DNA from: Nostoc sp. HK-01
GTDB lineage: Bacteria > Cyanobacteriota > Cyanobacteriia > Cyanobacteriales > Nostocaceae
Length of the DNA stretch: 64,000 nucleotides
Direction of reading: 5' to 3'
Assembly: GCA_003990705.1 (NCBI GenBank)
Contig: AP018318.1
Location: 2,049,501-2,113,500, forward strand
Part shown: positions 1 to 64,000 of the stretch, piece after piece
Layout of the letters: every line of letters begins with the position of its first letter
How positions within the stretch are numbered: position 1 is the stretch's first letter
Made by a program: the position numbers and the translations under genes
The notes under the pieces: model-generated
Databases searched by the model: none
The model's input: the letters and a program-made list of their open reading frames with translations, nothing else
Told to the model about the DNA's origin: nothing

Positions 1-1826
1 CAAGGCATATCTTGGGGATAGGAGTAACCTTGTTGTTGCGATCGCGCTGCATACAATTTCAGCAAGTCTACCGCTAATTTCTTAATAGCTTTGCGGACAC
101 GGTTCTTGGTGTTTTCCCAAGCCTTCCCGGTCATTTTGTGCAGTTCTGGCGCTTTATCGCCTGTGGCGCGAAACCTTGACAAAGAACCAACTTGGTCAGC
201 CGCCACCCGCAAAAGACCATCGGCGTACTGTACGACGATGTAATCGCGGGTTTCATCGTTAATCGTCAAACTTTCCAGCTTGACGAATTTACCAATCCCG
301 TGGCTTCGATGTACTACATAATCTCCCGGACGCAGTTTATTCGGGTCAACTTGCTTAGAAGCCGCCTTACGACGTTTGCGGATGTATCCAGGTGTTGCGA
401 GGGAGTGCTGACCGTAAAATTCGCGGTCGGTGACCACTACCAAGCGATACGTCGGCAGAATAAATCCTTCTAGTTCTGCCAAACCGGAATATTTTAGGGC
501 GACTGGTACGTGGTTGATTTGCTGCTTTTCAATCGCTTGGTAGTCACGCGGGTTGGGGATAAACTGCGCCGGACAGTCGTGTTCTTGGAGTAAGGAGACA
601 GAACGGGAAGGTTGGGCAGAAATTAACCAGATTGAGAAATTGCGATCGCGTTCTTGGCGTAGTGTCTCAGCTAATTTACCAAACTGGTGCGGTGTAACTG
701 GTACAGACCGACTCGCTAAATTGACCCCATTGTTTTCTTCTGCGATTTCCGATAAATAAACAGTTTGAAATTGGGTAAGTTCTGCCAAGCAATCATCAAA
801 AGACCGATGAATTTTAGGCAATTGTAAAGAACCTAAATTTAATTCCCCAGTCCCTAGCGACCATTGTTCCTCTGCATTTTCCACCCAGCGATCGCTATGG
901 GCGTGACACTGTTCTGGTTCATCAATAGCAATTAAAGTATTTTCAGGCAGATAATCTAAAATCGATGCTGGTTTTGCAAACGCCAGACCTAAAAACCTAC
1001 GGCTTCCTTCTAGGACTGCTGACTCTTGATTATCAAGTTCCGATTCATTCTTCAACTCAGCACTCAGCACTCGGAACTCCGCACTATCCTTCAGTGCATC
1101 TAAAATAATCGGAGTAAAGCTGGTGGGAGTAAGCACAATTTGGCCTATTTTATCAAGGGCAGAACGCTGAGTTGTGGGGTCAAATTCTCTGATTTGTTCG
1201 ATTTCGTCGCCAAACCATTCCAAGCGCACTGGCAATTCTGAAGATACTGGAAAAATATCGACAATATCACCGCGTCGACTCCATTGTCCTTCTGTTTCTA
1301 CCAAGGGTACTCGTTCGTAACCCAAAGTAGTAATTTTTGTACTGAAAGCATTTAAGTCAAATTCCATCCCCTTTTCCAGGGTCAGGCTAAGAGGTGAAAA
1401 AGCCTCTGGAGGCGGCAAATGCGGCTGTAACGCATTGGTAGTAGCAACCACCGCTATAGTCTTATTTTGACCATTGACAGACTCTTGACTCTTCACCAAA
1501 TCAGCCAAAACCTGCATTTGTCCCCAAGTCATTTCCGTTTCGGGATCAAAAGGTTCGTAAGGGGAGGCTTCCGAAGTGGGGTAAAAATGGACTGTTTGCC
1601 ATCCCATCGCCTCTAATTGAGCGTAAGCGCGTCCGGCTTCCTCCAGGGTGGCACAAACAACAAATAAATTCCTGCCTGAATTTTGTGCTAATGCCGATGC
1701 TACCAGACCCTTGGGTAAACGGGGAATTCCATTTAAGCGTAAATCTTTTTGCCGATTGAGCTTAGAAAGCAGTTCTGTGGTGAGAGGCGATCGCGCCAAG
1801 GCACGCACAATAGAAGAAAATGCCAT
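1..1826 (-). CDS. mfd: Transcription-repair coupling factor Mfd (C-terminal part off the window)
   Basis: An open frame runs on the minus strand from an ATG at 1826 ([12 protein letters not shown]) to the left edge, about 608 codons, without a stop. Mfd removes RNA polymerase stalled at DNA lesions and recruits UvrA. The visible part covers the UvrB-like N-terminal module (for example [18 protein letters not shown] and [17 protein letters not shown]) and the RNA-polymerase-interacting CarD-like domain ([19 protein letters not shown], about residues 510-560). It then enters the linker before the helicase motor ([20 protein letters not shown]). The RecG-like translocase domains must lie left of base 1. 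Family proteins are about 1,150 residues, so roughly half is present. The gene is divergent from the CNNM gene at 2107 and shows no frame damage. Identification is firm from the order of domains; the start is chosen as the first ATG before conserved sequence. Confidence 0.95.
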
Positions 1827-1995
1827 AAGTTCTACTAGAGGTGGAAATCTTCGGTGATAAGAAAATTTATAGGTAGTTTATGTTCACCATTTTAAAAGTG
1901 TTAACACCTGTCTTATTACTTCTGTGGAAGAATGATGATTGAAATATAAATATATAAATTTAAGAAGTTAAACTACTACTTTGTGCTTAGTCAAA

Positions 1996-2096
1996 TGAAG
2001 TATGAAGTGTGAAGTATGAAGTCGGAAAATTATATTCTTTCTTCTCCTGCTCCCCTGCTCCCTTGCTACCCTACCTCCTCTGCTCCCCATAGCGGC
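1996..2096. repeat. Short tandem heptamers plus pyrimidine-rich tract
   Basis: Four heptamers follow one another at 1996-2023 (TGAAGTA, TGAAGTG, TGAAGTA, TGAAGTC). A tract rich in CTCC/CTGCTCCC units follows at about 2041-2095. Both are the short tandem repeats common between genes in filamentous cyanobacteria. They fill the space between the divergent mfd and the CNNM-type gene. Confidence 0.6.
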
Positions 2097-2106
2097 AAAT
2101 CCAAAC

Positions 2107-3435
2107 ATGTCCTCCATCACTTCTGAAATTTTAATCATTTTGGTACTAATTATTGCCAACGGCATCTTCTCAATGTCTGAGATGGCTATTGTCTCAGCGC
2201 GGAAGGTCAGGCTTCAACAGCTTGCCAATCAAGGAGATGCCAAAGCTAGGGCAGCATTAAAACTAGCAGAGTCTCCCAATAATTTTTTATCGACCGTGCA
2301 AGTCGGAATTTCTCTTATCGGTATCCTAACTGGTGCTTTTGGGGGAGCTACAATTGCTAATCGGCTGGCAGTATATGTCAAACTTATCCCTGTTTTGGCT
2401 CCTTATAGCGAACCTGTCTCCTTTGGGATAGTCGTTTTAATTATTACGTATCTATCTCTAATTATCGGGGAATTAGTGCCGAAGCGGTTGGCATTAAACA
2501 ACCCAGAAAGAATTGCAGCGTTTGTTGCTATACCAATGCGGGCTTTAGCGGCTTTGGCTTCGCCAGCGGTGCATCTTTTGAGTGCTTCTACAGAATTAGT
2601 ATTGCGGATTTTAGGGATTACACCTTCAGAAGAACCACAAGTTACTGAAGAAGAAATTAAAATCCTGATTGAGCAAGGTACAGAAGCGGGAACCTTTGAA
2701 GAAGCAGAACAAGATATGGTAGAGCGAGTTTTTCGCCTAGGCGATCGCCCTGTTAGTTCTTTTATGACCCCCCGCCCTGATATCATCTGGCTAGACTTAG
2801 AAGACACGGCCGAAGAAAACCGCCAAAAAATGACTGAAAATGGTTATTCGCGGTATCCAGTTTGTCAGGGAGGGCTTGATAATGTTCTGGGGATCATTCC
2901 TGTAACCGACTTACTCGCCCGCAGTTTTCGTAATGAATCTCTCGATTTAACAGTAGGATTGCGCCAACCTGTGTTTGTCCCAGAAAGCACTCGTGGCTTG
3001 AAGGTTTTGGAGTTATTCAAGCAAACAATTACCCACATGGCAATTGTGGTGGATGAATACGGCGTGATTCAAGGATTAGTGACTCTGAACGACATTATGA
3101 GCGAAATCGTCGGTGATGTTCCCGCAGGGCCGGGAGAAGACGAACCCCAAGCCGTACAGAGAGAAGATGGTTCCTGGTTACTAGATGGAATGTTACCCGT
3201 AGACGAATTCTTTGAACTTTTCGAGATGGAAGAGTGGGAATCTGACGAACGCGGTAGCTACCAAACCTTGGGCGGCTTTGTCATCACCCATTTAGGCCGC
3301 ATCCCCTCCGCCGCAGATCATTTTGAATGGGAAGGGATGCGGGTTGAGGTGATGGATATGGATGGTAATCGGGTAGATAAGGTGTTAGTTGTACCCATGA
3401 TTGATAAAACACAGGCGAAGAAAGAAGCAGAATAA
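2107..3435 (+). CDS. CNNM/CorC-family membrane protein (DUF21, CBS pair, CorC_HlyC)
   Basis: A 442-residue protein with the layout of the hemolysin-C/CorC/CNNM family. It has an N-terminal DUF21 membrane domain (about residues 1-190, hydrophobic stretches near 5-25, 65-85, 100-125 and 140-160). Two CBS motifs follow (about 205-335, with VSSFMTPRPDIIWLD and IVVDEYGVIQGLVTLNDIM), then a C-terminal CorC_HlyC transporter-associated domain (about 350-435, DGSWLLDGMLPVDEF). Members are linked to Mg2+ or other divalent cation efflux; the hemolysin name is historical. Length is typical. The ATG at 2107 has no clear Shine-Dalgarno sequence but begins directly before the first membrane helix. It converges on the RTX gene. 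The substrate cannot be read from the sequence. Confidence 0.9.
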   Translation: MSSITSEILIILVLIIANGIFSMSEMAIVSARKVRLQQLANQGDAKARAALKLAESPNNFLSTVQVGISLIGILTGAFGGATIANRLAVYVKLIPVLAPYSEPVSFGIVVLIITYLSLIIGELVPKRLALNNPERIAAFVAIPMRALAALASPAVHLLSASTELVLRILGITPSEEPQVTEEEIKILIEQGTEAGTFEEAEQDMVERVFRLGDRPVSSFMTPRPDIIWLDLEDTAEENRQKMTENGYSRYPVCQGGLDNVLGIIPVTDLLARSFRNESLDLTVGLRQPVFVPESTRGLKVLELFKQTITHMAIVVDEYGVIQGLVTLNDIMSEIVGDVPAGPGEDEPQAVQREDGSWLLDGMLPVDEFFELFEMEEWESDERGSYQTLGGFVITHLGRIPSAADHFEWEGMRVEVMDMDGNRVDKVLVVPMIDKTQAKKEAE

Positions 3436-3470
3436 AGTCTAAAAGCGGAAATTGTAGTGTTTATACTTCA

Positions 3471-3506
3471 TTTGAAACCTTTTGGCGCAAACCACAAGGT
3501 TTCAAA
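3471..3506. terminator. Hairpin between convergent genes
   Basis: Perfect 11-bp inverted repeat TTTGAAACCTT (3471-3481) and AAGGTTTCAAA (3496-3506) with a 14-nt loop. It lies between the converging stops of the CNNM gene and the RTX gene. It has no long T-run, so it may act as a bidirectional terminator or an RNA-end stabiliser. Confidence 0.55.
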
Positions 3507-3531
3507 GCTTGATTATGCAAATTTCTAGGGA

Positions 3532-6500
3532 TTAGGACACATAACTAAAATAACTGGCTGTCAAGTTTAGTCCGGAAACTCCTTGTGCGATCGCAATCAA
3601 TTCATCAGTAGCGTTGAAAGTTCCATTACCATTGCTATCAAAGTAAATAGATGTTCCGGTTATACCAGCGATCGACGAGGTTCCTAGGAAGTAAGAACTC
3701 GCTGTACCTCTGAGTTGAATTCTATCTTCAGCAATGTTGAAGTCCGTAATTAAAGCGTAATCATTTAGACCAGCATTAGTGTTATTGCCATCATTGTAGA
3801 AAACAGCACTAGCATTACCCAGTATAAATAAATCGTTGTTGTTGCCACCAGTGAGACTGTCTCTTGTTGATCTACCAAACTCACTACCAACACCATTGAG
3901 GGTATCGTTACCATCACCACCCAAAATTGTATCGTTACCACCGCCACCAATTAAAGTATCATTGCCAGTTTCACCATTAAGAGTATTACTACCACTATTA
4001 CCTGTAATAGTGTTGGCTAAACTGTTTCCTGTACCATTGATGGCGGTTGTACCAGTTAAGGTCAAGTTTTCTAGATTCGCACCTAGAGTGTAGCTGATAG
4101 ATGATTGCACTGTATCTGTACCTTCGTTGAGGTTTTCAGTTACCACATCGCCAGCGCTATTGACTACATAGTTATCATTACCTGTGCCACCAATTAACGT
4201 ATCACTTCCAGTTCCGCCGTTCAGACTGTCGTTACCAGCACCACCATTGAGAATATTGTTACCGCTATTACCTGCGATCGTATTATTTAAGCTATTACCT
4301 GTACCATTGATGGCGGCTGTACCAGTTAAAGTCAGATTTTCTAGATTTGCACCTAGTGTATAGGTAATTGAAGAACGTACAGTATCAATTTCTGTCGCTA
4401 ATGTCGAGGTTTCAGTAACGATATCTCCCAAACTATCCACTACATAGATATCGTTACCCGAACCACCCCTGAGGGAATCGTTACCTGTACCACCATCAAG
4501 GGTGTCATTACCTGCACCAGCCTCAATTGTGTCATTACCTGCACCGCCTCTAACATTGTTATCGGCCGGAGTCGCAGAAGTAAAGCGAATCGTATCGTTA
4601 CCACTGCCAGCCGTGACATTCAAGAAAAACTCAAAGCCTTGATAAGTGTCGCCGCCAGAAACCAGGGTTGCTAAGGTACTACCATTGATAATTAAGGTTC
4701 TACCTGTGGTATCTGCGGAGAAATCGGCATCCACAAGGGTATCAACCCCTGCTCCACCATCGACTGTATCTGCTCCGGCTCCTTGAGTAATAATGTCGTT
4801 TCCTGCGCCACCATTGAGTACATCATTACCCGCACCACCATTGAGAATATCGTTCAATACTCCACCAAACAGTTCGTCGTTACCGCTACCAGTAGTGATG
4901 TTGAACTGCTCAATATTGCTGTAGAATGTGCGATTGCCTGTGGTGATATAGGAATTACCCAATCTACTGACGTTGGTTCCTAAACTGGAGTAATCAATGA
5001 CGACTGTATCAATGCCAATGCCACCATCCACTTCGTCTGCGGTTCCCAACCCTGCACCCAGGATGTCGTCTCCGGCTCCACCATTAAGTTGATTATTTTC
5101 CTGAATTGTCGTGGCTTGACGAATGTTGTCATTACCACTACCAGCAGTGATGTTGCGTAAAAACTCCAAACCTTGATAAGTGTTGCCACCAGAAACTATT
5201 GTGGCGAGGGTGCTACCTGTGATAGTTAAGGTTCTGCCTGTGGTATCACCAGAGAAATCGGCATCCACAAGAGTATCAATTCCTGTACCACCATCGACTG
5301 TATCTGCTCCGGCTCCTTTGGTAATTAAATCGTCACCTGCACCACCATTGAGTACATCATTACCTGCGCCACCATTGAGTACATCATTCCCCGCACCACC
5401 ATTGAGGATGTCGTTCAATACTCCACCAAACAGTTCGTCGTTACCGCTACCAGTAGTGATGTTGAACTGCTCAATATTGCTGTAGAATGTGCGATTGCCT
5501 GTGGTGATATAGGAATTACCCAATCTACTGACGTTGGTTCCTAAACTGGAGTAATCAATGACGACTGTATCAATGCCAATGCCACCATCCACTTCGTCTG
5601 CGGTTCCCAACCCTGCACCCAGGATGTCATCTCCGGCTCCACCATTAAGTTGATTATTTTCCTGAATTGTCGTGGCTTGACGAATGTTGTCATTACCACT
5701 ACCAGCAGTGATGTTGCGTAAAAACTCCAAACCTTGATAAGTGTTGCCACCAGAAACTATTGTGGCGAGGGTGCTACCTGTGATAGTTAAGGTTCTGCCT
5801 GTGGTATCACCAGAGAAATCGGCATCCACAAGAGTATCAATTCCTGTACCACCATCGACTGTATCTGCTCCGGCTCCTTTGGTAATTAAATCGTCACCTG
5901 CACCACCATTGAGTACATCATTACCTGCGCCACCATTGAGTACATCATTCCCCGCACCACCATTGAGAATATCGTTCAATACTCCACCAAACAGTTCGTC
6001 GTTACCGCTACCAGTAGTGATGTTGAACTGCTCAATATTGCTGTAGAATGTGCGATTGCCTGTGGTGATATAGGAATTACCCAATCTACTGACGTTGGTT
6101 CCTAAACTGGAGTAATCAATGACGACTGTATCAATGCCAATGCCACCATCCACTTCGTCTGCGGTTCCCAACCCTGCACCCAGGATGTCATCTCCGGCTC
6201 CACCATTAAGTTGATTATTTTCCTGAATTGTCGTGGCTTGACGAATGTTGTCATTACCACTACCAGCAGTGATGTTGCGTAAAAACTCCAAACCTTGATA
6301 AGTGTTGCCACCAGAAACTATTGTGGCGAGGGTGCTACCTGTGATAGTTAAGGTTCTGCCTGTGGTATCACCAGAGAAATCGGCATCCACAAGAGTATCA
6401 ATTCCTGTACCACCATCGACTGTATCTGCTCCGGCTCCTTTGGTAATTAAATCGTCACCTGCACCACCATTGAGTACATCATTACCTGCGCCACCATTGA

Positions 6501-6861
6501 GTACATCATTACCCGCACCACCATTGAGAATATCGTTCAATACTCCACCAAACAGTTCGTCGTTACCGCTACCAGTAGTGATGTTGAACTGCTCAATATT
6601 GCTGTAGAATGTGCGATTGCCTGTGGTGATATAGGAATTACCCAATCTACTGACGTTGGTTCCTAAACTGGAGTAATCAATGACGACTGTATCAATGCCA
6701 ATGCCACCATCTACTTCGTCTGTGGTTCCTAATCCCGCATCTAGGATGTCATCTCCGGCTCCACCATTAAGTTGATCGTTGCCTCCAAGTCCTCTAATAG
6801 TATCGTTGTCTGGAGTTCCTGGAAGTATATTATTACCATTGTCACCTGTAATAATTGCCAT
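3532..6861 (-). CDS. RTX-type calcium-binding repeat protein
   Basis: A 1,109-residue acidic protein made almost wholly of nonapeptide RTX motifs (GGAGNDVLN, GGTGNDSLR and similar), which form Ca2+-binding parallel beta rolls. There is no Sec signal peptide; it starts MAIITGDNGNNILPGTPDND. This fits type I secretion, whose signal lies at the C-terminus, but no transporter genes are nearby. Residues about 30-750 consist of a 187-residue unit repeated three times nearly identically plus a shortened fourth copy. Each copy carries an inter-RTX domain (VVIDYSSLGTNVSRLG and ATIVSGGNTYQGLEFLRN). The C-terminal third has two different repeats with the LGANLENLTLTGTAAINGTG motif and ends in a typical RTX tail (DYALITDFNIAEDRIQLRG). 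Likely an extracellular or sheath protein; no catalytic domain is visible. The repeats could collapse in assemblies. Confidence 0.9.
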   Translation of the reverse strand: MAIITGDNGNNILPGTPDNDTIRGLGGNDQLNGGAGDDILDAGLGTTDEVDGGIGIDTVVIDYSSLGTNVSRLGNSYITTGNRTFYSNIEQFNITTGSGNDELFGGVLNDILNGGAGNDVLNGGAGNDVLNGGAGDDLITKGAGADTVDGGTGIDTLVDADFSGDTTGRTLTITGSTLATIVSGGNTYQGLEFLRNITAGSGNDNIRQATTIQENNQLNGGAGDDILGAGLGTADEVDGGIGIDTVVIDYSSLGTNVSRLGNSYITTGNRTFYSNIEQFNITTGSGNDELFGGVLNDILNGGAGNDVLNGGAGNDVLNGGAGDDLITKGAGADTVDGGTGIDTLVDADFSGDTTGRTLTITGSTLATIVSGGNTYQGLEFLRNITAGSGNDNIRQATTIQENNQLNGGAGDDILGAGLGTADEVDGGIGIDTVVIDYSSLGTNVSRLGNSYITTGNRTFYSNIEQFNITTGSGNDELFGGVLNDILNGGAGNDVLNGGAGNDVLNGGAGDDLITKGAGADTVDGGTGIDTLVDADFSGDTTGRTLTITGSTLATIVSGGNTYQGLEFLRNITAGSGNDNIRQATTIQENNQLNGGAGDDILGAGLGTADEVDGGIGIDTVVIDYSSLGTNVSRLGNSYITTGNRTFYSNIEQFNITTGSGNDELFGGVLNDILNGGAGNDVLNGGAGNDIITQGAGADTVDGGAGVDTLVDADFSADTTGRTLIINGSTLATLVSGGDTYQGFEFFLNVTAGSGNDTIRFTSATPADNNVRGGAGNDTIEAGAGNDTLDGGTGNDSLRGGSGNDIYVVDSLGDIVTETSTLATEIDTVRSSITYTLGANLENLTLTGTAAINGTGNSLNNTIAGNSGNNILNGGAGNDSLNGGTGSDTLIGGTGNDNYVVNSAGDVVTENLNEGTDTVQSSISYTLGANLENLTLTGTTAINGTGNSLANTITGNSGSNTLNGETGNDTLIGGGGNDTILGGDGNDTLNGVGSEFGRSTRDSLTGGNNNDLFILGNASAVFYNDGNNTNAGLNDYALITDFNIAEDRIQLRGTASSYFLGTSSIAGITGTSIYFDSNGNGTFNATDELIAIAQGVSGLNLTASYFSYVS
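4860..6780. repeat. 561-bp tandem repeats inside the RTX gene
   Basis: The same sequence recurs with an exact 561-bp period: CTAAACTGGAGTAATC starts at 4980, 5541, 6102 and 6663. Full units 4980-5540, 5541-6101 and 6102-6662 differ at only a handful of bases. The left end diverges near 4800-4860, where one RTX motif block is missing, and the right end diverges after about 6715. The near-identity, including third codon positions, points to recent duplication or ongoing homogenisation. Confidence 0.95.
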
Positions 6862-7416
6862 AAATCTACGCAGCCTCAGAAGTATATTAAAAAAAGTTTG
6901 ACAGCACCGATCTTTTTTCTTGTGTCAAGCAATCAACTAATTAATTTAATTTTTGATGTCTAAATTAATGAGCTTTTTAAACATGAGACAGTAAGCCTAA
7001 TTTAGCTCTTACTTATGCTAAATTAAGCATTTGTATGCTTGACAAAAAACGTTTTAACGCTTGAATATCTTATCCTTAATATCGGAAAATTTTCAAGTAC
7101 TTTTGATGATGCTATTAATACATTGCTCAGAGAAAAATCAATGTTTTATTTTATAAAAAAAGAAAAAATAAATTTAATGTAGTGGCTTTCCAGTGTGTCA
7201 GTCACAACAAATAAGGAATTAAGAACTGATTAAAAAATATTTAAAATGTAGAGTGCGTCATTTTATGACATGACTAAGGTTCTTAAACTGACGCACTCTA
7301 CTAGGCGCAATTTTAGGATAATTTAGTTTTTGGTGTTACTTTAACTGCCAGTAGAAGAGGATGGATGCAGATAAACTCAGATAATTAGTACTTCAGCAAA
7401 GTATGAAACCCAATAT
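6862..7416. other. Gene-free AT-rich region upstream of the RTX gene
   Basis: About 555 bases with no supported gene. It should hold the RTX promoter, since the gene is transcribed leftward from 6861, but no convincing -10/-35 pair stood out. It also contains the inverted repeat at 7248-7301, listed separately. The rest is AT-rich. Confidence 0.5.
7248..7301. repeat. 13-bp inverted repeat
   Basis: GTAGAGTGCGTCA (7248-7260) and TGACGCACTCTAC (7289-7301) are perfect reverse complements around a 28-nt loop. The left arm overlaps a smaller palindrome, GTCAT-TTT-ATGAC. It may be a palindromic intergenic repeat or a terminator for the aldo/keto reductase gene, which ends at 7417 on the minus strand. 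Confidence 0.55.
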
Positions 7417-8625
7417 CTATTGTTGCGACAAGCGTTTTACTTCTTCACCACCTAACATTTGATGGGCTTTTGCCAAAATGCGAGGAATTTTATCGGCGTG
7501 GGGACTTCGGCTAAGACATTGGCGTAAATCTACTTTGTTGAGTTTATCTGCTTTGTTCCCAGGAAACCAATGACTAGCGTTACCCATGAGGTTGTAACGG
7601 GTTTTGGCATAGTCTACTAAATCGTAAGCATTAGCTAAGTTCCATAGCCACAAAATCATGGGAATATTTATCTCGCCTGGAGTATGTTCCCATCTTGGTA
7701 AGTTGAGATGCCAAGTTTTTACCCAATCTTCCCCTAAAATGGCGATCGCTTCTGCTTCTAATCTCGCCAAAATCGGGGGCAAAATTTCTGATGAGTCATC
7801 TAATAATGCTAATGTCTTCAAGTGTTCATCAAAATCTTGGGGTTTAGCTGCACCTAAACTCAGGGTATGCACCTGAGAATGACTCAGACAAAACAAATCA
7901 TTAAACACCATTGGACTCAAAGGCGCACAAAGATTCACTAATTTTTGTGGTGGTTTATAAAGCTGTCCGCCTTTATCTGAAGGGCTAATAATAAATACAC
8001 CCATATCAAGTTTATTGGCAGCTGCAATTGCTGGCCAATTAGTTTGATTAATGTAATACCAATGAAGATTTACATAATCAAATTGATTAGTATTAATTGC
8101 CTGAACAATTAAATCTGTAGCCCCGTGGGTAGAAAAGCCAATAAATCTAACTTTGCCCTCGGCTTGTAATTGTTTGGCTACATCTAAACAACCACCAGGA
8201 CGAATGCTATATTCCAGAGATTCAGCATGATTAATGCCATGCAAACTAAACAAGTCTACATAATCTAACTGGAGATTTCGCAGCGATTGTTCAAATGTCT
8301 GCCGGAATTCTTTGGCATCAGCAACGGGTGAAACTTTAGTTTGGACAATCAATTTTTCCCGTGGAAATGTTGGCAAGATTTTTCCCAATTGCATTTCCGA
8401 GCTACCATAACCACGGGCAGTTTCAATATGATTAATTCCAACTTCAACGGATCTATGAATGGTTGCTTCGAGGTTTTTCTGGTTGTCTGCGGGAATTTCT
8501 GACCAAGCAGCATCTTGCCATTTGAACTGATATCTCATGCCGCCGCAAGAAAACACCGGCATCTGTAATTCTGTGCGTCCAAATCGTCTGTATAGCATTA
8601 GTGGATTGTGGATTTTTGGTATCAA
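7417..8625 (-). CDS. Aldo/keto reductase family oxidoreductase
   Basis: A 402-residue protein with an N-terminal aldo/keto reductase TIM barrel (about residues 10-300) and a helical C-terminal extension. Candidate catalytic residues are Tyr73 (ETARGYGSSE), Lys97 (IVQTK) and His129 (FSLHG). The aspartate usual at the first tetrad position appears as Glu68. Family enzymes use NADPH to reduce carbonyls. The C-terminal part (from about 300) has no CxxCxxC cluster, unlike the ferredoxin-like aldo/keto reductases it resembles in length. A second in-frame ATG (MLYRRFGRTEL, residue 10) may be the true start, since similarity begins there. It stands alone, in the same direction as the GST-like gene upstream but 255 bases from it. 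The substrate is unknown. Confidence 0.85.
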   Translation of the reverse strand: MIPKIHNPLMLYRRFGRTELQMPVFSCGGMRYQFKWQDAAWSEIPADNQKNLEATIHRSVEVGINHIETARGYGSSEMQLGKILPTFPREKLIVQTKVSPVADAKEFRQTFEQSLRNLQLDYVDLFSLHGINHAESLEYSIRPGGCLDVAKQLQAEGKVRFIGFSTHGATDLIVQAINTNQFDYVNLHWYYINQTNWPAIAAANKLDMGVFIISPSDKGGQLYKPPQKLVNLCAPLSPMVFNDLFCLSHSQVHTLSLGAAKPQDFDEHLKTLALLDDSSEILPPILARLEAEAIAILGEDWVKTWHLNLPRWEHTPGEINIPMILWLWNLANAYDLVDYAKTRYNLMGNASHWFPGNKADKLNKVDLRQCLSRSPHADKIPRILAKAHQMLGGEEVKRLSQQ

Positions 8626-8880
8626 GTCTCAATCAAGCGATCGCTATATCTATATTTTTTCAAGTCCTGACACTGGTAACATCCATCGAGCCATAAAATT
8701 AGTCAGGTGTTTGGTTGTCAGATAGCGAAGTTTTTCAGTCCCAAAAGACTAATTACCACATCCTGCCCGCTACTAGCAAGTAACTTCAGCAACTATACAC
8801 CAGAATTTAACCCAATATATCTCAAGGATTTGTTCGTCTAAAAAAGTTGGCGAACCAGCAGTTATATATTGATTTTAATC

Positions 8881-10086
8881 CTACTTTCTCACAAAGTTAG
8901 ACGGGTCTTGATCTCGTCGGTGCTGAGTGGGAATGGGGTCTGGCTGTCTATCACCAGCAAGGGCTGCGGTTTTCTCCAGGGATTCCCTCAATCGCTTGGC
9001 TGCATAAATAGACATATCCCTGGGGACATTAATGCGATCGCGCAAATATCTTAAACCGACATCAGATCCCAATGGAGGTATACACTCTTCATCGGTCATC
9101 ATGTGTGTTAAAGCACAACGTAAGGCTTGATCAAACAATTGATTATCTAAGGGGTTAACTCTGATAATATTGACGCGATGCTCAATAGTTCGTTGAAGAG
9201 CTTCCATACGCGAGTTTTCCGGCTCTGGATAAGTCACATCTGGTAGCCCGAACCAGGGGCCGTTATCTACCCGCGCTTTATTGATAAGCATCTGGGGTTC
9301 GCCATTTTCCCAACAGCCTCCCATCTGGGGTGGTAAATCATGCGCGTGGGTGTGAAAGTCACTCTGGGTACCACGGTAAGTTGGTCGGCTTTCCATTGCC
9401 TCAAACCATGCACTTAAGCGAGGATTTTCCTCTCGCAGAGAATAACCTTTGTAGTAGTAAAGGCTTGCATTCATCCGTTCGAGATATGGCGTAAAAATGA
9501 CATCGACGATGCCAAACCTATCTAGAAAATAAGGACTTTGGGTGCAACCTAAAGCCTCCTCGACCTTAGCCACCACTCCAATAAATTGTTCTCGGTTGCG
9601 TTTTTCTTGTTGAGAGGAAATTGCTGGATAACACAGCCAAGCGCACCAGGCTCTAAATAAAAGTCGTTCTAATTGACGTAGAGGAAGCACCGTGCGGTCT
9701 TCCATCCCTTGGCTCAATGGCTCAAAAACCTTTTCTAAAGCGATCAAAATGTCATCGCTTTCCTTAATAATTTTTCCATCTAGCTCAATCGCTGGGAGCA
9801 TTCCTGATGGTACCTTACGTTTGTACCAACTTTCTTTCTCTCCATAGCAAAACATGGTTACTTTTTCGATGCGATAGGGAATCTGTTTTTCCTCTAGCCA
9901 TAACCAAACTTTTTGACAGTAAGGACACCAGGCGTGGTTATCACGGTACAGCGTTACCCGCACATCAGATTCGGGTTTGCCAAACAAGCGCAACCGAGCT
10001 TTAGCATTGGTCAGACCATTAACGGTATCTATTTGATAGTCGGTGAGAGTTTCTAGTTCTTGCCAGCTTAAAGGTGCGGTAGTCAT
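8881..10086 (-). CDS. Glutathione S-transferase-like protein with extended C-terminus
   Basis: A 401-residue protein. Residues about 43-125 form a thioredoxin-fold GST N-terminal domain with a CPYC motif (Cys54-Pro-Tyr-Cys57 in [16 protein letters not shown]) and the conserved cis-Pro/ESDDI region ([20 protein letters not shown]). The helical GST C-terminal domain follows at about 140-260 ([20 protein letters not shown]). About 130 further residues have no recognised domain. A CPYC active site is typical of glutaredoxins and omega/Cys-type GSTs, which do thiol exchange or dehalogenation rather than classical conjugation. Members of this longer form occur in cyanobacteria and plants. The gene starts at ATG 10086, divergent from the EF-hand gene. 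The specific substrate cannot be told. Confidence 0.85.
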
Positions 10087-10266
10087 AGGTTATGTTGCGT
10101 AGGCACAATTATGTAATCTTATACTGCGAGGTTAATAGAACGGGTAGAACAGGCAATAGAATATTTCACTAATTTAAGCCCCAGCGATACATGTTTCTAC
10201 TTCTCTGGATATAAGTTTGTTTAATTTGAAAATATTAAAGTAAAAGATTAATTCAGATAAAAACTT

Positions 10267-10500
10267 ATGGCAACCGAGCAAGAGCTTCAATCTCTTTTTA
10301 ATACCTTAGATCGCGATCAAGACGGCAAAATCTCCATTAATGAGCTTTTTTTAAGTCCTGGTTTAAGTGCAGTCATCTCATCAGAAACAAACACCAGTAG
10401 CCCCCAAGAGTTACTAGTACAGTATGATTCCGACGAAGACGGTAGTATTACCTTTGAAGAGTTAAAGAAAGCAGTTAAGAAAGCAAGTAATTTAACCTAG
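10267..10500 (+). CDS. Small two-EF-hand calcium-binding protein (CSE-like)
   Basis: A 77-residue soluble protein with two canonical EF-hand loops: DRDQDGKISINE (about residues 15-26) and DSDEDGSITFEE (about 54-65). Both have acidic residues at positions 1, 3, 5 and 12, so both should bind Ca2+. There is no signal peptide or membrane segment, so it is probably a cytosolic sensor or buffer. Its size and sequence fit the calcium sensor EF-hand protein (CSE) described in filamentous cyanobacteria; I make this link from memory, so it is an inference. A strong hairpin follows the stop. It is a stand-alone gene, convergent with the acyl-CoA ligase gene. Confidence 0.88.
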   Translation: MATEQELQSLFNTLDRDQDGKISINELFLSPGLSAVISSETNTSSPQELLVQYDSDEDGSITFEELKKAVKKASNLT

Positions 10501-10521
10501 TACTCAAAAAGCCCATACCCA

Positions 10522-10554
10522 AAATCCCTCTTACGTATGGGTTAAGAGGGATTT
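10522..10554. terminator. Strong hairpin after the EF-hand gene
   Basis: Perfect 12-bp inverted repeat AAATCCCTCTTA (10522-10533) and TAAGAGGGATTT (10543-10554) with a 9-nt loop, starting 22 bases after the EF-hand stop. An alternative pairing, CCCATAC with GTATGGG, overlaps it. It lies between convergent genes and may terminate both. Confidence 0.65.
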
Positions 10555-10619
10555 CCCTATAGTCCTCTAAAGTTGCACGTTTTCCAGCCTGCCACAATCT
10601 TTAAGTAAGGCTTTAAAGA

Positions 10620-12104
10620 TTAACGCAAAAGCTCAACCACCTTTGGCTTAGTCACTTTCCCCATCGCATTGCGTGGTAGTTCCTCAACTATCAAAATTTT
10701 AGTTGGGACTTTATAAACTGCTAACTGCTCTTTTGCCCAACTCCTCAAAGATTCTAATGTCAACTGACGTTGTGGATGCAATACTAACGCCGCACAAACT
10801 CTCTCACCCCACTCAGCATCAGCAACTCCCACGACTGCACATTCTTGAATATCTGGATGGTTTCTTAGCACTTCTTCAATTTCTAAAGCGGAAACTTTAT
10901 AGCCACCAGTTTTGATAATATCTACACTCATCCGGCCGAGAATGCGATAGTTACCGTTCTCAACTACAGCAAGATCACCTGTACAAAACCAACCATCTTG
11001 AAAAGTTTTGGCTGTTGCTTGGGGGTTTTGCCAATATTCTAAAAATACACCAGGACTTTTGACTTGAATTTCTCCTGGTGTCTCTGGTGGGACTAACTCT
11101 CCATTTTCATCAACTAATCTCACTTCGACTTGCGGTAAAGGCTGACCGACATAACCTGAATAACGTTGACCATGTAAAGGATTTGATAACGCCATACCAA
11201 TTTCCGTCATTCCATAGCGTTCTAGAAGAAAATGACCGCTAATTTTTTGCCATTTTTCTAAAACTTGCACTGGTAAAGCGGCGGAACCAGAAACCATCAG
11301 GCGCATTTTTGCACAACCTGCTGTCATGGTTTGTTGGCGTTCACTGGAGGCGTTTTCCCAAGCTGCGATTAGTTTTACATAAATTGTCGGGACTGCCATA
11401 AATAAAGTTAAATCACCATTGCAAATTCGATTCCACACAACTTCAGCATCAAATTTGCTCAACATGTAACATTCTGCACCAGCCCACAAAGCACAAGTCA
11501 GCACGTTAATAATGCCATGAATATGATGTAGGGGAAGTACGTGTAAAATGCGATCGCTTGATGTCCATTCCCAAGCTGTGATTAAGCTAGTAACTTGCGC
11601 TTGAATATTGTGGTGCGTTGTCACCACACCCTTTGGTTTACCTGTTGTACCGCTAGTGTAGAGAATTAATGCCCGTCTAGTCATATCTATTTTTGGAAGC
11701 CGAGCAAGATGATTTGGGAGTGGGTCGGAGGTGAGGATAAATCGCAAATTGTGTTCTGTGGCGATCGGGCGTAATATATCCTCAAACTGCGGATGAGCAA
11801 TAATCATTGATGCGCCGCAATTTTTTATGACATACTCTAATTCTGGTCGCGGATGAACAATACAAAGAGGTACAGCTACTCCGCCAGCACGCCAAATTCC
11901 CCACTGAGTCGCTACATACTCAAACCCAGCAGGGATGAGAAAAGCCACTCGTTGTTCTGCTAAATCTTCCACATTCTGCAAAAGACTTGTCGCTATTTGA
12001 CTGGAAAAGTAAAGCAAATCCTGATAGGTAAATGCTCCTGCATCTGTAATAATCGCTGTTCTCTCGTTATGTTCTTCAGCGCGAGTAATTAAAGGGAGAT
12101 TCAC
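10620..12104 (-). CDS. Acyl-CoA synthetase (AMP-forming ligase)
   Basis: A 494-residue member of the ANL adenylating superfamily, which activates a carboxylic acid with ATP and loads it on CoA. The P-loop-like A3 motif ILYTSGTTGKPKGV lies at about residues 147-160. The A5 motif LLERYGMTEIGM, the A7 motif GWFCTGDLAV and the A8 hinge GRMSVDIIKTGGYKVSALEIE follow in order. The catalytic lysine is in PRNAMGKVTK at the C-terminus. There is no carrier-protein domain. Overall it resembles malonyl-CoA synthetase or short-chain acyl-CoA ligases, but the substrate pocket cannot be read with confidence. The ATG at 12104 begins the conserved region directly. No pathway partners are adjacent. Confidence 0.88.
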   Translation of the reverse strand: MNLPLITRAEEHNERTAIITDAGAFTYQDLLYFSSQIATSLLQNVEDLAEQRVAFLIPAGFEYVATQWGIWRAGGVAVPLCIVHPRPELEYVIKNCGASMIIAHPQFEDILRPIATEHNLRFILTSDPLPNHLARLPKIDMTRRALILYTSGTTGKPKGVVTTHHNIQAQVTSLITAWEWTSSDRILHVLPLHHIHGIINVLTCALWAGAECYMLSKFDAEVVWNRICNGDLTLFMAVPTIYVKLIAAWENASSERQQTMTAGCAKMRLMVSGSAALPVQVLEKWQKISGHFLLERYGMTEIGMALSNPLHGQRYSGYVGQPLPQVEVRLVDENGELVPPETPGEIQVKSPGVFLEYWQNPQATAKTFQDGWFCTGDLAVVENGNYRILGRMSVDIIKTGGYKVSALEIEEVLRNHPDIQECAVVGVADAEWGERVCAALVLHPQRQLTLESLRSWAKEQLAVYKVPTKILIVEELPRNAMGKVTKPKVVELLR

Positions 12105-12190
12105 TTTTGTTTACCACTTTATGCTTAATTCAGTCTAATTACTGAAAGCATATAGCAATCTCCAATGTTTTTTTTGACTTCTCATTAAGA

Positions 12191-12268
12191 CAGCAGAGGT
12201 GCAGAGGAGAGGGTTTGATATTTCTGCACAGATTCTTGGAATCATAACTGATTTGCCGGATATGAGAT
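12191..12268. repeat. Truncated copy of a small dispersed repeat (second copy at 59630-59773)
   Basis: About 78 bases starting in GCAGAGGTGCAGAGGAGAGG and ending in ACTGATTTGCCGGATATGAGAT match the right half of the element at 59630-59773. The left terminal inverted repeat seen there is missing here. It lies in the 414-base gene-free stretch 12105-12518, where nothing else was recognised. Confidence 0.65.
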
Positions 12269-12518
12269 AACTTAGCCAGCAGCGTGTAAATCAACCTGTA
12301 GTTGAAGTAAATCGATAATATTAACCATTCCATAACCTTTTCTAAACATTGCACTATTATGTTCTGTAATCATTGACCAATATCTAGTTAGTTGGATTAT
12401 TTACATTCATCTAACATGGAACTTAAGCATTTTGTAGCCAATTTGTTTCAGAGATAAACATAGTTATGTATTAACATGACGCTACTTTTCCTTGCGGTAA
12501 GGCGTACTTTAAAAAACT

Positions 12519-13172
12519 ATGGAAACAAATATGGAGAGTAAATTTATGCTGAATGCAATACCTTTGATAAGGTTATGCCAACTAACTACCACTGTAGCAG
12601 TTAGTTTTGCTATGCTTGCAGCTATTAAGCTAGATTCTGCCCAAGCTTTTAGTTTAACAACATTCAAAATTTCCGGAAATTTTGCGCCTGTTGCTGATAA
12701 TAGCTCCATCGGTTTACCAGTAAGTTTAGCCAATGGTTCTTTTAATGGAACTTACACAGTAGATGCGGATCAATTACCTAGTTCGGATTTTGTGAATTTG
12801 ACAAGTTGGACTATTAACTTAGTTAGCAATAATACCGTTTTGCAAACATTGTCCAACACTTTAGCTGGTAATACAGCTTACATTCAAGAAAATATACTTG
12901 CTTTTACAGATGCAGGTTTATTAACTGGTAATAACCAAAATATGTACAGTTTGGAGTTGTATTTTAACCGCAATTTTACAGGTGTGGGCAGTACTAAGAA
13001 TGGAATTTTCTTAGATAATAGTGACCTGGGTAATGTTCCAACTTTTGGTGGTAATCAAATTACTTTTGCTAAGAGTCAGCCTGTGCCTGAACCTCAAAAT
13101 TTTGGCGGTATAGGAGTTGTAATAGCTATGGGTTTGTGGCTAAAAAATAAACAAAAGAAGCTGCAAAAATAG
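12519..13172 (+). CDS. PEP-CTERM sorted secreted protein, function unknown
   Basis: A 217-residue protein with an N-terminal Sec signal peptide (hydrophobic core about residues 22-38, predicted cut after SAQA) and a C-terminal PEP-CTERM signal. The latter is a VPEP motif, a hydrophobic helix (FGGIGVVIAMGLWL) and a basic tail (KNKQKKLQK). PEP-CTERM proteins are exported and processed by an exosortase, often into extracellular matrix. The middle is rich in Asn/Thr/Ser and beta-strand-like, with no catalytic motif I know. Three in-frame ATGs lie at 12519, 12531 and 12546; the last one or two would give a more usual signal peptide. It is monocistronic, with gaps of over 100 bases on both sides. 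Confidence 0.75.
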   Translation: METNMESKFMLNAIPLIRLCQLTTTVAVSFAMLAAIKLDSAQAFSLTTFKISGNFAPVADNSSIGLPVSLANGSFNGTYTVDADQLPSSDFVNLTSWTINLVSNNTVLQTLSNTLAGNTAYIQENILAFTDAGLLTGNNQNMYSLELYFNRNFTGVGSTKNGIFLDNSDLGNVPTFGGNQITFAKSQPVPEPQNFGGIGVVIAMGLWLKNKQKKLQK

Positions 13173-13314
13173 CATAGTTTTGTTTTAAATCGATATGATT
13201 TTTTGTCTTGATGAAATTCAGGATAAAAAAGCATCGCTTAAGCAAAATATTCAGTTTCAAACAATACAAAGCAATTAATCATTAACGAGTGAGAAATTAT
13301 CAAGGAGATGTACT

Positions 13315-15363
13315 TTGAGAAGATTTAAGAAATTCTCTGTTGCTCTAACACTTTTGCTACTACCTTATCCGATCGCCACCAATATGTTTCTCGATATGGC
13401 GATCGCCGAGCAACCAGACTCCAATGTTACAACCCAAGCAGATGTGACACCAGATGTAGCAAAATATTTAAACAATCCTGCTAAAGAACCCAAACTGCCC
13501 AATCAAATACTCACAAGGCTACTTCAGAAACGAATCAAGTATGTCTTCGTTCTCTTCAACGAAAACCACTCATTTGATAATGAGTATGGAACTTTACCGG
13601 GTGTTAACGGACTTTATTCAGATGGACAAAAGCCGCGTGAGCCAGCAAAAACACCAGGTTTTACACAGACATACACAGATGTTAATGGACTGACAGTCAA
13701 AGTTCAGCCATTTCGCCTGGGGCCAGAGCAAAATTCTAGCGTTGTTGATAGCGTAGACCACTCACACACGGGATTAGCCAACAAACTCCATGTTGTGAAC
13801 GGCAAACCGCAAATGGATCAGTTCGCATCTGATGAATATAATCGCTTTGCTTCTAGGGGCGGAACCGCTAACATTGCCAGAGGTAAACAATTTGCCCAAC
13901 TGGTGATGTCTCACATTGACTGTGACACTATTCCTTTCTTCTGGAAATGGGCGAGTCGCTTCACTGTTTTCGACAATATCTTTGCTACGGAAGATACACC
14001 ATCCACCCCAAATGCCATAGCCATCCTCGCGGGACAAGCTGGTGAAACCCAATGGGTGAAGCATGGTGCCAACGGTCAATCTTACACCGTAGGTAGTCAT
14101 ACTGGCACAACTCAGGGAGTACCGATAGTCAATGACCCGCAGCCCTTCTACGGCTCCCAATTTGACACAACAATTAATAACAGACAACCTGCTGGTGCCA
14201 ATGAGAGCTACGCCGATAACAACATTGCGACTAACTTGACTTTTGCCAGCTTACCACTAACTTTTCAAGGGCGTACAATTCAGTCGGTCTTAGCAGGCAA
14301 CAAAAATCCTTTATTTGATTTACCTGATATCCAGCAAGATATATCCTATATTCAAAAACAGCGGACTGAGCCTGTCAATTGGCGGTGGTATCAAGAAGGC
14401 TATGACCTCGAACCGACAGATACAAACGGAGTTGCTTCCCATAATGCCTATGTGAGTCATCACAACGGCGCACAGTATTTTGGTTATATCGCCAATACGC
14501 CAGAAGTGAGCAAAAATCTGCGGGGGTTGAATGACTTCTTTACCGACGTAGCCCAAGATTCCCTGCCCAAAGGCGGCGTGTTCTATATTCGCGGCGGCTA
14601 CAATAATCAGCAGGGACTTAAACCAGCGATTACTAACCCCAACACACCCGCAGATGAGATTGCAGCAATCAACGCAGCAAAATCAGGTGACGACGATCAT
14701 CCAGGCTATACCGATCGCCAACTCAGTGAGGCAATGGCGGCTCGTGTAATTAATGCGATCGCTTCCAATCCAAAACTCTGGCAGCAAAGTGCCATCATCA
14801 TTACCTATGATGAGTCAGACGGTTTTTATGACCACGTTCCACCGCGCATTCTGTCCTATGGCCCTGATGGATTACCGTTATCTCGTGGTGTCCGTGTGCC
14901 TTTAATTCTGATTTCGCCCTACGCACGCACACACGCAGTCTCCCATGTGGAGGGAGATCACAATTCTGTCATCGAGACAATCAACACTATTTTTGGATTA
15001 CCTCCACTCGCCAGCTTACCTGATGAAGCACAAGCACTGGCCGCTGGCAATTCTCCCCAGTTTAACCAGTATGGGCCGCCAGGATTTCAACAGAGGTATC
15101 TTGGCCCCAGAGATATCAATTCGCCCATTACCGACAGTCTGTTGTCTGGCTTTGATCCCAAGCGTCTACTAGGTATTTCGCCCCCACTACCAGCGTCTTT
15201 TGCGAAAATTCCCGAAAGCGTCGTCAACACACTACCCCACTATGGAGGGAAAGGCTGCCAAGCAATTGGCATTACCCCAGAGGATCAGCGTCAGGGAATC
15301 GTTAACCCCATCCCCGCAGGTTTTAACCCTCTGCCAAGTACCTATCCGGCGGCGAACCATTAA
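13315..15363 (+). CDS. Secreted phosphoesterase (phospholipase C / acid phosphatase family)
   Basis: A 682-residue exported protein with the phosphoesterase fold of phospholipase C and AcpA-type acid phosphatases. The metal-binding N-terminal motif is FNENHSFDNEYG (about residues 81-92). A conserved block TYDESDGFYDHVPP lies near 498, and EGDHNSVIETINTIFG is in the last third. A signal peptide covers residues 1-32 (basic MRRFKK, then a hydrophobic core). It starts with TTG at 13315: the Shine-Dalgarno AAGGAG is 7 bases upstream, and the nearby ATG at 13308 is out of frame. It probably releases phosphate or head groups from organic phosphates in the periplasm or outside the cell. No Pho box was confirmed. 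An orphan solute-binding protein gene lies 230 bases downstream. Confidence 0.87.
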   Translation: MRRFKKFSVALTLLLLPYPIATNMFLDMAIAEQPDSNVTTQADVTPDVAKYLNNPAKEPKLPNQILTRLLQKRIKYVFVLFNENHSFDNEYGTLPGVNGLYSDGQKPREPAKTPGFTQTYTDVNGLTVKVQPFRLGPEQNSSVVDSVDHSHTGLANKLHVVNGKPQMDQFASDEYNRFASRGGTANIARGKQFAQLVMSHIDCDTIPFFWKWASRFTVFDNIFATEDTPSTPNAIAILAGQAGETQWVKHGANGQSYTVGSHTGTTQGVPIVNDPQPFYGSQFDTTINNRQPAGANESYADNNIATNLTFASLPLTFQGRTIQSVLAGNKNPLFDLPDIQQDISYIQKQRTEPVNWRWYQEGYDLEPTDTNGVASHNAYVSHHNGAQYFGYIANTPEVSKNLRGLNDFFTDVAQDSLPKGGVFYIRGGYNNQQGLKPAITNPNTPADEIAAINAAKSGDDDHPGYTDRQLSEAMAARVINAIASNPKLWQQSAIIITYDESDGFYDHVPPRILSYGPDGLPLSRGVRVPLILISPYARTHAVSHVEGDHNSVIETINTIFGLPPLASLPDEAQALAAGNSPQFNQYGPPGFQQRYLGPRDINSPITDSLLSGFDPKRLLGISPPLPASFAKIPESVVNTLPHYGGKGCQAIGITPEDQRQGIVNPIPAGFNPLPSTYPAANH

Positions 15364-15435
15364 GTTGAGATGAAACCCAGCCTAGAAATGGGTGTAGGGG
15401 TGTGAGGATGTAGGTAATGATATTCTTTACATCTC

Positions 15436-15538
15436 ATACCATTTCACTAAATAAATGATACGAATAATTTCTCCTCCGCACCCCTGCTCCTCTGCCCCCC
15501 TGCGGTCTATTTGTATCAAACTTAAAGTGAAACGGTAT
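15436..15538. repeat. MITE-like element, copy 1 (second copy at 26326-26425)
   Basis: A 103-bp element bounded by imperfect terminal inverted repeats ATACCATTTCACT (15436-15448) and AGTGAAACGGTAT (15526-15538), with a single mismatch. Pairing extends inward to TGATAC/GTATCA. The copy at 26326-26425 is in the opposite orientation and shares the ends and the internal GCGGTCTATTTGTATCAAA segment. There is no coding capacity. Confidence 0.7.
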
Positions 15539-15593
15539 CACACCCCTATTCTGTTACTCAGGCTTAGTTTTCAACGCAGAATTAGGAGAATTT

Positions 15594-16571
15594 ATGCGCT
15601 TTTTGTTGATATTACTGACAATGTTCAGTGTTTGTTGCTCAATGTCCTCTGCTCAGGCGGGTTCTACCATTAAACGTGTCAAGGCGCACAATGTGGTTCG
15701 TTGTGGTAGCGTTGAGCGTATGGGTTTAGCGAGTGAAGTCAAGCCTGGTGTGTGGAGTGGACTGAACGTTGATGTTTGTCGGGCGATCGCCGCCGCAGTT
15801 CTCGGCTCTCCTGACCGGATTGAATATCATCAGTATGAAACAGATAAAGACTTTGATGCTGTACGTAAGCAGCAGGATGATGTGTATTTTCTCACAGGCT
15901 CAGAAATTAACGCCCAGAAACTAGCTGGCTCTATAGTACCTGGCCCGACGGTCTTTCTGGAATCAGAGGCCGTAATGGTGGCATCAACTTCAGCCGCACA
16001 ACATGTCAGCGACCTTTCGAGAAACAGTATTTGTTTTATGATTGGCAGTTCCGTTGAACGCAGCCTGACAGCTTACTTTGAGACACTGCACAAAAATTGG
16101 TTGCGTCGGGCGTTTTCGGAAGATGGCGAAATGATTGATACATACAACGTGCAGAATTGTCATGCGATCGCAGGTGAAGTGACAACCCTGGCCAATATTC
16201 GCCTCGATTCCGGGGTGAACCGATTGTCTAGCCGCATCCTGCCAGAGTTTCTCAGCACCTTTCCAATCATAGCTGCCACTGGAACCCAAGACGCACAATG
16301 GTCAGCGATCGTGGCGTGGACAGTGACTACTTTAATCAATGCAGATAGACCGGAAACTCAATGGTATGCAGGTGGAGTCGGAGCAATGCCGATTTTTGCA
16401 CCAGAACTAGGTCTTGATCAACAATGGCAGAAACGCACTATTGCATCTATGGGCAACTATAGCAAAATCTTTGAACGTAATCTTGGTAAAGGTTCTGTAC
16501 TCAAACTCGACCAGAGATTAAATGCCAACTATTTTCATGGAGGACTTCTTCTCAGTCCTTTCCTAGAGTAA
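15594..16571 (+). CDS. Periplasmic solute-binding protein (family 3, amino-acid type), orphan
   Basis: A 325-residue protein with a Sec signal peptide (about residues 1-22, cut near SSAQA) and the bilobed family 3 solute-binding fold seen with polar amino-acid ABC transporters. Recognisable elements are VVRCGSVERMGLASEV, a first lobe LNVDVCRAIAAAVLG (about residues 59-73), and SICFMIGSSVERSLTAYF in the second lobe. It resembles the general L-amino-acid binding protein AapJ/BztA layout. No permease or ATPase gene is adjacent, so it must pair with distant partners or serve as a sensor. Its ATG follows the Shine-Dalgarno-like AGGAGAATTT. Codon use looks less AT-rich than its neighbours, but this is only an impression. 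The ligand is unknown. Confidence 0.78.
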   Translation: MRFLLILLTMFSVCCSMSSAQAGSTIKRVKAHNVVRCGSVERMGLASEVKPGVWSGLNVDVCRAIAAAVLGSPDRIEYHQYETDKDFDAVRKQQDDVYFLTGSEINAQKLAGSIVPGPTVFLESEAVMVASTSAAQHVSDLSRNSICFMIGSSVERSLTAYFETLHKNWLRRAFSEDGEMIDTYNVQNCHAIAGEVTTLANIRLDSGVNRLSSRILPEFLSTFPIIAATGTQDAQWSAIVAWTVTTLINADRPETQWYAGGVGAMPIFAPELGLDQQWQKRTIASMGNYSKIFERNLGKGSVLKLDQRLNANYFHGGLLLSPFLE

Positions 16572-16953
16572 TTTGTTACCCGATTACGTATATGCCAAAT
16601 TTGTCTTATATAGAAATTCTCTCTCAGAGTTCTTTAAGGCTAAATAGCGCTTCTAGTATATTAACTAAATCTTGATATTTTTATACAGCAATCAAAGCAT
16701 ATCTAAGTGTTGACTATTTAAAGACTAGAAAATACTGAGTTTATATTCAGCACTTCACTATAGACATGACTTATTCAAATCTTTGACAAATTTCTGTCAC
16801 ATCAAGCTCTTACCTTAAGAAAAGTTAATTCTGAAATAGACAAGCGTATTTAGTCATCGCTAGAAGAAATTGTGGCGCATACTTAACGTTTGATATTTGG
16901 AATGCAAGCCATTTTTTTCTAAATCAAGAAATTTTGCTCAAGATTAAAGAAAA
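16572..16953. other. Gene-free stretch before the sigma factor
   Basis: About 380 AT-rich bases between the solute-binding protein gene and the sigma factor gene. No RNA gene, repeat or open frame of note was seen. The promoter of the sigma factor gene is presumably here. Confidence 0.4.
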
Positions 16954-17952
16954 ATGAAATATCTATCTCATCAATCTATCGACGTAAGCGATCAAAATCG
17001 CAAATCTTTATCTAATACGGATTTGGTACGTACTTATCTCCATGAAATTGGGCGCATCCCCTTATTAGATCATGAGCAAGAAATAAATTTTGGTAAGCAA
17101 GTACAACAAATGATGAGTTTACTTACTGCCAAAGAACAATTAGCTATTCAATTAAATCGTCAACCAACACAACTAGAATTTGCTGAATATGTCAAGCTGA
17201 GTGAAGCAGAATTAGTGCAACAACTACAGCAAGGATATCAAGCCAAAAAAACGATGATTAGGGCTAATCTGCGACTTGTAGTGTCTATTGCCAAGAAATA
17301 TCAAAGACGTAATTTAGATTTTCTGGACTTAATTCAAGAAGGAAGTTTAGGTTTAGAAAGAGGAGTGGAGAAGTTTGACCCTACTAGGGGTTACAAATTT
17401 TCTACTTATGCTTATTGGTGGATTCGTCAGGCAATTACAAGAGCGATCGCCGAACAAGGACGGACTATCCGCTTACCTATTCATCTTACAGAAAAACTGA
17501 ACAAAATTAAGCGCACTCAACGTGAACTAGCGCAAAAATTAGGTCATACTCCTTCCACAACAGAGATTGCCGCAGAACTATCTATAGACCCTAAAGAAAT
17601 TCGGGATTATTTACTCTTAGCGCGGCAGCCTTTATCTTTAGAATTACGAGTTGGCCCAGAAAGAGATACGGAATTACATGATATGTTGGAAGATGATGGG
17701 CTGTCTCCAGAATCTTATGCTGACCAAAGTTTTTTACAACAGAATATTCACGATTTATTATCAAAATTAACTCTCCAGCAGCGAGAAATATTAACATTAA
17801 GATTTGGTTTAACAAACGAAAATACACTGTCTTTGTCTGAAATTGGTCAACGTATGGGTATTAGCCGAGAACGAGTGCGACAGTTAGAACTGCAAGCCTT
17901 AATGACCCTACGACGACACAAAGATAAAATCAGTGGCTATTTAGCCAGTTAA
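16954..17952 (+). CDS. Group 2 RNA polymerase sigma-70 factor
   Basis: A 332-residue sigma factor of the RpoD/SigA family without the long N-terminal region 1.1, which marks group 2 cyanobacterial sigma factors (SigB-E). Region 1.2 begins at LVRTYLHEIGRIPLL (residues 24-38). Region 2 is ANLRLVVSIAKKYQRRNLDF ... GYKFSTYAYWWIRQAITRAI. Region 3 starts at RTIRLPIHLTEKLNKIKR. Region 4 holds the helix-turn-helix LSLSEIGQRMGISRERVRQL. Group 2 factors direct stress and nutrient responses and are non-essential. Length and sequence favour the SigB subgroup, but I cannot separate B, C, D and E reliably. It is monocistronic. The ATG at 16954 is the only plausible start before region 1.2. Confidence 0.93.
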   Translation: MKYLSHQSIDVSDQNRKSLSNTDLVRTYLHEIGRIPLLDHEQEINFGKQVQQMMSLLTAKEQLAIQLNRQPTQLEFAEYVKLSEAELVQQLQQGYQAKKTMIRANLRLVVSIAKKYQRRNLDFLDLIQEGSLGLERGVEKFDPTRGYKFSTYAYWWIRQAITRAIAEQGRTIRLPIHLTEKLNKIKRTQRELAQKLGHTPSTTEIAAELSIDPKEIRDYLLLARQPLSLELRVGPERDTELHDMLEDDGLSPESYADQSFLQQNIHDLLSKLTLQQREILTLRFGLTNENTLSLSEIGQRMGISRERVRQLELQALMTLRRHKDKISGYLAS

Positions 17953-18328
17953 TGGTACGGCTCAAATATTATTACTTTGAGTTTTTATCCAGCTATTAGT
18001 TTTGCCTGACTCATAGAAAAATACTTGAGCCAACTTGATGCACCCATTCTGCTTAACAAAATTTAGATATTATTAATAATTATTGCCGTCAATGAATTGA
18101 CACAAAACTGCCATAGAATCGCCAAATGGTTATCTTTACTCTGGATTTAGAAATCGTTGGCAAAGTAGCTCTTTTGCATTGAATAACTAAGTTAATTTTG
18201 CTTGTCTTTGTTTGGTAAGAGTGTAGGGGTGAATAGGTTTTCTATTTTAATATCCTTACACCCCAATACATAGCTGAAACTCTGCTGAAATACCTAATTT
18301 TTAGTATGACTGCGAAAGTCTGGCCTAT
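17953..18328. other. Gene-free stretch after the sigma factor
   Basis: About 375 bases between converging genes. A weak stem GGGGTG (18226-18231) with CACCCC (18259-18264) is the only structure noticed, too short to call a terminator. No open frame of note. Confidence 0.4.
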
Positions 18329-18682
18329 TTATGCAATTTGTTCTAAATATTGGTTAATGTCTTCAATTAGCCGAGTTAGTTCGGTTTCGGTAGTTAAGCG
18401 GATGGTAACATCACGCACTGTCAACAGAACTTTGGCTGCAAAGGGAGTAGGCCAAATATTTGGATTGCAGAAAATTTCTAAAAATACCTCGCCAGTGTAA
18501 CGGTATTCTAAGGGAAGTTGGGGAGTGATTTTAGCACCACCACCAGCAGGTTTAGCTGCGACAGCTTTCAGGCGCTCCATTAATTGGTCAATCGCCGCTT
18601 TTAATTCTCGTGCGGCTTGGGCTGAAAAACTGAAGGAGACAGAACCTTCAACTAAGTTCAATGTCAAAGGAGTTGAAGCCAT
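18329..18682 (-). CDS. Conserved-looking hypothetical protein, 117 residues
   Basis: I do not recognise this family. The protein ([19 protein letters not shown]...) is soluble, mixed alpha/beta, with a helical stretch at about residues 20-45 ([20 protein letters not shown]). A short Gly/Ala-rich linker comes next, then a beta-rich part ([19 protein letters not shown]) and a C-terminal amphipathic helix ([18 protein letters not shown]). There is no signal peptide, membrane segment, Cys pair or catalytic motif. The balanced codon use and the clean ATG make it likely to be real. It is a single gene, divergent from the cation-efflux gene, with 368 bases between. Confidence 0.65.
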
Positions 18683-19050
18683 GAGCTTGATTAAATTTTT
18701 GATACTTACCTCATGTTACCGGAAAGTTGATCTTGGCTGAGATTAAGTCTCTGTCTACAGATATTGAGTTATCCTACTCGCTGATATAAATTGACTAAAG
18801 AATTCATCTAAAAATAAAATTAATGAATATTTTTGATGAATTAATGATAAAACTAACTAATTATCAAACCTGTATTGTTCGTAATTACCAAGCTTGTAGC
18901 CATTATTAATTACAATTAATTGCAACAAGTTCTCCAATTTTTTTAAGTCAATATAGACAATAATTCTAACTAAGCGAAAAGTCGTTTTATCTGATTAACG
19001 TTTTAAGTTTTACACTTAGAAGTCATAGAACTTACTGTTAAAAAATATTT
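18683..19050. other. Divergent intergenic region
   Basis: About 370 very AT-rich bases between two diverging genes (the 117-residue hypothetical and the CDF transporter). It should contain both promoters. No palindromic operator, RNA gene or repeat was recognised. Confidence 0.4.
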
Positions 19051-19941
19051 ATGACTTACGATAATCGGAAGACGGTAAGAAAAGTTTTAATTATTACCCT
19101 ACTGCTCAATCTGTTTGTTATGGGATTAAAAGCGGTTGTGGGTTATTGGACTGGTTCTTTAAGCCTGTTAGCGGATGCTTTGCATAGTGTGACAGATAGT
19201 GCCAATAATGTTTTAGGATTATTTGCTAGTAAGTTTTCTTCGCCACATCCTGACCGTGAACATCCTTACGGACACCAAAAATTTGAAGCAGTGGGAGCTT
19301 TAGGAATTGCGGCTTTTTTAGGTATAGCTTGCTTTGAAATTCTTCAAGGAGCAATAGAGCGCATTATTAAAGGTGGTGATCTAGTACGTATTTCACCGCC
19401 AGAGTTGTGGTTATTACTAATAGTTTTGGGGGTAAATATTTTTGTAGCGTTTTACGAACGGAAAGTAGGTCATCAAGTAGGTAGCCCAATTTTAATTGCT
19501 GATGCTATGCACACAATGAGCGATGTTTGGGTGACAATTTCGGTGATTGGCGGTTTGATAGGAGTTTGGCTTGGTTATCAATGGCTAGATATAGTGTTGG
19601 CTTTTCCTGTGGCTTTGTTAGTATTTTGGAGTGGCTGGTCAGTGTTAAAAGCTAATTTACCTTGGCTGGTGGATCAAATGGCGATCGCACCAGAAGCAAT
19701 CCATGAAATCGCTACTTCTGTACCGGGAGTACTGAACTGTCATGACATTGCTTCTAGAGGTATTTTGGGTAGGCAAGTTTTTATTGAAATGCACTTAATT
19801 GTAGATGCACCAGATGTCAAAACTGCACACCGCATTACGGAAAATGTGGAAAGGCTATTGGAAGAACGCTTTCATCCTGTGAGAATTCTTATTCACGTTG
19901 AGCCGCCAGAATATCGATCTGAGCAAATTAGTTTTAATTAG
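19051..19941 (+). CDS. Cation diffusion facilitator (CDF) family transporter
   Basis: A 296-residue inner-membrane cation/proton antiporter. The first transmembrane metal-site motif is ADALHSVTDSANNVL (about residues 37-51), and the second, in helix five, is ADAMHTMSDVW. The signature loop HPDREHPYGHQKFE lies between them. Six hydrophobic segments precede a short cytoplasmic C-terminal domain (about 210-290, VLNCHDIASRG, a ferredoxin-like fold that binds metal and dimerises). HxxxD at both sites suits Fe2+, Mn2+ or Zn2+; the metal cannot be fixed from the sequence. Length is typical. It is a single gene with no metal regulator next to it. Confidence 0.92.
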   Translation: MTYDNRKTVRKVLIITLLLNLFVMGLKAVVGYWTGSLSLLADALHSVTDSANNVLGLFASKFSSPHPDREHPYGHQKFEAVGALGIAAFLGIACFEILQGAIERIIKGGDLVRISPPELWLLLIVLGVNIFVAFYERKVGHQVGSPILIADAMHTMSDVWVTISVIGGLIGVWLGYQWLDIVLAFPVALLVFWSGWSVLKANLPWLVDQMAIAPEAIHEIATSVPGVLNCHDIASRGILGRQVFIEMHLIVDAPDVKTAHRITENVERLLEERFHPVRILIHVEPPEYRSEQISFN

Positions 19942-20011
19942 TCAATGGTCAATCGTCATTTGTAACAAAACCAAATTAATTACACAACACCTGTCACCTG
20001 TCACCTGTCTC

Positions 20012-20458
20012 CTAATAATTTTTACCGTTAGTCACTGAACTGGCGACAATTTCTACTAGTTCATTTGGATCAACTGGTTTAGCAACATGAGTTTGAAAAC
20101 CGGCTTCTAAGGCGCGGACACGATCTTCTGTATCACCGTAGGCGGTTAAAGCAATTGCGGGGATTTGTCCACCTTGGTCTGGTTTGAGCGATCGCACTTT
20201 GCGGATGAGAGTGTACCCATCTTCCTCTGGCATTGCAATATCACATACCAAAACTTCTGGCTGTAGCTTAATCAGCGCTTCTAGTGCAGCTGCGGCTGAT
20301 GCTACTGCAACAACATTGGCTCCATCTGATTCTAAAACGGTAGTGACGTAAAAGCGACTATCATCATCATCATCAACTACCAAAACATTTAAGCCAGCAA
20401 GAGGTAGAGGAGCTTCCATAAAATCTCCGTTAACTTTGAAAAATGTTGATTTTTCCAA
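20012..20458 (-). CDS. CheY-like single-domain response regulator
   Basis: A 148-residue protein that is essentially one receiver domain. The acidic pocket is VLVVDDDDDSRFYV, the phospho-acceptor aspartate is in VLVCDIAMPEEDGYTLI (about residue 73), the switch threonine is in IALTAYG, and the lysine is in HVAKPVDPNELVE. No output domain is present, so it works by protein contact or phosphorelay. The sequence is closest to receivers that sit at the C-terminus of hybrid kinases. The first about 12 residues look non-homologous; a start at MEAPLPLAG (residue 14) is possible. It points away from the hybrid kinase at 21273, with an 814-base gap, so partnership is only a guess. Confidence 0.88.
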   Translation of the reverse strand: MEKSTFFKVNGDFMEAPLPLAGLNVLVVDDDDDSRFYVTTVLESDGANVVAVASAAAALEALIKLQPEVLVCDIAMPEEDGYTLIRKVRSLKPDQGGQIPAIALTAYGDTEDRVRALEAGFQTHVAKPVDPNELVEIVASSVTNGKNY

Positions 20459-21272
20459 TTGAAATTGTTATTTTTCCTGAGCAACTATACTATTGACAAT
20501 TTTACTGCGAGCGCACTAGATTTTACATAAAAAATCCTCATTTCATCCTGTCGCATTACAATTTCCTAATTTTTACTTGCTGGCATTTTTATTTACTACC
20601 TCAATTAATTTTTGTGAATAATTACCTGCTGCAAAATAAATAATACTCTAATAAATATTATGCTTAATATGGCCTTTTACCAAAATTGATGATTCTCTAA
20701 CTCAAGTCGTATTTCTTAAGATATAGCGCTCCTATTTGATTGATAAAATAACAGCAGAGCCACGGAATAAGGAGTAAATTTGTTGGTGAATTATTTTAAG
20801 AATGCTAGATACAGCAAAATTCAGCAGCAAACAGCCGCTATCTCTAGCTTTAAGCCCTAAATTTTGTATTTTACTACTTAAAATTCTCTATACATTAGGA
20901 ATCCAATTTGATTTGTGAAATCTTTAGGTGAGCCACTGCTTTAGAAGGTTTTCCTGGCTTGTACCTTGCGGTAAGGCGAAAATATAAAGTGAGATCACTT
21001 ACCACGCTAGTTCAAAAATAGAATATGATTCATATATTCTATAGGAATTAATACTTACTTTACAGATACTAAGTCTTTCCAAAATCCAATATGCGTCCTA
21101 TATTATATAGTTCCAGGATAAATCCAATTGTCATAGAAATATGTTATCGATATTGTGTTGATAGCTATATTTTAAAGCTAATCAAGATCAACAAATTGGC
21201 ACAAACAATCCCAAGTTTGATCACCGATTAGTTAGATATTGTGATTATCCCTGATGCTGCAAGCAATTAGTC
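20459..21272. other. Long divergent intergenic region before the hybrid kinase
   Basis: About 810 bases without a supported gene. It contains an inverted repeat AGAATAT (21020-21026) / ATATTCT (21034-21040) with a 7-nt spacer. A 15-base motif CCTTGCGGTAAGGCG at 20964-20978 also occurs at 12490-12504. The promoters for the single-domain regulator and the hybrid kinase should lie here. No RNA gene was recognised. Confidence 0.45.
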
Positions 21273-23591
21273 ATGGTGCAACCGCTGACCGTTTTAATCA
21301 TCGACGATTCCCCCGAAGACCGTGAGGTTTATCGTCGTTATCTGCTGCAAGACCAGGAATATAGTTACACCATTCTCGAATCAGAATCGGGGGAGGAAGC
21401 CCTAGAACTATATCGGCAATTTCAGACAGATTGTATTTTATTAGATTTTTTATTGCCAGATATGGATGGGCTAGAGTTTCTAGCAGAATTGCCAAAACTC
21501 GCAAAAAAATTCATACCAGCCGTGGTGATGTTGACTGGGTATGGTAACGAAGCTATTGCTGTTCAAGCGATGAAAAGTGGTGTTCATGATTATTTAGTCA
21601 AAGGACAGACAACAGCAGGACGTTTGCATTCAACTATCCACTCAGCAATAGTGCAAGTAAAGTTGCGTCAAGAACTACAACAAAGTGAAGCACGTTTGCG
21701 CGAGAGTCAGCAGTTCATTGAACGCATAGCTGAAACTACACCAGGAATTTTGTATGTTTATGATTTGCTAGAACGGCGCAATCTTTATTTAAATAGTCAG
21801 GTTAATAAACTGCTTGGTTACAGTCCTCCACAAATTCAAGACTTGGGTCAGGAATTCTTGCTAAGGTTAATGTATCCAGAAGATTTACCTTTGTTCTTTC
21901 TCCATCTGCAAAAAATTGCCACGGTGAAAGATAACGAAATTGTAGAATTTGAATACCGGATGCGCCATGCGGATGGTCAATGGCGTTGGTTTTACAGTCG
22001 AGATACTGTATTTATCAGAAATGATGATGGTTCACCACGGCAAATTGTTGGGACAGCTTATGATATTACTAACCGCAAACAAACGGAAGCACAGCTAAGT
22101 TTAAGTAATGAGCGTTTTCAACTAGCTGCGGCGGCGGTTAATTGTCTCATCTATGACTGGAATATTCCAGAAAATACAGTTGAGAGGACAGAAGGTTTAA
22201 CTCGCATCTTAGGTTACTCTCCACAAGAAGCAGAACCAACTCAAGAATGGTGGATGGAAAAAATACATCCTGAAGATAGGAAGTTATTGCAGAGTTCTTT
22301 CGAGAAGATGTCTGTGGATAATGACTATTATGCTGTAGAGTATAGAGTCCGCCATAAAAATAACCAGTATCGGTATGTGTTGGATCAGGGAGTGATTACA
22401 CGAGATCAAAATGGACAGCCATTACGGGCGGTTGGGAGTACAACCGATATTAGCGATCGCAAATATCAAGAAGCTGCTCTGCGCGAAAGTGAAGCGAAGT
22501 TCCGCAGAATCGTAGAATCTAATATTGTTGGCATTTATTTCGGTGATTTTAGCGGTCAGATATATGAAGCCAATGATGCTTTTTTAGAGATGTTAGGTTA
22601 CACTCGTGCAGAATTCACAGCCGAAAATCTGCGTTGGGATACTTTAACACCAGCAGAATATCAATCCCTCGATCAGCAAAAAGTTCAAGAATTGCAAACT
22701 TCGGGAGTTTGTACGCCTTTTGAAAAGGAATATTTTCGCAAAGATGGTTCATGTGTGCCAATTCTTTTAGGAATTGCTCGCATTGATGGTACAGATAAGC
22801 CAGGTTATAGTGTCTGCTTTGTGCTAGATATTACCCAACGCAAACTTGTAGAAATACAACGTCAACAGCTATTGCAATTGGAACAAACTGCACGGGCGGA
22901 AGCAGAAGCTGCTAACCGCGCTAAAGATGAGTTCGTAGCAATGGTATCACACGATTTGCGATCGCCTTTAAATGCAATTTTGGGTTGGGCGCAATTACTG
23001 CGGACTAAGGAATTTGACAAAGAACGTGTCAACCGTGCGCTAGAAACAATTGAGCGCAATGCTCTATCTCAGGCAAAACTTTTAGAAGATTTGCTGAATA
23101 TGTCTCAGATTTTGCGCGGAAAGTTACACCTAGAGTTGAAAACAGTAGATTTAGGCGCGATTGTCCGCGAAGCCATTCAGACTGCTTACCCAACCGCCAA
23201 TACAAAAAATATTCATCTGGAATCTGTGATTGATCAGCCCATACCTGCAATAACTGGTGATGGCGATCGCCTACTGCAAGTTTTGGGCAATTTACTCTCT
23301 AATGCCATTAAATTTACCCCAGACAACGGACGAATAGACGTGAAACTATTTCGTCATGAATATCATGCTGAAATCACTGTCACCGATACAGGTATTGGTA
23401 TTAGTCCAGAATTCTTACCATTTGTATTTGAACGCTACCGCCAAGATTATCGTATTCCCAAACAAGGAGGTTTAGGTTTGGGTTTAGCGATCGCTCACTA
23501 TTTAATAGAACTTCATGGTGGCACAATTCAAGCTCTCAGCCTTGGGGAAGGACAAGGTTCTACCTTCAGTATCAAGTTACCTTGGCAATAA
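21273..23591 (+). CDS. Sensor histidine kinase with N-terminal receiver and three PAS domains
   Basis: A 772-residue cytoplasmic hybrid kinase with no membrane segment. The order is receiver (about residues 5-125, phospho-acceptor Asp in DCILLDFLLPDMDG, about 58), PAS1 (about 150-275), PAS2 (about 280-400), PAS3 (about 405-525), a short coiled coil, HisKA with the H-box FVAMVSHDLRSPLNAIL (His about 560), and HATPase_c with the N box LLQVLGNLLSNAIKFTP and G boxes DTGIGI and GLGLGLAIAHYL (to 770). PAC motifs such as QIVGTAYDITNRKQ close each PAS. The signal sensed is unknown; nothing shows a haem, flavin or bilin site. Start ATG 21273 (MVQPLTVLIIDDSPED) directly precedes the receiver. It stands alone after a long upstream region. 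Confidence 0.92.
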   Translation: MVQPLTVLIIDDSPEDREVYRRYLLQDQEYSYTILESESGEEALELYRQFQTDCILLDFLLPDMDGLEFLAELPKLAKKFIPAVVMLTGYGNEAIAVQAMKSGVHDYLVKGQTTAGRLHSTIHSAIVQVKLRQELQQSEARLRESQQFIERIAETTPGILYVYDLLERRNLYLNSQVNKLLGYSPPQIQDLGQEFLLRLMYPEDLPLFFLHLQKIATVKDNEIVEFEYRMRHADGQWRWFYSRDTVFIRNDDGSPRQIVGTAYDITNRKQTEAQLSLSNERFQLAAAAVNCLIYDWNIPENTVERTEGLTRILGYSPQEAEPTQEWWMEKIHPEDRKLLQSSFEKMSVDNDYYAVEYRVRHKNNQYRYVLDQGVITRDQNGQPLRAVGSTTDISDRKYQEAALRESEAKFRRIVESNIVGIYFGDFSGQIYEANDAFLEMLGYTRAEFTAENLRWDTLTPAEYQSLDQQKVQELQTSGVCTPFEKEYFRKDGSCVPILLGIARIDGTDKPGYSVCFVLDITQRKLVEIQRQQLLQLEQTARAEAEAANRAKDEFVAMVSHDLRSPLNAILGWAQLLRTKEFDKERVNRALETIERNALSQAKLLEDLLNMSQILRGKLHLELKTVDLGAIVREAIQTAYPTANTKNIHLESVIDQPIPAITGDGDRLLQVLGNLLSNAIKFTPDNGRIDVKLFRHEYHAEITVTDTGIGISPEFLPFVFERYRQDYRIPKQGGLGLGLAIAHYLIELHGGTIQALSLGEGQGSTFSIKLPWQ

Positions 23592-24057
23592 ATCGCACCT
23601 GAAAATATGTCAAATAATTGACGCGTAATTCAGCAGTCAAAATCAGTAACGAGTAATTTCTCCTTAGCATTCATAAAGATTAAGCAAAGTTTAAAATTGA
23701 GATTTTGTTACCAAATATACAGTAATCCTTGGTGATTAACTTTTGAATACATAAATAAGTATGTAAAAATTTTGGAATGACGCAAAATAAAGCTCTCTCA
23801 AAGTTTTAATCATAGGGATCATCTCATTTCTAAGTACAAACCACTTATAAGTGAATTTATATATCTAAAGTGAGATGATAAAAGCCCCTAAAGATTAAGA
23901 TAATAAATCAAGGTATTGTAAAAGTTTATTTAGCTAAAATTTTTCTTAAGAAAACCAGTAAATCTTCTGGCAGTTTGTTACGTTGGTTAAACCTAACATC
24001 GAAGTTTAAACTAACTTTTCTAAAAGTTAAAAAATAGTTACATCCAGGGGTTTAAAA
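23592..24057. other. Gene-free stretch before the zinc-ribbon gene
   Basis: About 465 AT-rich bases. No RNA gene, repeat or credible open frame was seen. It likely carries the promoter of the small zinc-ribbon protein gene. Confidence 0.4.
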
Positions 24058-24240
24058 ATGCAGACAGTACTAAGTATTCACTGCCCAAATTGTGGTAGAA
24101 AAGCGGAGCGTTATTATATTTTGGATAGTGAATTAACGCGGACACAATGCTCAAGTTGTGATTACTTAATGATTAGTTGCACACGTACTGGCAAAGTGAT
24201 TGAAGCTTATGCCCCTGGAATTCAACTAACTAAAAGGTAA
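24058..24240 (+). CDS. Small zinc-ribbon protein
   Basis: A 60-residue protein with two Cys-X2-Cys knuckles: CPNC (about residues 9-12) and CSSC (about 32-35), spaced as in a rubredoxin-like zinc ribbon. It lacks any membrane or signal segment. Homologues, as I remember them, are common in cyanobacteria and are often mislabelled as PriA helicase fragments because PriA has similar knuckles; function is unknown. A weak AGGGG lies 7 bases before the ATG. It is a single gene followed by an A-rich simple repeat. Confidence 0.75.
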   Translation: MQTVLSIHCPNCGRKAERYYILDSELTRTQCSSCDYLMISCTRTGKVIEAYAPGIQLTKR

Positions 24241-24293
24241 AAGTAAAAGTAAAAGTAAAAAGGCAAAAGTAAAAAGGCAAAAAGCAAAAGAAT
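24238..24293. repeat. A/G-rich simple repeat
   Basis: Iterations of AAAAGT and AAAAGGC follow the zinc-ribbon stop. A related tract (AAAAGGCAAAAAGC, then CTTTTTACTTTTTA) is found at about 56810-56865 near lgt. Such tracts are typical intergenic filler in Nostoc-like genomes. Confidence 0.6.
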
Positions 24294-24342
24294 AGTGAAG
24301 TATGGGTAGGTTAATTTCATACTTTATACTTCAAAATTCAGT

Positions 24343-25410
24343 TTACTTTTTATTCATTCTCAGTTGTCCACAAGCTGCATCAGCTTCTAAACCACGAGAA
24401 TAGCGAACACTAACAGCAGTGTTTTGTTGTTGGAGAACATTGACAAAAGCTTGAATGCGATCGCGGCTAGGGCGTTGATAATCAACTTCTTGAATTGGGT
24501 TATAGGGAATCAAGTTGACATGGTTCTGGAATCCTCGCAGACGTTGTGATAATTCCAAAGCGTGTTGTGGTAAATCGTTCACACCAGCCAGCAAGACATA
24601 TTCAAAAGTGACACGGCGGCCTGTAATGGCTACATATTCCCGACATTCAGCCAGTAAATCTTCGAAAGGATAAAAGCGGGCGCTAGGGATAAGTTTTTCG
24701 CGGAGTGCTTGGTTAGGGGCGTGGAGACTCACCGCTAGGGTAACTTGCAAATTATTTTGGGCAAATTGACGAATGCGATCGCGAATTCCGACTGTAGAAA
24801 CAGTTAGCATCCGCTGTCCAATTCCCACATCTTGATTTAAAGATGTAATTGCGCCTAAGACATTATCAACATTTAGCAATGGTTCACCCAATCCCATAAA
24901 CACCACATTGCTAACTCGTTCCTCAAAGTCTTCTTGTACCGTTAACACCTGATCAATGATTTCATGACGGCCGAGGTTGCGTTTATAGCCACCTTTACCA
25001 GTGGCGCAGAAATCGCAAGCCATTGCACAACCCACCTGGGTAGAAACACATACAGTTAACCGCTTATCGGCGGGAATACCCACAGTTTCGATAATTTGCC
25101 CATCAGCTAATTGCAGCAGAAATTTGACTGTACCATCTGGTGCAACTTTGCGGAGGTGGATGCTGGAACGCCCGATGGGGATATCTGCAATTTCTGAGCG
25201 CCATTGTTTAGGAAACACAGAAATATCAGCAAGCGATCGCACTTGCTGATGATAAATCCAGTCATGTAATTGTTTACCTCGGTAAGCTGGTTGTCCCTGC
25301 TGCTGTACCCAAGCAGTTAACTCGCTAACCGAAGCACCGAGTAGGGGGGGAAGTTCTAATGTTTTAGGGGCGGGTGAGTTAACTTGAGAAATTGATGGCG
25401 TAGCAGACAT
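24343..25410 (-). CDS. rlmN: 23S rRNA (adenine2503-C2)-methyltransferase RlmN
   Basis: A 355-residue radical-SAM enzyme that methylates C2 of A2503 in 23S rRNA and of A37 in some tRNAs. The radical-SAM cluster motif CAMACDFC (Cys-X3-Cys-X2-Cys) is preceded by VCVSTQVG. The GLGEPLLN motif binds SAM. A C-terminal cysteine (DAACGQL) and the CVS cysteine are the catalytic pair. The N-terminal accessory domain ([23 protein letters not shown], about residues 30-52) is present. Length matches the family. It starts at ATG 25410 and has no operon partners. The assignment is firm. Confidence 0.96.
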
Positions 25411-25481
25411 AGGAAGAGACTTACACTTAAGACTTGGATCTCTATCCTAAGCTGTTACGCCAAAAAATTGCATCTTTAATT

Positions 25482-25928
25482 TTAGTATCCACTTACATAT
25501 CTAATTACTCGCTCTGTTTGAATAACCCGACCATTTTTGACAATTTCAAGGTTGGCACCATTGACTATATATTCATAGTTGTTATTCGTAGCCACATATC
25601 CTGTACCTTCTTCAGAGTAAGCACGGAGAGAACGGATACCTTTACCAGTTGACTTAGAAATCCCCGTATAATACATTTTTCTATTTTTGTTACAAATATA
25701 TATATGAAAATTAGCAGTTTCAAAATAAGCTTCTAACGTTCCTCCACCTGCATAGCGAGGACAAGAAGTTGCTTTGGCAATCATGTGACTATTAACTGCT
25801 GAAACTGGAGTAGCTTCTAATTGTGCAGCACTCGCAGATGAAGATATGCCGACAATTCCAGCTAGTAGTGAAGCTGTAGCTAAAATTAGCGAAAAAGACT
25901 TATTTTTTGTCTGATAAAAGCTGTTCAT
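25482..25928 (-). CDS. Secreted hypothetical protein, 148 residues
   Basis: I do not recognise the family. An N-terminal signal peptide is clear (hydrophobic core FSLILATASLLAGIVGI, predicted cut after SASA, about residue 34). The mature part is about 110 residues, beta-rich, with two cysteines (TSCPRYAGG and IYICNKNRK) that could form a disulfide. The segment FHIYICNKNRKMYYTGI resembles small periplasmic proteins of cyanobacteria. It is monocistronic, followed after 71 bases by rlmN on the same strand. The codon pattern supports a real gene. Confidence 0.65.
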   Translation of the reverse strand: MNSFYQTKNKSFSLILATASLLAGIVGISSSASAAQLEATPVSAVNSHMIAKATSCPRYAGGGTLEAYFETANFHIYICNKNRKMYYTGISKSTGKGIRSLRAYSEEGTGYVATNNNYEYIVNGANLEIVKNGRVIQTERVIRYVSGY

Positions 25929-26128
25929 AATCAGTCCTAAAGTTTGATTACTATCAGCTTCAAACTTAACTTAGGGTTTTTCGGACTTTTAGAGAAAAAA
26001 CACTTAAATTTAGATAAAGTCTTAGACTTTGCATAAATATTAGATGAACTCATAAAATTCATCTCGGAACACGTTTCTTCTTGACGCGACTAGAAATTAG
26101 TGAAATGAATCAGTCTGATTTCCTCATA

Positions 26129-26324
26129 AGAGGATGTTTGAAAAGTCGTAAAGTATACCAAAAACCTCTCTCCGCTTTGGGGCTACCGTGTACACACAAA
26201 TCATCTGATCCCCCCAAATCTCCCTTTTGAAGGGGGACTTAAGAAAAATTCCCCCCTTGGAAAGCTGACAGATGTAGGTTTCCAAGGCTTTGATGTTACC
26301 AAAAATACTTTTCAAACAACCTCT
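26129..26324. repeat. MITE-like element with 18-bp terminal inverted repeats
   Basis: Ends AGAGGATGTTTGAAAAGT (26129-26146) and ACTTTTCAAACAACCTCT (26307-26324) are inverted repeats with one mismatch, enclosing 160 bases that cannot code for a transposase. The inside holds palindromic runs of the type CCCCCCAAATCTCCC. It lies immediately beside the element at 26326-26425. The pair fills most of the 605-base gene-free stretch 25929-26533, downstream of the last gene of the scytonemin/aromatic block. Confidence 0.75.
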
Positions 26325-26325
26325 A

Positions 26326-26425
26326 ATACAGTTTCACTTTAATTTTGATACAAATAGACCGCAGAGGGCAAGGGGAAAGAATGGAAAACCGATGAATTTG
26401 TATCATTTTTTTCGTGAAATGGTGT
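26326..26425. repeat. MITE-like element, copy 2 (first copy at 15436-15538)
   Basis: Inverted relative to the copy near 15.5 kb. The ends are ATACAGTTTCACT (26326-26338) and CGTGAAATGGTGT (26413-26425), and the internal TTTGATACAAATAGACCGC is shared. There is no coding capacity. Confidence 0.68.
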
Positions 26426-26533
26426 ACGAAGCCAGGGATTTGAGCAAGAGCGATTTTCAGAAATCAAAAAGGATTGCTATATCATGCGCCAATTATTGAT
26501 GACAATGATCCTGTTTTAGGCATGAAAGTCAGA

Positions 26534-27598
26534 TTAAACAGTCGCAAGTAAAGCTGGTACAGGCCAACGTCCAACAACTTTACCAATCACTGACATTTCA
26601 TGTGCTAAACGGTCAAATCCATCAGGCGTTAGAGATTGTGGCCCATCAGATAACGCTCTAGCTGGATTAGGGTGAACTTCAATCATTAAAGCATCAGTAC
26701 CTGCGGCGATCGCAGCAAAGGCCATAGAAGGTACATATTCAGATTTACCTGTACCATGACTTGGATCAATCATGATGGGTAAATGAGTGAGCGATCGCAA
26801 CACCGGAATTACGGATAAATCCAAAGTGTTGCGAGCATATTTACTATCAAAGGTTCTAATACCTCGTTCACAAAGAATTACATTCGGATTTCCCGCTGCG
26901 AGGATATATTCTGCTGCCATCAACCACTCATCAATTGTGGCGGACATTCCCCGCTTGAGTAGAACAGGTTTATCTTGTGCGCCTACTTTTTTGAGCAACG
27001 CGAAGTTTTGCATATTTCGCGCACCTATTTGGATAACATCAGCCACTTTTGATAATGCTGGTAAATCAGCAGCATCCATAAGTTCTGTAATGATGCCTAA
27101 ACCTGTTGCTTCCCGCGCTGCTGCCAACAAATCTAAAGCACTCTCTCCATATCCTTGGAAAGCATAAGGTGAAGTACGGGGTTTGTAAGCTCCACCCCGC
27201 AAAAACTTGGCTCCAGCAGCCTTTACCCGCTTTGCTGTTTCAACAATCATCTCCTCATTCTCAACAGAACAAGGCCCAGCTACCACTACTATTGGATGTT
27301 GCTCACCAATATAGACATCACCGTTAGGCGTGGGTACAACAACTTCGCTGGCTTCTCCATAGCGGAATTCTCGACTTACCCGCTTAAAAGGTTTTTCCAC
27401 ACGCAATACTTGCTCAATCCAAGGGCTAAACTCTTGGATTTGCATCCGATCAAGAGTAGAAGTATCGCCAATCATCCCCAAGATGACTTTATGTTCGCCG
27501 ACACTTTTTTCAACTGTGACTCCCCAACTGTCTCTCAAACCTTCGCTAATGCGAGTAATTTCGTCAGTGGGTGTACCGTTTTTTAGGACTACAATCAT
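26534..27598 (-). CDS. aroG: 3-deoxy-7-phosphoheptulonate (DAHP) synthase, scytonemin-cluster copy
   Basis: A 354-residue enzyme condensing phosphoenolpyruvate and erythrose-4-phosphate, the first step of the shikimate pathway. It is the short type I-beta form with an N-terminal ferredoxin-like regulatory domain (about residues 1-75, MIVVLKNGTPTDEI), as in Thermotoga. The TIM barrel follows (VVVAGPCSVENEEM, LRGGAYKPRTSPYAFQG, ILCERGIRTFD, IMIDPSHGTGK). The PEP/metal residues in KPRTSP and DPSHGTG are intact. It is the last gene of the minus-strand block, 15 bases after trpD. In known scytonemin clusters a dedicated DAHP synthase sits at this end, probably to boost aromatic flux. The symbol follows usage for that cluster; aroF would also fit. 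Confidence 0.93.
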   Translation of the reverse strand: MIVVLKNGTPTDEITRISEGLRDSWGVTVEKSVGEHKVILGMIGDTSTLDRMQIQEFSPWIEQVLRVEKPFKRVSREFRYGEASEVVVPTPNGDVYIGEQHPIVVVAGPCSVENEEMIVETAKRVKAAGAKFLRGGAYKPRTSPYAFQGYGESALDLLAAAREATGLGIITELMDAADLPALSKVADVIQIGARNMQNFALLKKVGAQDKPVLLKRGMSATIDEWLMAAEYILAAGNPNVILCERGIRTFDSKYARNTLDLSVIPVLRSLTHLPIMIDPSHGTGKSEYVPSMAFAAIAAGTDALMIEVHPNPARALSDGPQSLTPDGFDRLAHEMSVIGKVVGRWPVPALLATV

Positions 27599-27613
27599 TT
27601 TCGTTTTCCTTAA

Positions 27614-28705
27614 TTAGTGCAAAAATTCAGCAAGTTGTTCCAACTTTGTCCAAGCAGCGCCACTTTGCAGAACTTCTTTAGCTAATGCAATACCTTTGAC
27701 GCAACCTTCTAAAATGTCTGTTGTGCCTGCAATTGCTTCACCAACTTGCAAGGCCAAGGCTGTATTTAAAGCGACTACATCCTGTTGTGCTGGAGTGCCT
27801 TTTCCTTGGAGGACAGCCTTTAAGATTTCTGCATTTTCTTGGACATCGCCACCGCGCAATGCTTCGGTCGGTGCATGACTTATACCAAGTTCTTGCGGAT
27901 TGAGAGTCAGACAGTGGACTTTTCCTGCTTGCAGCACAGCCAAATCAGTCACATCTGCCAAACCTGCTTCGTCTAATCTTTCTCTGCCGTGGAGTGCGAT
28001 CGCTTGTCTACATCCCAGTTGGGATAAGGCTTGGGCGATTTCTTCAATTAACAGTGGGTCATTCACACCAATAATTTGCCCGGTTGGTCGCAGCGGATTT
28101 ACCAAAGGCCCAAGCAAGTTAAAAATAGTCCGCACTTTGAGAGTTTTACGTAAATCAGCAACCGCTTTGAGCGCTGGATGCCAACCAGGAGCAAATAAGA
28201 AAGTGATACCCACTTCACTAACTGCCGCTTGTACCTTCTCTGGGCTGGCGTTGAGATTTATCCCCAAAGCTTCCAAAACATCAGCAGAACCAGCTTTGCT
28301 AGAGGCAGAACGATTACCATGCTTGGCAACCTTTACCCCTGCGGCTGCGGCCACAAAAGCCACCGCTGTAGAGATGTTAAAAGTAGAAGCACCATCTCCA
28401 CCAGTGCCACAGGTATCAATTAGGGGAGTGGAGAGTTGGGAGTTAGGAGTTAGAGAAGAAGATTGAGATTGTAAGACACTAGCCATGCCTACTAGTTCTT
28501 CGGCGGAGATACCTTTAGTTTGAATTGCTGCTAAGATTGCGCCTGATAAAACTGGGGGAATAGCATCTGTTAGCCAACCGTGCATTAAATCTGTAGCTTG
28601 GTTAACTGTAAGTGATTGCCGTTTAAGCAACTGTTGCAATATACCTGGCCAATCAGAAGAGGTAGAAATGGCTGGAACAGATGGGGTTTGAATTATAGCT
28701 ACCAT
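27614..28705 (-). CDS. trpD: Anthranilate phosphoribosyltransferase, cluster copy
   Basis: A 363-residue TrpD that joins anthranilate to PRPP in tryptophan synthesis. Visible motifs are the PRPP-binding [15 protein letters not shown], the anthranilate/Mg site [21 protein letters not shown], and [14 protein letters not shown] with [17 protein letters not shown]. The N-terminal helical domain ([23 protein letters not shown]) is complete. It lies 2 bases after trpB and 15 before the DAHP synthase gene, so it is co-transcribed. This trp gene set belongs to the scytonemin cluster, where it is taken to be a second, dedicated copy next to housekeeping genes elsewhere. Confidence 0.95.
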
Positions 28706-28707
28706 AA

Positions 28708-29937
28708 TTAATGATTCAGGATTTTAGCGACAGTTTGAACATCCTTATCACCTCTACCAGAGCAGTTGATAACAATGCGGGGGCTGCCATCTAACTGTGG
28801 ACAGAGAGTTTCTAAATAGGCGATCGCATGAGAAGTTTCTAACGCTGGAATAATTCCTTCTAGTTGCGAAAGTCGTTGGAATGCTTCTAAGGCTTGCTGA
28901 TCAGTCACACTGTAATATTCAGCACGACCAAGATCCTTCAAATAACTATGCTCAGGCCCAACTCCGGGATAGTCTAATCCAGCACTAATTGAATGAGCTT
29001 CAATAACTTGACCATCATCATCTTGTAAGATGTAGCTCATCGCACCGTGCAGAACTCCCACCCTACCTAATGTAAGAGTTGCAGCGTGTTTGTCTGTATT
29101 CACACCTTCGCCTGCTGCTTCTACACCAATAAAACGCACAGAAGGTTCATTGACAAACTCATGAAACAATCCGATTGCATTGGAACCACCACCCACGCAA
29201 GCCAAAAGAATATCTGGTAGTCCGCCCCATTTCTCTTGAGCCTGTACGCGAGTTTCTTTCCCAATAATGGCGTGAAAATCACGCACCAACATCGGATAAG
29301 GATGAGGGCCAGCTACAGAACCCAAAATATAATGGGTGGTTTCAACATTCGTTACCCAATCTCGAATAGCTTCCGAAGTAGCATCTTTGAGAGTGCCAGT
29401 CCCCGCTTCCACAGGCCGCACTTCCGCCCCCATCAACTTCATCCGGAACACATTCAGGGCTTGCCGTTCCATGTCATGGATGCCCATATATATGACACAT
29501 TCCAAGCCAAACCGCGCACATACGGTTGCCGTTGCTACACCATGCTGTCCTGCACCTGTCTCAGCAATAATTCGCTCTTTACCCATGCGTTTGGCTAACA
29601 ATACCTGAGCCAAAGCGTTATTAATTTTGTGAGCGCCTGTATGATTTAAATCTTCTCTTTTTAAGTATATTTGCGCCCCAGTGCCATCAGGTCTAGCGTA
29701 GTGTGCCGTCAAACGTTCCGCGAAATATAACGGGCTAGGTCTTCCTACATAATCGCGCAGTAAATTTTGTAACTCTGTTTGGAAGTTAGCATCATGACGA
29801 TACTTTTCAATAGCTGCTTCCAACTCACTTAAGGCAGGCATTAAAGTTTCGGGTACATACTTACCGCCAAACTTGCCAAATCTGCCTAAAGAATCAGGTT
29901 GTGCAAATGTATTCTTAATATCTGGAGTGCTGACCAC
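28708..29937 (-). CDS. trpB: Tryptophan synthase beta chain, cluster copy
   Basis: A 409-residue PLP enzyme that makes L-tryptophan from indole and serine. The PLP lysine is in [13 protein letters not shown] (about residue 98), the catalytic glutamate region is [14 protein letters not shown], and the phosphate loop is [12 protein letters not shown]. Motif [11 protein letters not shown] and the C-terminal [10 protein letters not shown] are standard TrpB1. The order trpA-trpB is split by a 220-base gap containing a palindromic repeat (30028-30050). It is followed after 2 bases by trpD. Tryptophan is the direct substrate of ScyB, so this gene feeds the pigment pathway. Confidence 0.96.
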
Positions 29938-30027
29938 AGTCTAAAATCCTCTTACTTATTTCAAAGGTTTTGTCTCACACAGAAGCGCAGTTGACTTTTT
30001 ACTGTATCTAGAAAACCTCTCTCCAAA

Positions 30028-30050
30028 CCTCTCTCCTCGTAGGAGAGAGG
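30028..30050. repeat. Palindromic intergenic repeat in the trpA-trpB gap
   Basis: CCTCTCTCCT (30028-30037) and AGGAGAGAGG (30041-30050) form a perfect 10-bp stem with a 3-nt loop. Further CTCTCC runs and the small palindrome CCTTATAAGG flank it within 29938-30157. The hairpin lies inside the operon, so it could affect mRNA stability or attenuate trpB, trpD and the DAHP synthase gene. Confidence 0.65.
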
Positions 30051-30157
30051 CTTTGACTTCTCCCCCTTCCTTATAAGGGAATGGGGTTGGGGGGTTAGGT
30101 TTAGAATTGGTTTTTCCACATGAAGTGAAAAGCCGTATACACAGAGGACGCTGAGAT

Positions 30158-30976
30158 TTATTTAGCCAAACCAACAGGCTGTAAAGATATTGCTGATTTG
30201 AGTTCTCGACAAAGTTGTTCTACTGCTTGTAGCCCTTCAGTTGGACTACCTTCTGCTAAACGTTTGACGAAGGCGCTACCGACAATGACTGCATCTGCAC
30301 CCCATTCTTTAACTTGAAGTGCTTGTTCTGGTGCTGAGATGCCAAAACCAACACCGATAGGTTTGTCCGTGACGCTGCGTAAGTCTGTGAGTAAGTGTTG
30401 TACGCGGTTTTGGATTTGAGACCGCATTCCGGTAACGCCTGTGACACTGACAAGATAGATAAATCCTTGAGATTGACGGGCGATCGCATCAATCCTATCT
30501 TGAGAACTAGTAGGAGCTACGAGTAAAATCACTTCAATGCCAAAAGATGCGGCAGTTTGAATTAATTCTGCTGCTTCTTCTAAGGGTAAATCTGGTACTA
30601 CTAAACCTTTCACGCCAACGTCAGCAATTAAGGCTAAAAATGACTTAATACCCCGATGCAAAATTGGATTGTAGTAAGTAAATAAAATGATTGGTGCTTT
30701 CAAACTAGGAATCACATCTCTCAACATCTCTAGCACTTGTTCTAATTTAGTTCCTTTGTTCAAAGCACGAGTAGCTGCTGCTTGAATTACAGGCCCATCT
30801 GCTAAGGGGTCAGAATAAGGAATACCCAACTCGATGAAGTCAGCACCATTGCGATCTAAAATGCGTAAAGCATCGGCAGTCGTTTCTAAATCTGGGTCGC
30901 CAGCTGTGATGAAGGGAATTAAAGCGCATTGTTGCCTTTGGCGTAAAGATTTAAAGTTATTAGAGATAGTAGTCAT
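30158..30976 (-). CDS. trpA: Tryptophan synthase alpha chain, cluster copy
   Basis: A 272-residue TIM-barrel lyase that splits indole-3-glycerol phosphate to indole, channelled to TrpB. The catalytic residues lie in [19 protein letters not shown] (Glu) and [11 protein letters not shown] (Asp). The phosphate-binding loop is [11 protein letters not shown], followed by [14 protein letters not shown] choose the ATG at 30976 ([13 protein letters not shown]). A longer frame to 31018 adds [13 protein letters not shown], which is translated from a common AT-rich intergenic repeat and is not TrpA-like. It lies 116 bases after trpC when counted from this start. Confidence 0.95.
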
Positions 30977-31092
30977 AGTAATTCGTAATTTGTATTTCGT
31001 AATTTGTAATTTTTGCAAGAAAAGGTTAAGGGAGAAAGGAAAGAATTAGTTCTTTATCTTTCCCCTTGACCCAACTTCTGCAAAGAGTTGAT

Positions 31093-31929
31093 TTAAAATT
31101 GGTGAGTTTTTCCTAATAAATTATGTACAGCTTGTTCTACATCGCTTTGTTTAACTAAAGATTCACCAACCAAAACGGCTCTAGCACCAACTTCAGCGAC
31201 AAAAGATAAATCAGCAGGTGTATAAATACCAGATTCGCTGACAAAGGTGATACGAAAGCTTTGTAACTGTTGCTGTCGCTGTGATAAAAGCTGCTGTGTT
31301 GTTTTTAAATAAACTGTAAAATCTTCGAGGTTACGGTTGTTAATTCCAACTAAACGTAGGTTATCTAGTTGTAAAACTCGATCTAGTTCAGCCAAGGTAT
31401 GAACTTCTACTAAAGCAGTCATACCCAAGTCATGAATGATTTGTAAGAAGTTTTGCAGTTCTTCGTCTGATAAGATGGCTGCAATTAATAAGACTGCATC
31501 TGCACCTGCTGTCCGTGCTAGATAAATTTGATAAGGGTCAATGATGAACTCTTTGCACAGTAGAGGTAATGTAACTTGCGATCGCACTAACCGCAGGTTA
31601 TTAAAACTACCTTGAAAAAAATTTTCATCCGTGAGAACCGATAGACAAGCCGCACCACCTTTTTGATATGATTGGGCGATCGCTACTGGGTCAAAGTCTG
31701 CTCTAATAATCCCACGGCTTGGTGATGCCTTTTTGACTTCGGCAATTAAACTAGGATGATGAGAATTTTCCTGTAAGGCTTTCAAGAAATCTCGCACAGG
31801 CGGCGCAGCACTTAACTGATTTTGTACAGCAGTTAAAGGCAATTCCTGCTGCATTTGTGCGACTTCTTGCTGTTTATGCCAAACAATTTCTTCAAGGATA
31901 TGTCTAGGCGAAACAACTTGTTTAGTCAT
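31093..31929 (-). CDS. trpC: Indole-3-glycerol phosphate synthase, cluster copy
   Basis: A 278-residue (beta/alpha)8 enzyme that closes the indole ring from carboxyphenylaminodeoxyribulose phosphate. Typical motifs are [17 protein letters not shown] (catalytic Lys), [27 protein letters not shown] (second Lys), [11 protein letters not shown] and FVSESGIY, then [13 protein letters not shown] at the phosphate site. It is complete and of usual length. It lies 69 bases after trpE and upstream of trpA in the same direction. No phosphoribosylanthranilate isomerase gene is in the block, so that step must rely on a trpF elsewhere. Confidence 0.95.
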
Positions 31930-31998
31930 AAGTATTCTTTGCGCCTTTGCGTCTTTGCGTGAGGTAAATTAATCACCGGATTTAGTAATAACAAATCA

Positions 31999-34203
31999 CT
32001 ATTGAGCAATAACCACTGACTCTTTTGTTTGCGTATATGTCCGCACTAAATTTTTAATAATTGCCAGACCAACTTCTCCAGCTAAAGTCATGATTGATTC
32101 TGGATGAAACTGTACCGCTGCAATGGGCAATGTCTGATGTTCAATACCCATGATGACTTCATCTTCAGAAATCGCCGTTACTCTGAGTTCTTTTGGTAAA
32201 CGTTGTGGTAGGGCAAACAATGAATGGTATCTACCAACAGTAAAAGATTCCGGTAAGCCTTGGAACATTACAGAATCAGACGCAGTGACGAAAACTCGTG
32301 AGGATTTTCCATGTTGGGGATAGTTAAGCACTCCCAGTTCTCCGCCAAAAGCCTCTACGATACCTTGTAAGCCCAGACACACACCAAACAGAGGTATTTG
32401 CCGACGGACGCAAGCTGCAACAGTCTCAGGAACTTTGAAATCACTTGGTTTACCAGGGCCAGGAGATAAGACGACTAAATCTGGGCGTTCTGTATCAAAC
32501 AGTGCTTCCGGGAAACCATGACGGAGTGTGGTGACGCTTGCGCCTGTAGAACGAATGTAATTAGCAAGTGTATGAACAAATGAGTCTTCGTAGTCAATGA
32601 GTAAGATACGTTTCCCAGGTTCAACACTGGGAACAAATTTGCTCAAGTTTGTAGTAATGCACTCGTCAATTTTTTCGTCTTTTTGTTTAGCACGACGAAT
32701 TGTTTCAAATAAAGCCGCACCTTTGGTAATGGTTTCTTGTTCTTCTGCTTGTGGTACAGAATCATACAGAAGTGTTGCACCAACTCGTACCTCAGCTATT
32801 GAGTCTTGCAAGCGGATGGTTCGGAGAATTAATCCAGTGTTTAAATTACCGTTGAAATTCAGATATCCAACCGCACCACCATACCAACGTCGGGCGCTGC
32901 GTTCGTGCTGTTCGATAAATTGAATTGCTGCTCGCTTGGGTGCGCCGGTAACTGTCACAGCCCAAGTGTGACTCAAGAAAGCATCTAGGGCATCAAACTC
33001 TGGGCGCAAGATACCTTCCACATGATCTACTGTATGGATGAGGTGGCTATACAATTCAATCTGACGACGACCTATAACTCTTACTGAACCAGGTTCGCAG
33101 ATGCGGGACTTGTCATTGCGGTCTACGTCAGTACACATAGTCAACTCCGCTTCATCTTTGGGAGAGTTGAGTAAGGAGCGAATTTGTATAGCATCATCTA
33201 AAGCATCTTGTCCCCTGGTGATTGTGCCACTAATCGGACAAGTTTCTACACGCCGACCTTCCACCCGCACAAACATTTCTGGCGATGCACCGATAAGGTA
33301 TTCACCACCAAGATTAAAAATAAAGCCGTAAGGACTGGGGTTAATTTTTTTGAGAGTTTCAAATAGGTTGCTTGGTTGTTCTTCGCAAGCTGTGAAAAAG
33401 TTTTGGCTAGGAACTACTTCAAATAAATCACCCCGACGGAAATAATCGAGAGCAAATTCAACCTGCTTGGCATATTCACCAATTTTATGGTCAGCATTTT
33501 GAGTAGGAGTTAAGCGTTGACCTCGATAATCAACAGATTCACCTGTGCGCGGCAAATTATAAGTGCTGCCATAGGCTGTGATAAAGTCATACTCTATGCG
33601 GAATGCTTGTTGTTGATAGTAGTCTACAACTATCAATTCGTCAGGTAAATATAGAACTAAATCTCGCTGATCTGTAGGACGTTCTAAACATGGGTCAATT
33701 GGTTCAAACTGAAATACTAAGTCGTAACCAAATGCACCATATAATCCTAAATGTTCATCTTCTTGACTAGAAAATGTATGGAGGATTTCGCGGATAACTG
33801 TAAACGTTGAAGGTTGTTTACTGCGTTCTTCTTCTGTAAAACATTGTTCTGTAGGTTTAACTAATCCAGTGATGCGGTTTTGGTTTTTAGTTATGTGATG
33901 AAGTTGTTGTACTTGAGATAAACGCTCAAACAGTAAAGCTAATAGAATTTTACCGCGATCGTTTAGTGCTGTCAGAGTGAAAATATTTTCTCTTGTGGTT
34001 AATTCCAACGGTGGATTAATGAACCCGATCGCCCATCGTTTATATCTGCCTGGATATTCGTAGCTGCTAGTTAACAAGCCTCCGCGTTGAGAATTGAGGT
34101 AAAACAGGATTTCTTCAATGGCAGTGTCCATCTTGACTTCTGTAATTGCGCGAGAGACGCGTACGTTATCCAGAGTTGTGTAGGAATGGGATTCACTAAT
34201 CAT
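31999..34203 (-). CDS. trpE: Fused anthranilate synthase TrpE-TrpG
   Basis: A 734-residue bifunctional anthranilate synthase. Residues about 1-510 are the chorismate-using component I (PSPYGFIFNLGGEYLIGASPE, CPISGTITRG, DRNDKSRICEPGSV, HTVDHVEG, SHTWAVTVTGAPKRAA, RVGATLLYDS). Residues about 535-725 are the glutamine amidotransferase component II (ILLIDYEDSFVHTLANYI, LSPGPGKPSD, nucleophile Cys in FGVCLGLQG, His-Glu in VQFHPESIM). The fused form is also known from rhizobia and some cyanobacteria. It starts the dedicated tryptophan set, 298 bases after eboF, the largest gap in the block apart from the IS. A separate promoter there is possible. Feedback sensitivity cannot be judged by eye. Confidence 0.96.
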   Translation of the reverse strand: MISESHSYTTLDNVRVSRAITEVKMDTAIEEILFYLNSQRGGLLTSSYEYPGRYKRWAIGFINPPLELTTRENIFTLTALNDRGKILLALLFERLSQVQQLHHITKNQNRITGLVKPTEQCFTEEERSKQPSTFTVIREILHTFSSQEDEHLGLYGAFGYDLVFQFEPIDPCLERPTDQRDLVLYLPDELIVVDYYQQQAFRIEYDFITAYGSTYNLPRTGESVDYRGQRLTPTQNADHKIGEYAKQVEFALDYFRRGDLFEVVPSQNFFTACEEQPSNLFETLKKINPSPYGFIFNLGGEYLIGASPEMFVRVEGRRVETCPISGTITRGQDALDDAIQIRSLLNSPKDEAELTMCTDVDRNDKSRICEPGSVRVIGRRQIELYSHLIHTVDHVEGILRPEFDALDAFLSHTWAVTVTGAPKRAAIQFIEQHERSARRWYGGAVGYLNFNGNLNTGLILRTIRLQDSIAEVRVGATLLYDSVPQAEEQETITKGAALFETIRRAKQKDEKIDECITTNLSKFVPSVEPGKRILLIDYEDSFVHTLANYIRSTGASVTTLRHGFPEALFDTERPDLVVLSPGPGKPSDFKVPETVAACVRRQIPLFGVCLGLQGIVEAFGGELGVLNYPQHGKSSRVFVTASDSVMFQGLPESFTVGRYHSLFALPQRLPKELRVTAISEDEVIMGIEHQTLPIAAVQFHPESIMTLAGEVGLAIIKNLVRTYTQTKESVVIAQ

Positions 34204-34501
34204 AAATAAATTACTTAGAATTTTAAGAACTAACTTGGAACGATAAGAAAATTATGAAACTAGAATGAATATCTATTGATGTGTTTGTTAGATATTTGGT
34301 AGATAGAAAAGCCTAAGATTCTTTATTTAGCCTACTCAAAATAAACTGGCTAATGAATGAATAATTTTTCGCATAAGATAACATTTTATTTGTGATTAAT
34401 ATCATCTTGTTTTGATAAATACAAAATGATAGTTTTGAAATCTAATTCAAGAATCTTTAGGCAGATATTTTTATTCGTTGGTTCTATCAAAAGATAAGTA
34501 T
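34204..34501 (-). other. Gap between eboF and trpE
   Basis: 298 AT-rich bases inside the minus-strand block. No leader peptide rich in Trp codons and no terminator/antiterminator pair were seen. It could hold an internal promoter for the trp genes, but no clear -10/-35 was found. Confidence 0.35.
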
Positions 34502-35878
34502 TTATTTTTTAGTTAAATGCTCAAGAATTAACTGACAAACGCTACTAGCTTGTATAGATGAAGAATCAAGTAAATTAGTTTGTTGGCTAATCAATAACGG
34601 CCCTTCATCTGGAGAAGGCGGAAGACAACCGTGTGAACCTTTAACTAAATCAGCGTCTAAAGGAATAACATCCATCAAATAACGAAAGCCTAGTTTTTTT
34701 TGTAAAAGTTTCAGCGCAATTTTGGCTTGCGGTAATTTGATTTGTGGGTCTATGAAAAGTTCTACAGGGTCGTAACCAGGTTTGCGGTGAATATCTACAG
34801 TTCTGGCAAAATCAGGAGCGCGATGAGCATCCAACCAATAATAATAGGTAAACCAAGCATCTGGTTGTGCTACTGCAACTAACTCTCCTGAGCAAGAATG
34901 GTTGAGATGGTAAGCTGGCTTTTCTGTTTCGTCTAGAACTTGTGCGACTCCATCAATTTCTTCGAGCAGCGATCGCACTTTTGGTATATAAAATGGATCA
35001 TTAACATATACATGAGCAAGTTGATGGTCTGCAACCGCAAAGGCTTTACTCGCACCCGCATCTAGCAGTTCTCGTCCGAGTTCTTCTCGTACTGTTAATA
35101 AGCCGTTTTCTCGCAAGATACGATTTAGATGTATAGGTTTAGATACCGATGTAATTCCGTATTCTGATAAAACAATGACTTGTGCGCCGCGATTTTCGTA
35201 GTATTGAATCAAATCGCTGCAAACTGCGTCAATTTCTTGTAAATCTTTGGCTACTTTGTTTATATCTGTACCGTATTTTTGTAAGCAGTAGTCTAGATGA
35301 GGTAGGTAAACGAGTGTTAGTGTTGGATTGTGACGTTCTTCAACAAATTTGGCTGAGTCTGCAATCCATTGAGTAGCACGAATTGATGTATTAGGCCCCC
35401 AAAAGTTAAATAGAGGAAATTGACCTAATTGAGATTGAAGTTGCGATCGCAAGTTTTCTGGTTGAGTATAAATATCAGGTATTTTTCGACCATCAGCAGG
35501 ATACATCGGGCGAGGAGTAACAGCATAGTCCGCTGAGGAGTACATATTGTACCACCAAAATAAGTTAGCGCAGGTAAAGTTGGGGTCGATTTGTTTAGCA
35601 ATATCCCACACTTTCGGAGCCTGAACTAATTTGTTTGACTGTCGCCAAAATTTAATTTCACATTCGTCTCGAAAGTACCAACCATTAGCAACAATTCCAT
35701 GTTCATCAGGTGATTTACCTGTGAGGTAAGTTGCTTGTGCTGTACAGGTGACAGCAGGTAAAATGGGTTCTATTGTTACAGCTTTTCCAGTGGATGTCCA
35801 ACGAGAGAGGAAGGGTGTATGTTCGCCTATCAAGTTGGGTGTTAATCCAACTACATTGAGAACGACTGTTTTTTGCAT
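34502..35878 (-). CDS. eboF: EboF: type I phosphodiesterase / nucleotide pyrophosphatase family
   Basis: A 458-residue member of the alkaline-phosphatase-like phosphodiesterase family. The metal/nucleophile region is PILPAVTCTAQATYLTGKSPDEHGI (Thr in TCTAQ as probable nucleophile, His in DEHGI, about residues 40-62). A second metal motif is LTLVYLPHLDYCLQKYG, and VIVLSEYGITSV follows. The C-terminal ADHQLAHVYV and DLVKGSHG supply the last His residues. There is no signal peptide. In the ebo gene set this is the sixth gene. The ebo set is reported to be needed to move the scytonemin monomer to the periplasm in Nostoc punctiforme; the role of EboF itself is unknown. It is spaced 29 bases after eboE. 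Confidence 0.88.
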   Translation of the reverse strand: MQKTVVLNVVGLTPNLIGEHTPFLSRWTSTGKAVTIEPILPAVTCTAQATYLTGKSPDEHGIVANGWYFRDECEIKFWRQSNKLVQAPKVWDIAKQIDPNFTCANLFWWYNMYSSADYAVTPRPMYPADGRKIPDIYTQPENLRSQLQSQLGQFPLFNFWGPNTSIRATQWIADSAKFVEERHNPTLTLVYLPHLDYCLQKYGTDINKVAKDLQEIDAVCSDLIQYYENRGAQVIVLSEYGITSVSKPIHLNRILRENGLLTVREELGRELLDAGASKAFAVADHQLAHVYVNDPFYIPKVRSLLEEIDGVAQVLDETEKPAYHLNHSCSGELVAVAQPDAWFTYYYWLDAHRAPDFARTVDIHRKPGYDPVELFIDPQIKLPQAKIALKLLQKKLGFRYLMDVIPLDADLVKGSHGCLPPSPDEGPLLISQQTNLLDSSSIQASSVCQLILEHLTKK

Positions 35879-35907
35879 AATAACCGCAAAGGAAGCAAAG
35901 AAAATAT

Positions 35908-37149
35908 TTAACTATGAACTAATTGTTTTGTTAATAGGTTTGTCAGAACCCATTCATATTCCCGTTGAATTGATGCTGATAAGTCTAGTTTCATTTCATC
36001 GGGTAAGACTTCCCAGGTATATGTTTCAATTTCTAGATGGTTACAGAAGTGATTATCTTGCAGCATATTTAGTACATTTACAATATCGTCTTGAGTAGAT
36101 TGTAATAATTGATAATCACGAACAAAAATCGGAACATGGAAGTGTATTCGCCATTCTTCATCAGTAGTGTTTTCTAGGTTTGGTAAGGCGGTTTCTAAAT
36201 CTGAATAGTGAATTAATCTGTTATTTTGTGTACGCGCAATTACTTGATGTAAATATGTTGATTCAGCGAAAGGTTTCAATTTTTCTAATATCAACTGTCG
36301 TTGCTGTGCATCTTTGGGTATGTTGACTTGCAAGGCTGCACTAATTTGAATTTTGCCGATTTGAATTCCCGCAGCTTGAAACTTTTGCAAAACTAAGATG
36401 GGATTTTCGTACTCTACAGCAAAATGACAAGTGTCGTAACAAACGCGCACATGGTCTAGGATGTATTGTTCGGCAGTTTCTTGAGTAATTCCTAAATGTT
36501 TGGTTAAATAATCTCCAGCAATTGGTAGTAAATGTTTCTGGAAATAATCAATTACTTCGTTTGCATTCTCAACTAAACCATCTGGTTCCGGTTCTAAATC
36601 CAAATGTAAAAGTTTTCCTTGTTCAGTCTGAATGCGTACCATTTGCTCTACTAGCTGTGCTATTTGCAAACTAGCACTTTCCATGACTGAATTTTGAACA
36701 AATTGATTTCCTTTGAACCAAGGTTTGTAAGATAAGGGTAATGTAGAAATACTACCTTCTATATCGGCTGATAGTAATTCCGCCAGAATTTGCGTGAGTT
36801 GTAAGGTGTATTCTAAACGTTCTTGCTTTGACCAATCTGGTGCATAAACTTGGTCTTTGACTATTTGCCGATGAAATTGTCCATAGGGAAAACCATTTAA
36901 GGTAAATACGTATAAATCTTGTTCATTTAACCATGACTGAAACTGAGATAAAGTATTCCCTTGAAGTAATTCTTTAGCTGCTACGGCTGCTAAACGTAAG
37001 CCAATACCAAATGGTTTATCTGGTGATAACTTCGCTTTTAACGGTGGAAGATATTGCAGGATGTTGGCAAAAACTTTTTCCCACTCTTCGCCAGGGTGAA
37101 TGTTAGTACAATATGTGAGTTGAAAGCTTTTTTCGGTTTCTATTTTCAT
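35908..37149 (-). CDS. eboE: EboE: xylose-isomerase-like TIM-barrel protein
   Basis: A 413-residue protein of the AP endonuclease 2 / xylose isomerase-like TIM-barrel group. Metal-binding type motifs are LLHLDLEPEPDGLVEN (Glu, about residues 180-195), VRVCYDTCHFAVEYENP (Asp-x-x-His, about 235) and EWRIHFHVPIF with HLEIETYTW near the end. Its start ATG overlaps the eboD stop by 4 bases (ATGA), indicating translational coupling. The reaction is unknown; with the other Ebo proteins it is tied to export or processing of the scytonemin precursor. It is cytosolic by sequence, with no signal peptide or membrane helix. Confidence 0.87.
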   Translation of the reverse strand: MKIETEKSFQLTYCTNIHPGEEWEKVFANILQYLPPLKAKLSPDKPFGIGLRLAAVAAKELLQGNTLSQFQSWLNEQDLYVFTLNGFPYGQFHRQIVKDQVYAPDWSKQERLEYTLQLTQILAELLSADIEGSISTLPLSYKPWFKGNQFVQNSVMESASLQIAQLVEQMVRIQTEQGKLLHLDLEPEPDGLVENANEVIDYFQKHLLPIAGDYLTKHLGITQETAEQYILDHVRVCYDTCHFAVEYENPILVLQKFQAAGIQIGKIQISAALQVNIPKDAQQRQLILEKLKPFAESTYLHQVIARTQNNRLIHYSDLETALPNLENTTDEEWRIHFHVPIFVRDYQLLQSTQDDIVNVLNMLQDNHFCNHLEIETYTWEVLPDEMKLDLSASIQREYEWVLTNLLTKQLVHS

Positions 37150-38381
37150 CTTTTACCTCTATTTGTTGTCACCAGTTTCTGTTGTTTTTCAAAATCAAGC
37201 AGTAAAGATATTGCTTGTTGATATAACGATAAATCTACTTCGTGAACTTCAACTCCTTTACCAATTCGTTGTAAGAGAGTCAGGGTTAGTTCGCCACCTA
37301 AATGTTCTCGGAATTCGGTCAAACCTCGGAATAAACAACGGGTATTTTTAGGTGATGATTGTTCAGCTAGTTCTGGTACATACAAGGTAAAACCGAGTCC
37401 TGCAAGTGTCTTTAATATTTTTTGCCACTCGCTATGTGAAAGCATTCCGAGAAGGTAAGAATAAGTACTATCTAAAGCAATCCCAATTGTTACAGCTTCG
37501 CCATGTCGTAATCTATAGTCTGTCAATTGTTCTAGTTTATGAGCAGCCCAATGTCCAAAATCTAGAGGGCGGGATGAACCCATTTCAAAAGGATCGCCAG
37601 CTTTAGCTATATGTTCTAGGTGTAACTGGGCGCAACAATAGATTAGTTGCTGCATACTATCCATGTCACGGTGGGCTAGGGCTGTGGTGTGAGCATGGAT
37701 AAAATCAAAGAAGTGAGCATCTTTAATTAAGGCTACTTTTACGGCTTCGGCAATTCCCGAACGCCAATCGCGATCGCATAATGTAGTCAAGAAGGCAGAA
37801 TCGTTAATGACTGCATAAGGTGGGGCAAATGTACCTAAAAAGTTCTTTTTACCAAAGGCGTTGATACCATTTTTCACACCTATACCAGAATCGTTCTGCG
37901 CTAACACTGTTGTCGGAATGCGGATAAGGCGCACTCCACGATGTGCTGTCGCAGCTGCATAGCCTACTAAATCTAATACCGCACCACCACCAATTGCTAA
38001 TAGGTAAGAATGACGACATATTCCTGCGGCTTCTATTAGTTGGTGGATTTGTTCTAATAATTTTGGTTCATTCTTTGCAGCTTCTCCCCCTGGAATCAGC
38101 ATTGGTTCAGCAGCTAATGTGATCACCTCTGCATAAAAATTTGCATAGTTAGTGATTTGCGATAATAAATCTGGCCAAAACTCTAATAATCCGGCATCTA
38201 CTAACGCTACAATTTTCTTGGATTTCTTTTCACCATCAGATGCGATCGCCTGTGCTAATGTAGGATTTTTTAAATTGAAAATATTATGAGTAAAGTGAAC
38301 TTCATAGTTAAAAGTTACTCTAATATTTTGTCGAATAGATTGTCCAAATAATTTAGTTTCTTGTTCAACATTAACTAACAT
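37146..38381 (-). CDS. eboD: EboD: 3-dehydroquinate synthase-like sugar phosphate cyclase
   Basis: A 411-residue protein of the 3-dehydroquinate synthase fold. The NAD-binding glycine motif is LLAIGGGAVLDLVGYAAATAHRG, followed by RIPTTVLAQNDSGIGVKNGINAFGKKNFLGTF, the first half of which is shown here in pieces. Zn ligands are suggested by GIAEAVKVALIKDAHFF (Glu), FGHWAAHKLEQL (His) and LRHGEAVTIG (His). Annotators often name it aroB, but its place in the ebo set suggests a specialised cyclase, not the shikimate enzyme. It lies 23 bases after tyrA and overlaps eboE by 4 bases. The substrate is unknown. Confidence 0.87.
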   Translation of the reverse strand: MLVNVEQETKLFGQSIRQNIRVTFNYEVHFTHNIFNLKNPTLAQAIASDGEKKSKKIVALVDAGLLEFWPDLLSQITNYANFYAEVITLAAEPMLIPGGEAAKNEPKLLEQIHQLIEAAGICRHSYLLAIGGGAVLDLVGYAAATAHRGVRLIRIPTTVLAQNDSGIGVKNGINAFGKKNFLGTFAPPYAVINDSAFLTTLCDRDWRSGIAEAVKVALIKDAHFFDFIHAHTTALAHRDMDSMQQLIYCCAQLHLEHIAKAGDPFEMGSSRPLDFGHWAAHKLEQLTDYRLRHGEAVTIGIALDSTYSYLLGMLSHSEWQKILKTLAGLGFTLYVPELAEQSSPKNTRCLFRGLTEFREHLGGELTLTLLQRIGKGVEVHEVDLSLYQQAISLLLDFEKQQKLVTTNRGKR

Positions 38382-38404
38382 AGTTTCTTGTAATTTTAAT
38401 TAAT

Positions 38405-39229
38405 TTATTGTTTAAAAAATTTTTGAGTCTTTTCAAACTCTCGAATTAAACCTTCTCTATCCTTTTGCTCTACCAATTTCGCCAATCGGCTATAAGTATT
38501 CGCTAAAGAATTAATCGCTTGGCATCTTTCATCAGTGGCTAACATAATATCAACACACAGATTAGGATTTTGGCAAAATAACCGTTGTAAAATTTCAATT
38601 TCTTGACAAAAGCTAGGAGATGAAATTGATAAGCTCTGCTCTAAGTCAATGTTAGACTGAGCTAAAAAAATGCCAAGGCTAAGTCTACAAAAATGCTGTG
38701 TTGCTTGAATATATACCATCATACGATCGTGTTCTTCTGGGCTATAAGTAATTAATTCTGTGCCTTGATTTTGCAAAAAATCTAACAACCATTGAAATGA
38801 TTCATGATTACGCCCAGGACAGACTACTATTTTTTGTTCCCAAAAAGATTTGACACTTGGCCCAAACATGGGGTGTAATCCCATTACAGGGCCAGTATGG
38901 TGTTTCAGCATTGCTTCTGTTGGCTGAGTTTTAATACTTGTGATGTCACACAAAGCTGTATTAGGCGATAAGTATTTAGCCGCACGCCCAATAATATCAA
39001 CTGTATATTTTATCGGCACACTTATTAATACTAAATCTGCATTATTGAGCAGTTTGTCTGCATCATCCCAATCTTCTTGTTCAAGAACATTTACTTTATG
39101 GCCTACGGACAAAAGTTGTTCTCGAAATAACTTGCCCATCCTACCACGTCCACCAATGATAGTAATTTGTTTAGCTTTGACATCTTTGATTGATGCTAAC
39201 CTTGGGTTGAATGAGGATTGCAAAACCAT
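38405..39229 (-). CDS. tyrA: Prephenate dehydrogenase (TyrA), cluster copy
   Basis: A 274-residue NAD-dependent dehydrogenase. The Rossmann motif is ITIIGGRGRMGKLF (about residues 22-35). The catalytic-type histidines lie in MGLHPMFGPSVKS and YIQATQHFCRLSLGIFLA. The sequence closely follows the dehydrogenase half of the enteric chorismate mutase-prephenate dehydrogenase T-protein (GGRGxMGxLF, VLEQEDWD, LISVPI, GLHPMFGP, EHDRMMxxIQA), without the mutase domain. It would make p-hydroxyphenylpyruvate directly, the partner keto acid that ScyA needs. That differs from the arogenate route usual for tyrosine in cyanobacteria. It sits between eboC and eboD with gaps of 47 and 23 bases, so it is co-transcribed. 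Confidence 0.9.
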   Translation of the reverse strand: MVLQSSFNPRLASIKDVKAKQITIIGGRGRMGKLFREQLLSVGHKVNVLEQEDWDDADKLLNNADLVLISVPIKYTVDIIGRAAKYLSPNTALCDITSIKTQPTEAMLKHHTGPVMGLHPMFGPSVKSFWEQKIVVCPGRNHESFQWLLDFLQNQGTELITYSPEEHDRMMVYIQATQHFCRLSLGIFLAQSNIDLEQSLSISSPSFCQEIEILQRLFCQNPNLCVDIMLATDERCQAINSLANTYSRLAKLVEQKDREGLIREFEKTQKFFKQ

Positions 39230-39276
39230 TTGTTAGTCTCCAATTTTCAAAAATTCATACATTGAGACTGATTGTG

Positions 39277-40176
39277 TTAAGTCACAGCAAATATTTTGGC
39301 TAATATCATGGAAATAGGTAGTAAACTCAAAACTAATAAACCGTAGGATAAGCCTGCAAAACCAGCCGCCAAAGTTGTATCTAAAATAATTAATGACAAC
39401 ACACCAGCTTTTACTGCAACCCGAATTTGTTCTGGAGTCGGTTGGCGTACGACTTGAATAAAAGGCAATAGTACTCGAATACCTAATAATATTAAGAATG
39501 GGAATGCGGTGATAATTTGATAGTCTGTAAGCCATCCTAATCCCAGAAGCCCAACAAGAACTGCAACTATTAGCAATAGTGCTATGATGCCTGTGCTGTG
39601 TTTTGCACCATGTACTTCACCCCGGCTGAGGGCAGTAATTGCAGCAATGTAAACTATGGGAATTAAAGCTAAAAACCAGTAATTTCCTAAGACTGCTGGG
39701 ACGACACTCACCCCTAGTAATAAGTTACCGCCTCGGCAAAACCCCATATTTATAGGGCCAAGAATTGAGTGATGCTTGGCGATCGCATCATATAATAAGG
39801 CAGCAGTGGCGATCGCGATCGCCACTATCCCACTCAACCAGGAAACCTGCGTCGCCGCCCCTAAACCCACAGTCAACAACACGCTTCCTAATAAAGTTGC
39901 ACCTGTACGCGAAGCTCTATTACTGGGGATTGGCCTTTCTGGACGCTCTTCGGCATCTAATTCGGCATCAAACACATCATTAAATACAATACCGCCGCCA
40001 TACAAGCCCGTGGTCGCTAAAATTAACCATAGCAGTGGTGAGAGATTTGCTTCGGCAAAATACCCAGAAGCCGCAAAACCAGCCATAATATCTGCCCAGG
40101 CGGTGATAATATTGGCAGGTCGGAGTAATTGCAGATATGCCCAGAAGCGTTGAGATTGAAAGGTGGCGGTGTTCAT
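39277..40176 (-). CDS. eboC: EboC: UbiA-family prenyltransferase-like membrane protein
   Basis: A 299-residue integral membrane protein with eight or nine hydrophobic helices. The UbiA Asp-rich motif is FNDVFDAELDAEERPERPIPSNR, where NDxxDxxxD binds Mg-diphosphate (about residues 67-75). A second Asp-containing loop is weaker (LLYDAIAKHHSILGPINMG). UbiA enzymes attach isoprenoid chains to aromatic rings; in the ebo set no prenylated product is known, so the role is open. It starts at ATG 40176, 30 bases after eboB, and precedes tyrA. It is probably one of the membrane parts of the proposed scytonemin-monomer transfer system. Confidence 0.9.
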   Translation of the reverse strand: MNTATFQSQRFWAYLQLLRPANIITAWADIMAGFAASGYFAEANLSPLLWLILATTGLYGGGIVFNDVFDAELDAEERPERPIPSNRASRTGATLLGSVLLTVGLGAATQVSWLSGIVAIAIATAALLYDAIAKHHSILGPINMGFCRGGNLLLGVSVVPAVLGNYWFLALIPIVYIAAITALSRGEVHGAKHSTGIIALLLIVAVLVGLLGLGWLTDYQIITAFPFLILLGIRVLLPFIQVVRQPTPEQIRVAVKAGVLSLIILDTTLAAGFAGLSYGLLVLSLLPISMILAKIFAVT

Positions 40177-40206
40177 ATTTTGACTTGTTCAAAGGCGCAG
40201 AGAGGT

Positions 40207-41130
40207 TTATTCAATCAGTGCGTATTCCTGGCGCGACTCTACCAGTGGTTCTTGCCCTCGGAGGACGGAATTATCGCTGAATGTTTGTCGTTGGTCGATG
40301 GGTGAAAGGTTTAGCCAGTCAGATTCCTGCATTTGACCGCTTTGGCTGTAAGCAGCAAGGGCATTTTGATAACAGACTTTCTCCACATCTGCGGCGGGAA
40401 TCCCTCGTTCTAGCATGAGTAAAGCAGTTTTAGGAACAGCTAGAGGGTCGCTTACTCCCCAATCAGCACTGCTATCAACAATGATGTTATTGCTCCCATA
40501 TTGCCTGACAACTTCCACCATCCGGGCATTCCCCATTTTGGTATGAGGGTAAATTGTGAATGCTGCCCAAAAGCCTCTGTCTAAAACTTCCGCTACTGTT
40601 TCTTCGTTGTTATGATCAACAATTACCTGGGATGGTTTTAAGCCGTGTTCAATGCAGACATCCATACTGCGGCTTGTCCCTGCCTTTTTATCACGGTGGG
40701 GTGTATGAATCATCACCAACATATCTAGTTCTTTGGCAAGTTCTAGCTGGAGGCGAAAATATTTGTCTTCGGCGGGTGTTATATCGTCATAACCAATTTC
40801 GCCAATGGCAACTACACCTTCTTTGCAAGCATAAAGCGGTAATAATTCCATGACTTGTTCTGCTAAAGCTTCGTTGTTAGCTTCTTTAGAGTTCAAGCCA
40901 ATTGTGCAGTAATGTTTAATCCCAAACTGTGAAGCCCGAAATCTTTCCCAACCAACTAAGCTGCTGAAATAATCTTGAAATGAACCAACATTAGTCCGCG
41001 GTTGTCCCAACCAGAAAGCTGGTTCAATTACTGCCACAATTCCCGATTTCCGCATCTGCTGATAATCATCAGTTGTGCGCGAACTCATGTGAATATGGGG
41101 GTCGATAAACATCATATTACTAATATTCAT
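40207..41130 (-). CDS. eboB: EboB: TatD-like metal-dependent hydrolase
   Basis: A 307-residue amidohydrolase-fold protein. The first metal motif His-x-His is in MFIDPHIHMSSRTTDDYQQM (about residues 8-27), followed by GEIGYDD (Glu), MVMIHTPHRDK (His), VIVDHNNEETV (His) and IIVDSSADWGVSDP (Asp). All five metal-ligand positions of the TatD family can be seen. The start overlaps the eboA stop by 4 bases (ATGA). The substrate is unknown; TatD proteins are nucleases or hydrolases, but EboB belongs to a separate branch linked with secondary metabolite clusters. Confidence 0.9.
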   Translation of the reverse strand: MNISNMMFIDPHIHMSSRTTDDYQQMRKSGIVAVIEPAFWLGQPRTNVGSFQDYFSSLVGWERFRASQFGIKHYCTIGLNSKEANNEALAEQVMELLPLYACKEGVVAIGEIGYDDITPAEDKYFRLQLELAKELDMLVMIHTPHRDKKAGTSRSMDVCIEHGLKPSQVIVDHNNEETVAEVLDRGFWAAFTIYPHTKMGNARMVEVVRQYGSNNIIVDSSADWGVSDPLAVPKTALLMLERGIPAADVEKVCYQNALAAYSQSGQMQESDWLNLSPIDQRQTFSDNSVLRGQEPLVESRQEYALIE

Positions 41131-41891
41131 AGATATTTTTGTGAAAACTTAGTAGGCATCTGATTTTGCAAATCTTCTAAATCAATAAATTTTTCAACTA
41201 ACGGCCAAATTTCTGCCGAAACTGATCGGTTAGCACTCCGACGTTCGTCAGCATAATCAATTAACATCCTTGCCAATTCAGCATTAGCACGTAAATCCAA
41301 ACCTTGAATTAACTGCAAAGAACTACCCACAAATAACGCTTTCAACACCATCTGATTCCATGCCAAATTATCAAAATATTCGGCTGGATAAGGATTACAT
41401 AAAGCCACAGCATTAAATACTGCGGTCATATTGCTGCGAATTCCTTCCGCCGCCCGCTTTTGTAATTTTTCTGCATAAGGTAATAAAGGTAAGGCTTGAT
41501 AAAGTGTTACCAGCTCCCCAACATCAGCAGTTATAAATACTTGTTCTAAAGCAGATAAATAATTCTCAGAATCAGCTTGTGCCAGAGTTAATACTAGTAG
41601 TATACGCGCCGTTTGATCAACACTCCAATGGCTAGGAAACCAGCCTGTTCTTATTGCTGAAGCATGATTTAAATCTTGAGAGGTTAATTTCAGTTGATGT
41701 TTGCCTGTATAACGAGGCACTCTACTAAAAGCACTAAAAAATACTCGCGTATTAGCACCGCTATTTATTTTCTCTGTAGTTTCATTTAGCCAAATAACAG
41801 CTTCTTGAGTAACTTGTTGTGTTACCCAGTGATGTAATAATTCATTAATATTAGTTATTTTGTAATCAATTACAGCAGACATAATATACAC
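41127..41891 (-). CDS. eboA: EboA family protein
   Basis: A 254-residue, mostly helical soluble protein. The pattern fits EboA family members (FSRVPRYTGKHQL, GWFPSHWSVDQTARILLVLTL, MVLKALFVGSSLQLIQGLDLRANAELARMLIDYADERR, here quoted in part). No catalytic motif is known. It is the first gene of the ebo set, directly after scyF (79 bases) and overlapping eboB by 4 bases. A second in-frame ATG three codons in (MSAVIDYKI) may be the true start. The family is found with scytonemin and other secondary-metabolite clusters and is named from the eustigmatophyte/bacterial operon. Confidence 0.85.
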   Translation of the reverse strand: MYIMSAVIDYKITNINELLHHWVTQQVTQEAVIWLNETTEKINSGANTRVFFSAFSRVPRYTGKHQLKLTSQDLNHASAIRTGWFPSHWSVDQTARILLVLTLAQADSENYLSALEQVFITADVGELVTLYQALPLLPYAEKLQKRAAEGIRSNMTAVFNAVALCNPYPAEYFDNLAWNQMVLKALFVGSSLQLIQGLDLRANAELARMLIDYADERRSANRSVSAEIWPLVEKFIDLEDLQNQMPTKFSQKYL

Positions 41892-41970
41892 CTAAATATT
41901 AGGGATTAGGAATGGGAAATTAATAGCTTTATTCCCAAATCCTAACTCCCGATTTTCAAATAGAACCTTT

Positions 41971-43131
41971 TTAACTGATGGCTGATTTTTGTTGTCTATT
42001 TTTCCGCCATTTAGCAGCAGCAATCCCCATGCCAAATATTCCTATACCTAACATTGAGCTTGGCTCTGGTACTTCGTTTCTACCTTCAACTTTTAACACT
42101 TGCACACGACCTTGGAAGAAGTCGCCGACATAGAGTTTGCCATCTTTATAGGCTGTGCCACCTGTCCAGTTAAATCTACCGGGTGTTAAATCGAGAGGGT
42201 CGCCAAAAGGTGGTTCTCCCAATTGAGGAGGCGGTACAATTCCGCCAGACGCATCAAGGGCTGGTTCACCAAATGCAGTTAAGAAGTTACCGTTTTTATC
42301 AAATACCTGGACGCGGCTGTTGATAGAATCAGCTACATAGATATTCTCAAACTCGTCTACTTCAATACCAATTGGCTGATTAAACTGTCCTAGCCCTGTG
42401 CCTTGTGTGCCAAATGTTAAAATGGGGTCGCCTGCGGGATTGAGTACCTGAACTCGGTTGTTAAACTGGTCACTCACATAGAAATTCCCACTCACTGGAG
42501 AAATTCTGACACCTGCTGGCCCTTGAAACTGCCCAGGTGCAGTACCAGAAGTACCAATGGAAGCAAGTAGTTGACCATCAGGCGTGTATTTATTAATTTT
42601 ATCGCCGCTAAAATCACCTATATACACATTACCTTGTTGGTCAAATGTCACACCAGAAGGGCCAAAGAAAGCTCTACCAGGGATGAGGCCGCCAAATGAA
42701 CCAAAGGAATTGATAAAGTTACCTTGAGGATCGTAGACATTAACACGGTTGTTAAAAACATCCCCTACATACAGGTTCCCAGTTTGGGGAGATATTTCTA
42801 ACGCTGATGGTTCGTCGAATTCTCCTGGCCCTGTACCACCTCTACCAATTGCGCCAATGTACTCGCCTTGAGGGTTGAATACTTCGACTTTGTTACCGAT
42901 ATTTGGGTTAAAACTACCATCTGGGTTAAGACCGCGACCGTTACTAACTAGGGTATTTCCGGCGCTATCTACGGTAATGCCTTGAGGCACAAACAGCTGC
43001 CCAGGCGCAAAGCCAGGACTACCAATACTACGTTCGTATTTTAAGCTTAAAGACAAAGCTTGAGCAGAGGTTGTCAACACCATAAATCCGGTACTGACAA
43101 CGGCGATCGCCAAATGTTTTACTAATCCCAT
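41971..43131 (-). CDS. scyF: ScyF: periplasmic NHL beta-propeller protein with PEP-CTERM
   Basis: I choose the ATG at 43131 (MGLVKHLAIAVVSTGFMVL), which gives 386 residues and a proper signal peptide cut near AQA. An in-frame ATG at 43242 adds 37 residues that are not signal-like. The mature part is a six-bladed NHL propeller (repeats such as GQFQGPAGVRISPVSGNFYV, FNQPIGIEVDEFENIYVADS and VFDKNGNFLTAFG), spaced about 50 residues. The C-terminus carries a PEP-CTERM signal (VPEPSSMLGIGIFGMGIAA, then KWRKNRQQKS). ScyF is one of the three exported scytonemin proteins thought to act on the monomer in the periplasm; its reaction is unproven. It lies 152 bases after scyE by this start. Confidence 0.88.
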   Translation of the reverse strand: MGLVKHLAIAVVSTGFMVLTTSAQALSLSLKYERSIGSPGFAPGQLFVPQGITVDSAGNTLVSNGRGLNPDGSFNPNIGNKVEVFNPQGEYIGAIGRGGTGPGEFDEPSALEISPQTGNLYVGDVFNNRVNVYDPQGNFINSFGSFGGLIPGRAFFGPSGVTFDQQGNVYIGDFSGDKINKYTPDGQLLASIGTSGTAPGQFQGPAGVRISPVSGNFYVSDQFNNRVQVLNPAGDPILTFGTQGTGLGQFNQPIGIEVDEFENIYVADSINSRVQVFDKNGNFLTAFGEPALDASGGIVPPPQLGEPPFGDPLDLTPGRFNWTGGTAYKDGKLYVGDFFQGRVQVLKVEGRNEVPEPSSMLGIGIFGMGIAAAKWRKNRQQKSAIS

Positions 43132-43283
43132 AAGTTTTACAGTTCTGGTTGATGAGGTATACTCTTTCCTAGATAAATGTTGTTCCCAGACCCCGTTTGG
43201 GAAAGTTAAAATTTGGGCTGCTGCCACCTGTGCATTTAACAACTTTCGCAGTGAGGCAGCAGTCCATTCTGTTAGTTAAAGAA

Positions 43284-44672
43284 TTAGACCATTTCTGCTT
43301 CAGCTAAGGCTTCACGTTTACGCTTTTTCGCCATTGCCGCTTTACCAAAAGCCGCAGCTATCAGTGTCCCAGCGATAGTAGCGGGTTCGGGAACTTGCTC
43401 TGAACGAGGATTAATCCTAATAACTTGTCCTGAACCTGCCAGCCTAGCGCGATTAGAAATATATAAATTACCATCAGGGCCATAAGTTATTCCAGAAGCT
43501 GCTTCTAAGCCATCACCACTCCAAATGGTTGAGCGAGTCCCATCAGTGCCTATTTTGATGACAGAACCGCTAATATCACCAGTGATAATCCCGCCCTGTT
43601 GAATGGCTTTCCATTCAGAAACATTGATGTGTTGCAAGGCATATAAGTTGCCTTCTGGGTCGTAGGTAACACCAGTTAACTGCGTAAAACCATCAGCTAG
43701 AGTTTGAATTTCTAAATTATCAGGATTAACTGAAAATAGCCGAGCTTCGCCTTCAGGATAAGGGAAATATGTATATTCGCTAATTGTTAAACTGCCATCA
43801 GGAGCAACAGCAATTCCTGTAGGTACGGATTGATTAGATACTGGTAAACCGTTAGAACCACTTGTATAACCTGGTGGTAATGGTGCGCCTCCTGTTGGGT
43901 CTACTGCGCCTCCAGGAAGCATAGGAAATTCCAGGCTATCTGGTGATATGAGTTTCGGTGGTAATGCAGTTACATTCTGAATTCCACTGCCATCAAGTCC
44001 TACAGAATAGAGGGTATTTCCACCGCCATCAACAACAAAAGCATTATTACCCTTAATAGCAAAAGCATAGGGGTTAGAAATTAAATCTGTACCATCAGGA
44101 TTATTACTGGCTTCGTAGGCGGCAAAATCGGCAAGAGTGGTGAGTCCACCAGTGTTTAAGTCTACTTTATATAATTTGCCAAGGTCAGGCGACCTTAATA
44201 CGGTGTCCCGTTTATTCGGATCACCCGCCAGACCTGTCAATAGATAAGCGTTACCTCTAGAATCAAATTTGAAATCTGCGGGGCCTGCGGCTTGTTCTCC
44301 AGAAGGTGATAATGCAATAGAAGTTAGACCAGAGATGATATTTGTTCTAGTGCCGTCTTTGGCAATTTTAACTAAGGAACCATTTTGACCAGCACACAAA
44401 GGAATGTATGCGGCGCTTGGAGATGGGATACATCTTCCGTCTTGGCCATTACCGCCAAAACCGCTTTCAGTTACATAAAGATTGCCTTCACGATCAAAGT
44501 CTAAATTTCGGGGGTTATTTAGACCGTCAGCTATAACTTTGAAACTAGCTGCTTCGGCTGCTTTTGTGCCAGCAACGATGGTAATACCAAGAGTAACAAG
44601 TGTAATAGTTAGATGTTTGAGTTTCATTTGTTGTAAGTTGTGTATTAGTAAAGTTGGAAAATTTGTGGTCAT
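43284..44672 (-). CDS. scyE: ScyE: exported beta-propeller protein with PEP-CTERM, paralogue of ScyD
   Basis: A 462-residue protein whose start ATG (44672) overlaps the scyD stop (ATGA). An internal ATG at 44627 (MKLKHLTITLVTLG) begins a more usual signal peptide, cut near AEAAS. The mature part is a gluconolactonase-like propeller (FKVIADGLNNPRNLDF, YGPDGNLYISNRARLAG). The C-terminus is a PEP-CTERM sorting signal (VPEPATIAGTLIAAAFG, then KKRKREALAEAEMV). The N-terminal part matches ScyD almost residue for residue over ADGLNNxR.LxFxxxGxLYVTE, so the two arose by tandem duplication. Its proposed role is late periplasmic processing of the scytonemin monomer; no reaction is established. Confidence 0.9.
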   Translation of the reverse strand: MTTNFPTLLIHNLQQMKLKHLTITLVTLGITIVAGTKAAEAASFKVIADGLNNPRNLDFDREGNLYVTESGFGGNGQDGRCIPSPSAAYIPLCAGQNGSLVKIAKDGTRTNIISGLTSIALSPSGEQAAGPADFKFDSRGNAYLLTGLAGDPNKRDTVLRSPDLGKLYKVDLNTGGLTTLADFAAYEASNNPDGTDLISNPYAFAIKGNNAFVVDGGGNTLYSVGLDGSGIQNVTALPPKLISPDSLEFPMLPGGAVDPTGGAPLPPGYTSGSNGLPVSNQSVPTGIAVAPDGSLTISEYTYFPYPEGEARLFSVNPDNLEIQTLADGFTQLTGVTYDPEGNLYALQHINVSEWKAIQQGGIITGDISGSVIKIGTDGTRSTIWSGDGLEAASGITYGPDGNLYISNRARLAGSGQVIRINPRSEQVPEPATIAGTLIAAAFGKAAMAKKRKREALAEAEMV

Positions 44673-45943
44673 TCCAGGGAGTTACTACTACTGGGTTTGC
44701 GCTTCCGTAACCAACTAATGCCCAGAACGCTAAACGTTAATAAGCTAAAAACAGAAGTTGGTTCAGGAATAGATTGGGGATTCTCAACTCTGATGATTTG
44801 TCCTTGTCCGGGGCGATCGCTTTGGTTACTGATGTAAAATGCACCATCAGAGCCAATAGTTAAACCATTGGGTGACTCCAAACCTTTGCCACTGAGAATC
44901 GTTGTGCGAGTGCCATCAGCAGCAATTTTGATGAGAGAACCAGCAAAATTACCTTTCCATGCTGACTGATTGGCATACTGCAAGGCATACAAATTACCCG
45001 CAGTATCAAACTCTAAGTCTGTGATTTGAGTAAAGCCATCTGCATAAACTGTGGTTTTACCATCAGTACCCACTCGATAGATTTTGGCTCCACCTTCAGG
45101 AAAGGGAAACCCAGTGAATTGGCTGACGTAGTAAGCACCATCAAGACCTTTGACGACACTTGAAGGTACTGCTTGAATAGCAATTTGTCCTGGTGGTGGT
45201 TCTGTGGGAGTGGGTACTTGACCTGGTTCGTTAGATGGTGTGCCTGTGGGTGGAAAAACTGGGTTGGTGAATATATCTTGGGGAAATACTGTGAGTGCTT
45301 GTAAGTTACTACCATCAGTCTTGACACTGAGTAAATCGTTAGCACCTGCATCAACGGTAACTATGCGATCGCCATCGATGAAAAAACCTAAAGGATTGCT
45401 ATTAATATCGCCTCTATCGGGGTTATTGACGAGTTCATAGTTAGCTAAATCAGCAACAGTTGTCCAGGAATTACGTTGAAAATCCGGGGTAATGATTTTT
45501 CCCAGTACAGTGTTGCCCAGATTGCGATCGCGGAAGCTTGGATCAGCGCCATATCCTACTAAAATATAGGGTTTACCTGTGCTATCAAATTGGATGTCCC
45601 GCACTCCGCCTGCTCCTGAACCATCGGCTAAGGCTATGGAAGGTAAGCCTGTAAGTATAGGTTTGGCCTGGCCATTCTCAATTTTGAGAACTCTACCACT
45701 TGTGCCGTAGCATAAAGCACCGCCTTGGCCACTCACAGGTGGCACACAAGCTCCGTTTCCTCCAGTTCCGGCCTCTGTGACATACAAACTGCCATCACTG
45801 CCAAAACTCAAACCTCTAGTATTATTCAGACCATCTGCAATCACAGAAAAAGAGGCTGCCTCAGATGTTTTCATTCCGGCAACAGCCGCAACACAGAAGG
45901 CGAGAATAGTAATGGGTAGTTGTGGGAATTTGATGTGTTGCAT
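44669..45943 (-). CDS. scyD: ScyD: exported beta-propeller protein with PEP-CTERM
   Basis: A 424-residue protein with a signal peptide (MQHIKFPQLPITILAFCVAA, cut near SEAAS). A gluconolactonase-like beta-propeller follows (FSVIADGLNNTRGLSFGSDG, LSGKGLESPNGLTIGSDGAFY), then a C-terminal PEP-CTERM signal (IPEPTSVFSLLTFSVLGIS, then WLRKRKPSSSNS). Reports on the cluster suggest ScyD is not strictly needed for the pigment in every strain (recalled, to be checked). It starts 65 bases after scyC; the intervening bases are a short GCGTCG/CTCCGCG-type repeat. It is coupled to scyE by a 4-base stop/start overlap. Confidence 0.9.
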   Translation of the reverse strand: MQHIKFPQLPITILAFCVAAVAGMKTSEAASFSVIADGLNNTRGLSFGSDGSLYVTEAGTGGNGACVPPVSGQGGALCYGTSGRVLKIENGQAKPILTGLPSIALADGSGAGGVRDIQFDSTGKPYILVGYGADPSFRDRNLGNTVLGKIITPDFQRNSWTTVADLANYELVNNPDRGDINSNPLGFFIDGDRIVTVDAGANDLLSVKTDGSNLQALTVFPQDIFTNPVFPPTGTPSNEPGQVPTPTEPPPGQIAIQAVPSSVVKGLDGAYYVSQFTGFPFPEGGAKIYRVGTDGKTTVYADGFTQITDLEFDTAGNLYALQYANQSAWKGNFAGSLIKIAADGTRTTILSGKGLESPNGLTIGSDGAFYISNQSDRPGQGQIIRVENPQSIPEPTSVFSLLTFSVLGISWLRKRKPSSSNSLE

Positions 45944-46008
45944 TTTTTCGACGCAGAGGAATAAGGAGGTAAACGCGGAGGTACGCGGAGTGTTTGATCA
46001 GAAGTGAC

Positions 46009-46986
46009 TTAACGACTGTTAGCAACTAATTCTGGCTCTTTGGCTACTGGTACATAACTCATACCTCTGTCAAAAGATTTGAAGTTGCCAGCTTTGCCTT
46101 CTAAGAGGCGTTTAATGTTCATACTTTCTGCACCGAAGTCTTCTATCTGGAGTTTGCCATGAGCTAGTTGTTCTCCAACTTTCCAGAAAGTAATACGATG
46201 CAAAATTAGCCCAGAAGCATCAGGGTCGTTAAACGCGTAAGCCGTGGGGATGAGCAGAGCTACAGAACGCTGATAGTAGTTGTATTCTGGATAAAAATAT
46301 TCTTGTTCTAGCAAGTAGTATTTGCTTAAGCTATGAACACGTACAGAGATTTGCACTTTCTGGTTATATTCATCCAAAAAGTCGCCTAATGAGCCATTCA
46401 CTTCACCAATGGGGCGGACTAAATGCGCCCATTCGTTGATATTTTTGACATCTTTTAAATAATCAACGGCAATTTCTACTGGAGCATCAACATAGATAGT
46501 ATCTGTATCAATAAAGTAGCGTCCTTTAGCTGCTGTTTTCCGGCCAAGTTGGCGCTCTAAATTAGCTTTGAGAGAACGACACTCTGAAGTGTGGACAGTA
46601 TGAATACCCTGCATAATCATTGGTGTTTGGCGTTTGGGGTCAACAAAGCTCAACCAATGAAAATACACGCCTTCTTCGTCTGTTCCAGGCTCTATATAAT
46701 CGGGGGGAAAAAGTAGTACAGGATAAACTTGGAAGTATTGATTGTACTCCAGTCCGCAATGCCACTCAATGCCATAAAATAGGGAATTTTCTAGCTTTTT
46801 AACGTGATAGTAGAGGTTTTTTTGATAGCCAGATGCAGTTCCCAGCCAAGTATCTTCGTCAATTTGCTCTTGCATCCGGCTATAAAGCGTCCATTCATCT
46901 AAGTTTTTTAAACTACAAAGATATTCAAAGGCGCTTTCTGGTGAAGTAGCTATATAAGCTGATGTTGCAAAGGTATTTCTTTCCAC
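46009..46986 (-). CDS. scyC: ScyC: scytonemin biosynthesis cyclase
   Basis: A 325-residue soluble protein. In the known pathway ScyC cyclises and decarboxylates the beta-keto acid made by ScyA to form the tricyclic scytonemin monomer precursor. The sequence shows two similar halves of START/SRPBCC type. Each begins with a membrane-free strand-helix pattern (AYIATSPESAFEYLCSLKNLDEWTL at about 8-32, IYVDAPVEIAVDYLKDVKNINEWAHL at about 165-190, shown here only as landmarks in part), followed by beta strands rich in aromatic residues. There is no signal peptide, so it is cytosolic like ScyA and ScyB. It starts at ATG 46986, 36 bases after scyB. Confidence 0.92.
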   Translation of the reverse strand: MERNTFATSAYIATSPESAFEYLCSLKNLDEWTLYSRMQEQIDEDTWLGTASGYQKNLYYHVKKLENSLFYGIEWHCGLEYNQYFQVYPVLLFPPDYIEPGTDEEGVYFHWLSFVDPKRQTPMIMQGIHTVHTSECRSLKANLERQLGRKTAAKGRYFIDTDTIYVDAPVEIAVDYLKDVKNINEWAHLVRPIGEVNGSLGDFLDEYNQKVQISVRVHSLSKYYLLEQEYFYPEYNYYQRSVALLIPTAYAFNDPDASGLILHRITFWKVGEQLAHGKLQIEDFGAESMNIKRLLEGKAGNFKSFDRGMSYVPVAKEPELVANSR

Positions 46987-47022
46987 TGATAATTCCTCTA
47001 ATTAATAGTTAATTGCTCAATG

Positions 47023-48084
47023 TTAAGCAGCAAGTTGTTGATTTTTTATGGCTCTAGCTTGCAAAATGCGTTCTTCTGCCAATCTTTTAGAAGCATCGTT
47101 AGTAGTGATGCCTTGCTGATAAGCAATGCCAAAAATCTTCAGCAATGTATCGTAAATATTATTGACTTGCTTGAAAGCTTTATCTTCGTCATAGCCAATC
47201 ATCTCGTTATAAACATTGATAATGCCACCAGCATTAATGACATAATCAGGACTGTAGAGAATGCCTTTCTCTATTAGTCTTTGACCGTGAAGACGCTCAT
47301 TTTCTAATTGATTATTAGCCGCACCCGCAATAATTTTTGCTTGGATTTGGGGAATCGTTTGACTATTAATAATTCCTCCCATTGCACAAGGAGAAAATAT
47401 ATCTACATCTAAACCATAAATTTCTTCTGGTTCTACCACAGTAGCACCAAATAAGTTTTTTATTTCTACTGTTTTTTCTGGGTTGATATCACTAACAAAA
47501 AGTTGTACGCCATTTTCATATAAGTGCTGACAAAGATGTTTGCCAACATTTCCTAAGCCTTGAACAGCAACTCTCATACCTTCAAGTCTTTGGGTCTGCC
47601 AACGAAATTCTACAGCAGATTTAATACCTAAAAATACTCCTAAAGCAGTAATTGGTGCGGGGCCGCCTGATTTTTCTTCTACACCAACTACATGATTAGT
47701 TTCTTGTTGAATTGTGCGAACATCTTGGGGTGTAATGTTGACATCTTGACCTGTGATAAAACGTCCTTTAAGGCTTTCAACAAACCGTCCATAAGCTCTC
47801 AACATTTCGTCAGTTTTATCTGTAGGATTAGCAATAATAACTGCTTTGCCTCCACCTGCGGGAATGTTGGCGCAAGCTGCTTTATAAGTCATACCCCGAC
47901 TAAGACGCAAAGCATCTTTTAAAGCAGCTTCTTCATTGATGTAAGGATAAAGTCTGGTGGCTCCCATTGCTGGCCCTAAGCTAGTGTCATGGATGGCAAT
48001 AATTGCTCTGATATCAGGATTTTTTCCATGACAGTAAAGGATTTGCTCATGACCCATTTCTCGAACAGTTTCAAATAGCTGCAT
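47023..48084 (-). CDS. scyB: ScyB: tryptophan-oxidising Glu/Leu dehydrogenase homologue
   Basis: A 353-residue member of the Glu/Leu/Phe/Val dehydrogenase family. ScyB oxidatively deaminates L-tryptophan to indole-3-pyruvate with NAD+. The catalytic lysines are in MTYKAACANIPAGGGKAVI (about residues 66-84), and the catalytic Asp is in GQDVNITPQDV. The Rossmann motif is VAVQGLGNVGKHL (about 180), and NINPEKT-like DINPEKTVEIKN follows the second strand. FSPCAMGGIIN and IAGAANNQL are family signatures. It lies 264 bases after the scyA stop, a gap that holds an AT-rich hairpin. Expression may be reduced by the upstream IS insertion if no internal promoter exists. Confidence 0.93.
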   Translation of the reverse strand: MQLFETVREMGHEQILYCHGKNPDIRAIIAIHDTSLGPAMGATRLYPYINEEAALKDALRLSRGMTYKAACANIPAGGGKAVIIANPTDKTDEMLRAYGRFVESLKGRFITGQDVNITPQDVRTIQQETNHVVGVEEKSGGPAPITALGVFLGIKSAVEFRWQTQRLEGMRVAVQGLGNVGKHLCQHLYENGVQLFVSDINPEKTVEIKNLFGATVVEPEEIYGLDVDIFSPCAMGGIINSQTIPQIQAKIIAGAANNQLENERLHGQRLIEKGILYSPDYVINAGGIINVYNEMIGYDEDKAFKQVNNIYDTLLKIFGIAYQQGITTNDASKRLAEERILQARAIKNQQLAA

Positions 48085-48286
48085 GTGTGGTCTCCTATTC
48101 TTGATTGTGAGTTGATTAGAGCAAGTTAGTAAGCAAATTAGGAAACACGATTGGGGCGAAAGAATGCGGCAAAATTAGCTAAATGGGAAAGGAGAAATGT
48201 GAAAAAATATTAAAATTTTCTAGCTAATTTTGCCACTTTGGTAATATGTATGACAGGTAAAAATTAATGTTTATGGTGTAATTGTT

Positions 48287-48310
48287 GACAAAAAAGTTGG
48301 TTTTTTTGTC
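48287..48310 (-). terminator. AT-rich hairpin between scyA and scyB
   Basis: GACAAAAAA (48287-48295) pairs with TTTTTTGTC (48302-48310) around a 6-nt loop, about 40 bases downstream of the scyA stop. On the minus strand the right-hand arm is a run of T residues. It could be a weak terminator or an RNA-processing site between scyA and scyB. The low GC content of the stem makes this tentative. Confidence 0.3.
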
Positions 48311-48348
48311 AGCGATCGCCAAATACCTAAAATACTCCAGCCAGAAAG

Positions 48349-49115
48349 TTAAACCAAGGGAAAGGAAACTTGCTTGGCTGGAGTTTTCACAATATTTGAG
48401 CCATTTGCTTTGACACCTTGGGCTGCTAAACTCTTGTTGCGTCCGCCAGAAGGTGCGGGTCGGTCAGGGTCAATCACAACATCAACGACAAAGGGAACTT
48501 CAGATGCGATCGCTTGTTGTAATGCTGCTTCTAAGTCAGACTCTTTGGTGACTCCGACTCCTTCTGCACCCATACCACGGGCAATCATCGCAAAATTAGT
48601 GGCAGGAATCTCTGCATCTGCACCTTTTAAACCCAATATTTTCATGCCTTGATGGCACATATTGTATCGGGCATCATTCAGGACAATCCAAACCGCAGGG
48701 ATTTTATATTTGACGGCGGTGCTGATTTCGTTATTCATCAGCATTGCTCCATCACCCACAATGGCAACGGCTTTACCTTTTCTCGCTTGGGCTGCACCAA
48801 CTACGCCTGTCGCAGCGTGTCCCATCGCCCCAACTCCGGTGCTGACTCGGTAACGATTGGGTTCGGTGAAGCGCAGACAATGAGTTGACCAAGTAAACGA
48901 GTTACCACACTCCGCCAAAACTACCGCATCGCTACCTTCTACAACTATTTTTTGAATAGCTGCCATCAATACTTCTGGCCGCACTGGAGAGTCTGGGGCG
49001 GCTGCGATAAGTTCAGGTTGGGGGTTAGGTAACAACTCAGTTGCAAAAGGAATTTCTGGTAAATGCTCCAAAAGTTCCTGTAAATAAGCTTGGATATCAG
49101 ATTGAATCGAGAAAG
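48349..49115 (-). pseudogene. scyA: scyA, 3' part (C-terminal ThDP-binding half), separated by an IS element
   Basis: This is the C-terminal part of a thiamin-diphosphate enzyme of the acetolactate synthase family. The ThDP/Mg motif is complete: GDGAMLMNNEIS, then 16 residues to NDARYN. The upstream half is at 50186-51329, and an IS element lies between. The frame is open right up to the target duplication at 49107-49115 (the joined product reads DTFSIQSDIQAYLQELLEHLPE across the insertion site). An internal ATG at 49071 could start a fragment, but it would lack the PYR domain with the catalytic glutamate. There is no other mutation in it that I can see. Confidence 0.93.
49107..49115. repeat. 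Left copy of the 9-bp target duplication
   Basis: TCGAGAAAG at 49107-49115 directly abuts the left end of the IS. The identical nine bases at 50186-50194 abut the right end. Nine bases is the duplication length expected for IS903-type elements. Confidence 0.95.
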
Positions 49116-50185
49116 GGCGTTGTTGCGTGAATAGGCAAAATGGTAAATTTACTTATAGCCGATGTTTTCGAGCCGCCTAACCCTGCATATGAAGACGAAA
49201 GCCCAGTACAAAGTTAAGAATTGGAACGCTTATGATGCTGCCCTCAAGCAACGAGGCAGTATAACTTTTTGGGTGAACGAAGAAATCATCGAGCAGTGGC
49301 GCAATCAGCAAAAAACCGGGAAAAAGGGGGCATCGAATCATTACAGTGATGTGGCAATCGCCACTATGGGAACAATCCAATCGGTGTTTCATTTACCAGG
49401 GCGACAAGCAGAGGGGTTTTTAGAATCGCTGTTCACGCTCATGGGAATTGAGCTAGAAGTACCAGACCATTCCACGCTGTCTCGTCGTTTGAGCAAGTTG
49501 TCTGTGGAACTACCAGTTATCCCAAAAGACAAAGCTGTTCATGTGGTAGTGGATTCAACTGGTGTAAAAGTCTATGGTGAAGGTGAGTGGAAAGTCCGCA
49601 CACATGGAGTAGGAAAACGACGGACGTGGCGGAAGTTGCATCTAGGCGTTGACTGTGAAAGCGGCGAAATTCTGGGTGCGGTGGTGACTACTAATGATAT
49701 GGCTGATTGCGAGGTACTGCCTGACATATTGGAGCAGATTGAGCAACCGATAGAACAAGTATCTGGTGATGGTGGCTATGATACAAAAGGTTGTTACGAC
49801 ACCATTTCACAACACGGGGCCAAAGCCATAATTCCACCGCGTAGCAACGCCAAAATCCAACAACACACCAACAATGAAACACACTTCCATCCCAGAGATG
49901 AAAATCTGCGACGAGTGAATCAAGTTGGGCGCAAGCAATGGAAACAAGAGAGTGGATATCATCGCCGTTCATTATCCGAGACAGCTATATTTCGACTCAA
50001 AACCATTTTTGGTGGTAAGTTACGACGACGCTTTTTTAACAATCAAGCTGTCGAGCTATTTCTACAGTGTGCCGCCCTTAACCGCATGATCCAGTTGGGC
50101 AAGCCAGACAGTTACAAAGTAGACAACTAACTTCTGTTCTAGTACCAGATTGGTGTGTCTTTTTTTTCTTTCATGCAACAAAGCC
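49116..50185 (+). mobile_element. Complete IS5-family (IS903-group) insertion sequence
   Basis: A 1,070-bp element. The left end GGCGTTGTTGCGTGAA (49116-49131) and the right end TTCATGCAACAAAGCC (50170-50185) are inverted repeats with two mismatches. They match the GGCTTTGTTGCAT end typical of IS903. It is flanked by the perfect 9-bp direct repeat TCGAGAAAG. One transposase gene on the plus strand fills most of it, opposite to the scyA direction. The element is intact, so it may still be mobile. Confidence 0.95.
49189..50130 (+). CDS. IS5-family transposase (DDE)
   Basis: A 313-residue DDE transposase. I start it at ATG 49189 (MKTKAQYKVKNWNAYD) because similarity to IS903 transposase begins there; an in-frame ATG at 49162 adds nine residues. 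The first Asp is in VVVDSTGVKVYGEGEWK, the second in VSGDGGYDTKG, and the Glu is in the signature Y-X2-R-X3-E-X6-K (YHRRSLSETAIFRLK). All catalytic residues are present, and the frame is unbroken. It catalyses cut-and-paste movement of the element through the terminal repeats. There is no accessory gene. Confidence 0.96.
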   Translation: MKTKAQYKVKNWNAYDAALKQRGSITFWVNEEIIEQWRNQQKTGKKGASNHYSDVAIATMGTIQSVFHLPGRQAEGFLESLFTLMGIELEVPDHSTLSRRLSKLSVELPVIPKDKAVHVVVDSTGVKVYGEGEWKVRTHGVGKRRTWRKLHLGVDCESGEILGAVVTTNDMADCEVLPDILEQIEQPIEQVSGDGGYDTKGCYDTISQHGAKAIIPPRSNAKIQQHTNNETHFHPRDENLRRVNQVGRKQWKQESGYHRRSLSETAIFRLKTIFGGKLRRRFFNNQAVELFLQCAALNRMIQLGKPDSYKVDN

Positions 50186-51329
50186 TCGAGAAAGTATCAG
50201 CGTGGGGGTAAGCCACACCAGGAACTTCTGGATCTATATCGACATGGACAAAGCCTTTTTTCGGAACCATTGTGGGACTCCAGAAAGAAGTCGGTTCACC
50301 TAAACGGGTTCCCAGTACGAGGGTACGTGCAGGCGGATATTTTTCCATATAGGTAATGACGGAAGCATCACCACCCAAACCTGTAACACCAACAAACTGC
50401 GGATGATCTTCGGGGAAAATGCCTTTACCACGGGGGGAACACATCACCGCAGCCCCCGTTCTTTCCGCTAAGGCGTAGATTTCATCAGCAGCATCCCGCG
50501 CTCCAAACCCAACCCAAATAGCAAAGGGTTCAGAGAATAATAATTCCGCTGATTTAGCGACTTTTTCTGTTTGAGCAGTGATGCGGTAAGCATCAACATC
50601 TAGGTGTGGCCAGGAAATGCTTTCAACTAGACTGGTTTGCACCGCTGTCGGGATACTGATGTGGGCGACAAATCCCCCTGGTTGAGCTAAACCCAGTGCC
50701 AGTTTACGAAAAATTTGTGGCAGTTGGGCAGCAGACTCAACGGTAATCGCATAGTTGAACAATGCACCTGATGTGAAAATTCCGCCACTAGGCAAGGTGT
50801 AGCTACTGGTTTCTTGAATTGCCCAGCGTCCACGTTGGGGTGCGGAGGTGCAAGCCGATAACAGAATCACCTTTGCACCTTCACCACGGGCAGCAAATAA
50901 CCCAGTGAGAGCGTTGGTAATTCCCGGCCCAGCGGTGGTAAAGACTACCGTGGGGCGATCGCTGGCAAAATAAGCTTCCACCGCAGCAAACGCCGCCCCT
51001 GCTTCATGGCGAAAGTTCAGCACTTGCATTTGGCTGTTTGATAAAGCATTCCACAAACTGGCCATTGCACCGCCAGCAATGCCGAAAGCACTACATATAC
51101 CCATGTTTACTAGCATTTGAGCGATCGCTTCCGCGACTGTCAGATGAGGGTGGCGATCGTTGGCTAACAAAGTTGGAATTACTTTTTGAGGCTCTAAATG
51201 CTCAAGCTTGTGGGCATCTTGAGGCAGAGATTCTGCATAATGTGTACCGTTTGTAGGCAGTTCTTGGTACAAATCCGTAGTAACTAGTTGAGAATTAGAA
51301 TCAGTATAATTTTGGCTCATTGCTTTCAC
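50186..51329 (-). pseudogene. scyA: scyA, 5' part (PYR and central domains), cut off by an IS element
   Basis: This is the N-terminal 381 codons of ScyA, the ThDP enzyme that couples indole-3-pyruvate with p-hydroxyphenylpyruvate in scytonemin synthesis. The PYR domain has the catalytic Glu in LNFRHEAGAAFAAVEAY, plus VFTTAGPGITNALTGLFAA. The central domain runs through SAELLFSEPFAIWVGFGARDAADEIYAL (quoted as a landmark) to GVAYPHADTFS at the insertion point. Reading on into the IS adds about 15 foreign residues to a stop at 50139. Joined with 48349-49106 the frame is continuous: 1,144 + 758 = 1,902 bases, 633 residues plus stop. The first codon at 51329 is GTG; an ATG follows at 51320 (MSQNYTDSNSQ), which I consider as likely. 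Confidence 0.93.
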
Positions 51330-52280
51330 TTAATTCCCGATACTTGCACAAGCTCTTGAGTATACACTTGACAAATTGGTGATATATAATACTCAAAAAT
51401 TTGTTGCTTATTTTACAGATATGACCGGGCTGGTTTGACAGTAGATGTTTGTGCGGCTTTTCAGCCCATTAAAAAACTCTTGAAAAAGTGAAGAAAATTA
51501 AAGCAGTACTTATGAAAACCAGAGTAAGGGAAATTAATACCTGTTTACAATGAACAATTTTTTGATGCCGTTACCAATTTTTTCGCAATCGTGATATTGG
51601 CTACATTAATTGTTTCGCTATTTACTTCAGTATATTGCCTTAAATCTTGTGTTAATCAGCAATTTGTATCAAATTAACTTTAAATAACTTAATATTAGGT
51701 TCTAAAGTACAGGCAGTTAAACGCTCAAATTCTTGAGTCAGATTCAAGTGTTTATGCAAAACTATTTGCATTATCTACAACTAAGTAACTTTACTCGACT
51801 TATCAATTAAAGTTACCCCTTATGGAAGATGACGCATGAACACTTACTCTAAGCCCAAAAAACAATGTATTCCTTTTGACGGATGATAAACTAGATTTTT
51901 CTATATTAGATTCCTGAAGGAATGAGTTAAGAAAAATTAAGAGGATTCATTAATGAGTAAAAATTAGCCTGTGGAAGCTCAACCGCCTTCCAGGCTGCAT
52001 CAGCAATTTTTGACTAAGCCAAAGCTACTGAGAGTTTTTGATACCAATAAAACCAAGTCGCACAAACTCAAGGGTGACAAAGTTAACAGCATCAAACATC
52101 TAGAAATCTCCATGACCGCAACATTAACCTAGAACAGAAACACCTGGTTGCTAAAACTCGCAGTCAGGTCTTGGTTATTCAAATCAAAAGTAAAGCATTA
52201 TAGTTTGTGCTTCTCTTTAAAAAACATAAGGAACCTTCATAAATGCACAACATTAATATTATTAGGAGTAATAAATTACA
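51330..52280. promoter_or_regulatory. Divergent control region between scyA and the sensor kinase
   Basis: About 950 bases separate the divergent scyA and kinase genes. They must contain the scyA promoter and the sites used by the AraC-type regulator encoded next door. No clear direct repeat or -10/-35 set could be picked by eye. The stretch 51953-52203 looks like a decayed small gene and is listed separately. The remainder is AT-rich. Confidence 0.5.
51953..52203 (+). pseudogene. Possible decayed small gene
   Basis: After a good AAGAGG site, an ATG at 51953 starts a frame with a TAG after four codons. It then stays open for over 50 codons (PVEAQPPSRLHQQFL, KPKLLRVFDTN, HKLKGDKVNSIKHLEIS) to a stop at 52130. 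Another frame continues directly with HDRNINLEQKHLVAKTRSQ to a stop at 52201. One nonsense change and one frameshift would explain this. No family was recognised, so this may be chance. It lies upstream of the sensor kinase gene in the same direction. Confidence 0.3.
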
Positions 52281-54218
52281 ATGGCGCTACAGTCAGAATT
52301 AGAGTTTAAGCTTGCTCACTTTCTTATTAATAATTCTGTAGATGCGGCATTCTGTTTAGGGTCAAACTGGCAATTTATTTATGTCAATGATGCAACTTGT
52401 AAAATGACTGAATATTCCCGTCAAGAGTTGCTATCAATGACTTTGCAGGATATAGATTTAGATTTTTCTCTACATAATTGGTCAGAAAAAAAGCTCCAGA
52501 ATACTGTTACCTTAAAAACTCGTTACCGAGCTAAGGGAGGGCGGATATTTTTAGTAGAAATATCGATCAGTTTTTTAGAAGAACAAGGCAGAAAATTTAG
52601 TTGTGCTTTTGTACGAGATAAAAGTCATGAAGTAATAGAATTAAGTGTGCAAAAATGGATTAATGAATTAAGAGATGCTAACGAAAACTTACAACAAAAA
52701 ATTTTTGAACTCAAGCAAAGAGAGAGGAAATTAGAAACATCTCTCTCTTTACTGAATTCCACACTCGAAGCTACTGCGATCGGCATTGTGACAATTAACT
52801 TTGAAGGAGATATCATCAGCGTTAATCAAAAGTTTTTGGATATGTGGCAAATTCCAAAATCTTTATTTCGCTCTAAGCGATGTCCTCAATGCAAAGCTTT
52901 TTTTGAAAATAAAATTAAACATCCAGAAACTTTTAATCGACTGATTTGGGAAATTTCTAGCCAATCAGATATTGAAAGCTACGATGTTATTGAATTAAAG
53001 GATGGCAAAATATTTGCTAACTATTCTCAACCTCATTGGTTAGAAGGAAAAATTACTGGTAGAGTGTGGAGTGTTTGGGATATTACTGAATCGAAACAAG
53101 CTGAAGCAGCATTACGGATAAACGAAGCTAGATTTCGGACTTTAGCAGAAATAACAGATGCAAGTACTTTTTTGATTCAAGGTACACGAATTTGTTATGT
53201 TAATCCAGCAGTAGAAATATTAACAGGCTACACCAAATCAGAGCTATTAAATGGTTTTGATATTCGCCAAATAATCAAAAGTAAAAAACACAGACAGTTA
53301 GTTAAATCAAGAGAGGTGAATAACTTTGAATACCAAGAGATAAGTATCCTCACCAAAAACGGTACAGAACGCTGGCTGGCTTGTGCAATAGCCAGACTTG
53401 ATGGAAAACTTGATTTTCAAGGTCAAGAAGTTGAAATGATTGCTGGGATTGATATTACTGATTATAAAAATGCAGAATCGGAACTTAATAAGGCTTTAGA
53501 ACAAGCAAAACAACTGAGTGATTTGAGAGCGCGTTTTCTGTCTATGGTTTGCCACCAACTCCGCAATCCATTGAATGTTGTTTCATTTTCTAATAACTTG
53601 CTCAAGCGATATGTTGATCAACAAACAGCACAAACAATTCAACCTCTACTCGAACAAATTCAACTTTCTATCGAGCAACTGAGCCAGATGTTAGATGAGA
53701 TTTTGTTCTATGCTAAAGCAGAAGCAACAAAACTAAAATTTGAACCAGAATCACTAGAATTAGTTAAATTATGCAATAATTTAGTAGCACAAATGCAGAT
53801 GAGTAATCTGTCGAATACAATAAATTTCACCTGTCAAAATAGACATCTGCAAGTTTATATGGATAAAAAAATATTAGAGGCAATTCTCAAGAATTTGCTA
53901 GATAATGCCATTAAATATTCTCCAATTGGGAGTATAATTAATTTGACACTTTCTCGTAATAGAGAAAAAATAATATTCCAAGTAATAGATCAAGGGATAG
54001 GTATCCCATTGGTAGAGCAAGAACGGGTACTAGAACCGTTTTACCGTGGTAGCAATATTGATAGTATTCCTGGTACTGGATTAGGGTTAGCAATTGTTAA
54101 AAGTTTAGTAGATTTACATGGTGGTGAAATCACTGTAGAAAGTGAAGTTGGCTTAGGTACTACCTTTAAAGTCATGCTGCCATTTAAGAGACAAAATTAT
54201 CATAGTTCAGAGTTATGA
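52281..54218 (+). CDS. Sensor histidine kinase adjacent to the scytonemin cluster (three PAS domains)
   Basis: A 645-residue cytosolic kinase with no membrane helix. PAS1 is at about residues 10-120 and a coiled coil at about 125-160. PAS2 (about 160-275) carries a Cys-X2-Cys pair (C201-P-Q-C204), and PAS3 is at about 285-400. HisKA has the H-box FLSMVCHQLRNPLN (His about 424). HATPase_c has the N box LKNLLDNAIKYSP and G boxes DQGIGI and GTGLGLAIVKSL. It is divergent from scyA and followed by the AraC-type regulator gene (66 bases), the same layout as in Nostoc punctiforme, where this pair controls the cluster. The probable inputs are UV-A or oxidative stress; the sensing chemistry is not established. 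ATG 52281 follows TAGGAGTAATAA. Confidence 0.92.
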   Translation: MALQSELEFKLAHFLINNSVDAAFCLGSNWQFIYVNDATCKMTEYSRQELLSMTLQDIDLDFSLHNWSEKKLQNTVTLKTRYRAKGGRIFLVEISISFLEEQGRKFSCAFVRDKSHEVIELSVQKWINELRDANENLQQKIFELKQRERKLETSLSLLNSTLEATAIGIVTINFEGDIISVNQKFLDMWQIPKSLFRSKRCPQCKAFFENKIKHPETFNRLIWEISSQSDIESYDVIELKDGKIFANYSQPHWLEGKITGRVWSVWDITESKQAEAALRINEARFRTLAEITDASTFLIQGTRICYVNPAVEILTGYTKSELLNGFDIRQIIKSKKHRQLVKSREVNNFEYQEISILTKNGTERWLACAIARLDGKLDFQGQEVEMIAGIDITDYKNAESELNKALEQAKQLSDLRARFLSMVCHQLRNPLNVVSFSNNLLKRYVDQQTAQTIQPLLEQIQLSIEQLSQMLDEILFYAKAEATKLKFEPESLELVKLCNNLVAQMQMSNLSNTINFTCQNRHLQVYMDKKILEAILKNLLDNAIKYSPIGSIINLTLSRNREKIIFQVIDQGIGIPLVEQERVLEPFYRGSNIDSIPGTGLGLAIVKSLVDLHGGEITVESEVGLGTTFKVMLPFKRQNYHSSEL

Positions 54219-54283
54219 GTGTTGATTCTTGCAACTCAAAATTCATAACTTGGAACTACAAAAGAACTTAGGAGTAATTAATT

Positions 54284-55165
54284 GTGTCCCTGTTAGAGAC
54301 TCAGCAAAGAAGTGACGAAATACTTACTGTCAACAATTTTACTAACAGAACAATGATGGCAAAATCATCAAAAACAATTCTCGTTATTGAAGATGATAGT
54401 GTAACCCGCACTCTTTATTTAAAGGGTCTGAAGCTAGAAGGTTTTGATGCGATAGGTGCTGAAAATGGGATGGTGGGTATTCAAAAAGCGCAAGAAAATC
54501 TACCTGATTTGGTAGTTTGCGATATTATGATGCCCTATATGGATGGTTACAGCGTTATCAGTGCGCTTAACCAAAATCCTTCAACAGCAATGATTCCTTT
54601 CATTTTTCTGTCTGGTAGTGACAGTAGGTCAGATATTCGCAAAGGTATGGAATTAGGTGCAGATGATTATATTACCAAACCTTCGACACTAGATGAATTG
54701 CTGAGAGCGATCGCAATTCGTCTTCAAAAGCAAGCCTCATTGAAAAACTTATGCAAAGATATACAAGAAACAACTTCAACATCAATAGAAGAAAATTCCC
54801 CAGACTCGTATAATCCTCAGTCAATTTTTCCTTCTGTACCACAATTAAAAGAGGTTTTTGACTTTATTGAAGCTTATTTTCGCCAAGGAATTACACTGTG
54901 TGATGTGGCTGAGGCGGTTGGTTATTCACCTGCATATTTAACTAATCGAGTAGCCAAACAAACAGGCGAAACTGTCAATAACTGGATTGTGAAACGGCGG
55001 ATGGTGGAAGCTCGTTCTCTACTACAAAATACTGATGAGACCGTTGAGCAAATTGCCAAACTATTAGGCTATCAACACGTTTGTCATTTCTCGCGTCAAT
55101 TTCGCCAACATCATAATTTACCGCCTCATGCTTGGCGGTTATGTTCTAGAAATAAAGAAATTTGA
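54284..55165 (+). CDS. Response regulator with AraC-type DNA-binding domain, scytonemin cluster activator
   Basis: A 293-residue regulator. It begins at GTG 54284 after the Shine-Dalgarno TTAGGAG. The receiver domain is at about residues 30-150 (VIEDDSVTR, phospho-Asp80 in VVCDIMMPYMDGYSVI, Lys in DYITKPSTLDELL). A linker follows, then an AraC/XylS double helix-turn-helix (about 190-288, ITLCDVAEAVGYSPAYLTNRVAK and VEQIAKLLGYQHVCHFSRQFR, shown in part as landmarks). Its homologue in Nostoc punctiforme is reported to be needed to switch on the scy genes under UV-A. With the kinase it makes a complete two-component system, still intact although scyA is broken. Confidence 0.93.
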   Translation: MSLLETQQRSDEILTVNNFTNRTMMAKSSKTILVIEDDSVTRTLYLKGLKLEGFDAIGAENGMVGIQKAQENLPDLVVCDIMMPYMDGYSVISALNQNPSTAMIPFIFLSGSDSRSDIRKGMELGADDYITKPSTLDELLRAIAIRLQKQASLKNLCKDIQETTSTSIEENSPDSYNPQSIFPSVPQLKEVFDFIEAYFRQGITLCDVAEAVGYSPAYLTNRVAKQTGETVNNWIVKRRMVEARSLLQNTDETVEQIAKLLGYQHVCHFSRQFRQHHNLPPHAWRLCSRNKEI

Positions 55166-55305
55166 TCAAGTTTATAGCATAATTTTGATAACAACTGGAG
55201 TTTGGTTTGCTTTTGTTGATTACGATAAACTCTTGTTCTGGGACAGTCAGGAATTTTTTCCAGAATTTCATACCCAGGAATAGCAGCAAAGATAAAAGTA
55301 TTCAT
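55126..55305 (-). pseudogene. Remnant of the 5' end of a large multi-sensor kinase/ATPase gene
   Basis: A 59-codon frame starts at ATG 55305 (MNTFIFAAIPGYEILEKIPD, then PRTRVYRNQ). The IPGYEILEKI ... TRVYR pattern resembles the extreme N-terminus of the very large serine/threonine kinase-histidine kinase proteins of Nostoc. The resemblance ends after about 35 residues, and the frame runs into antisense of the AraC-type regulator. It is probably a leftover of a deletion next to the cluster. The match is from memory and needs a search. Confidence 0.4.
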
Positions 55306-55394
55306 CTTAGAAACACCACAGGAGATACATTATAAGTAGTATTCCCGTAGGTGTCAGTAATCTTAAATCCGTATTGAAATAAAGCTATGTCAAA

Positions 55395-55748
55395 CTAACC
55401 AAATGTTGTGCTATTCCAGCCCCACATTGCACCTGTAGCATCAGCAAATTCAATATAAATTCGATTTTGTGGTATACCTAAAGCTTGATTAATCTGCCGA
55501 CAAAAATCTTGACTCATTGCTTCAGTTTGGTTAGGCTTCATCATCCCAATACTTTTAATTTCGATGTAACAAACAGGGTCTGTGGTTCCTCCAAAAGTCA
55601 TGGGGATATCGGCCTCAAAGGCTGTCATCACATAAGATTCGGGTTTACCTAAATGTTTGGCTAACTTTCCTGACAAACTCTTCAGCATTGTCTCAACTTC
55701 AGGTTTTGCAGGTGCAGATACAGAAGTTTGTACTTTAATTAATGGCAT
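55395..55748 (-). CDS. MIF/phenylpyruvate tautomerase family protein
   Basis: A 117-residue protein of the macrophage-migration-inhibitory-factor fold. Proline follows the start methionine (MPLIKVQTS); Pro1 is the catalytic base of this superfamily after Met removal. KPESYVMTAFEADIPMTFGG (about residues 37-56) and NRIYIEFADATGAMWGWN match the family. Such enzymes interconvert enol and keto forms of phenylpyruvate and p-hydroxyphenylpyruvate. Its place 200 bases from the scytonemin regulator is suggestive, since both scytonemin precursors are aryl-pyruvates, but no operon link exists: it faces away from the regulator gene. Many cyanobacteria carry such a gene elsewhere. Its true job is unknown. 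Confidence 0.9.
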   Translation of the reverse strand: MPLIKVQTSVSAPAKPEVETMLKSLSGKLAKHLGKPESYVMTAFEADIPMTFGGTTDPVCYIEIKSIGMMKPNQTEAMSQDFCRQINQALGIPQNRIYIEFADATGAMWGWNSTTFG

Positions 55749-55843
55749 AGTACCGAATTAGACTGTTTGATTTTATTTACATTGTTCAGTTTATCTAACC
55801 CCAGAGGCGCAGAGAACGCAAAGATGGGGAAAGTGATAAATAA

Positions 55844-56620
55844 TTAAGTCCGAAATAAATGATGATATTCAGGATTATATAAGTGCGATCGCCCATTTGC
55901 TGCTTTCAGTGCCGGACTAATTATATAAAGTGTGGTGCGAATAAGATTTTCTTGATGAGTGCATTCCGCCATTCGGGTGAGGGGAACAACCCTGATTTTT
56001 TCATCAGGCCAGCATAGACGAAAGCAAATCGCCACTGGGGTTTCATCTGGGTAATGTTCGAGTAATTTAGCTTGGGCGTTTTCGACATGACGCGCACTTA
56101 AATACAAGCACAAACTCGCTTGATGGGCGGCGAGGCTGGCTAATTCTTCTGTAGTTGGGACTTCGGTACGCCCGCTGATGCGAGTGAGGATGATAGTTTG
56201 AACTAAATCGGGGACTGTTAATTCTACCTTGAGTTTGGCTGCGGCTGCTTGAAAAGCGCTAATTCCTGGGACGACTTCAAAAGGAATTTCAGCCTCAGCC
56301 AGCATTTGCATTTGTTCGTGAACCGCACTGTAGAGACTGGGGTCGCCAGAGTGGAGACGAACCAGAGATTTTTGTTGCGATCGCACTCGTTCCACCATCA
56401 ACGCTACAATCTCTTCTAAAGTCTTATCCGCAGTCGGAATAATTTCCGCATCCGGTCGGCACAGATTTAAGATTTGTTCAGGAACTAAAGCATCAGCAAA
56501 TAAAATTACATCCGCCCTAGAGAGGAGTTTTTGCGCTTTAACAGTTAATAAATCAGGGTCTCCAGGCCCAGCACCCACAATATAAACGGTTGCTTTTACA
56601 GAATTTAGCTGAGTTTCCAT
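55844..56620 (-). CDS. cobM: Precorrin-4 C11-methyltransferase
   Basis: A 258-residue SAM-dependent methyltransferase of cobalamin synthesis. The SAM/substrate motif is VYIVGAGPGDPDLLTVKA (about residues 12-29). VRLHSGDPSLYSAV is the second signature, and FEVVPGISAFQAAAAKL the third. The region LTVPDLVQTIILTRISGRTEVP is characteristic of CobM/CbiF (loop near residue 140). Length is normal. No other cob genes adjoin it, which is common in cyanobacteria. Start ATG 56620 (METQLNSVKATVYIV). Confidence 0.95.
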   Translation of the reverse strand: METQLNSVKATVYIVGAGPGDPDLLTVKAQKLLSRADVILFADALVPEQILNLCRPDAEIIPTADKTLEEIVALMVERVRSQQKSLVRLHSGDPSLYSAVHEQMQMLAEAEIPFEVVPGISAFQAAAAKLKVELTVPDLVQTIILTRISGRTEVPTTEELASLAAHQASLCLYLSARHVENAQAKLLEHYPDETPVAICFRLCWPDEKIRVVPLTRMAECTHQENLIRTTLYIISPALKAANGRSHLYNPEYHHLFRT

Positions 56621-56734
56621 ACAAAAAACTTATATTATTTCTCCGTATTTACCCGTAACGAAAAAATTCTCCAAAAAATTTTTTGGCATTTTCTCAGTAT
56701 CCTTCCGGATTAACCCTCTAACTATAGAAGAGTG

Positions 56735-56793
56735 GAATGGTAGATGCACCCTGGTTAAGCCCTAGAATCAAATCTGGGGCATTTTTTATTTTT
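56735..56793 (+). ncRNA. Candidate small RNA with its own promoter and terminator
   Basis: In the gap between cobM and lgt a -10-like TATAGA lies at 56723-56728. A non-coding stretch follows (GGAATGGTAGATGCACCCTG, start about 56735). It ends in the stem GCCCTAGA (56759-56766) / TCTGGGGC (56773-56780) with one G-U pair, then ATTTTTTATTTTT (56781-56793). This is the usual design of a 55-60-nt sRNA, and neither neighbouring gene is on this strand. It might be a homologue of a known cyanobacterial sRNA such as NsiR4, but I could not verify that. Confidence 0.45.
56759..56793 (+). terminator. Intrinsic terminator
   Basis: An 8-bp stem GCCCTAGA/TCTGGGGC (one G-U pair) with a 6-nt loop is followed at once by ATTTTTTATTTTT. 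It is the clearest Rho-independent terminator in the window. No protein-coding gene ends before it on the plus strand, which supports the small RNA candidate upstream. Confidence 0.7.
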
Positions 56794-56863
56794 GGTCAAT
56801 CAAGAAGCCAAAAGGCAAAAAGCAAAATTCAAAATTTTTACCTTTTTACTTTTTACTTTTTAC

Positions 56864-57715
56864 TTATTCAGTTGCAACCACATCAGGTAAAGGGCGTTTA
56901 CGATAATACAACCAAGCTAAACCAGCTAAACCAGCGAGAATGCCTGTTAAACTTACGACTTGGGCTATTCTCAGCGGCCCCAGCATTAAACTATCAGTGC
57001 GTAAACCTTCAATCCAAAAGCGACCTGTGCTGTAGGCTGTTAAGTAAACCATAATTAAAGTGCCTGCTTTTAGGCGTAGCTTACCAGACACACCTCGCAA
57101 AAATAAATTTAACAGCAAGGCAAACACCATTAAGTCCCACAGTGATTCATACAAAAAGGTGGGATGGAAATATTCAAAACTTTCTAATCCAGAAGGGCGG
57201 CGTTCTGGGGGAATATATAATCTCCAAGGTAAATTAGTCGGACTACCAAAAGCTTCCGAGTTAAAGAAATTGCCCCATCGCCCGATCGCCTGTCCTAAAA
57301 TCAGGGAAGGTGCAACTAAATCTGCTAATTGCCAAAAAGAAACCCGTTTGAGTTTGGCAAAAGTTAAAGCGGCTATTGTTCCACCGATAATTGCGCCATG
57401 AATAGCAATACCACCTTCCCAAATAGCGATAATTTTTTCTGGACGCTTGACGTATTCAGCCCATTCAAACAAAACATAATATAGTCGTGCTGCGGGAATT
57501 GCCCCAATTACCAGCCAAATTGACAAATCACTCAGCAACTCTGGATTAACATTACGGCGTTTTGCCAAGTACTGAGACAGGCTGACACCCACTAACACCG
57601 CCGTAGCAATCAACAAGCCATACCAGCGGATAGTTAATGGGCCAATTTTCACCAAAATCGGGCCTGGGGAAGTAAATTGAAATGCCAACGGCAAAGAAGA
57701 GATATCCAGTACCAT
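56864..57715 (-). CDS. lgt: Prolipoprotein diacylglyceryl transferase
   Basis: A 283-residue inner-membrane enzyme that transfers diacylglycerol from phosphatidylglycerol to the lipobox cysteine of prolipoproteins. The Lgt signature [13 protein letters not shown] is at about residues 145-157. The other conserved parts are [10 protein letters not shown], with the essential His, and the ESLWDLMVF motif. The membrane topology of about seven helices is present ([16 protein letters not shown] near the start). Start ATG 57715 is followed by [19 protein letters not shown], the usual cyanobacterial N-terminus. It is monocistronic; the candidate small RNA ends about 70 bases beyond its stop, on the other strand. 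Confidence 0.96.
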
Positions 57716-58367
57716 GCAAAACTACCTAGATAACTACAGTGTTTAGCTTGAGCAACTGACAACCCTATCACTGGGAGGGTATTTTTGTCTATAAACCATT
57801 AGAGCAGGTTTTGTTTATAGAGACTCACATTCATCAAATATTCTGCTTGGTTAAATTCTGTAGGGTGTTTGACGGCTAAGTAAAGATTTGAGCCTTGAAA
57901 AAATGAGAAATTAGCCGTAATGCACCGAATTGGATGATGCGTTGGCGCAGACGCTCTACCTCCGAACACTGAGATTCGAGGAAGTGCAAGCCTTAGCTAA
58001 CTCATTAATTAAGTGCAGTCAAAAACTTAGGTTTACAATATTTATACTTAACCTTATTGCTAGTCCACATATAAATAAAAATACATTTTTTCATCCTCTA
58101 AGAGTATTATTTAAACTAGAATTTCTCTAACTTTATTCCCTAAGTATTTTACCTACAGTTCAAACCTCAGAATGATAAAGGTAATATCCCCTTAGCGAGA
58201 AGTCATTTTGTTTAAATATTTTTAATCTAAAAATTAATTAAACAAAATTTATTCATTCTCTGCTTGGTAAATCTCATTAACTATTGCTCATCAAAAAAAG
58301 ATACTTAACTTAAAGTTAGGTAGTAATTTTCTGTTTGTTGTTGTATTCAATTATTTGGAGGTTCGGA
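57716..58367. other. Gene-free stretch between lgt and the DUF2808-like gene
   Basis: About 650 bases between diverging genes. A short GC-richer patch at 57940-57985 (GATGCGTTGGCGCAGACGC) resembles common cyanobacterial intergenic repeats. No credible protein frame, tRNA or sRNA was found. Promoters for both neighbours should be here. Confidence 0.4.
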
Positions 58368-58835
58368 ATGAAAAGATTAATTTTGTTGTCTAGCGTGAGT
58401 TTAGCGATCGCTGCTACTTGTCTTCCGGCTCAAGCTCAACGACAAGACATATCTTACAATAGCACTGCTCCGCGAATTAGCAGTACAAGTGGGTACGATA
58501 ATACTCACACAATTAGTGTCTACACAGGAATGCAACCGCTGTCTTACTTAATAGTTAGACCTTCAGATGCTATTAAAGTTAGTGACAATATCGATGTAAC
58601 TGATCAATCTGGTCGGCGTGTTGATACTAGCATCACCAGAGAAGATGACCGCAAAATTAGAATTAACTTCTCTCAACCTATACCTCCTGGCACTAATCTC
58701 AATATTGCTTTTAGGAATATTGATTTTGCCAATGCTTTTCCTAATAGAAGCTTTGTTTACTATGACATTTCTGGCGGACATATCGGTTTATCTAGAGAAG
58801 TTCCCTATGGTTTAGCCCAAGTTCAGGTATATTAA
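58368..58835 (+). CDS. Secreted DUF2808-like protein
   Basis: A 155-residue exported protein. I use ATG 58368 (MKRLILLSSVSLAIAAT), because GGAGG lies about 10 bases upstream and a clean signal peptide follows (cut after AQA, about residue 22). The frame could extend to 58335, but that part has no signal character. The mature part is beta-rich with the pattern QPLSYLIVRPSDAIKVSDNI ... VRINFSQPIPPGTNLNIAF-like (actual KIRINFSQPIPPGTNL), which resembles DUF2808, a cyanobacterial periplasmic family of unknown function. It is a single gene closed by a strong hairpin at 58859-58895. Confidence 0.75.
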   Translation: MKRLILLSSVSLAIAATCLPAQAQRQDISYNSTAPRISSTSGYDNTHTISVYTGMQPLSYLIVRPSDAIKVSDNIDVTDQSGRRVDTSITREDDRKIRINFSQPIPPGTNLNIAFRNIDFANAFPNRSFVYYDISGGHIGLSREVPYGLAQVQVY

Positions 58836-58858
58836 TTTTTGGGTTAAACATTCATAAA

Positions 58859-58895
58859 AAAAGTAGAAACGTTATTATGCAACGTTTCTACTTTT
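58859..58895. terminator. Perfect 15-bp hairpin, bidirectional terminator
   Basis: AAAAGTAGAAACGTT (58859-58873) and AACGTTTCTACTTTT (58881-58895) form a perfect stem with a 7-nt loop. Because the stem ends in A and T runs it can work on both strands. It lies between converging genes (the DUF2808-like gene and the DUF4126 gene). Confidence 0.85.
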
Positions 58896-58966
58896 CAAAA
58901 ATGAAATATGATTACTATATCAAGCCTATTATTGTAAATTCTGAATTCTGTTGTAATATTATTAGA

Positions 58967-59578
58967 TTAATAAATACTTTTCTTTTGATAACGCCAGTCA
59001 TACCATTGTTTAGCACTACGCACTGCAAACCACAGCAATATTAAAGCAATTAATCCCCCTTGCCAAGGCGCACCAAAGGCAAATAACACTAAAGCAATGC
59101 AGAGAGTATCTTGCAAAAAAGTTGCCCACAAAGGTAAGCCGCGCAAGCGATAAAACCAACCAACTTGCACAATTTGTAATACGAATGCTAATAATCCCGC
59201 CGTTAAAGCAATTAACCACTCAGGTGTGGCGGTGGCGGAAGCAACAGCTAAACCCATAATTGCCCCCACCAGTGGAGATAAAAATAACTCAACTACTTGT
59301 ATTACTCTTTGTCCCAGCAATCTTTTGCTACCAAAGAATTCTAATAATGACCAACTGGTGAGAACAACTAACAAAATATGCGGGGAAATGTGAGATAAAA
59401 TCGGAGTCTGCGACCATAAGTTGCTGCCCTGCAACAGTCCGATAATTAATAGGGGTATGCCTATTCTTAACCCTGCTGCCGCAGAAGCAGAAAGTATGGC
59501 AAATATTTCAACCATTAGGGCAATTGTAAATAAGTATTTGTTACTTATATTACCCAGGGCTAATAAAAATTCCAGCAC
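58967..59578 (-). CDS. DUF4126 family membrane protein
   Basis: A 203-residue integral membrane protein with about five hydrophobic helices (IALMVEIFAILSASAAAGL near residues 18-36, IGIPLLIIGLL, ILLVVLTSWSLLEFFG, LVGAIMGLAVASATA, LCIALVLFAFGAPWQGGLIAL). The glycine/alanine-rich first helix pair and the ELFLSPLVGAIMG segment fit DUF4126, a family of unknown function widespread in bacteria. A start at the second Met (residue 22, MVEIFAIL) is also possible. No neighbours suggest a role. Confidence 0.75.
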   Translation of the reverse strand: MLEFLLALGNISNKYLFTIALMVEIFAILSASAAAGLRIGIPLLIIGLLQGSNLWSQTPILSHISPHILLVVLTSWSLLEFFGSKRLLGQRVIQVVELFLSPLVGAIMGLAVASATATPEWLIALTAGLLAFVLQIVQVGWFYRLRGLPLWATFLQDTLCIALVLFAFGAPWQGGLIALILLWFAVRSAKQWYDWRYQKKSIY

Positions 59579-59629
59579 ATAGAGACATTATTTAGCAATG
59601 ATTGTCTATGGAGACTGGGTGTGGGGGTG

Positions 59630-59773
59630 ATATCGTGTCCGGTGAAAGACTTATCATGAAGGCCGCAGGGGTGCAGAGGAGCAGGGGTGCAGGGGTGCAG
59701 AGGAGCAGAGGAGAGGGTTTTGTCGTTTCTGCACAGATTTACCGAACCATAACTGATTTGCCGGACATGATAT
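59630..59773. repeat. MITE-like element with inverted ends (truncated copy at 12191-12268)
   Basis: The left end ATATCGTGTCCGG (from 59630) and right end CCGGACATGATAT (to 59773) are inverted repeats with one mismatch. Inside are tandem GCAGGGGTGCAGAGGA units and the segment TTTCTGCACAGATTTACC, shared with the 12.2-kb copy. There is no coding capacity. It sits in the gap 59579-59953, followed by a second stem at about 59809-59852 (GGGTATAAG / CTTATACCC). Confidence 0.68.
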
Positions 59774-59953
59774 GAAAGGGCTTCGCCGTGAGCCTCAGCC
59801 GAACGGTAGAGGGTATAAGGGTTTTGAATAAGTACACTCTTATACCCCTACACCCTGGTTACTGCGCGTGTCTTGAACGCAGTCCAAGTACACCCTTCCC
59901 AAAACCTTTGATTTTTCGCTGTGTATACACGGTAGCCAAAAGCAGGGGAAAAA

Positions 59954-61249
59954 TTAAATATCCAAGCGCTTGTAAACTTCATCCAAGTGCTGGAGATGGT
60001 GCTGCGGATCAAAACACTTTTCAATTTCTGCGGGTGAGAGTTTGGCTGTAACTCGCGGATCTTGACTAATCAAATCGTGAAAATTTCCTTCTGGCTGATT
60101 CCAAGCAGCGTGGGCGCTTTGTTGCACGATCGCATAAGCTTCTTCCCGATTTAAACCTTTGTCTATTAAGGTGAGTAGCACTCTTTGGCTGAAGACTACA
60201 CCGCCATAACAGTTGAGATTTCGCGCCATGTTCTCAGGATACACCAGCAGATTTGTCACCAATTCGGTGATTTCCACTAACATAAAGTGCGTCAAAATAC
60301 ACGCATCTGGCAAAACTACCCGTTCTACAGAACTATGGGAAATGTCCCGTTCATGCCACAAAGCCACGTTTTCTAAAGTTGCACCTGCATGGCTTCTCAC
60401 CAAACGCGCCATTCCCGTTAATCTTTCAGAACGGATGGGATTGCGCTTGTGAGGCATTGCACTAGAACCTTTTTGGCCTTTGGCGAAGAATTCTTCAACT
60501 TCCAAAACGTCTGTTTTTTGCAAGTTGCGAATTTCCACAGCAAAACGTTCAATGGATGCTGCCAATAATGCCAATTGCTGCACATAATCGGCGTGGCGAT
60601 CGCGGGAAATTACTTGTGTGGAAGCTGTATCCGGTTTGAGTCCGAGTTTTTCACAGGCGATCGCTTCCACACGGGGTTCAATGTTGGCGTAAGTTCCCAC
60701 CGCACCAGAAATCTTGCCTACAGCAATGGTTTCCCGGAGAGTTTTCAGCCTTTCTTGATGACGCAATACTTCCGCCAACCACCCAGCCAACTTAAAACCA
60801 AAGGTGATGGGTTCGGCGTGGATACCATGCGATCGCCCAATCATCACGGTATTTTTATGTTCCCGTGCTTTTTGGCGAATTGCCTCAATCAAATCTGTCA
60901 GTCGTTGGGATATGACATCCAAACTGGCAACCAGTTGCAGTGCTAAAGCGGTATCTAATACATCTGAACTGGTTAAACCTAAGTGAATATAACGTCCAGC
61001 CTCACCTACATATTCATTGACGTTTGTCAAGAAAGCGATGACATCATGACGGACTTCCGCTTCAATTTCTAGAATCCGCTTAGGCTCAAAATTAGCCTTA
61101 GCTTTGATTTCCACAACGGCATCAGCGGGAATGTAACCCAGTTCAGCTTGGGCTTCACAAGCTGCAATTTCTACCTGAAGCCAGGTTTGGAATTTATAAA
61201 ATTCAGTCCACAGGTTGCCCATTTCGGGCAAGGTATAACGCTCAATCAA
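59954..61249 (-). CDS. purB: Adenylosuccinate lyase
   Basis: A 431-residue enzyme of purine synthesis acting on SAICAR and adenylosuccinate. The fumarase/ASL signature GSSAMPHKRNP (about residues 263-273) carries the catalytic serine loop. The other catalytic His lies in GRSHGIHAEPITFG (about 140), and LTSSDVLDTALALQL is the third conserved region. It starts with MIERYTLPEMGNLW, the usual N-terminus for the bacterial short form. It is complete and monocistronic. No doubt about the family. Confidence 0.97.
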   Translation of the reverse strand: MIERYTLPEMGNLWTEFYKFQTWLQVEIAACEAQAELGYIPADAVVEIKAKANFEPKRILEIEAEVRHDVIAFLTNVNEYVGEAGRYIHLGLTSSDVLDTALALQLVASLDVISQRLTDLIEAIRQKAREHKNTVMIGRSHGIHAEPITFGFKLAGWLAEVLRHQERLKTLRETIAVGKISGAVGTYANIEPRVEAIACEKLGLKPDTASTQVISRDRHADYVQQLALLAASIERFAVEIRNLQKTDVLEVEEFFAKGQKGSSAMPHKRNPIRSERLTGMARLVRSHAGATLENVALWHERDISHSSVERVVLPDACILTHFMLVEITELVTNLLVYPENMARNLNCYGGVVFSQRVLLTLIDKGLNREEAYAIVQQSAHAAWNQPEGNFHDLISQDPRVTAKLSPAEIEKCFDPQHHLQHLDEVYKRLDI

Positions 61250-61330
61250 CGTTCGCGGCAGAATACAACTGTCATATTTTACAGTTTAATTAGCCTAGAT
61301 ATACAAGAAGAAGGGAATAGGTTACAGCGA

Positions 61331-61409
61331 GTAGGGTGTGTTAGGCGTAAGCCGTAACGTACCGAAAACTTTGCGGTAGATGCGTTACGCTGTCGCTAAC
61401 ACATCCTAC
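61331..61409. repeat. Palindromic intergenic repeat
   Basis: GTAGGGTGTGTTAGGCGTAA (61331-61350) continues to CCGTAACG. It pairs with the reverse of CGTTACGCTGTCGCTAACAC (61383-61402) plus ATCCTAC, giving a long imperfect stem. This GTAGGGTGTGTTA-type palindrome is a familiar multi-copy repeat of Nostoc-like genomes. It lies upstream of purB. Confidence 0.75.
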
Positions 61410-61436
61410 GTACATTTCAGAAATCAAATATTAGTC

Positions 61437-61970
61437 CTATAGTACTTTTTGTTTAGCTGGAGAAAGAGTTGCTGTGTCTGAAGTGATGATACTGATACCG
61501 CCATCAGATTCCATGTAGGCTAATTTAACCTCAGCTAAAAATTCCACTCCTTGTTGGCGTAACTTACTCATCAACTCATCTTCTGTAATCAGTGCTTTTT
61601 TAAGATGTCGGTCAATCATTTGTCCATTTTTCACCAACAGCAGCGGTGGAGGATTGAGAAAGCGTTGAAATTTTGGCAATTTATAACCTAACCAGTTGAG
61701 AAAGTAACTCCAAAAAATCACTGTGCCTACTAGAATGCCACCTTCGGTAATTGATGTATAGTGACTTGCCATTGCATTTTGGGCTGCTTCAGCAAACAAT
61801 ACAACTACTAGTAAATCTGTGATTCCTAATGTTCCTATCTGTCGGCTAGGAAGAAAACGTAAGACTGAGAACAACGCCAGATAAACTAGAGAACCTCGAA
61901 TAATTAATTCTAAAATGCTAATACTAGGAATAAAAATTGCTGGCCAATCAATATAAAACCATTTGTCCAT
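61437..61970 (-). CDS. DUF421 (YetF/YcaP-like) membrane protein
   Basis: A 177-residue protein with three N-terminal transmembrane helices (about residues 17-40, 45-70 and 75-95) and a cytoplasmic C-terminal domain. The conserved segments are LRFLPSRQIGTLGITDLLVVVLFAEAAQNAM (part of the DUF421 signature), LLLVKNGQMIDRHLKKALITEDELMSKLRQ and YMESDGGISII, the last with the usual short beta motif. The function is not known; Bacillus YetF-type relatives affect spores and membranes. It lies 27 bases after the BrkB/YihY gene on the same strand, so the two probably form an operon. Confidence 0.85.
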   Translation of the reverse strand: MDKWFYIDWPAIFIPSISILELIIRGSLVYLALFSVLRFLPSRQIGTLGITDLLVVVLFAEAAQNAMASHYTSITEGGILVGTVIFWSYFLNWLGYKLPKFQRFLNPPPLLLVKNGQMIDRHLKKALITEDELMSKLRQQGVEFLAEVKLAYMESDGGISIITSDTATLSPAKQKVL

Positions 61971-61997
61971 TTTTGGGTACTCAGCACTTTGTGATAT

Positions 61998-62912
61998 TTA
62001 TCTGCGATCGCTGTTGATGCGTTTTGATTGACCATTATTATTCATGGGTATAGCATTGCGTGTCGGTCGAATACCGCTACCATATCTTCTGGCGTAAACT
62101 TGCGTAAATTCTGCGCCAAAAAACAGAATTTGGGCGGCATAATAAACCCAAGCAAGAATTACTACTAGTGAACCCGCTGCACCGTAAGTTGAGCCAAAAC
62201 TGCTATTACCAAGATATTGACCTAATAAATATCTACCCAAAGAAAACAATAGGGAGGTAATGACAGCACCAATTAACACATCATTCCAGGTAATTTTGGC
62301 ATCTGGTAAAACTTTGAAAATTAGTCCAAATAATATTGTCGTAATCGCAAAAGAAAGAATAAAGTTAACAACTTGCCAAATAACATCTACACCAGGGAGT
62401 AAGTTGCTAAAATAACCCACTACTGCCGTTAAAGCTGTACTAATAACCAGTGTGACTAATAGTAAAAAACCAATACCCAAAATCATCGCAAAAGATAAAG
62501 CACGCTGACGTACAACATTTTTCATCGCCCGTCCAGGTTTTGGTTTGACTTCCCAAATTGTATTCAGAGCGTCTTGAAGTTCAGTAAATAAGCCTGTAGC
62601 ACCTAAAAGTAAGAGTAAAATACTAATTACTGAGGCGATCGCACCTGTTTTTGGTTGGCTGGCGTTGCGGATGGCGATTTCGATAAACTTAGCTCCATCT
62701 GGCCCGACTAAACCTTGAATTTGCCGGACAATTTCACCTCTAGCAGCCTCTTCGCCAAATACTGCACCAGCGATCGCAATGACAATAATTAGCAACGGTG
62801 CAATCGAAAAAATTGTGTAGTAAGCTAATGCTGCGGCTAAACGAGAAGCTTTATCTTCGCTCCATTCTTGGAAAGTTTCTTGAAACAGCCCCACAATTGC
62901 CTGAAAGTTCAT
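61998..62912 (-). CDS. YihY/BrkB family membrane protein
   Basis: A 304-residue protein with six hydrophobic segments (about residues 28-55, 90-110, 135-165, 180-205, 215-235 and 245-270). The family signatures are LAAALAYYTIFSIAPLLIIV near the N-terminus, LFTELQDALNTIWEV, and GSTYGAAGSLVVILAWVYYAAQILFFGAEF in pieces near the end. It was once called RNase BN by mistake; the family is now thought to be a transporter or flippase of unknown substrate. Start ATG 62912. It is followed closely by the DUF421 gene. Confidence 0.92.
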   Translation of the reverse strand: MNFQAIVGLFQETFQEWSEDKASRLAAALAYYTIFSIAPLLIIVIAIAGAVFGEEAARGEIVRQIQGLVGPDGAKFIEIAIRNASQPKTGAIASVISILLLLLGATGLFTELQDALNTIWEVKPKPGRAMKNVVRQRALSFAMILGIGFLLLVTLVISTALTAVVGYFSNLLPGVDVIWQVVNFILSFAITTILFGLIFKVLPDAKITWNDVLIGAVITSLLFSLGRYLLGQYLGNSSFGSTYGAAGSLVVILAWVYYAAQILFFGAEFTQVYARRYGSGIRPTRNAIPMNNNGQSKRINSDRR

Positions 62913-63038
62913 TTACTTAGTCTCCTTGTTGGAGGATATCGCTTTCTTCCTTGCTATATTTGATACTGATTTTATAAATAGCGACATCTTCCTAAAGGGG
63001 TTTGTGCAGCTTCCTAAAAGAGATATTTTTTAAATAAA

Positions 63039-64000
63039 TTATGAACCGGGAATCGTTATATCTATTGGTGTCACCTGTGTTGCCAGCTGCGTTAAAGGTG
63101 GTTGAATAGCAGTTTCATTCCCCACTACCAAAGTCACCAGATTATTTGGTTTGATGTATTGCTGTGCTACTCGTTGCACATCAGCTGCTGTAGTTGCAGC
63201 TACAGCTTTTTGGTAGCGAAATAGAAAATCCGCAGGATAACCGTAATATTCGTATGTCATCAACCGTGACAAAGTTTGGGCAGGGTATTGAAAATCAAAC
63301 ACAAAGGAGTTGAGTGTAGATTCTTTAGCTAAGGCTAGTTCTGCTGGCGTTATTCTTTGCTCTTGGATACGCTTGATTTCAGTCTGTAAAGCTTTGATAA
63401 ACTGTACAGTAGTCTCAGAGCGAGTTTTTCCATCAGCAACAAACACTCCAGGGTAATCGTATTCAGGACTCCAAGAAGCTTCTACATCGTAAGTTAACCT
63501 TTGACGCGATCGCAATTCATTAAATAAGCGTACATTTAACACGCCACTCAACACACTCAGCGCGCCATAGTCAGGACTATCTCTCTGTCCCCCTAAATGC
63601 CCCATACGAACACTACTCTGCGTTAATTGCGGTTGATTGGCAAAAAAGACACCACCTGTATTTGCTGGCGATACCTCTGGTAATTGGGATTTAGTGATAT
63701 TGTGGTTTGGCTGCCAATCGCCTAACTTAGCTTGGATGAGCGATCGCATTTTACTGGTGTCAAAATCACCCACAATTCCCAAAATTATATTATTGGGGTG
63801 GAAATATTGTTGGTAAAAGTTCAGCAAGTCTTCACGAGTAATCCGATTTACCGTTGCGTACTCTGCTGTGCGGGCATAAGGGCTATCTTTACCATAAATC
63901 AATTTCAAAAATTCCCGATCTGCAATACTATCTGGCTCATCGTTGCGACGAGCAATATTATCTTTCAACTGAGCCTTAGCTAAATCCAGCTTTTCCTGAG
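63039..64000 (-). CDS. M16 family zinc peptidase-like protein, C-terminal part
   Basis: The frame is open from the right window edge (QEKLDLAKAQLKDNIARRND) to a stop at 63039, so the N-terminal part, where the HxxEH zinc site would be, is outside the window. The visible 320 residues contain the M16 tail of the first domain (LKLIYGKDSPYARTAEYATV, ITREDLLNFYQQYFHPNNII, GDFD) and the second domain (VRMGHLGGQRDSPDYGALSVLSGVL, FNELRSRQRLTYDVEASW, quoted in part). Such proteins are processing-peptidase-like or insulinase-like, often exported and working in pairs. A TTG at 63968 is not the true start, since coding continues upstream. The type of activity cannot be fixed without the missing half. Confidence 0.9.
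   Translation of the reverse strand, partial: QEKLDLAKAQLKDNIARRNDEPDSIADREFLKLIYGKDSPYARTAEYATVNRITREDLLNFYQQYFHPNNIILGIVGDFDTSKMRSLIQAKLGDWQPNHNITKSQLPEVSPANTGGVFFANQPQLTQSSVRMGHLGGQRDSPDYGALSVLSGVLNVRLFNELRSRQRLTYDVEASWSPEYDYPGVFVADGKTRSETTVQFIKALQTEIKRIQEQRITPAELALAKESTLNSFVFDFQYPAQTLSRLMTYEYYGYPADFLFRYQKAVAATTAADVQRVAQQYIKPNNLVTLVVGNETAIQPPLTQLATQVTPIDITIPGS

Follow-up and report, generated by a model that had tools for sequence, protein, structure and literature searches.

The region analyzed here (the window) is a 64,000-nt stretch of Nostoc sp. HK-01 DNA located on contig C1, which accounts for 6.49 Mb of a 7.52-Mb genome in eight contigs. Its scytonemin cluster is encoded on the minus strand, and the genes of a two-component pair, histidine kinase and response regulator, lie divergent and upstream. 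The features of the locus are as follows.

26503..55179: scytonemin block, aroG to response regulator, 28.7 kb; absent at the corresponding site in G002, G007 and G009
26534-27598, minus strand: aroG, an open frame named from cluster order
within 26534..34203, minus strand: trpE, trpC, trpA, trpB and trpD, family matches over curated cut-offs
34502-35878, minus strand: open frame that we take to be eboF-like; no NCBIfam match at E<=1e-60
35908-37149, minus strand: eboE, family match over curated cut-off
37146-38381, minus strand: 3-dehydroquinate synthase gene, family match over curated cut-off
38405-39229, minus strand: tyrA, family match over curated cut-off
39277-40176, minus strand: eboC, family match over curated cut-off
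40207-41130, minus strand: eboB, TatD-like, named from gene order; profile/domain match
41127-41891, minus strand: eboA, profile/domain match
41971..43242, minus strand: scyF (NF035926, 645 bits; cut-off 350)
43284..44672, minus strand: scyE, ScyD/ScyE family, named from gene order (NF033206, 391 bits; cut-off 80)
44669..45943, minus strand: scyD, ScyD/ScyE family, named from gene order (NF033206, 400 bits; cut-off 80)
46009..46986, minus strand: scyC (NF035924, 610 bits; cut-off 400)
47023..48084, minus strand: scyB, tryptophan dehydrogenase (NF035922, 675 bits; cut-off 600)
48349..49115, minus strand: scyA 3′ part with the ThDP-binding TPP_C domain, including one copy of the 9-bp duplication (NF035923 positions 397-623, 425 bits; TPP_enzyme_C)
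49107..49115: target-site duplication, left copy, TCGAGAAAG
49116..50185, plus strand: IS5-family insertion sequence (IS), 1,070 bp, identified by profile match, ends and copy comparison
49116..49131, plus strand: left terminal inverted repeat, 14/16 match
49162..50130, plus strand: DDE transposase, 322 aa from ATG 49162 (NF033579, 333.8 bits, cut-off 140; DDE_Tnp_1_5, DDE_Tnp_1)
50170..50185, minus strand: right terminal inverted repeat
50186..50194: target-site duplication, right copy, TCGAGAAAG
50186..51320, minus strand: scyA 5′ part with TPP_N and TPP_M domains, ATG start at 51320 (NF035923 positions 1-373, 641 bits; TPP_enzyme_N, TPP_enzyme_M)
52281..54218, plus strand: sensor histidine kinase beside scyA, NpF1277 counterpart by position, 92.5% identical to the LEGE 06077 counterpart
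54284..55165, plus strand: response regulator, NpF1278 counterpart by position, 91% identical to the LEGE 06077 counterpart

A first-pass annotation of the window had proposed that scyA is interrupted by a complete 1,070-bp element with an intact DDE transposase and a perfect 9-bp target duplication, and all three statements were confirmed at the coordinates listed above; by chance, nine bases would agree exactly at two given edges with a probability of ~4e-6. The ends of the element had been described as matching. Terminal inverted repeats are indeed present, but as 14 of the first 16 positions match, they are similar rather than identical. An IS5-type simple insertion, as claimed, is thus borne out by the transposase family, the inverted repeats and the target duplication. 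Elements of the IS903 group generate 9-bp target duplications, and the IS5 family defined by NF033579 shares with this element a DDE transposase, a length of about 1.07 kb and a 9-bp duplication. We also considered an excision element of the heterocyst type, which carries a gene for a site-specific recombinase, and rejected it: the long ORF of the present element matches only DDE transposase families, and the genome holds 15 full-length copies.

Removal of the IS and of one 9-bp copy left a scyA frame of 1,902 bases in which the sole stop codon is the terminal one. The earlier count of 634 codons including the stop was right as to one continuous frame and wrong as to its start, which alignment to relatives placed at ATG 51320 (MSQNYTDS), three codons inside the GTG at 51329 chosen before; the protein is therefore 630 aa plus stop. 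The joined ScyA is 94.6% identical to that of Nostoc sp. LEGE 06077 (G007), 93.2% to that of the metagenome-assembled genome TH1S01 (G008) and 91.7% to that of CHAB 5844 (G009), and it aligns end to end with LEGE 06077 ScyA, which scores 1096.6 bits against NF035923. Neither piece reaches the 1020-bit full-length cut-off of this model, the two scoring 641 and 425 bits as ORFs and 639 and 449 bits in a genome search. By position the gene is likewise scyA, adjoining scyB, scyC and the two-component system. The split falls between the TPP_M and TPP_C domains, as had been claimed, and alignment of LEGE 06077 ScyA to the solved enzyme BbmA puts the cut in a linker. A check for further disabling mutations in scyA returned a single frame with no other stop and no excess of amino-acid change; two residues of the joined protein (S38A and L75M, alignment columns) depart from positions invariant in the eight relatives compared, both changes being mild. 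The rest of the cluster and the two-component system are open, in agreement with the first-pass annotation, by alignment to LEGE 06077 (~95–100% of length for scyB to scyF, eboA, eboB, the histidine kinase and the response regulator), by family matches and by open frames. As far as checked, the cluster hit by the IS is otherwise complete.

The genome contains 15 full-length copies of the element and one fragment, and target duplications of 9 bp flank 13 of the 15, with 8 bp at one copy and none at another. Twelve of the 15 lie off the main contig, although C1 comprises 86% of the DNA (P ~1e-8); the smaller contigs are likely plasmids, putatively so assigned. The scyA copy is one of four that are identical; two further copies differ from these only at position 515, a synonymous CGG/AGG difference, and the remaining nine show 82–86% identity. 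In Nostoc linckia NIES-25, a conjugative plasmid bears a copy that has A515 and otherwise no difference; the transposase of that copy is annotated from the equivalent of 49189. That the element is multi-copy, resides mostly off C1 and is near-identical to the NIES-25 plasmid copy had escaped the first reading. The simplest order of events would be arrival on a plasmid, a change at position 515, and further jumps, one of them into scyA.

Two kinds of evidence bear on the age of the insertion, which had been called recent. Since the split from LEGE 06077, the scyA lineage accumulated amino-acid-changing (N) and synonymous (S) changes in ratios of 7:41 with TH1S01 as outgroup and 12:47 with CHAB 5844, compared with 14:57 and 14:48 for the branch of LEGE 06077. 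With neither outgroup was there an excess of amino-acid change on the scyA lineage relative to LEGE 06077. When the neutral N:S ratio was set to 3.2 (the computed site ratio for scyA is 3.15), the 95% upper limit for the relaxed share of the branch was 0.048 and 0.057 with the two outgroups, respectively. Moreover, over its 1,070 bp the scyA copy of the IS is unchanged with respect to three other copies, which limits its age to ~1.8% of the branch, or to 0.45% if all four identical copies are used, both limits assuming no gene conversion. Gene conversion is an alternative source of identity among IS copies. Together, the lack of N excess in scyA and of any substitution in the IS copy support an insertion that would be recent relative to species divergence. 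A bound of ~2% of a species-level branch still permits very long times, and it says nothing on an origin in culture.

ScyA joins indole-3-pyruvate and p-hydroxyphenylpyruvate (PMC4870267, PMC6282210, as far as these texts were available), and a table in the accessible part of PMC9796282 apparently lists ScyA to ScyC as essential. In the interrupted gene, the 5′ frame extends past the IS edge as far as a stop at 50139, giving a truncated protein with 15 foreign residues. For the 3′ part, the open frame extends from 49152; its first usual start is TTG 49071 and its first ATG lies at 48966. A scan for terminators inside the IS found none, and promoter-like sites were not above chance. Expression of ScyB, ScyC and the genes for precursor supply may continue. 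An intact second scyA, a finding that would have refuted the knock-out, was looked for and not found in a genome search made with NF035923, not with the ScyA-related model NF035927. The only ThDP paralogs elsewhere in the genome were two weak matches (157 and 142 bits, far below the 1020-bit cut-off), probably ordinary enzymes of the acetolactate-synthase type. Other Nostocales possess a second ScyA copy, in cluster Y (PMC9796282, in the portion available), which would correspond to matches of about 900–1000 bits in our family survey; this genome has no match in that range. Given the role of ScyA in the condensation, and with no second ScyA found in the genome, loss of scytonemin is likely but unproven, and the strain should form neither the 275-Da scytonemin monomer (mass from PMC6282210) nor the pigment itself. 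Scytonemin was not made under UV-A by three strains that have the cluster but lack tyrP (PMC2726228), and no tyrosinase-family match occurs in the HK-01 genome; for these reasons it is not certain that pigment would be lost through the insertion alone. Such a match is likewise absent from nine of the 11 genomes of the genus, including four with an intact scyA (G006–G009).

Taken as a whole, the data make it very probable that an IS5-family element present in many copies transposed into scyA, duplicating 9 bp of target and splitting the gene between its central and ThDP-binding domains, that it did so recently, and that loss of scytonemin is to be expected. Other explanations fit the locus less well. 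Four identical 1,070-bp copies exist, a usual source of misjoins, and a misassembly or chimera at the IS copy would mimic a disruption, but both flanks belong to the same gene and end in the same 9 bp. A related genome with an uninterrupted site had been called for, and LEGE 06077 is continuous across the insertion point; it aligns to the window in two blocks whose overlap is precisely the nine duplicated bases (L150 14358-14366), which disfavors a misassembled junction and leaves an artifact extremely improbable. We give hardly more credence to a reversible switch, in which precise excision in some cells would let the population retain scyA function. The perfect duplication means that precise excision would restore the frame; against this, the element encodes, as far as seen, only a DDE transposase, and its 15 copies sit at unrelated sites. 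Precise excision of elements with DDE transposases is rare. Split ThDP enzymes occur in nature, and it is conceivable that both pieces of ScyA are made and assemble into a working enzyme, given a cut in the linker between central and ThDP domains and an internal TTG that has AGGA a few bases upstream and opens a 240-aa C-terminal frame. Yet for a start the 3′ half can offer nothing better than an internal codon, TTG 49071 for instance, a transcript reaching it from the scyA promoter has to cross the IS antisense, and the 5′ half bears its foreign residues; a functional split enzyme is accordingly most unlikely.

A more serious alternative, although in our judgment still an unlikely one, holds that scytonemin synthesis had already fallen silent or out of use in this lineage and that the IS struck an inconsequential gene of a relic cluster. 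Anabaena PCC 7120, Lyngbya PCC 8106 and Nodularia CCY 9414 have the cluster, and scytonemin could not be elicited from them (PMC2726228). The missing tyrosinase-family match points the same way, as do four of the 11 genus genomes, in which no match to ScyA or ScyB exceeds the cut-off and ScyC is missing. With TH1S01 as outgroup, scyB shows N:S changes of 13:26 on this lineage and 3:39 on that of LEGE 06077, and the response regulator 10:10 and 2:18, respectively. These contrasts are smaller with CHAB 5844 as outgroup (10:32 vs. 9:36 for scyB and 7:13 vs. 3.5:14.5 for the regulator), however, and dN/dS for scyA, scyB and scyC is 0.05–0.10 relative to three relatives. The scyA lineage itself displays no excess of amino-acid change, and the cluster genes that were checked are open.

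We surveyed 217 genomes of the family, scoring at most five ScyA candidates per genome. ScyA exceeded its cut-off in 119 and ScyC in 121. Because the two occurred together in 118 genomes and one without the other in only four, half-broken clusters seem to be rare in the family. Among the 121 ScyC-bearing genomes, and with the same limit of five ScyA candidates per genome, scyA in two pieces was found only in HK-01. Three candidates for a disrupted scyA were rejected: the genes of G045 and G050 score 998.5 and 1004 bits, just below the cut-off, but are continuous and adjoin scyC, and that of G191 was flagged for one TAG yet aligns in one frame. In G116, ScyA is over the cut-off and scyB and scyC each lie in two overlapping frames, breaks that would be a frameshift or sequencing error. 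Within the genus, ScyA exceeded the cut-off in six of 11 genomes and ScyB in seven of 11. A loss shared across the genus was discarded as an explanation, for the four other genomes lacking scyA are also without ScyB and ScyC over cut-off and their state therefore differs from that of HK-01.

The chromosomal location of the cluster also differs from that in the relatives examined, an observation absent from the first-pass annotation. The genes flanking it in the window (25482-25928 and 55395-55748) are neighbors in G002, which has no cluster and an unrelated stretch of ~1 kb between them, and in LEGE 06077, whose cluster is on another contig. In CHAB 5844, with its cluster elsewhere, sequence matching 55392 is followed, ~60 bases on, by sequence matching 25540. 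The window site was compared in six relatives (G001, G002, G005, G007, G009 and G010) and was empty of the 28.7-kb block in all three where it could be judged; in G001, G005 and G010 the flanks in the compared stretches were too little conserved for judgment. In LEGE 06077, TH1S01 and CHAB 5844 the cluster adjoins cysH. The same site has no cluster in HK-01 or in G002, where cysH is followed by a short spacer, different in the two genomes, and then by genes found on the far side of the cluster in LEGE 06077. No match of at least 300 bases to the far side of the cysH site was found in G001, G005 and G010 within the 19–20 kb compared.

As the window site is empty in relatives and the cysH site is empty here, the cluster appears to have moved or been regained as a unit. 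Synonymous divergence (dS) of flanking genes shows G002 to be nearer to HK-01 (0.202, 18 genes) than LEGE 06077 (0.331, 17 genes). To LEGE 06077, TH1S01 and CHAB 5844, respectively, dS was 0.311, 0.485 and 0.422 for the cluster (20, 19 and 21 genes) and 0.331, 0.498 and 0.401 for flanking genes (17, only 3, and 12 genes); a distant donor is not favored, since cluster and flanking-gene values agree. The comparisons suggest that the block was either relocated within the lineage, in which case G002 lost it independently, or was lost and later reacquired from a close relative. Signs of mobility were sought: the window holds no tRNA gene, no direct repeats were seen within either edge of the block, an 11-bp direct match between the two edges may be due to chance, and an Rfam scan returned NsiR1 only and no clue to mobility. 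It is quite possible, if a little short of probable, that the scytonemin locus of this group travels as a complete 28.7-kb unit that on the HK-01 lineage left the cysH site and, through relocation or transfer from a close relative, appeared at a new one that had been empty, scyA being hit afterwards.

Single-linkage grouping by the two genes beyond the response regulator divided 64 loci (the window plus 63 of 80 that had a regulator and enough flank) into 29 groups, the largest with 17 members; the other 17 of the 80 were dropped, 13 having no regulator match, three too little flank and one another orientation. Differing neighborhoods therefore seem to be usual for the scytonemin cluster. A previous report, in the part available, describes several losses of scytonemin production and found nothing to indicate that it had been gained horizontally (PMC9796282), and nothing in that part of its vertical picture is directly contradicted by the present data.

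The closest precedent, on the portions of the papers available, is provided by the mcy cluster of Planktothrix, in which ISPlr1 and other IS elements silence one gene of a secondary-metabolite cluster that is otherwise kept (PMC4766695, PMC9366434); the pathway, IS and host are different there, and population frequencies were measured, in contrast to the one genome considered here. In Nostoc punctiforme ATCC 29133, a transposon mutant of scyD is scytonemin-less (Soule et al., 2007, as described in the accessible text of PMC4870267). That mutant likewise carries a transposon in the scy operon, but it arose by laboratory mutagenesis and affects another gene. Nostoc sp. N6, with a frnE pseudogene and tyrP missing, is likewise a Nostoc in which a gene of the scytonemin cluster has decayed naturally; a stop codon takes the place of the IS, and the part of the report available does not mention scyA as broken (PMC5987646). 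The literature searched, mostly papers available without subscription, yielded no description of an IS in scyA.

The scyA insertion is an ordinary kind of IS inactivation, known as a kind in cyanobacteria and here caught early. The differing location of the block makes movement of the scytonemin cluster testable and, if true, a travelling 28.7-kb unit would qualify the published account of vertical inheritance without sign of horizontal gain. As a natural, single-step disruption of scyA in an otherwise open cluster, the insertion lets one ask what becomes of the ScyB and ScyC products without ScyA, and it represents a plausible first step in the loss of a sunscreen.

The site that holds the whole scytonemin block in the window (26503-55179, with flanks at 25482-25928 and 55395-55748) was found to be empty in Nostoc sp. 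LEGE 06077, in CHAB 5844 and in G002, a relative without the cluster. In LEGE 06077, CHAB 5844 and the MAG TH1S01, the cluster is located at the cysH site, which is empty in Nostoc sp. HK-01. The edge of the block next to aroG contains, at positions 26126-26327, two inverted-repeat arms of 21 nt (90% complementary, 160 nt between the arms), possibly a small non-autonomous element. An Rfam match to nitrogen stress-induced RNA 1 (NsiR1) was also observed at 56738-56788, scoring 49.4 bits against a gathering score of 39.

Within the block, the response regulator gene (54284-55165) has accumulated 10 nonsynonymous and 10 synonymous changes on this lineage vs. 2 and 18 in LEGE 06077, and scyB (47023-48084) 13 and 26 vs. 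3 and 39, when polarized with one of two outgroups (TH1S01 and CHAB 5844). With the second outgroup, the excess of amino-acid changes in both genes was weaker. As for the IS that splits scyA, 12 of its 15 full-length copies in the genome lie off the main contig, and an open frame of at least 90 codons surrounds 10 of the 14 copies other than that in scyA. In Nostoc linckia NIES-25, a conjugative plasmid carries a copy that differs by one base.

Analysis of loci in other genomes showed that scyB and scyC are each represented by two overlapping frames in G116 (C1:48500-54200), where scyA aligns from residue 48 onwards; these broken frames and the late start suggest either a decaying cluster or sequencing errors. 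In G050 (C91:11000-15500), scyC directly follows scyA and no scyB match was found within the 4.5-kb stretch examined. Finally, G005 (C35:48000-60000) encodes, in close proximity, a distant ThDP enzyme (~24% identity to ScyA) and a ScyB-like dehydrogenase (~26% identity to ScyB), a pair that perhaps belongs to a different acyloin pathway.
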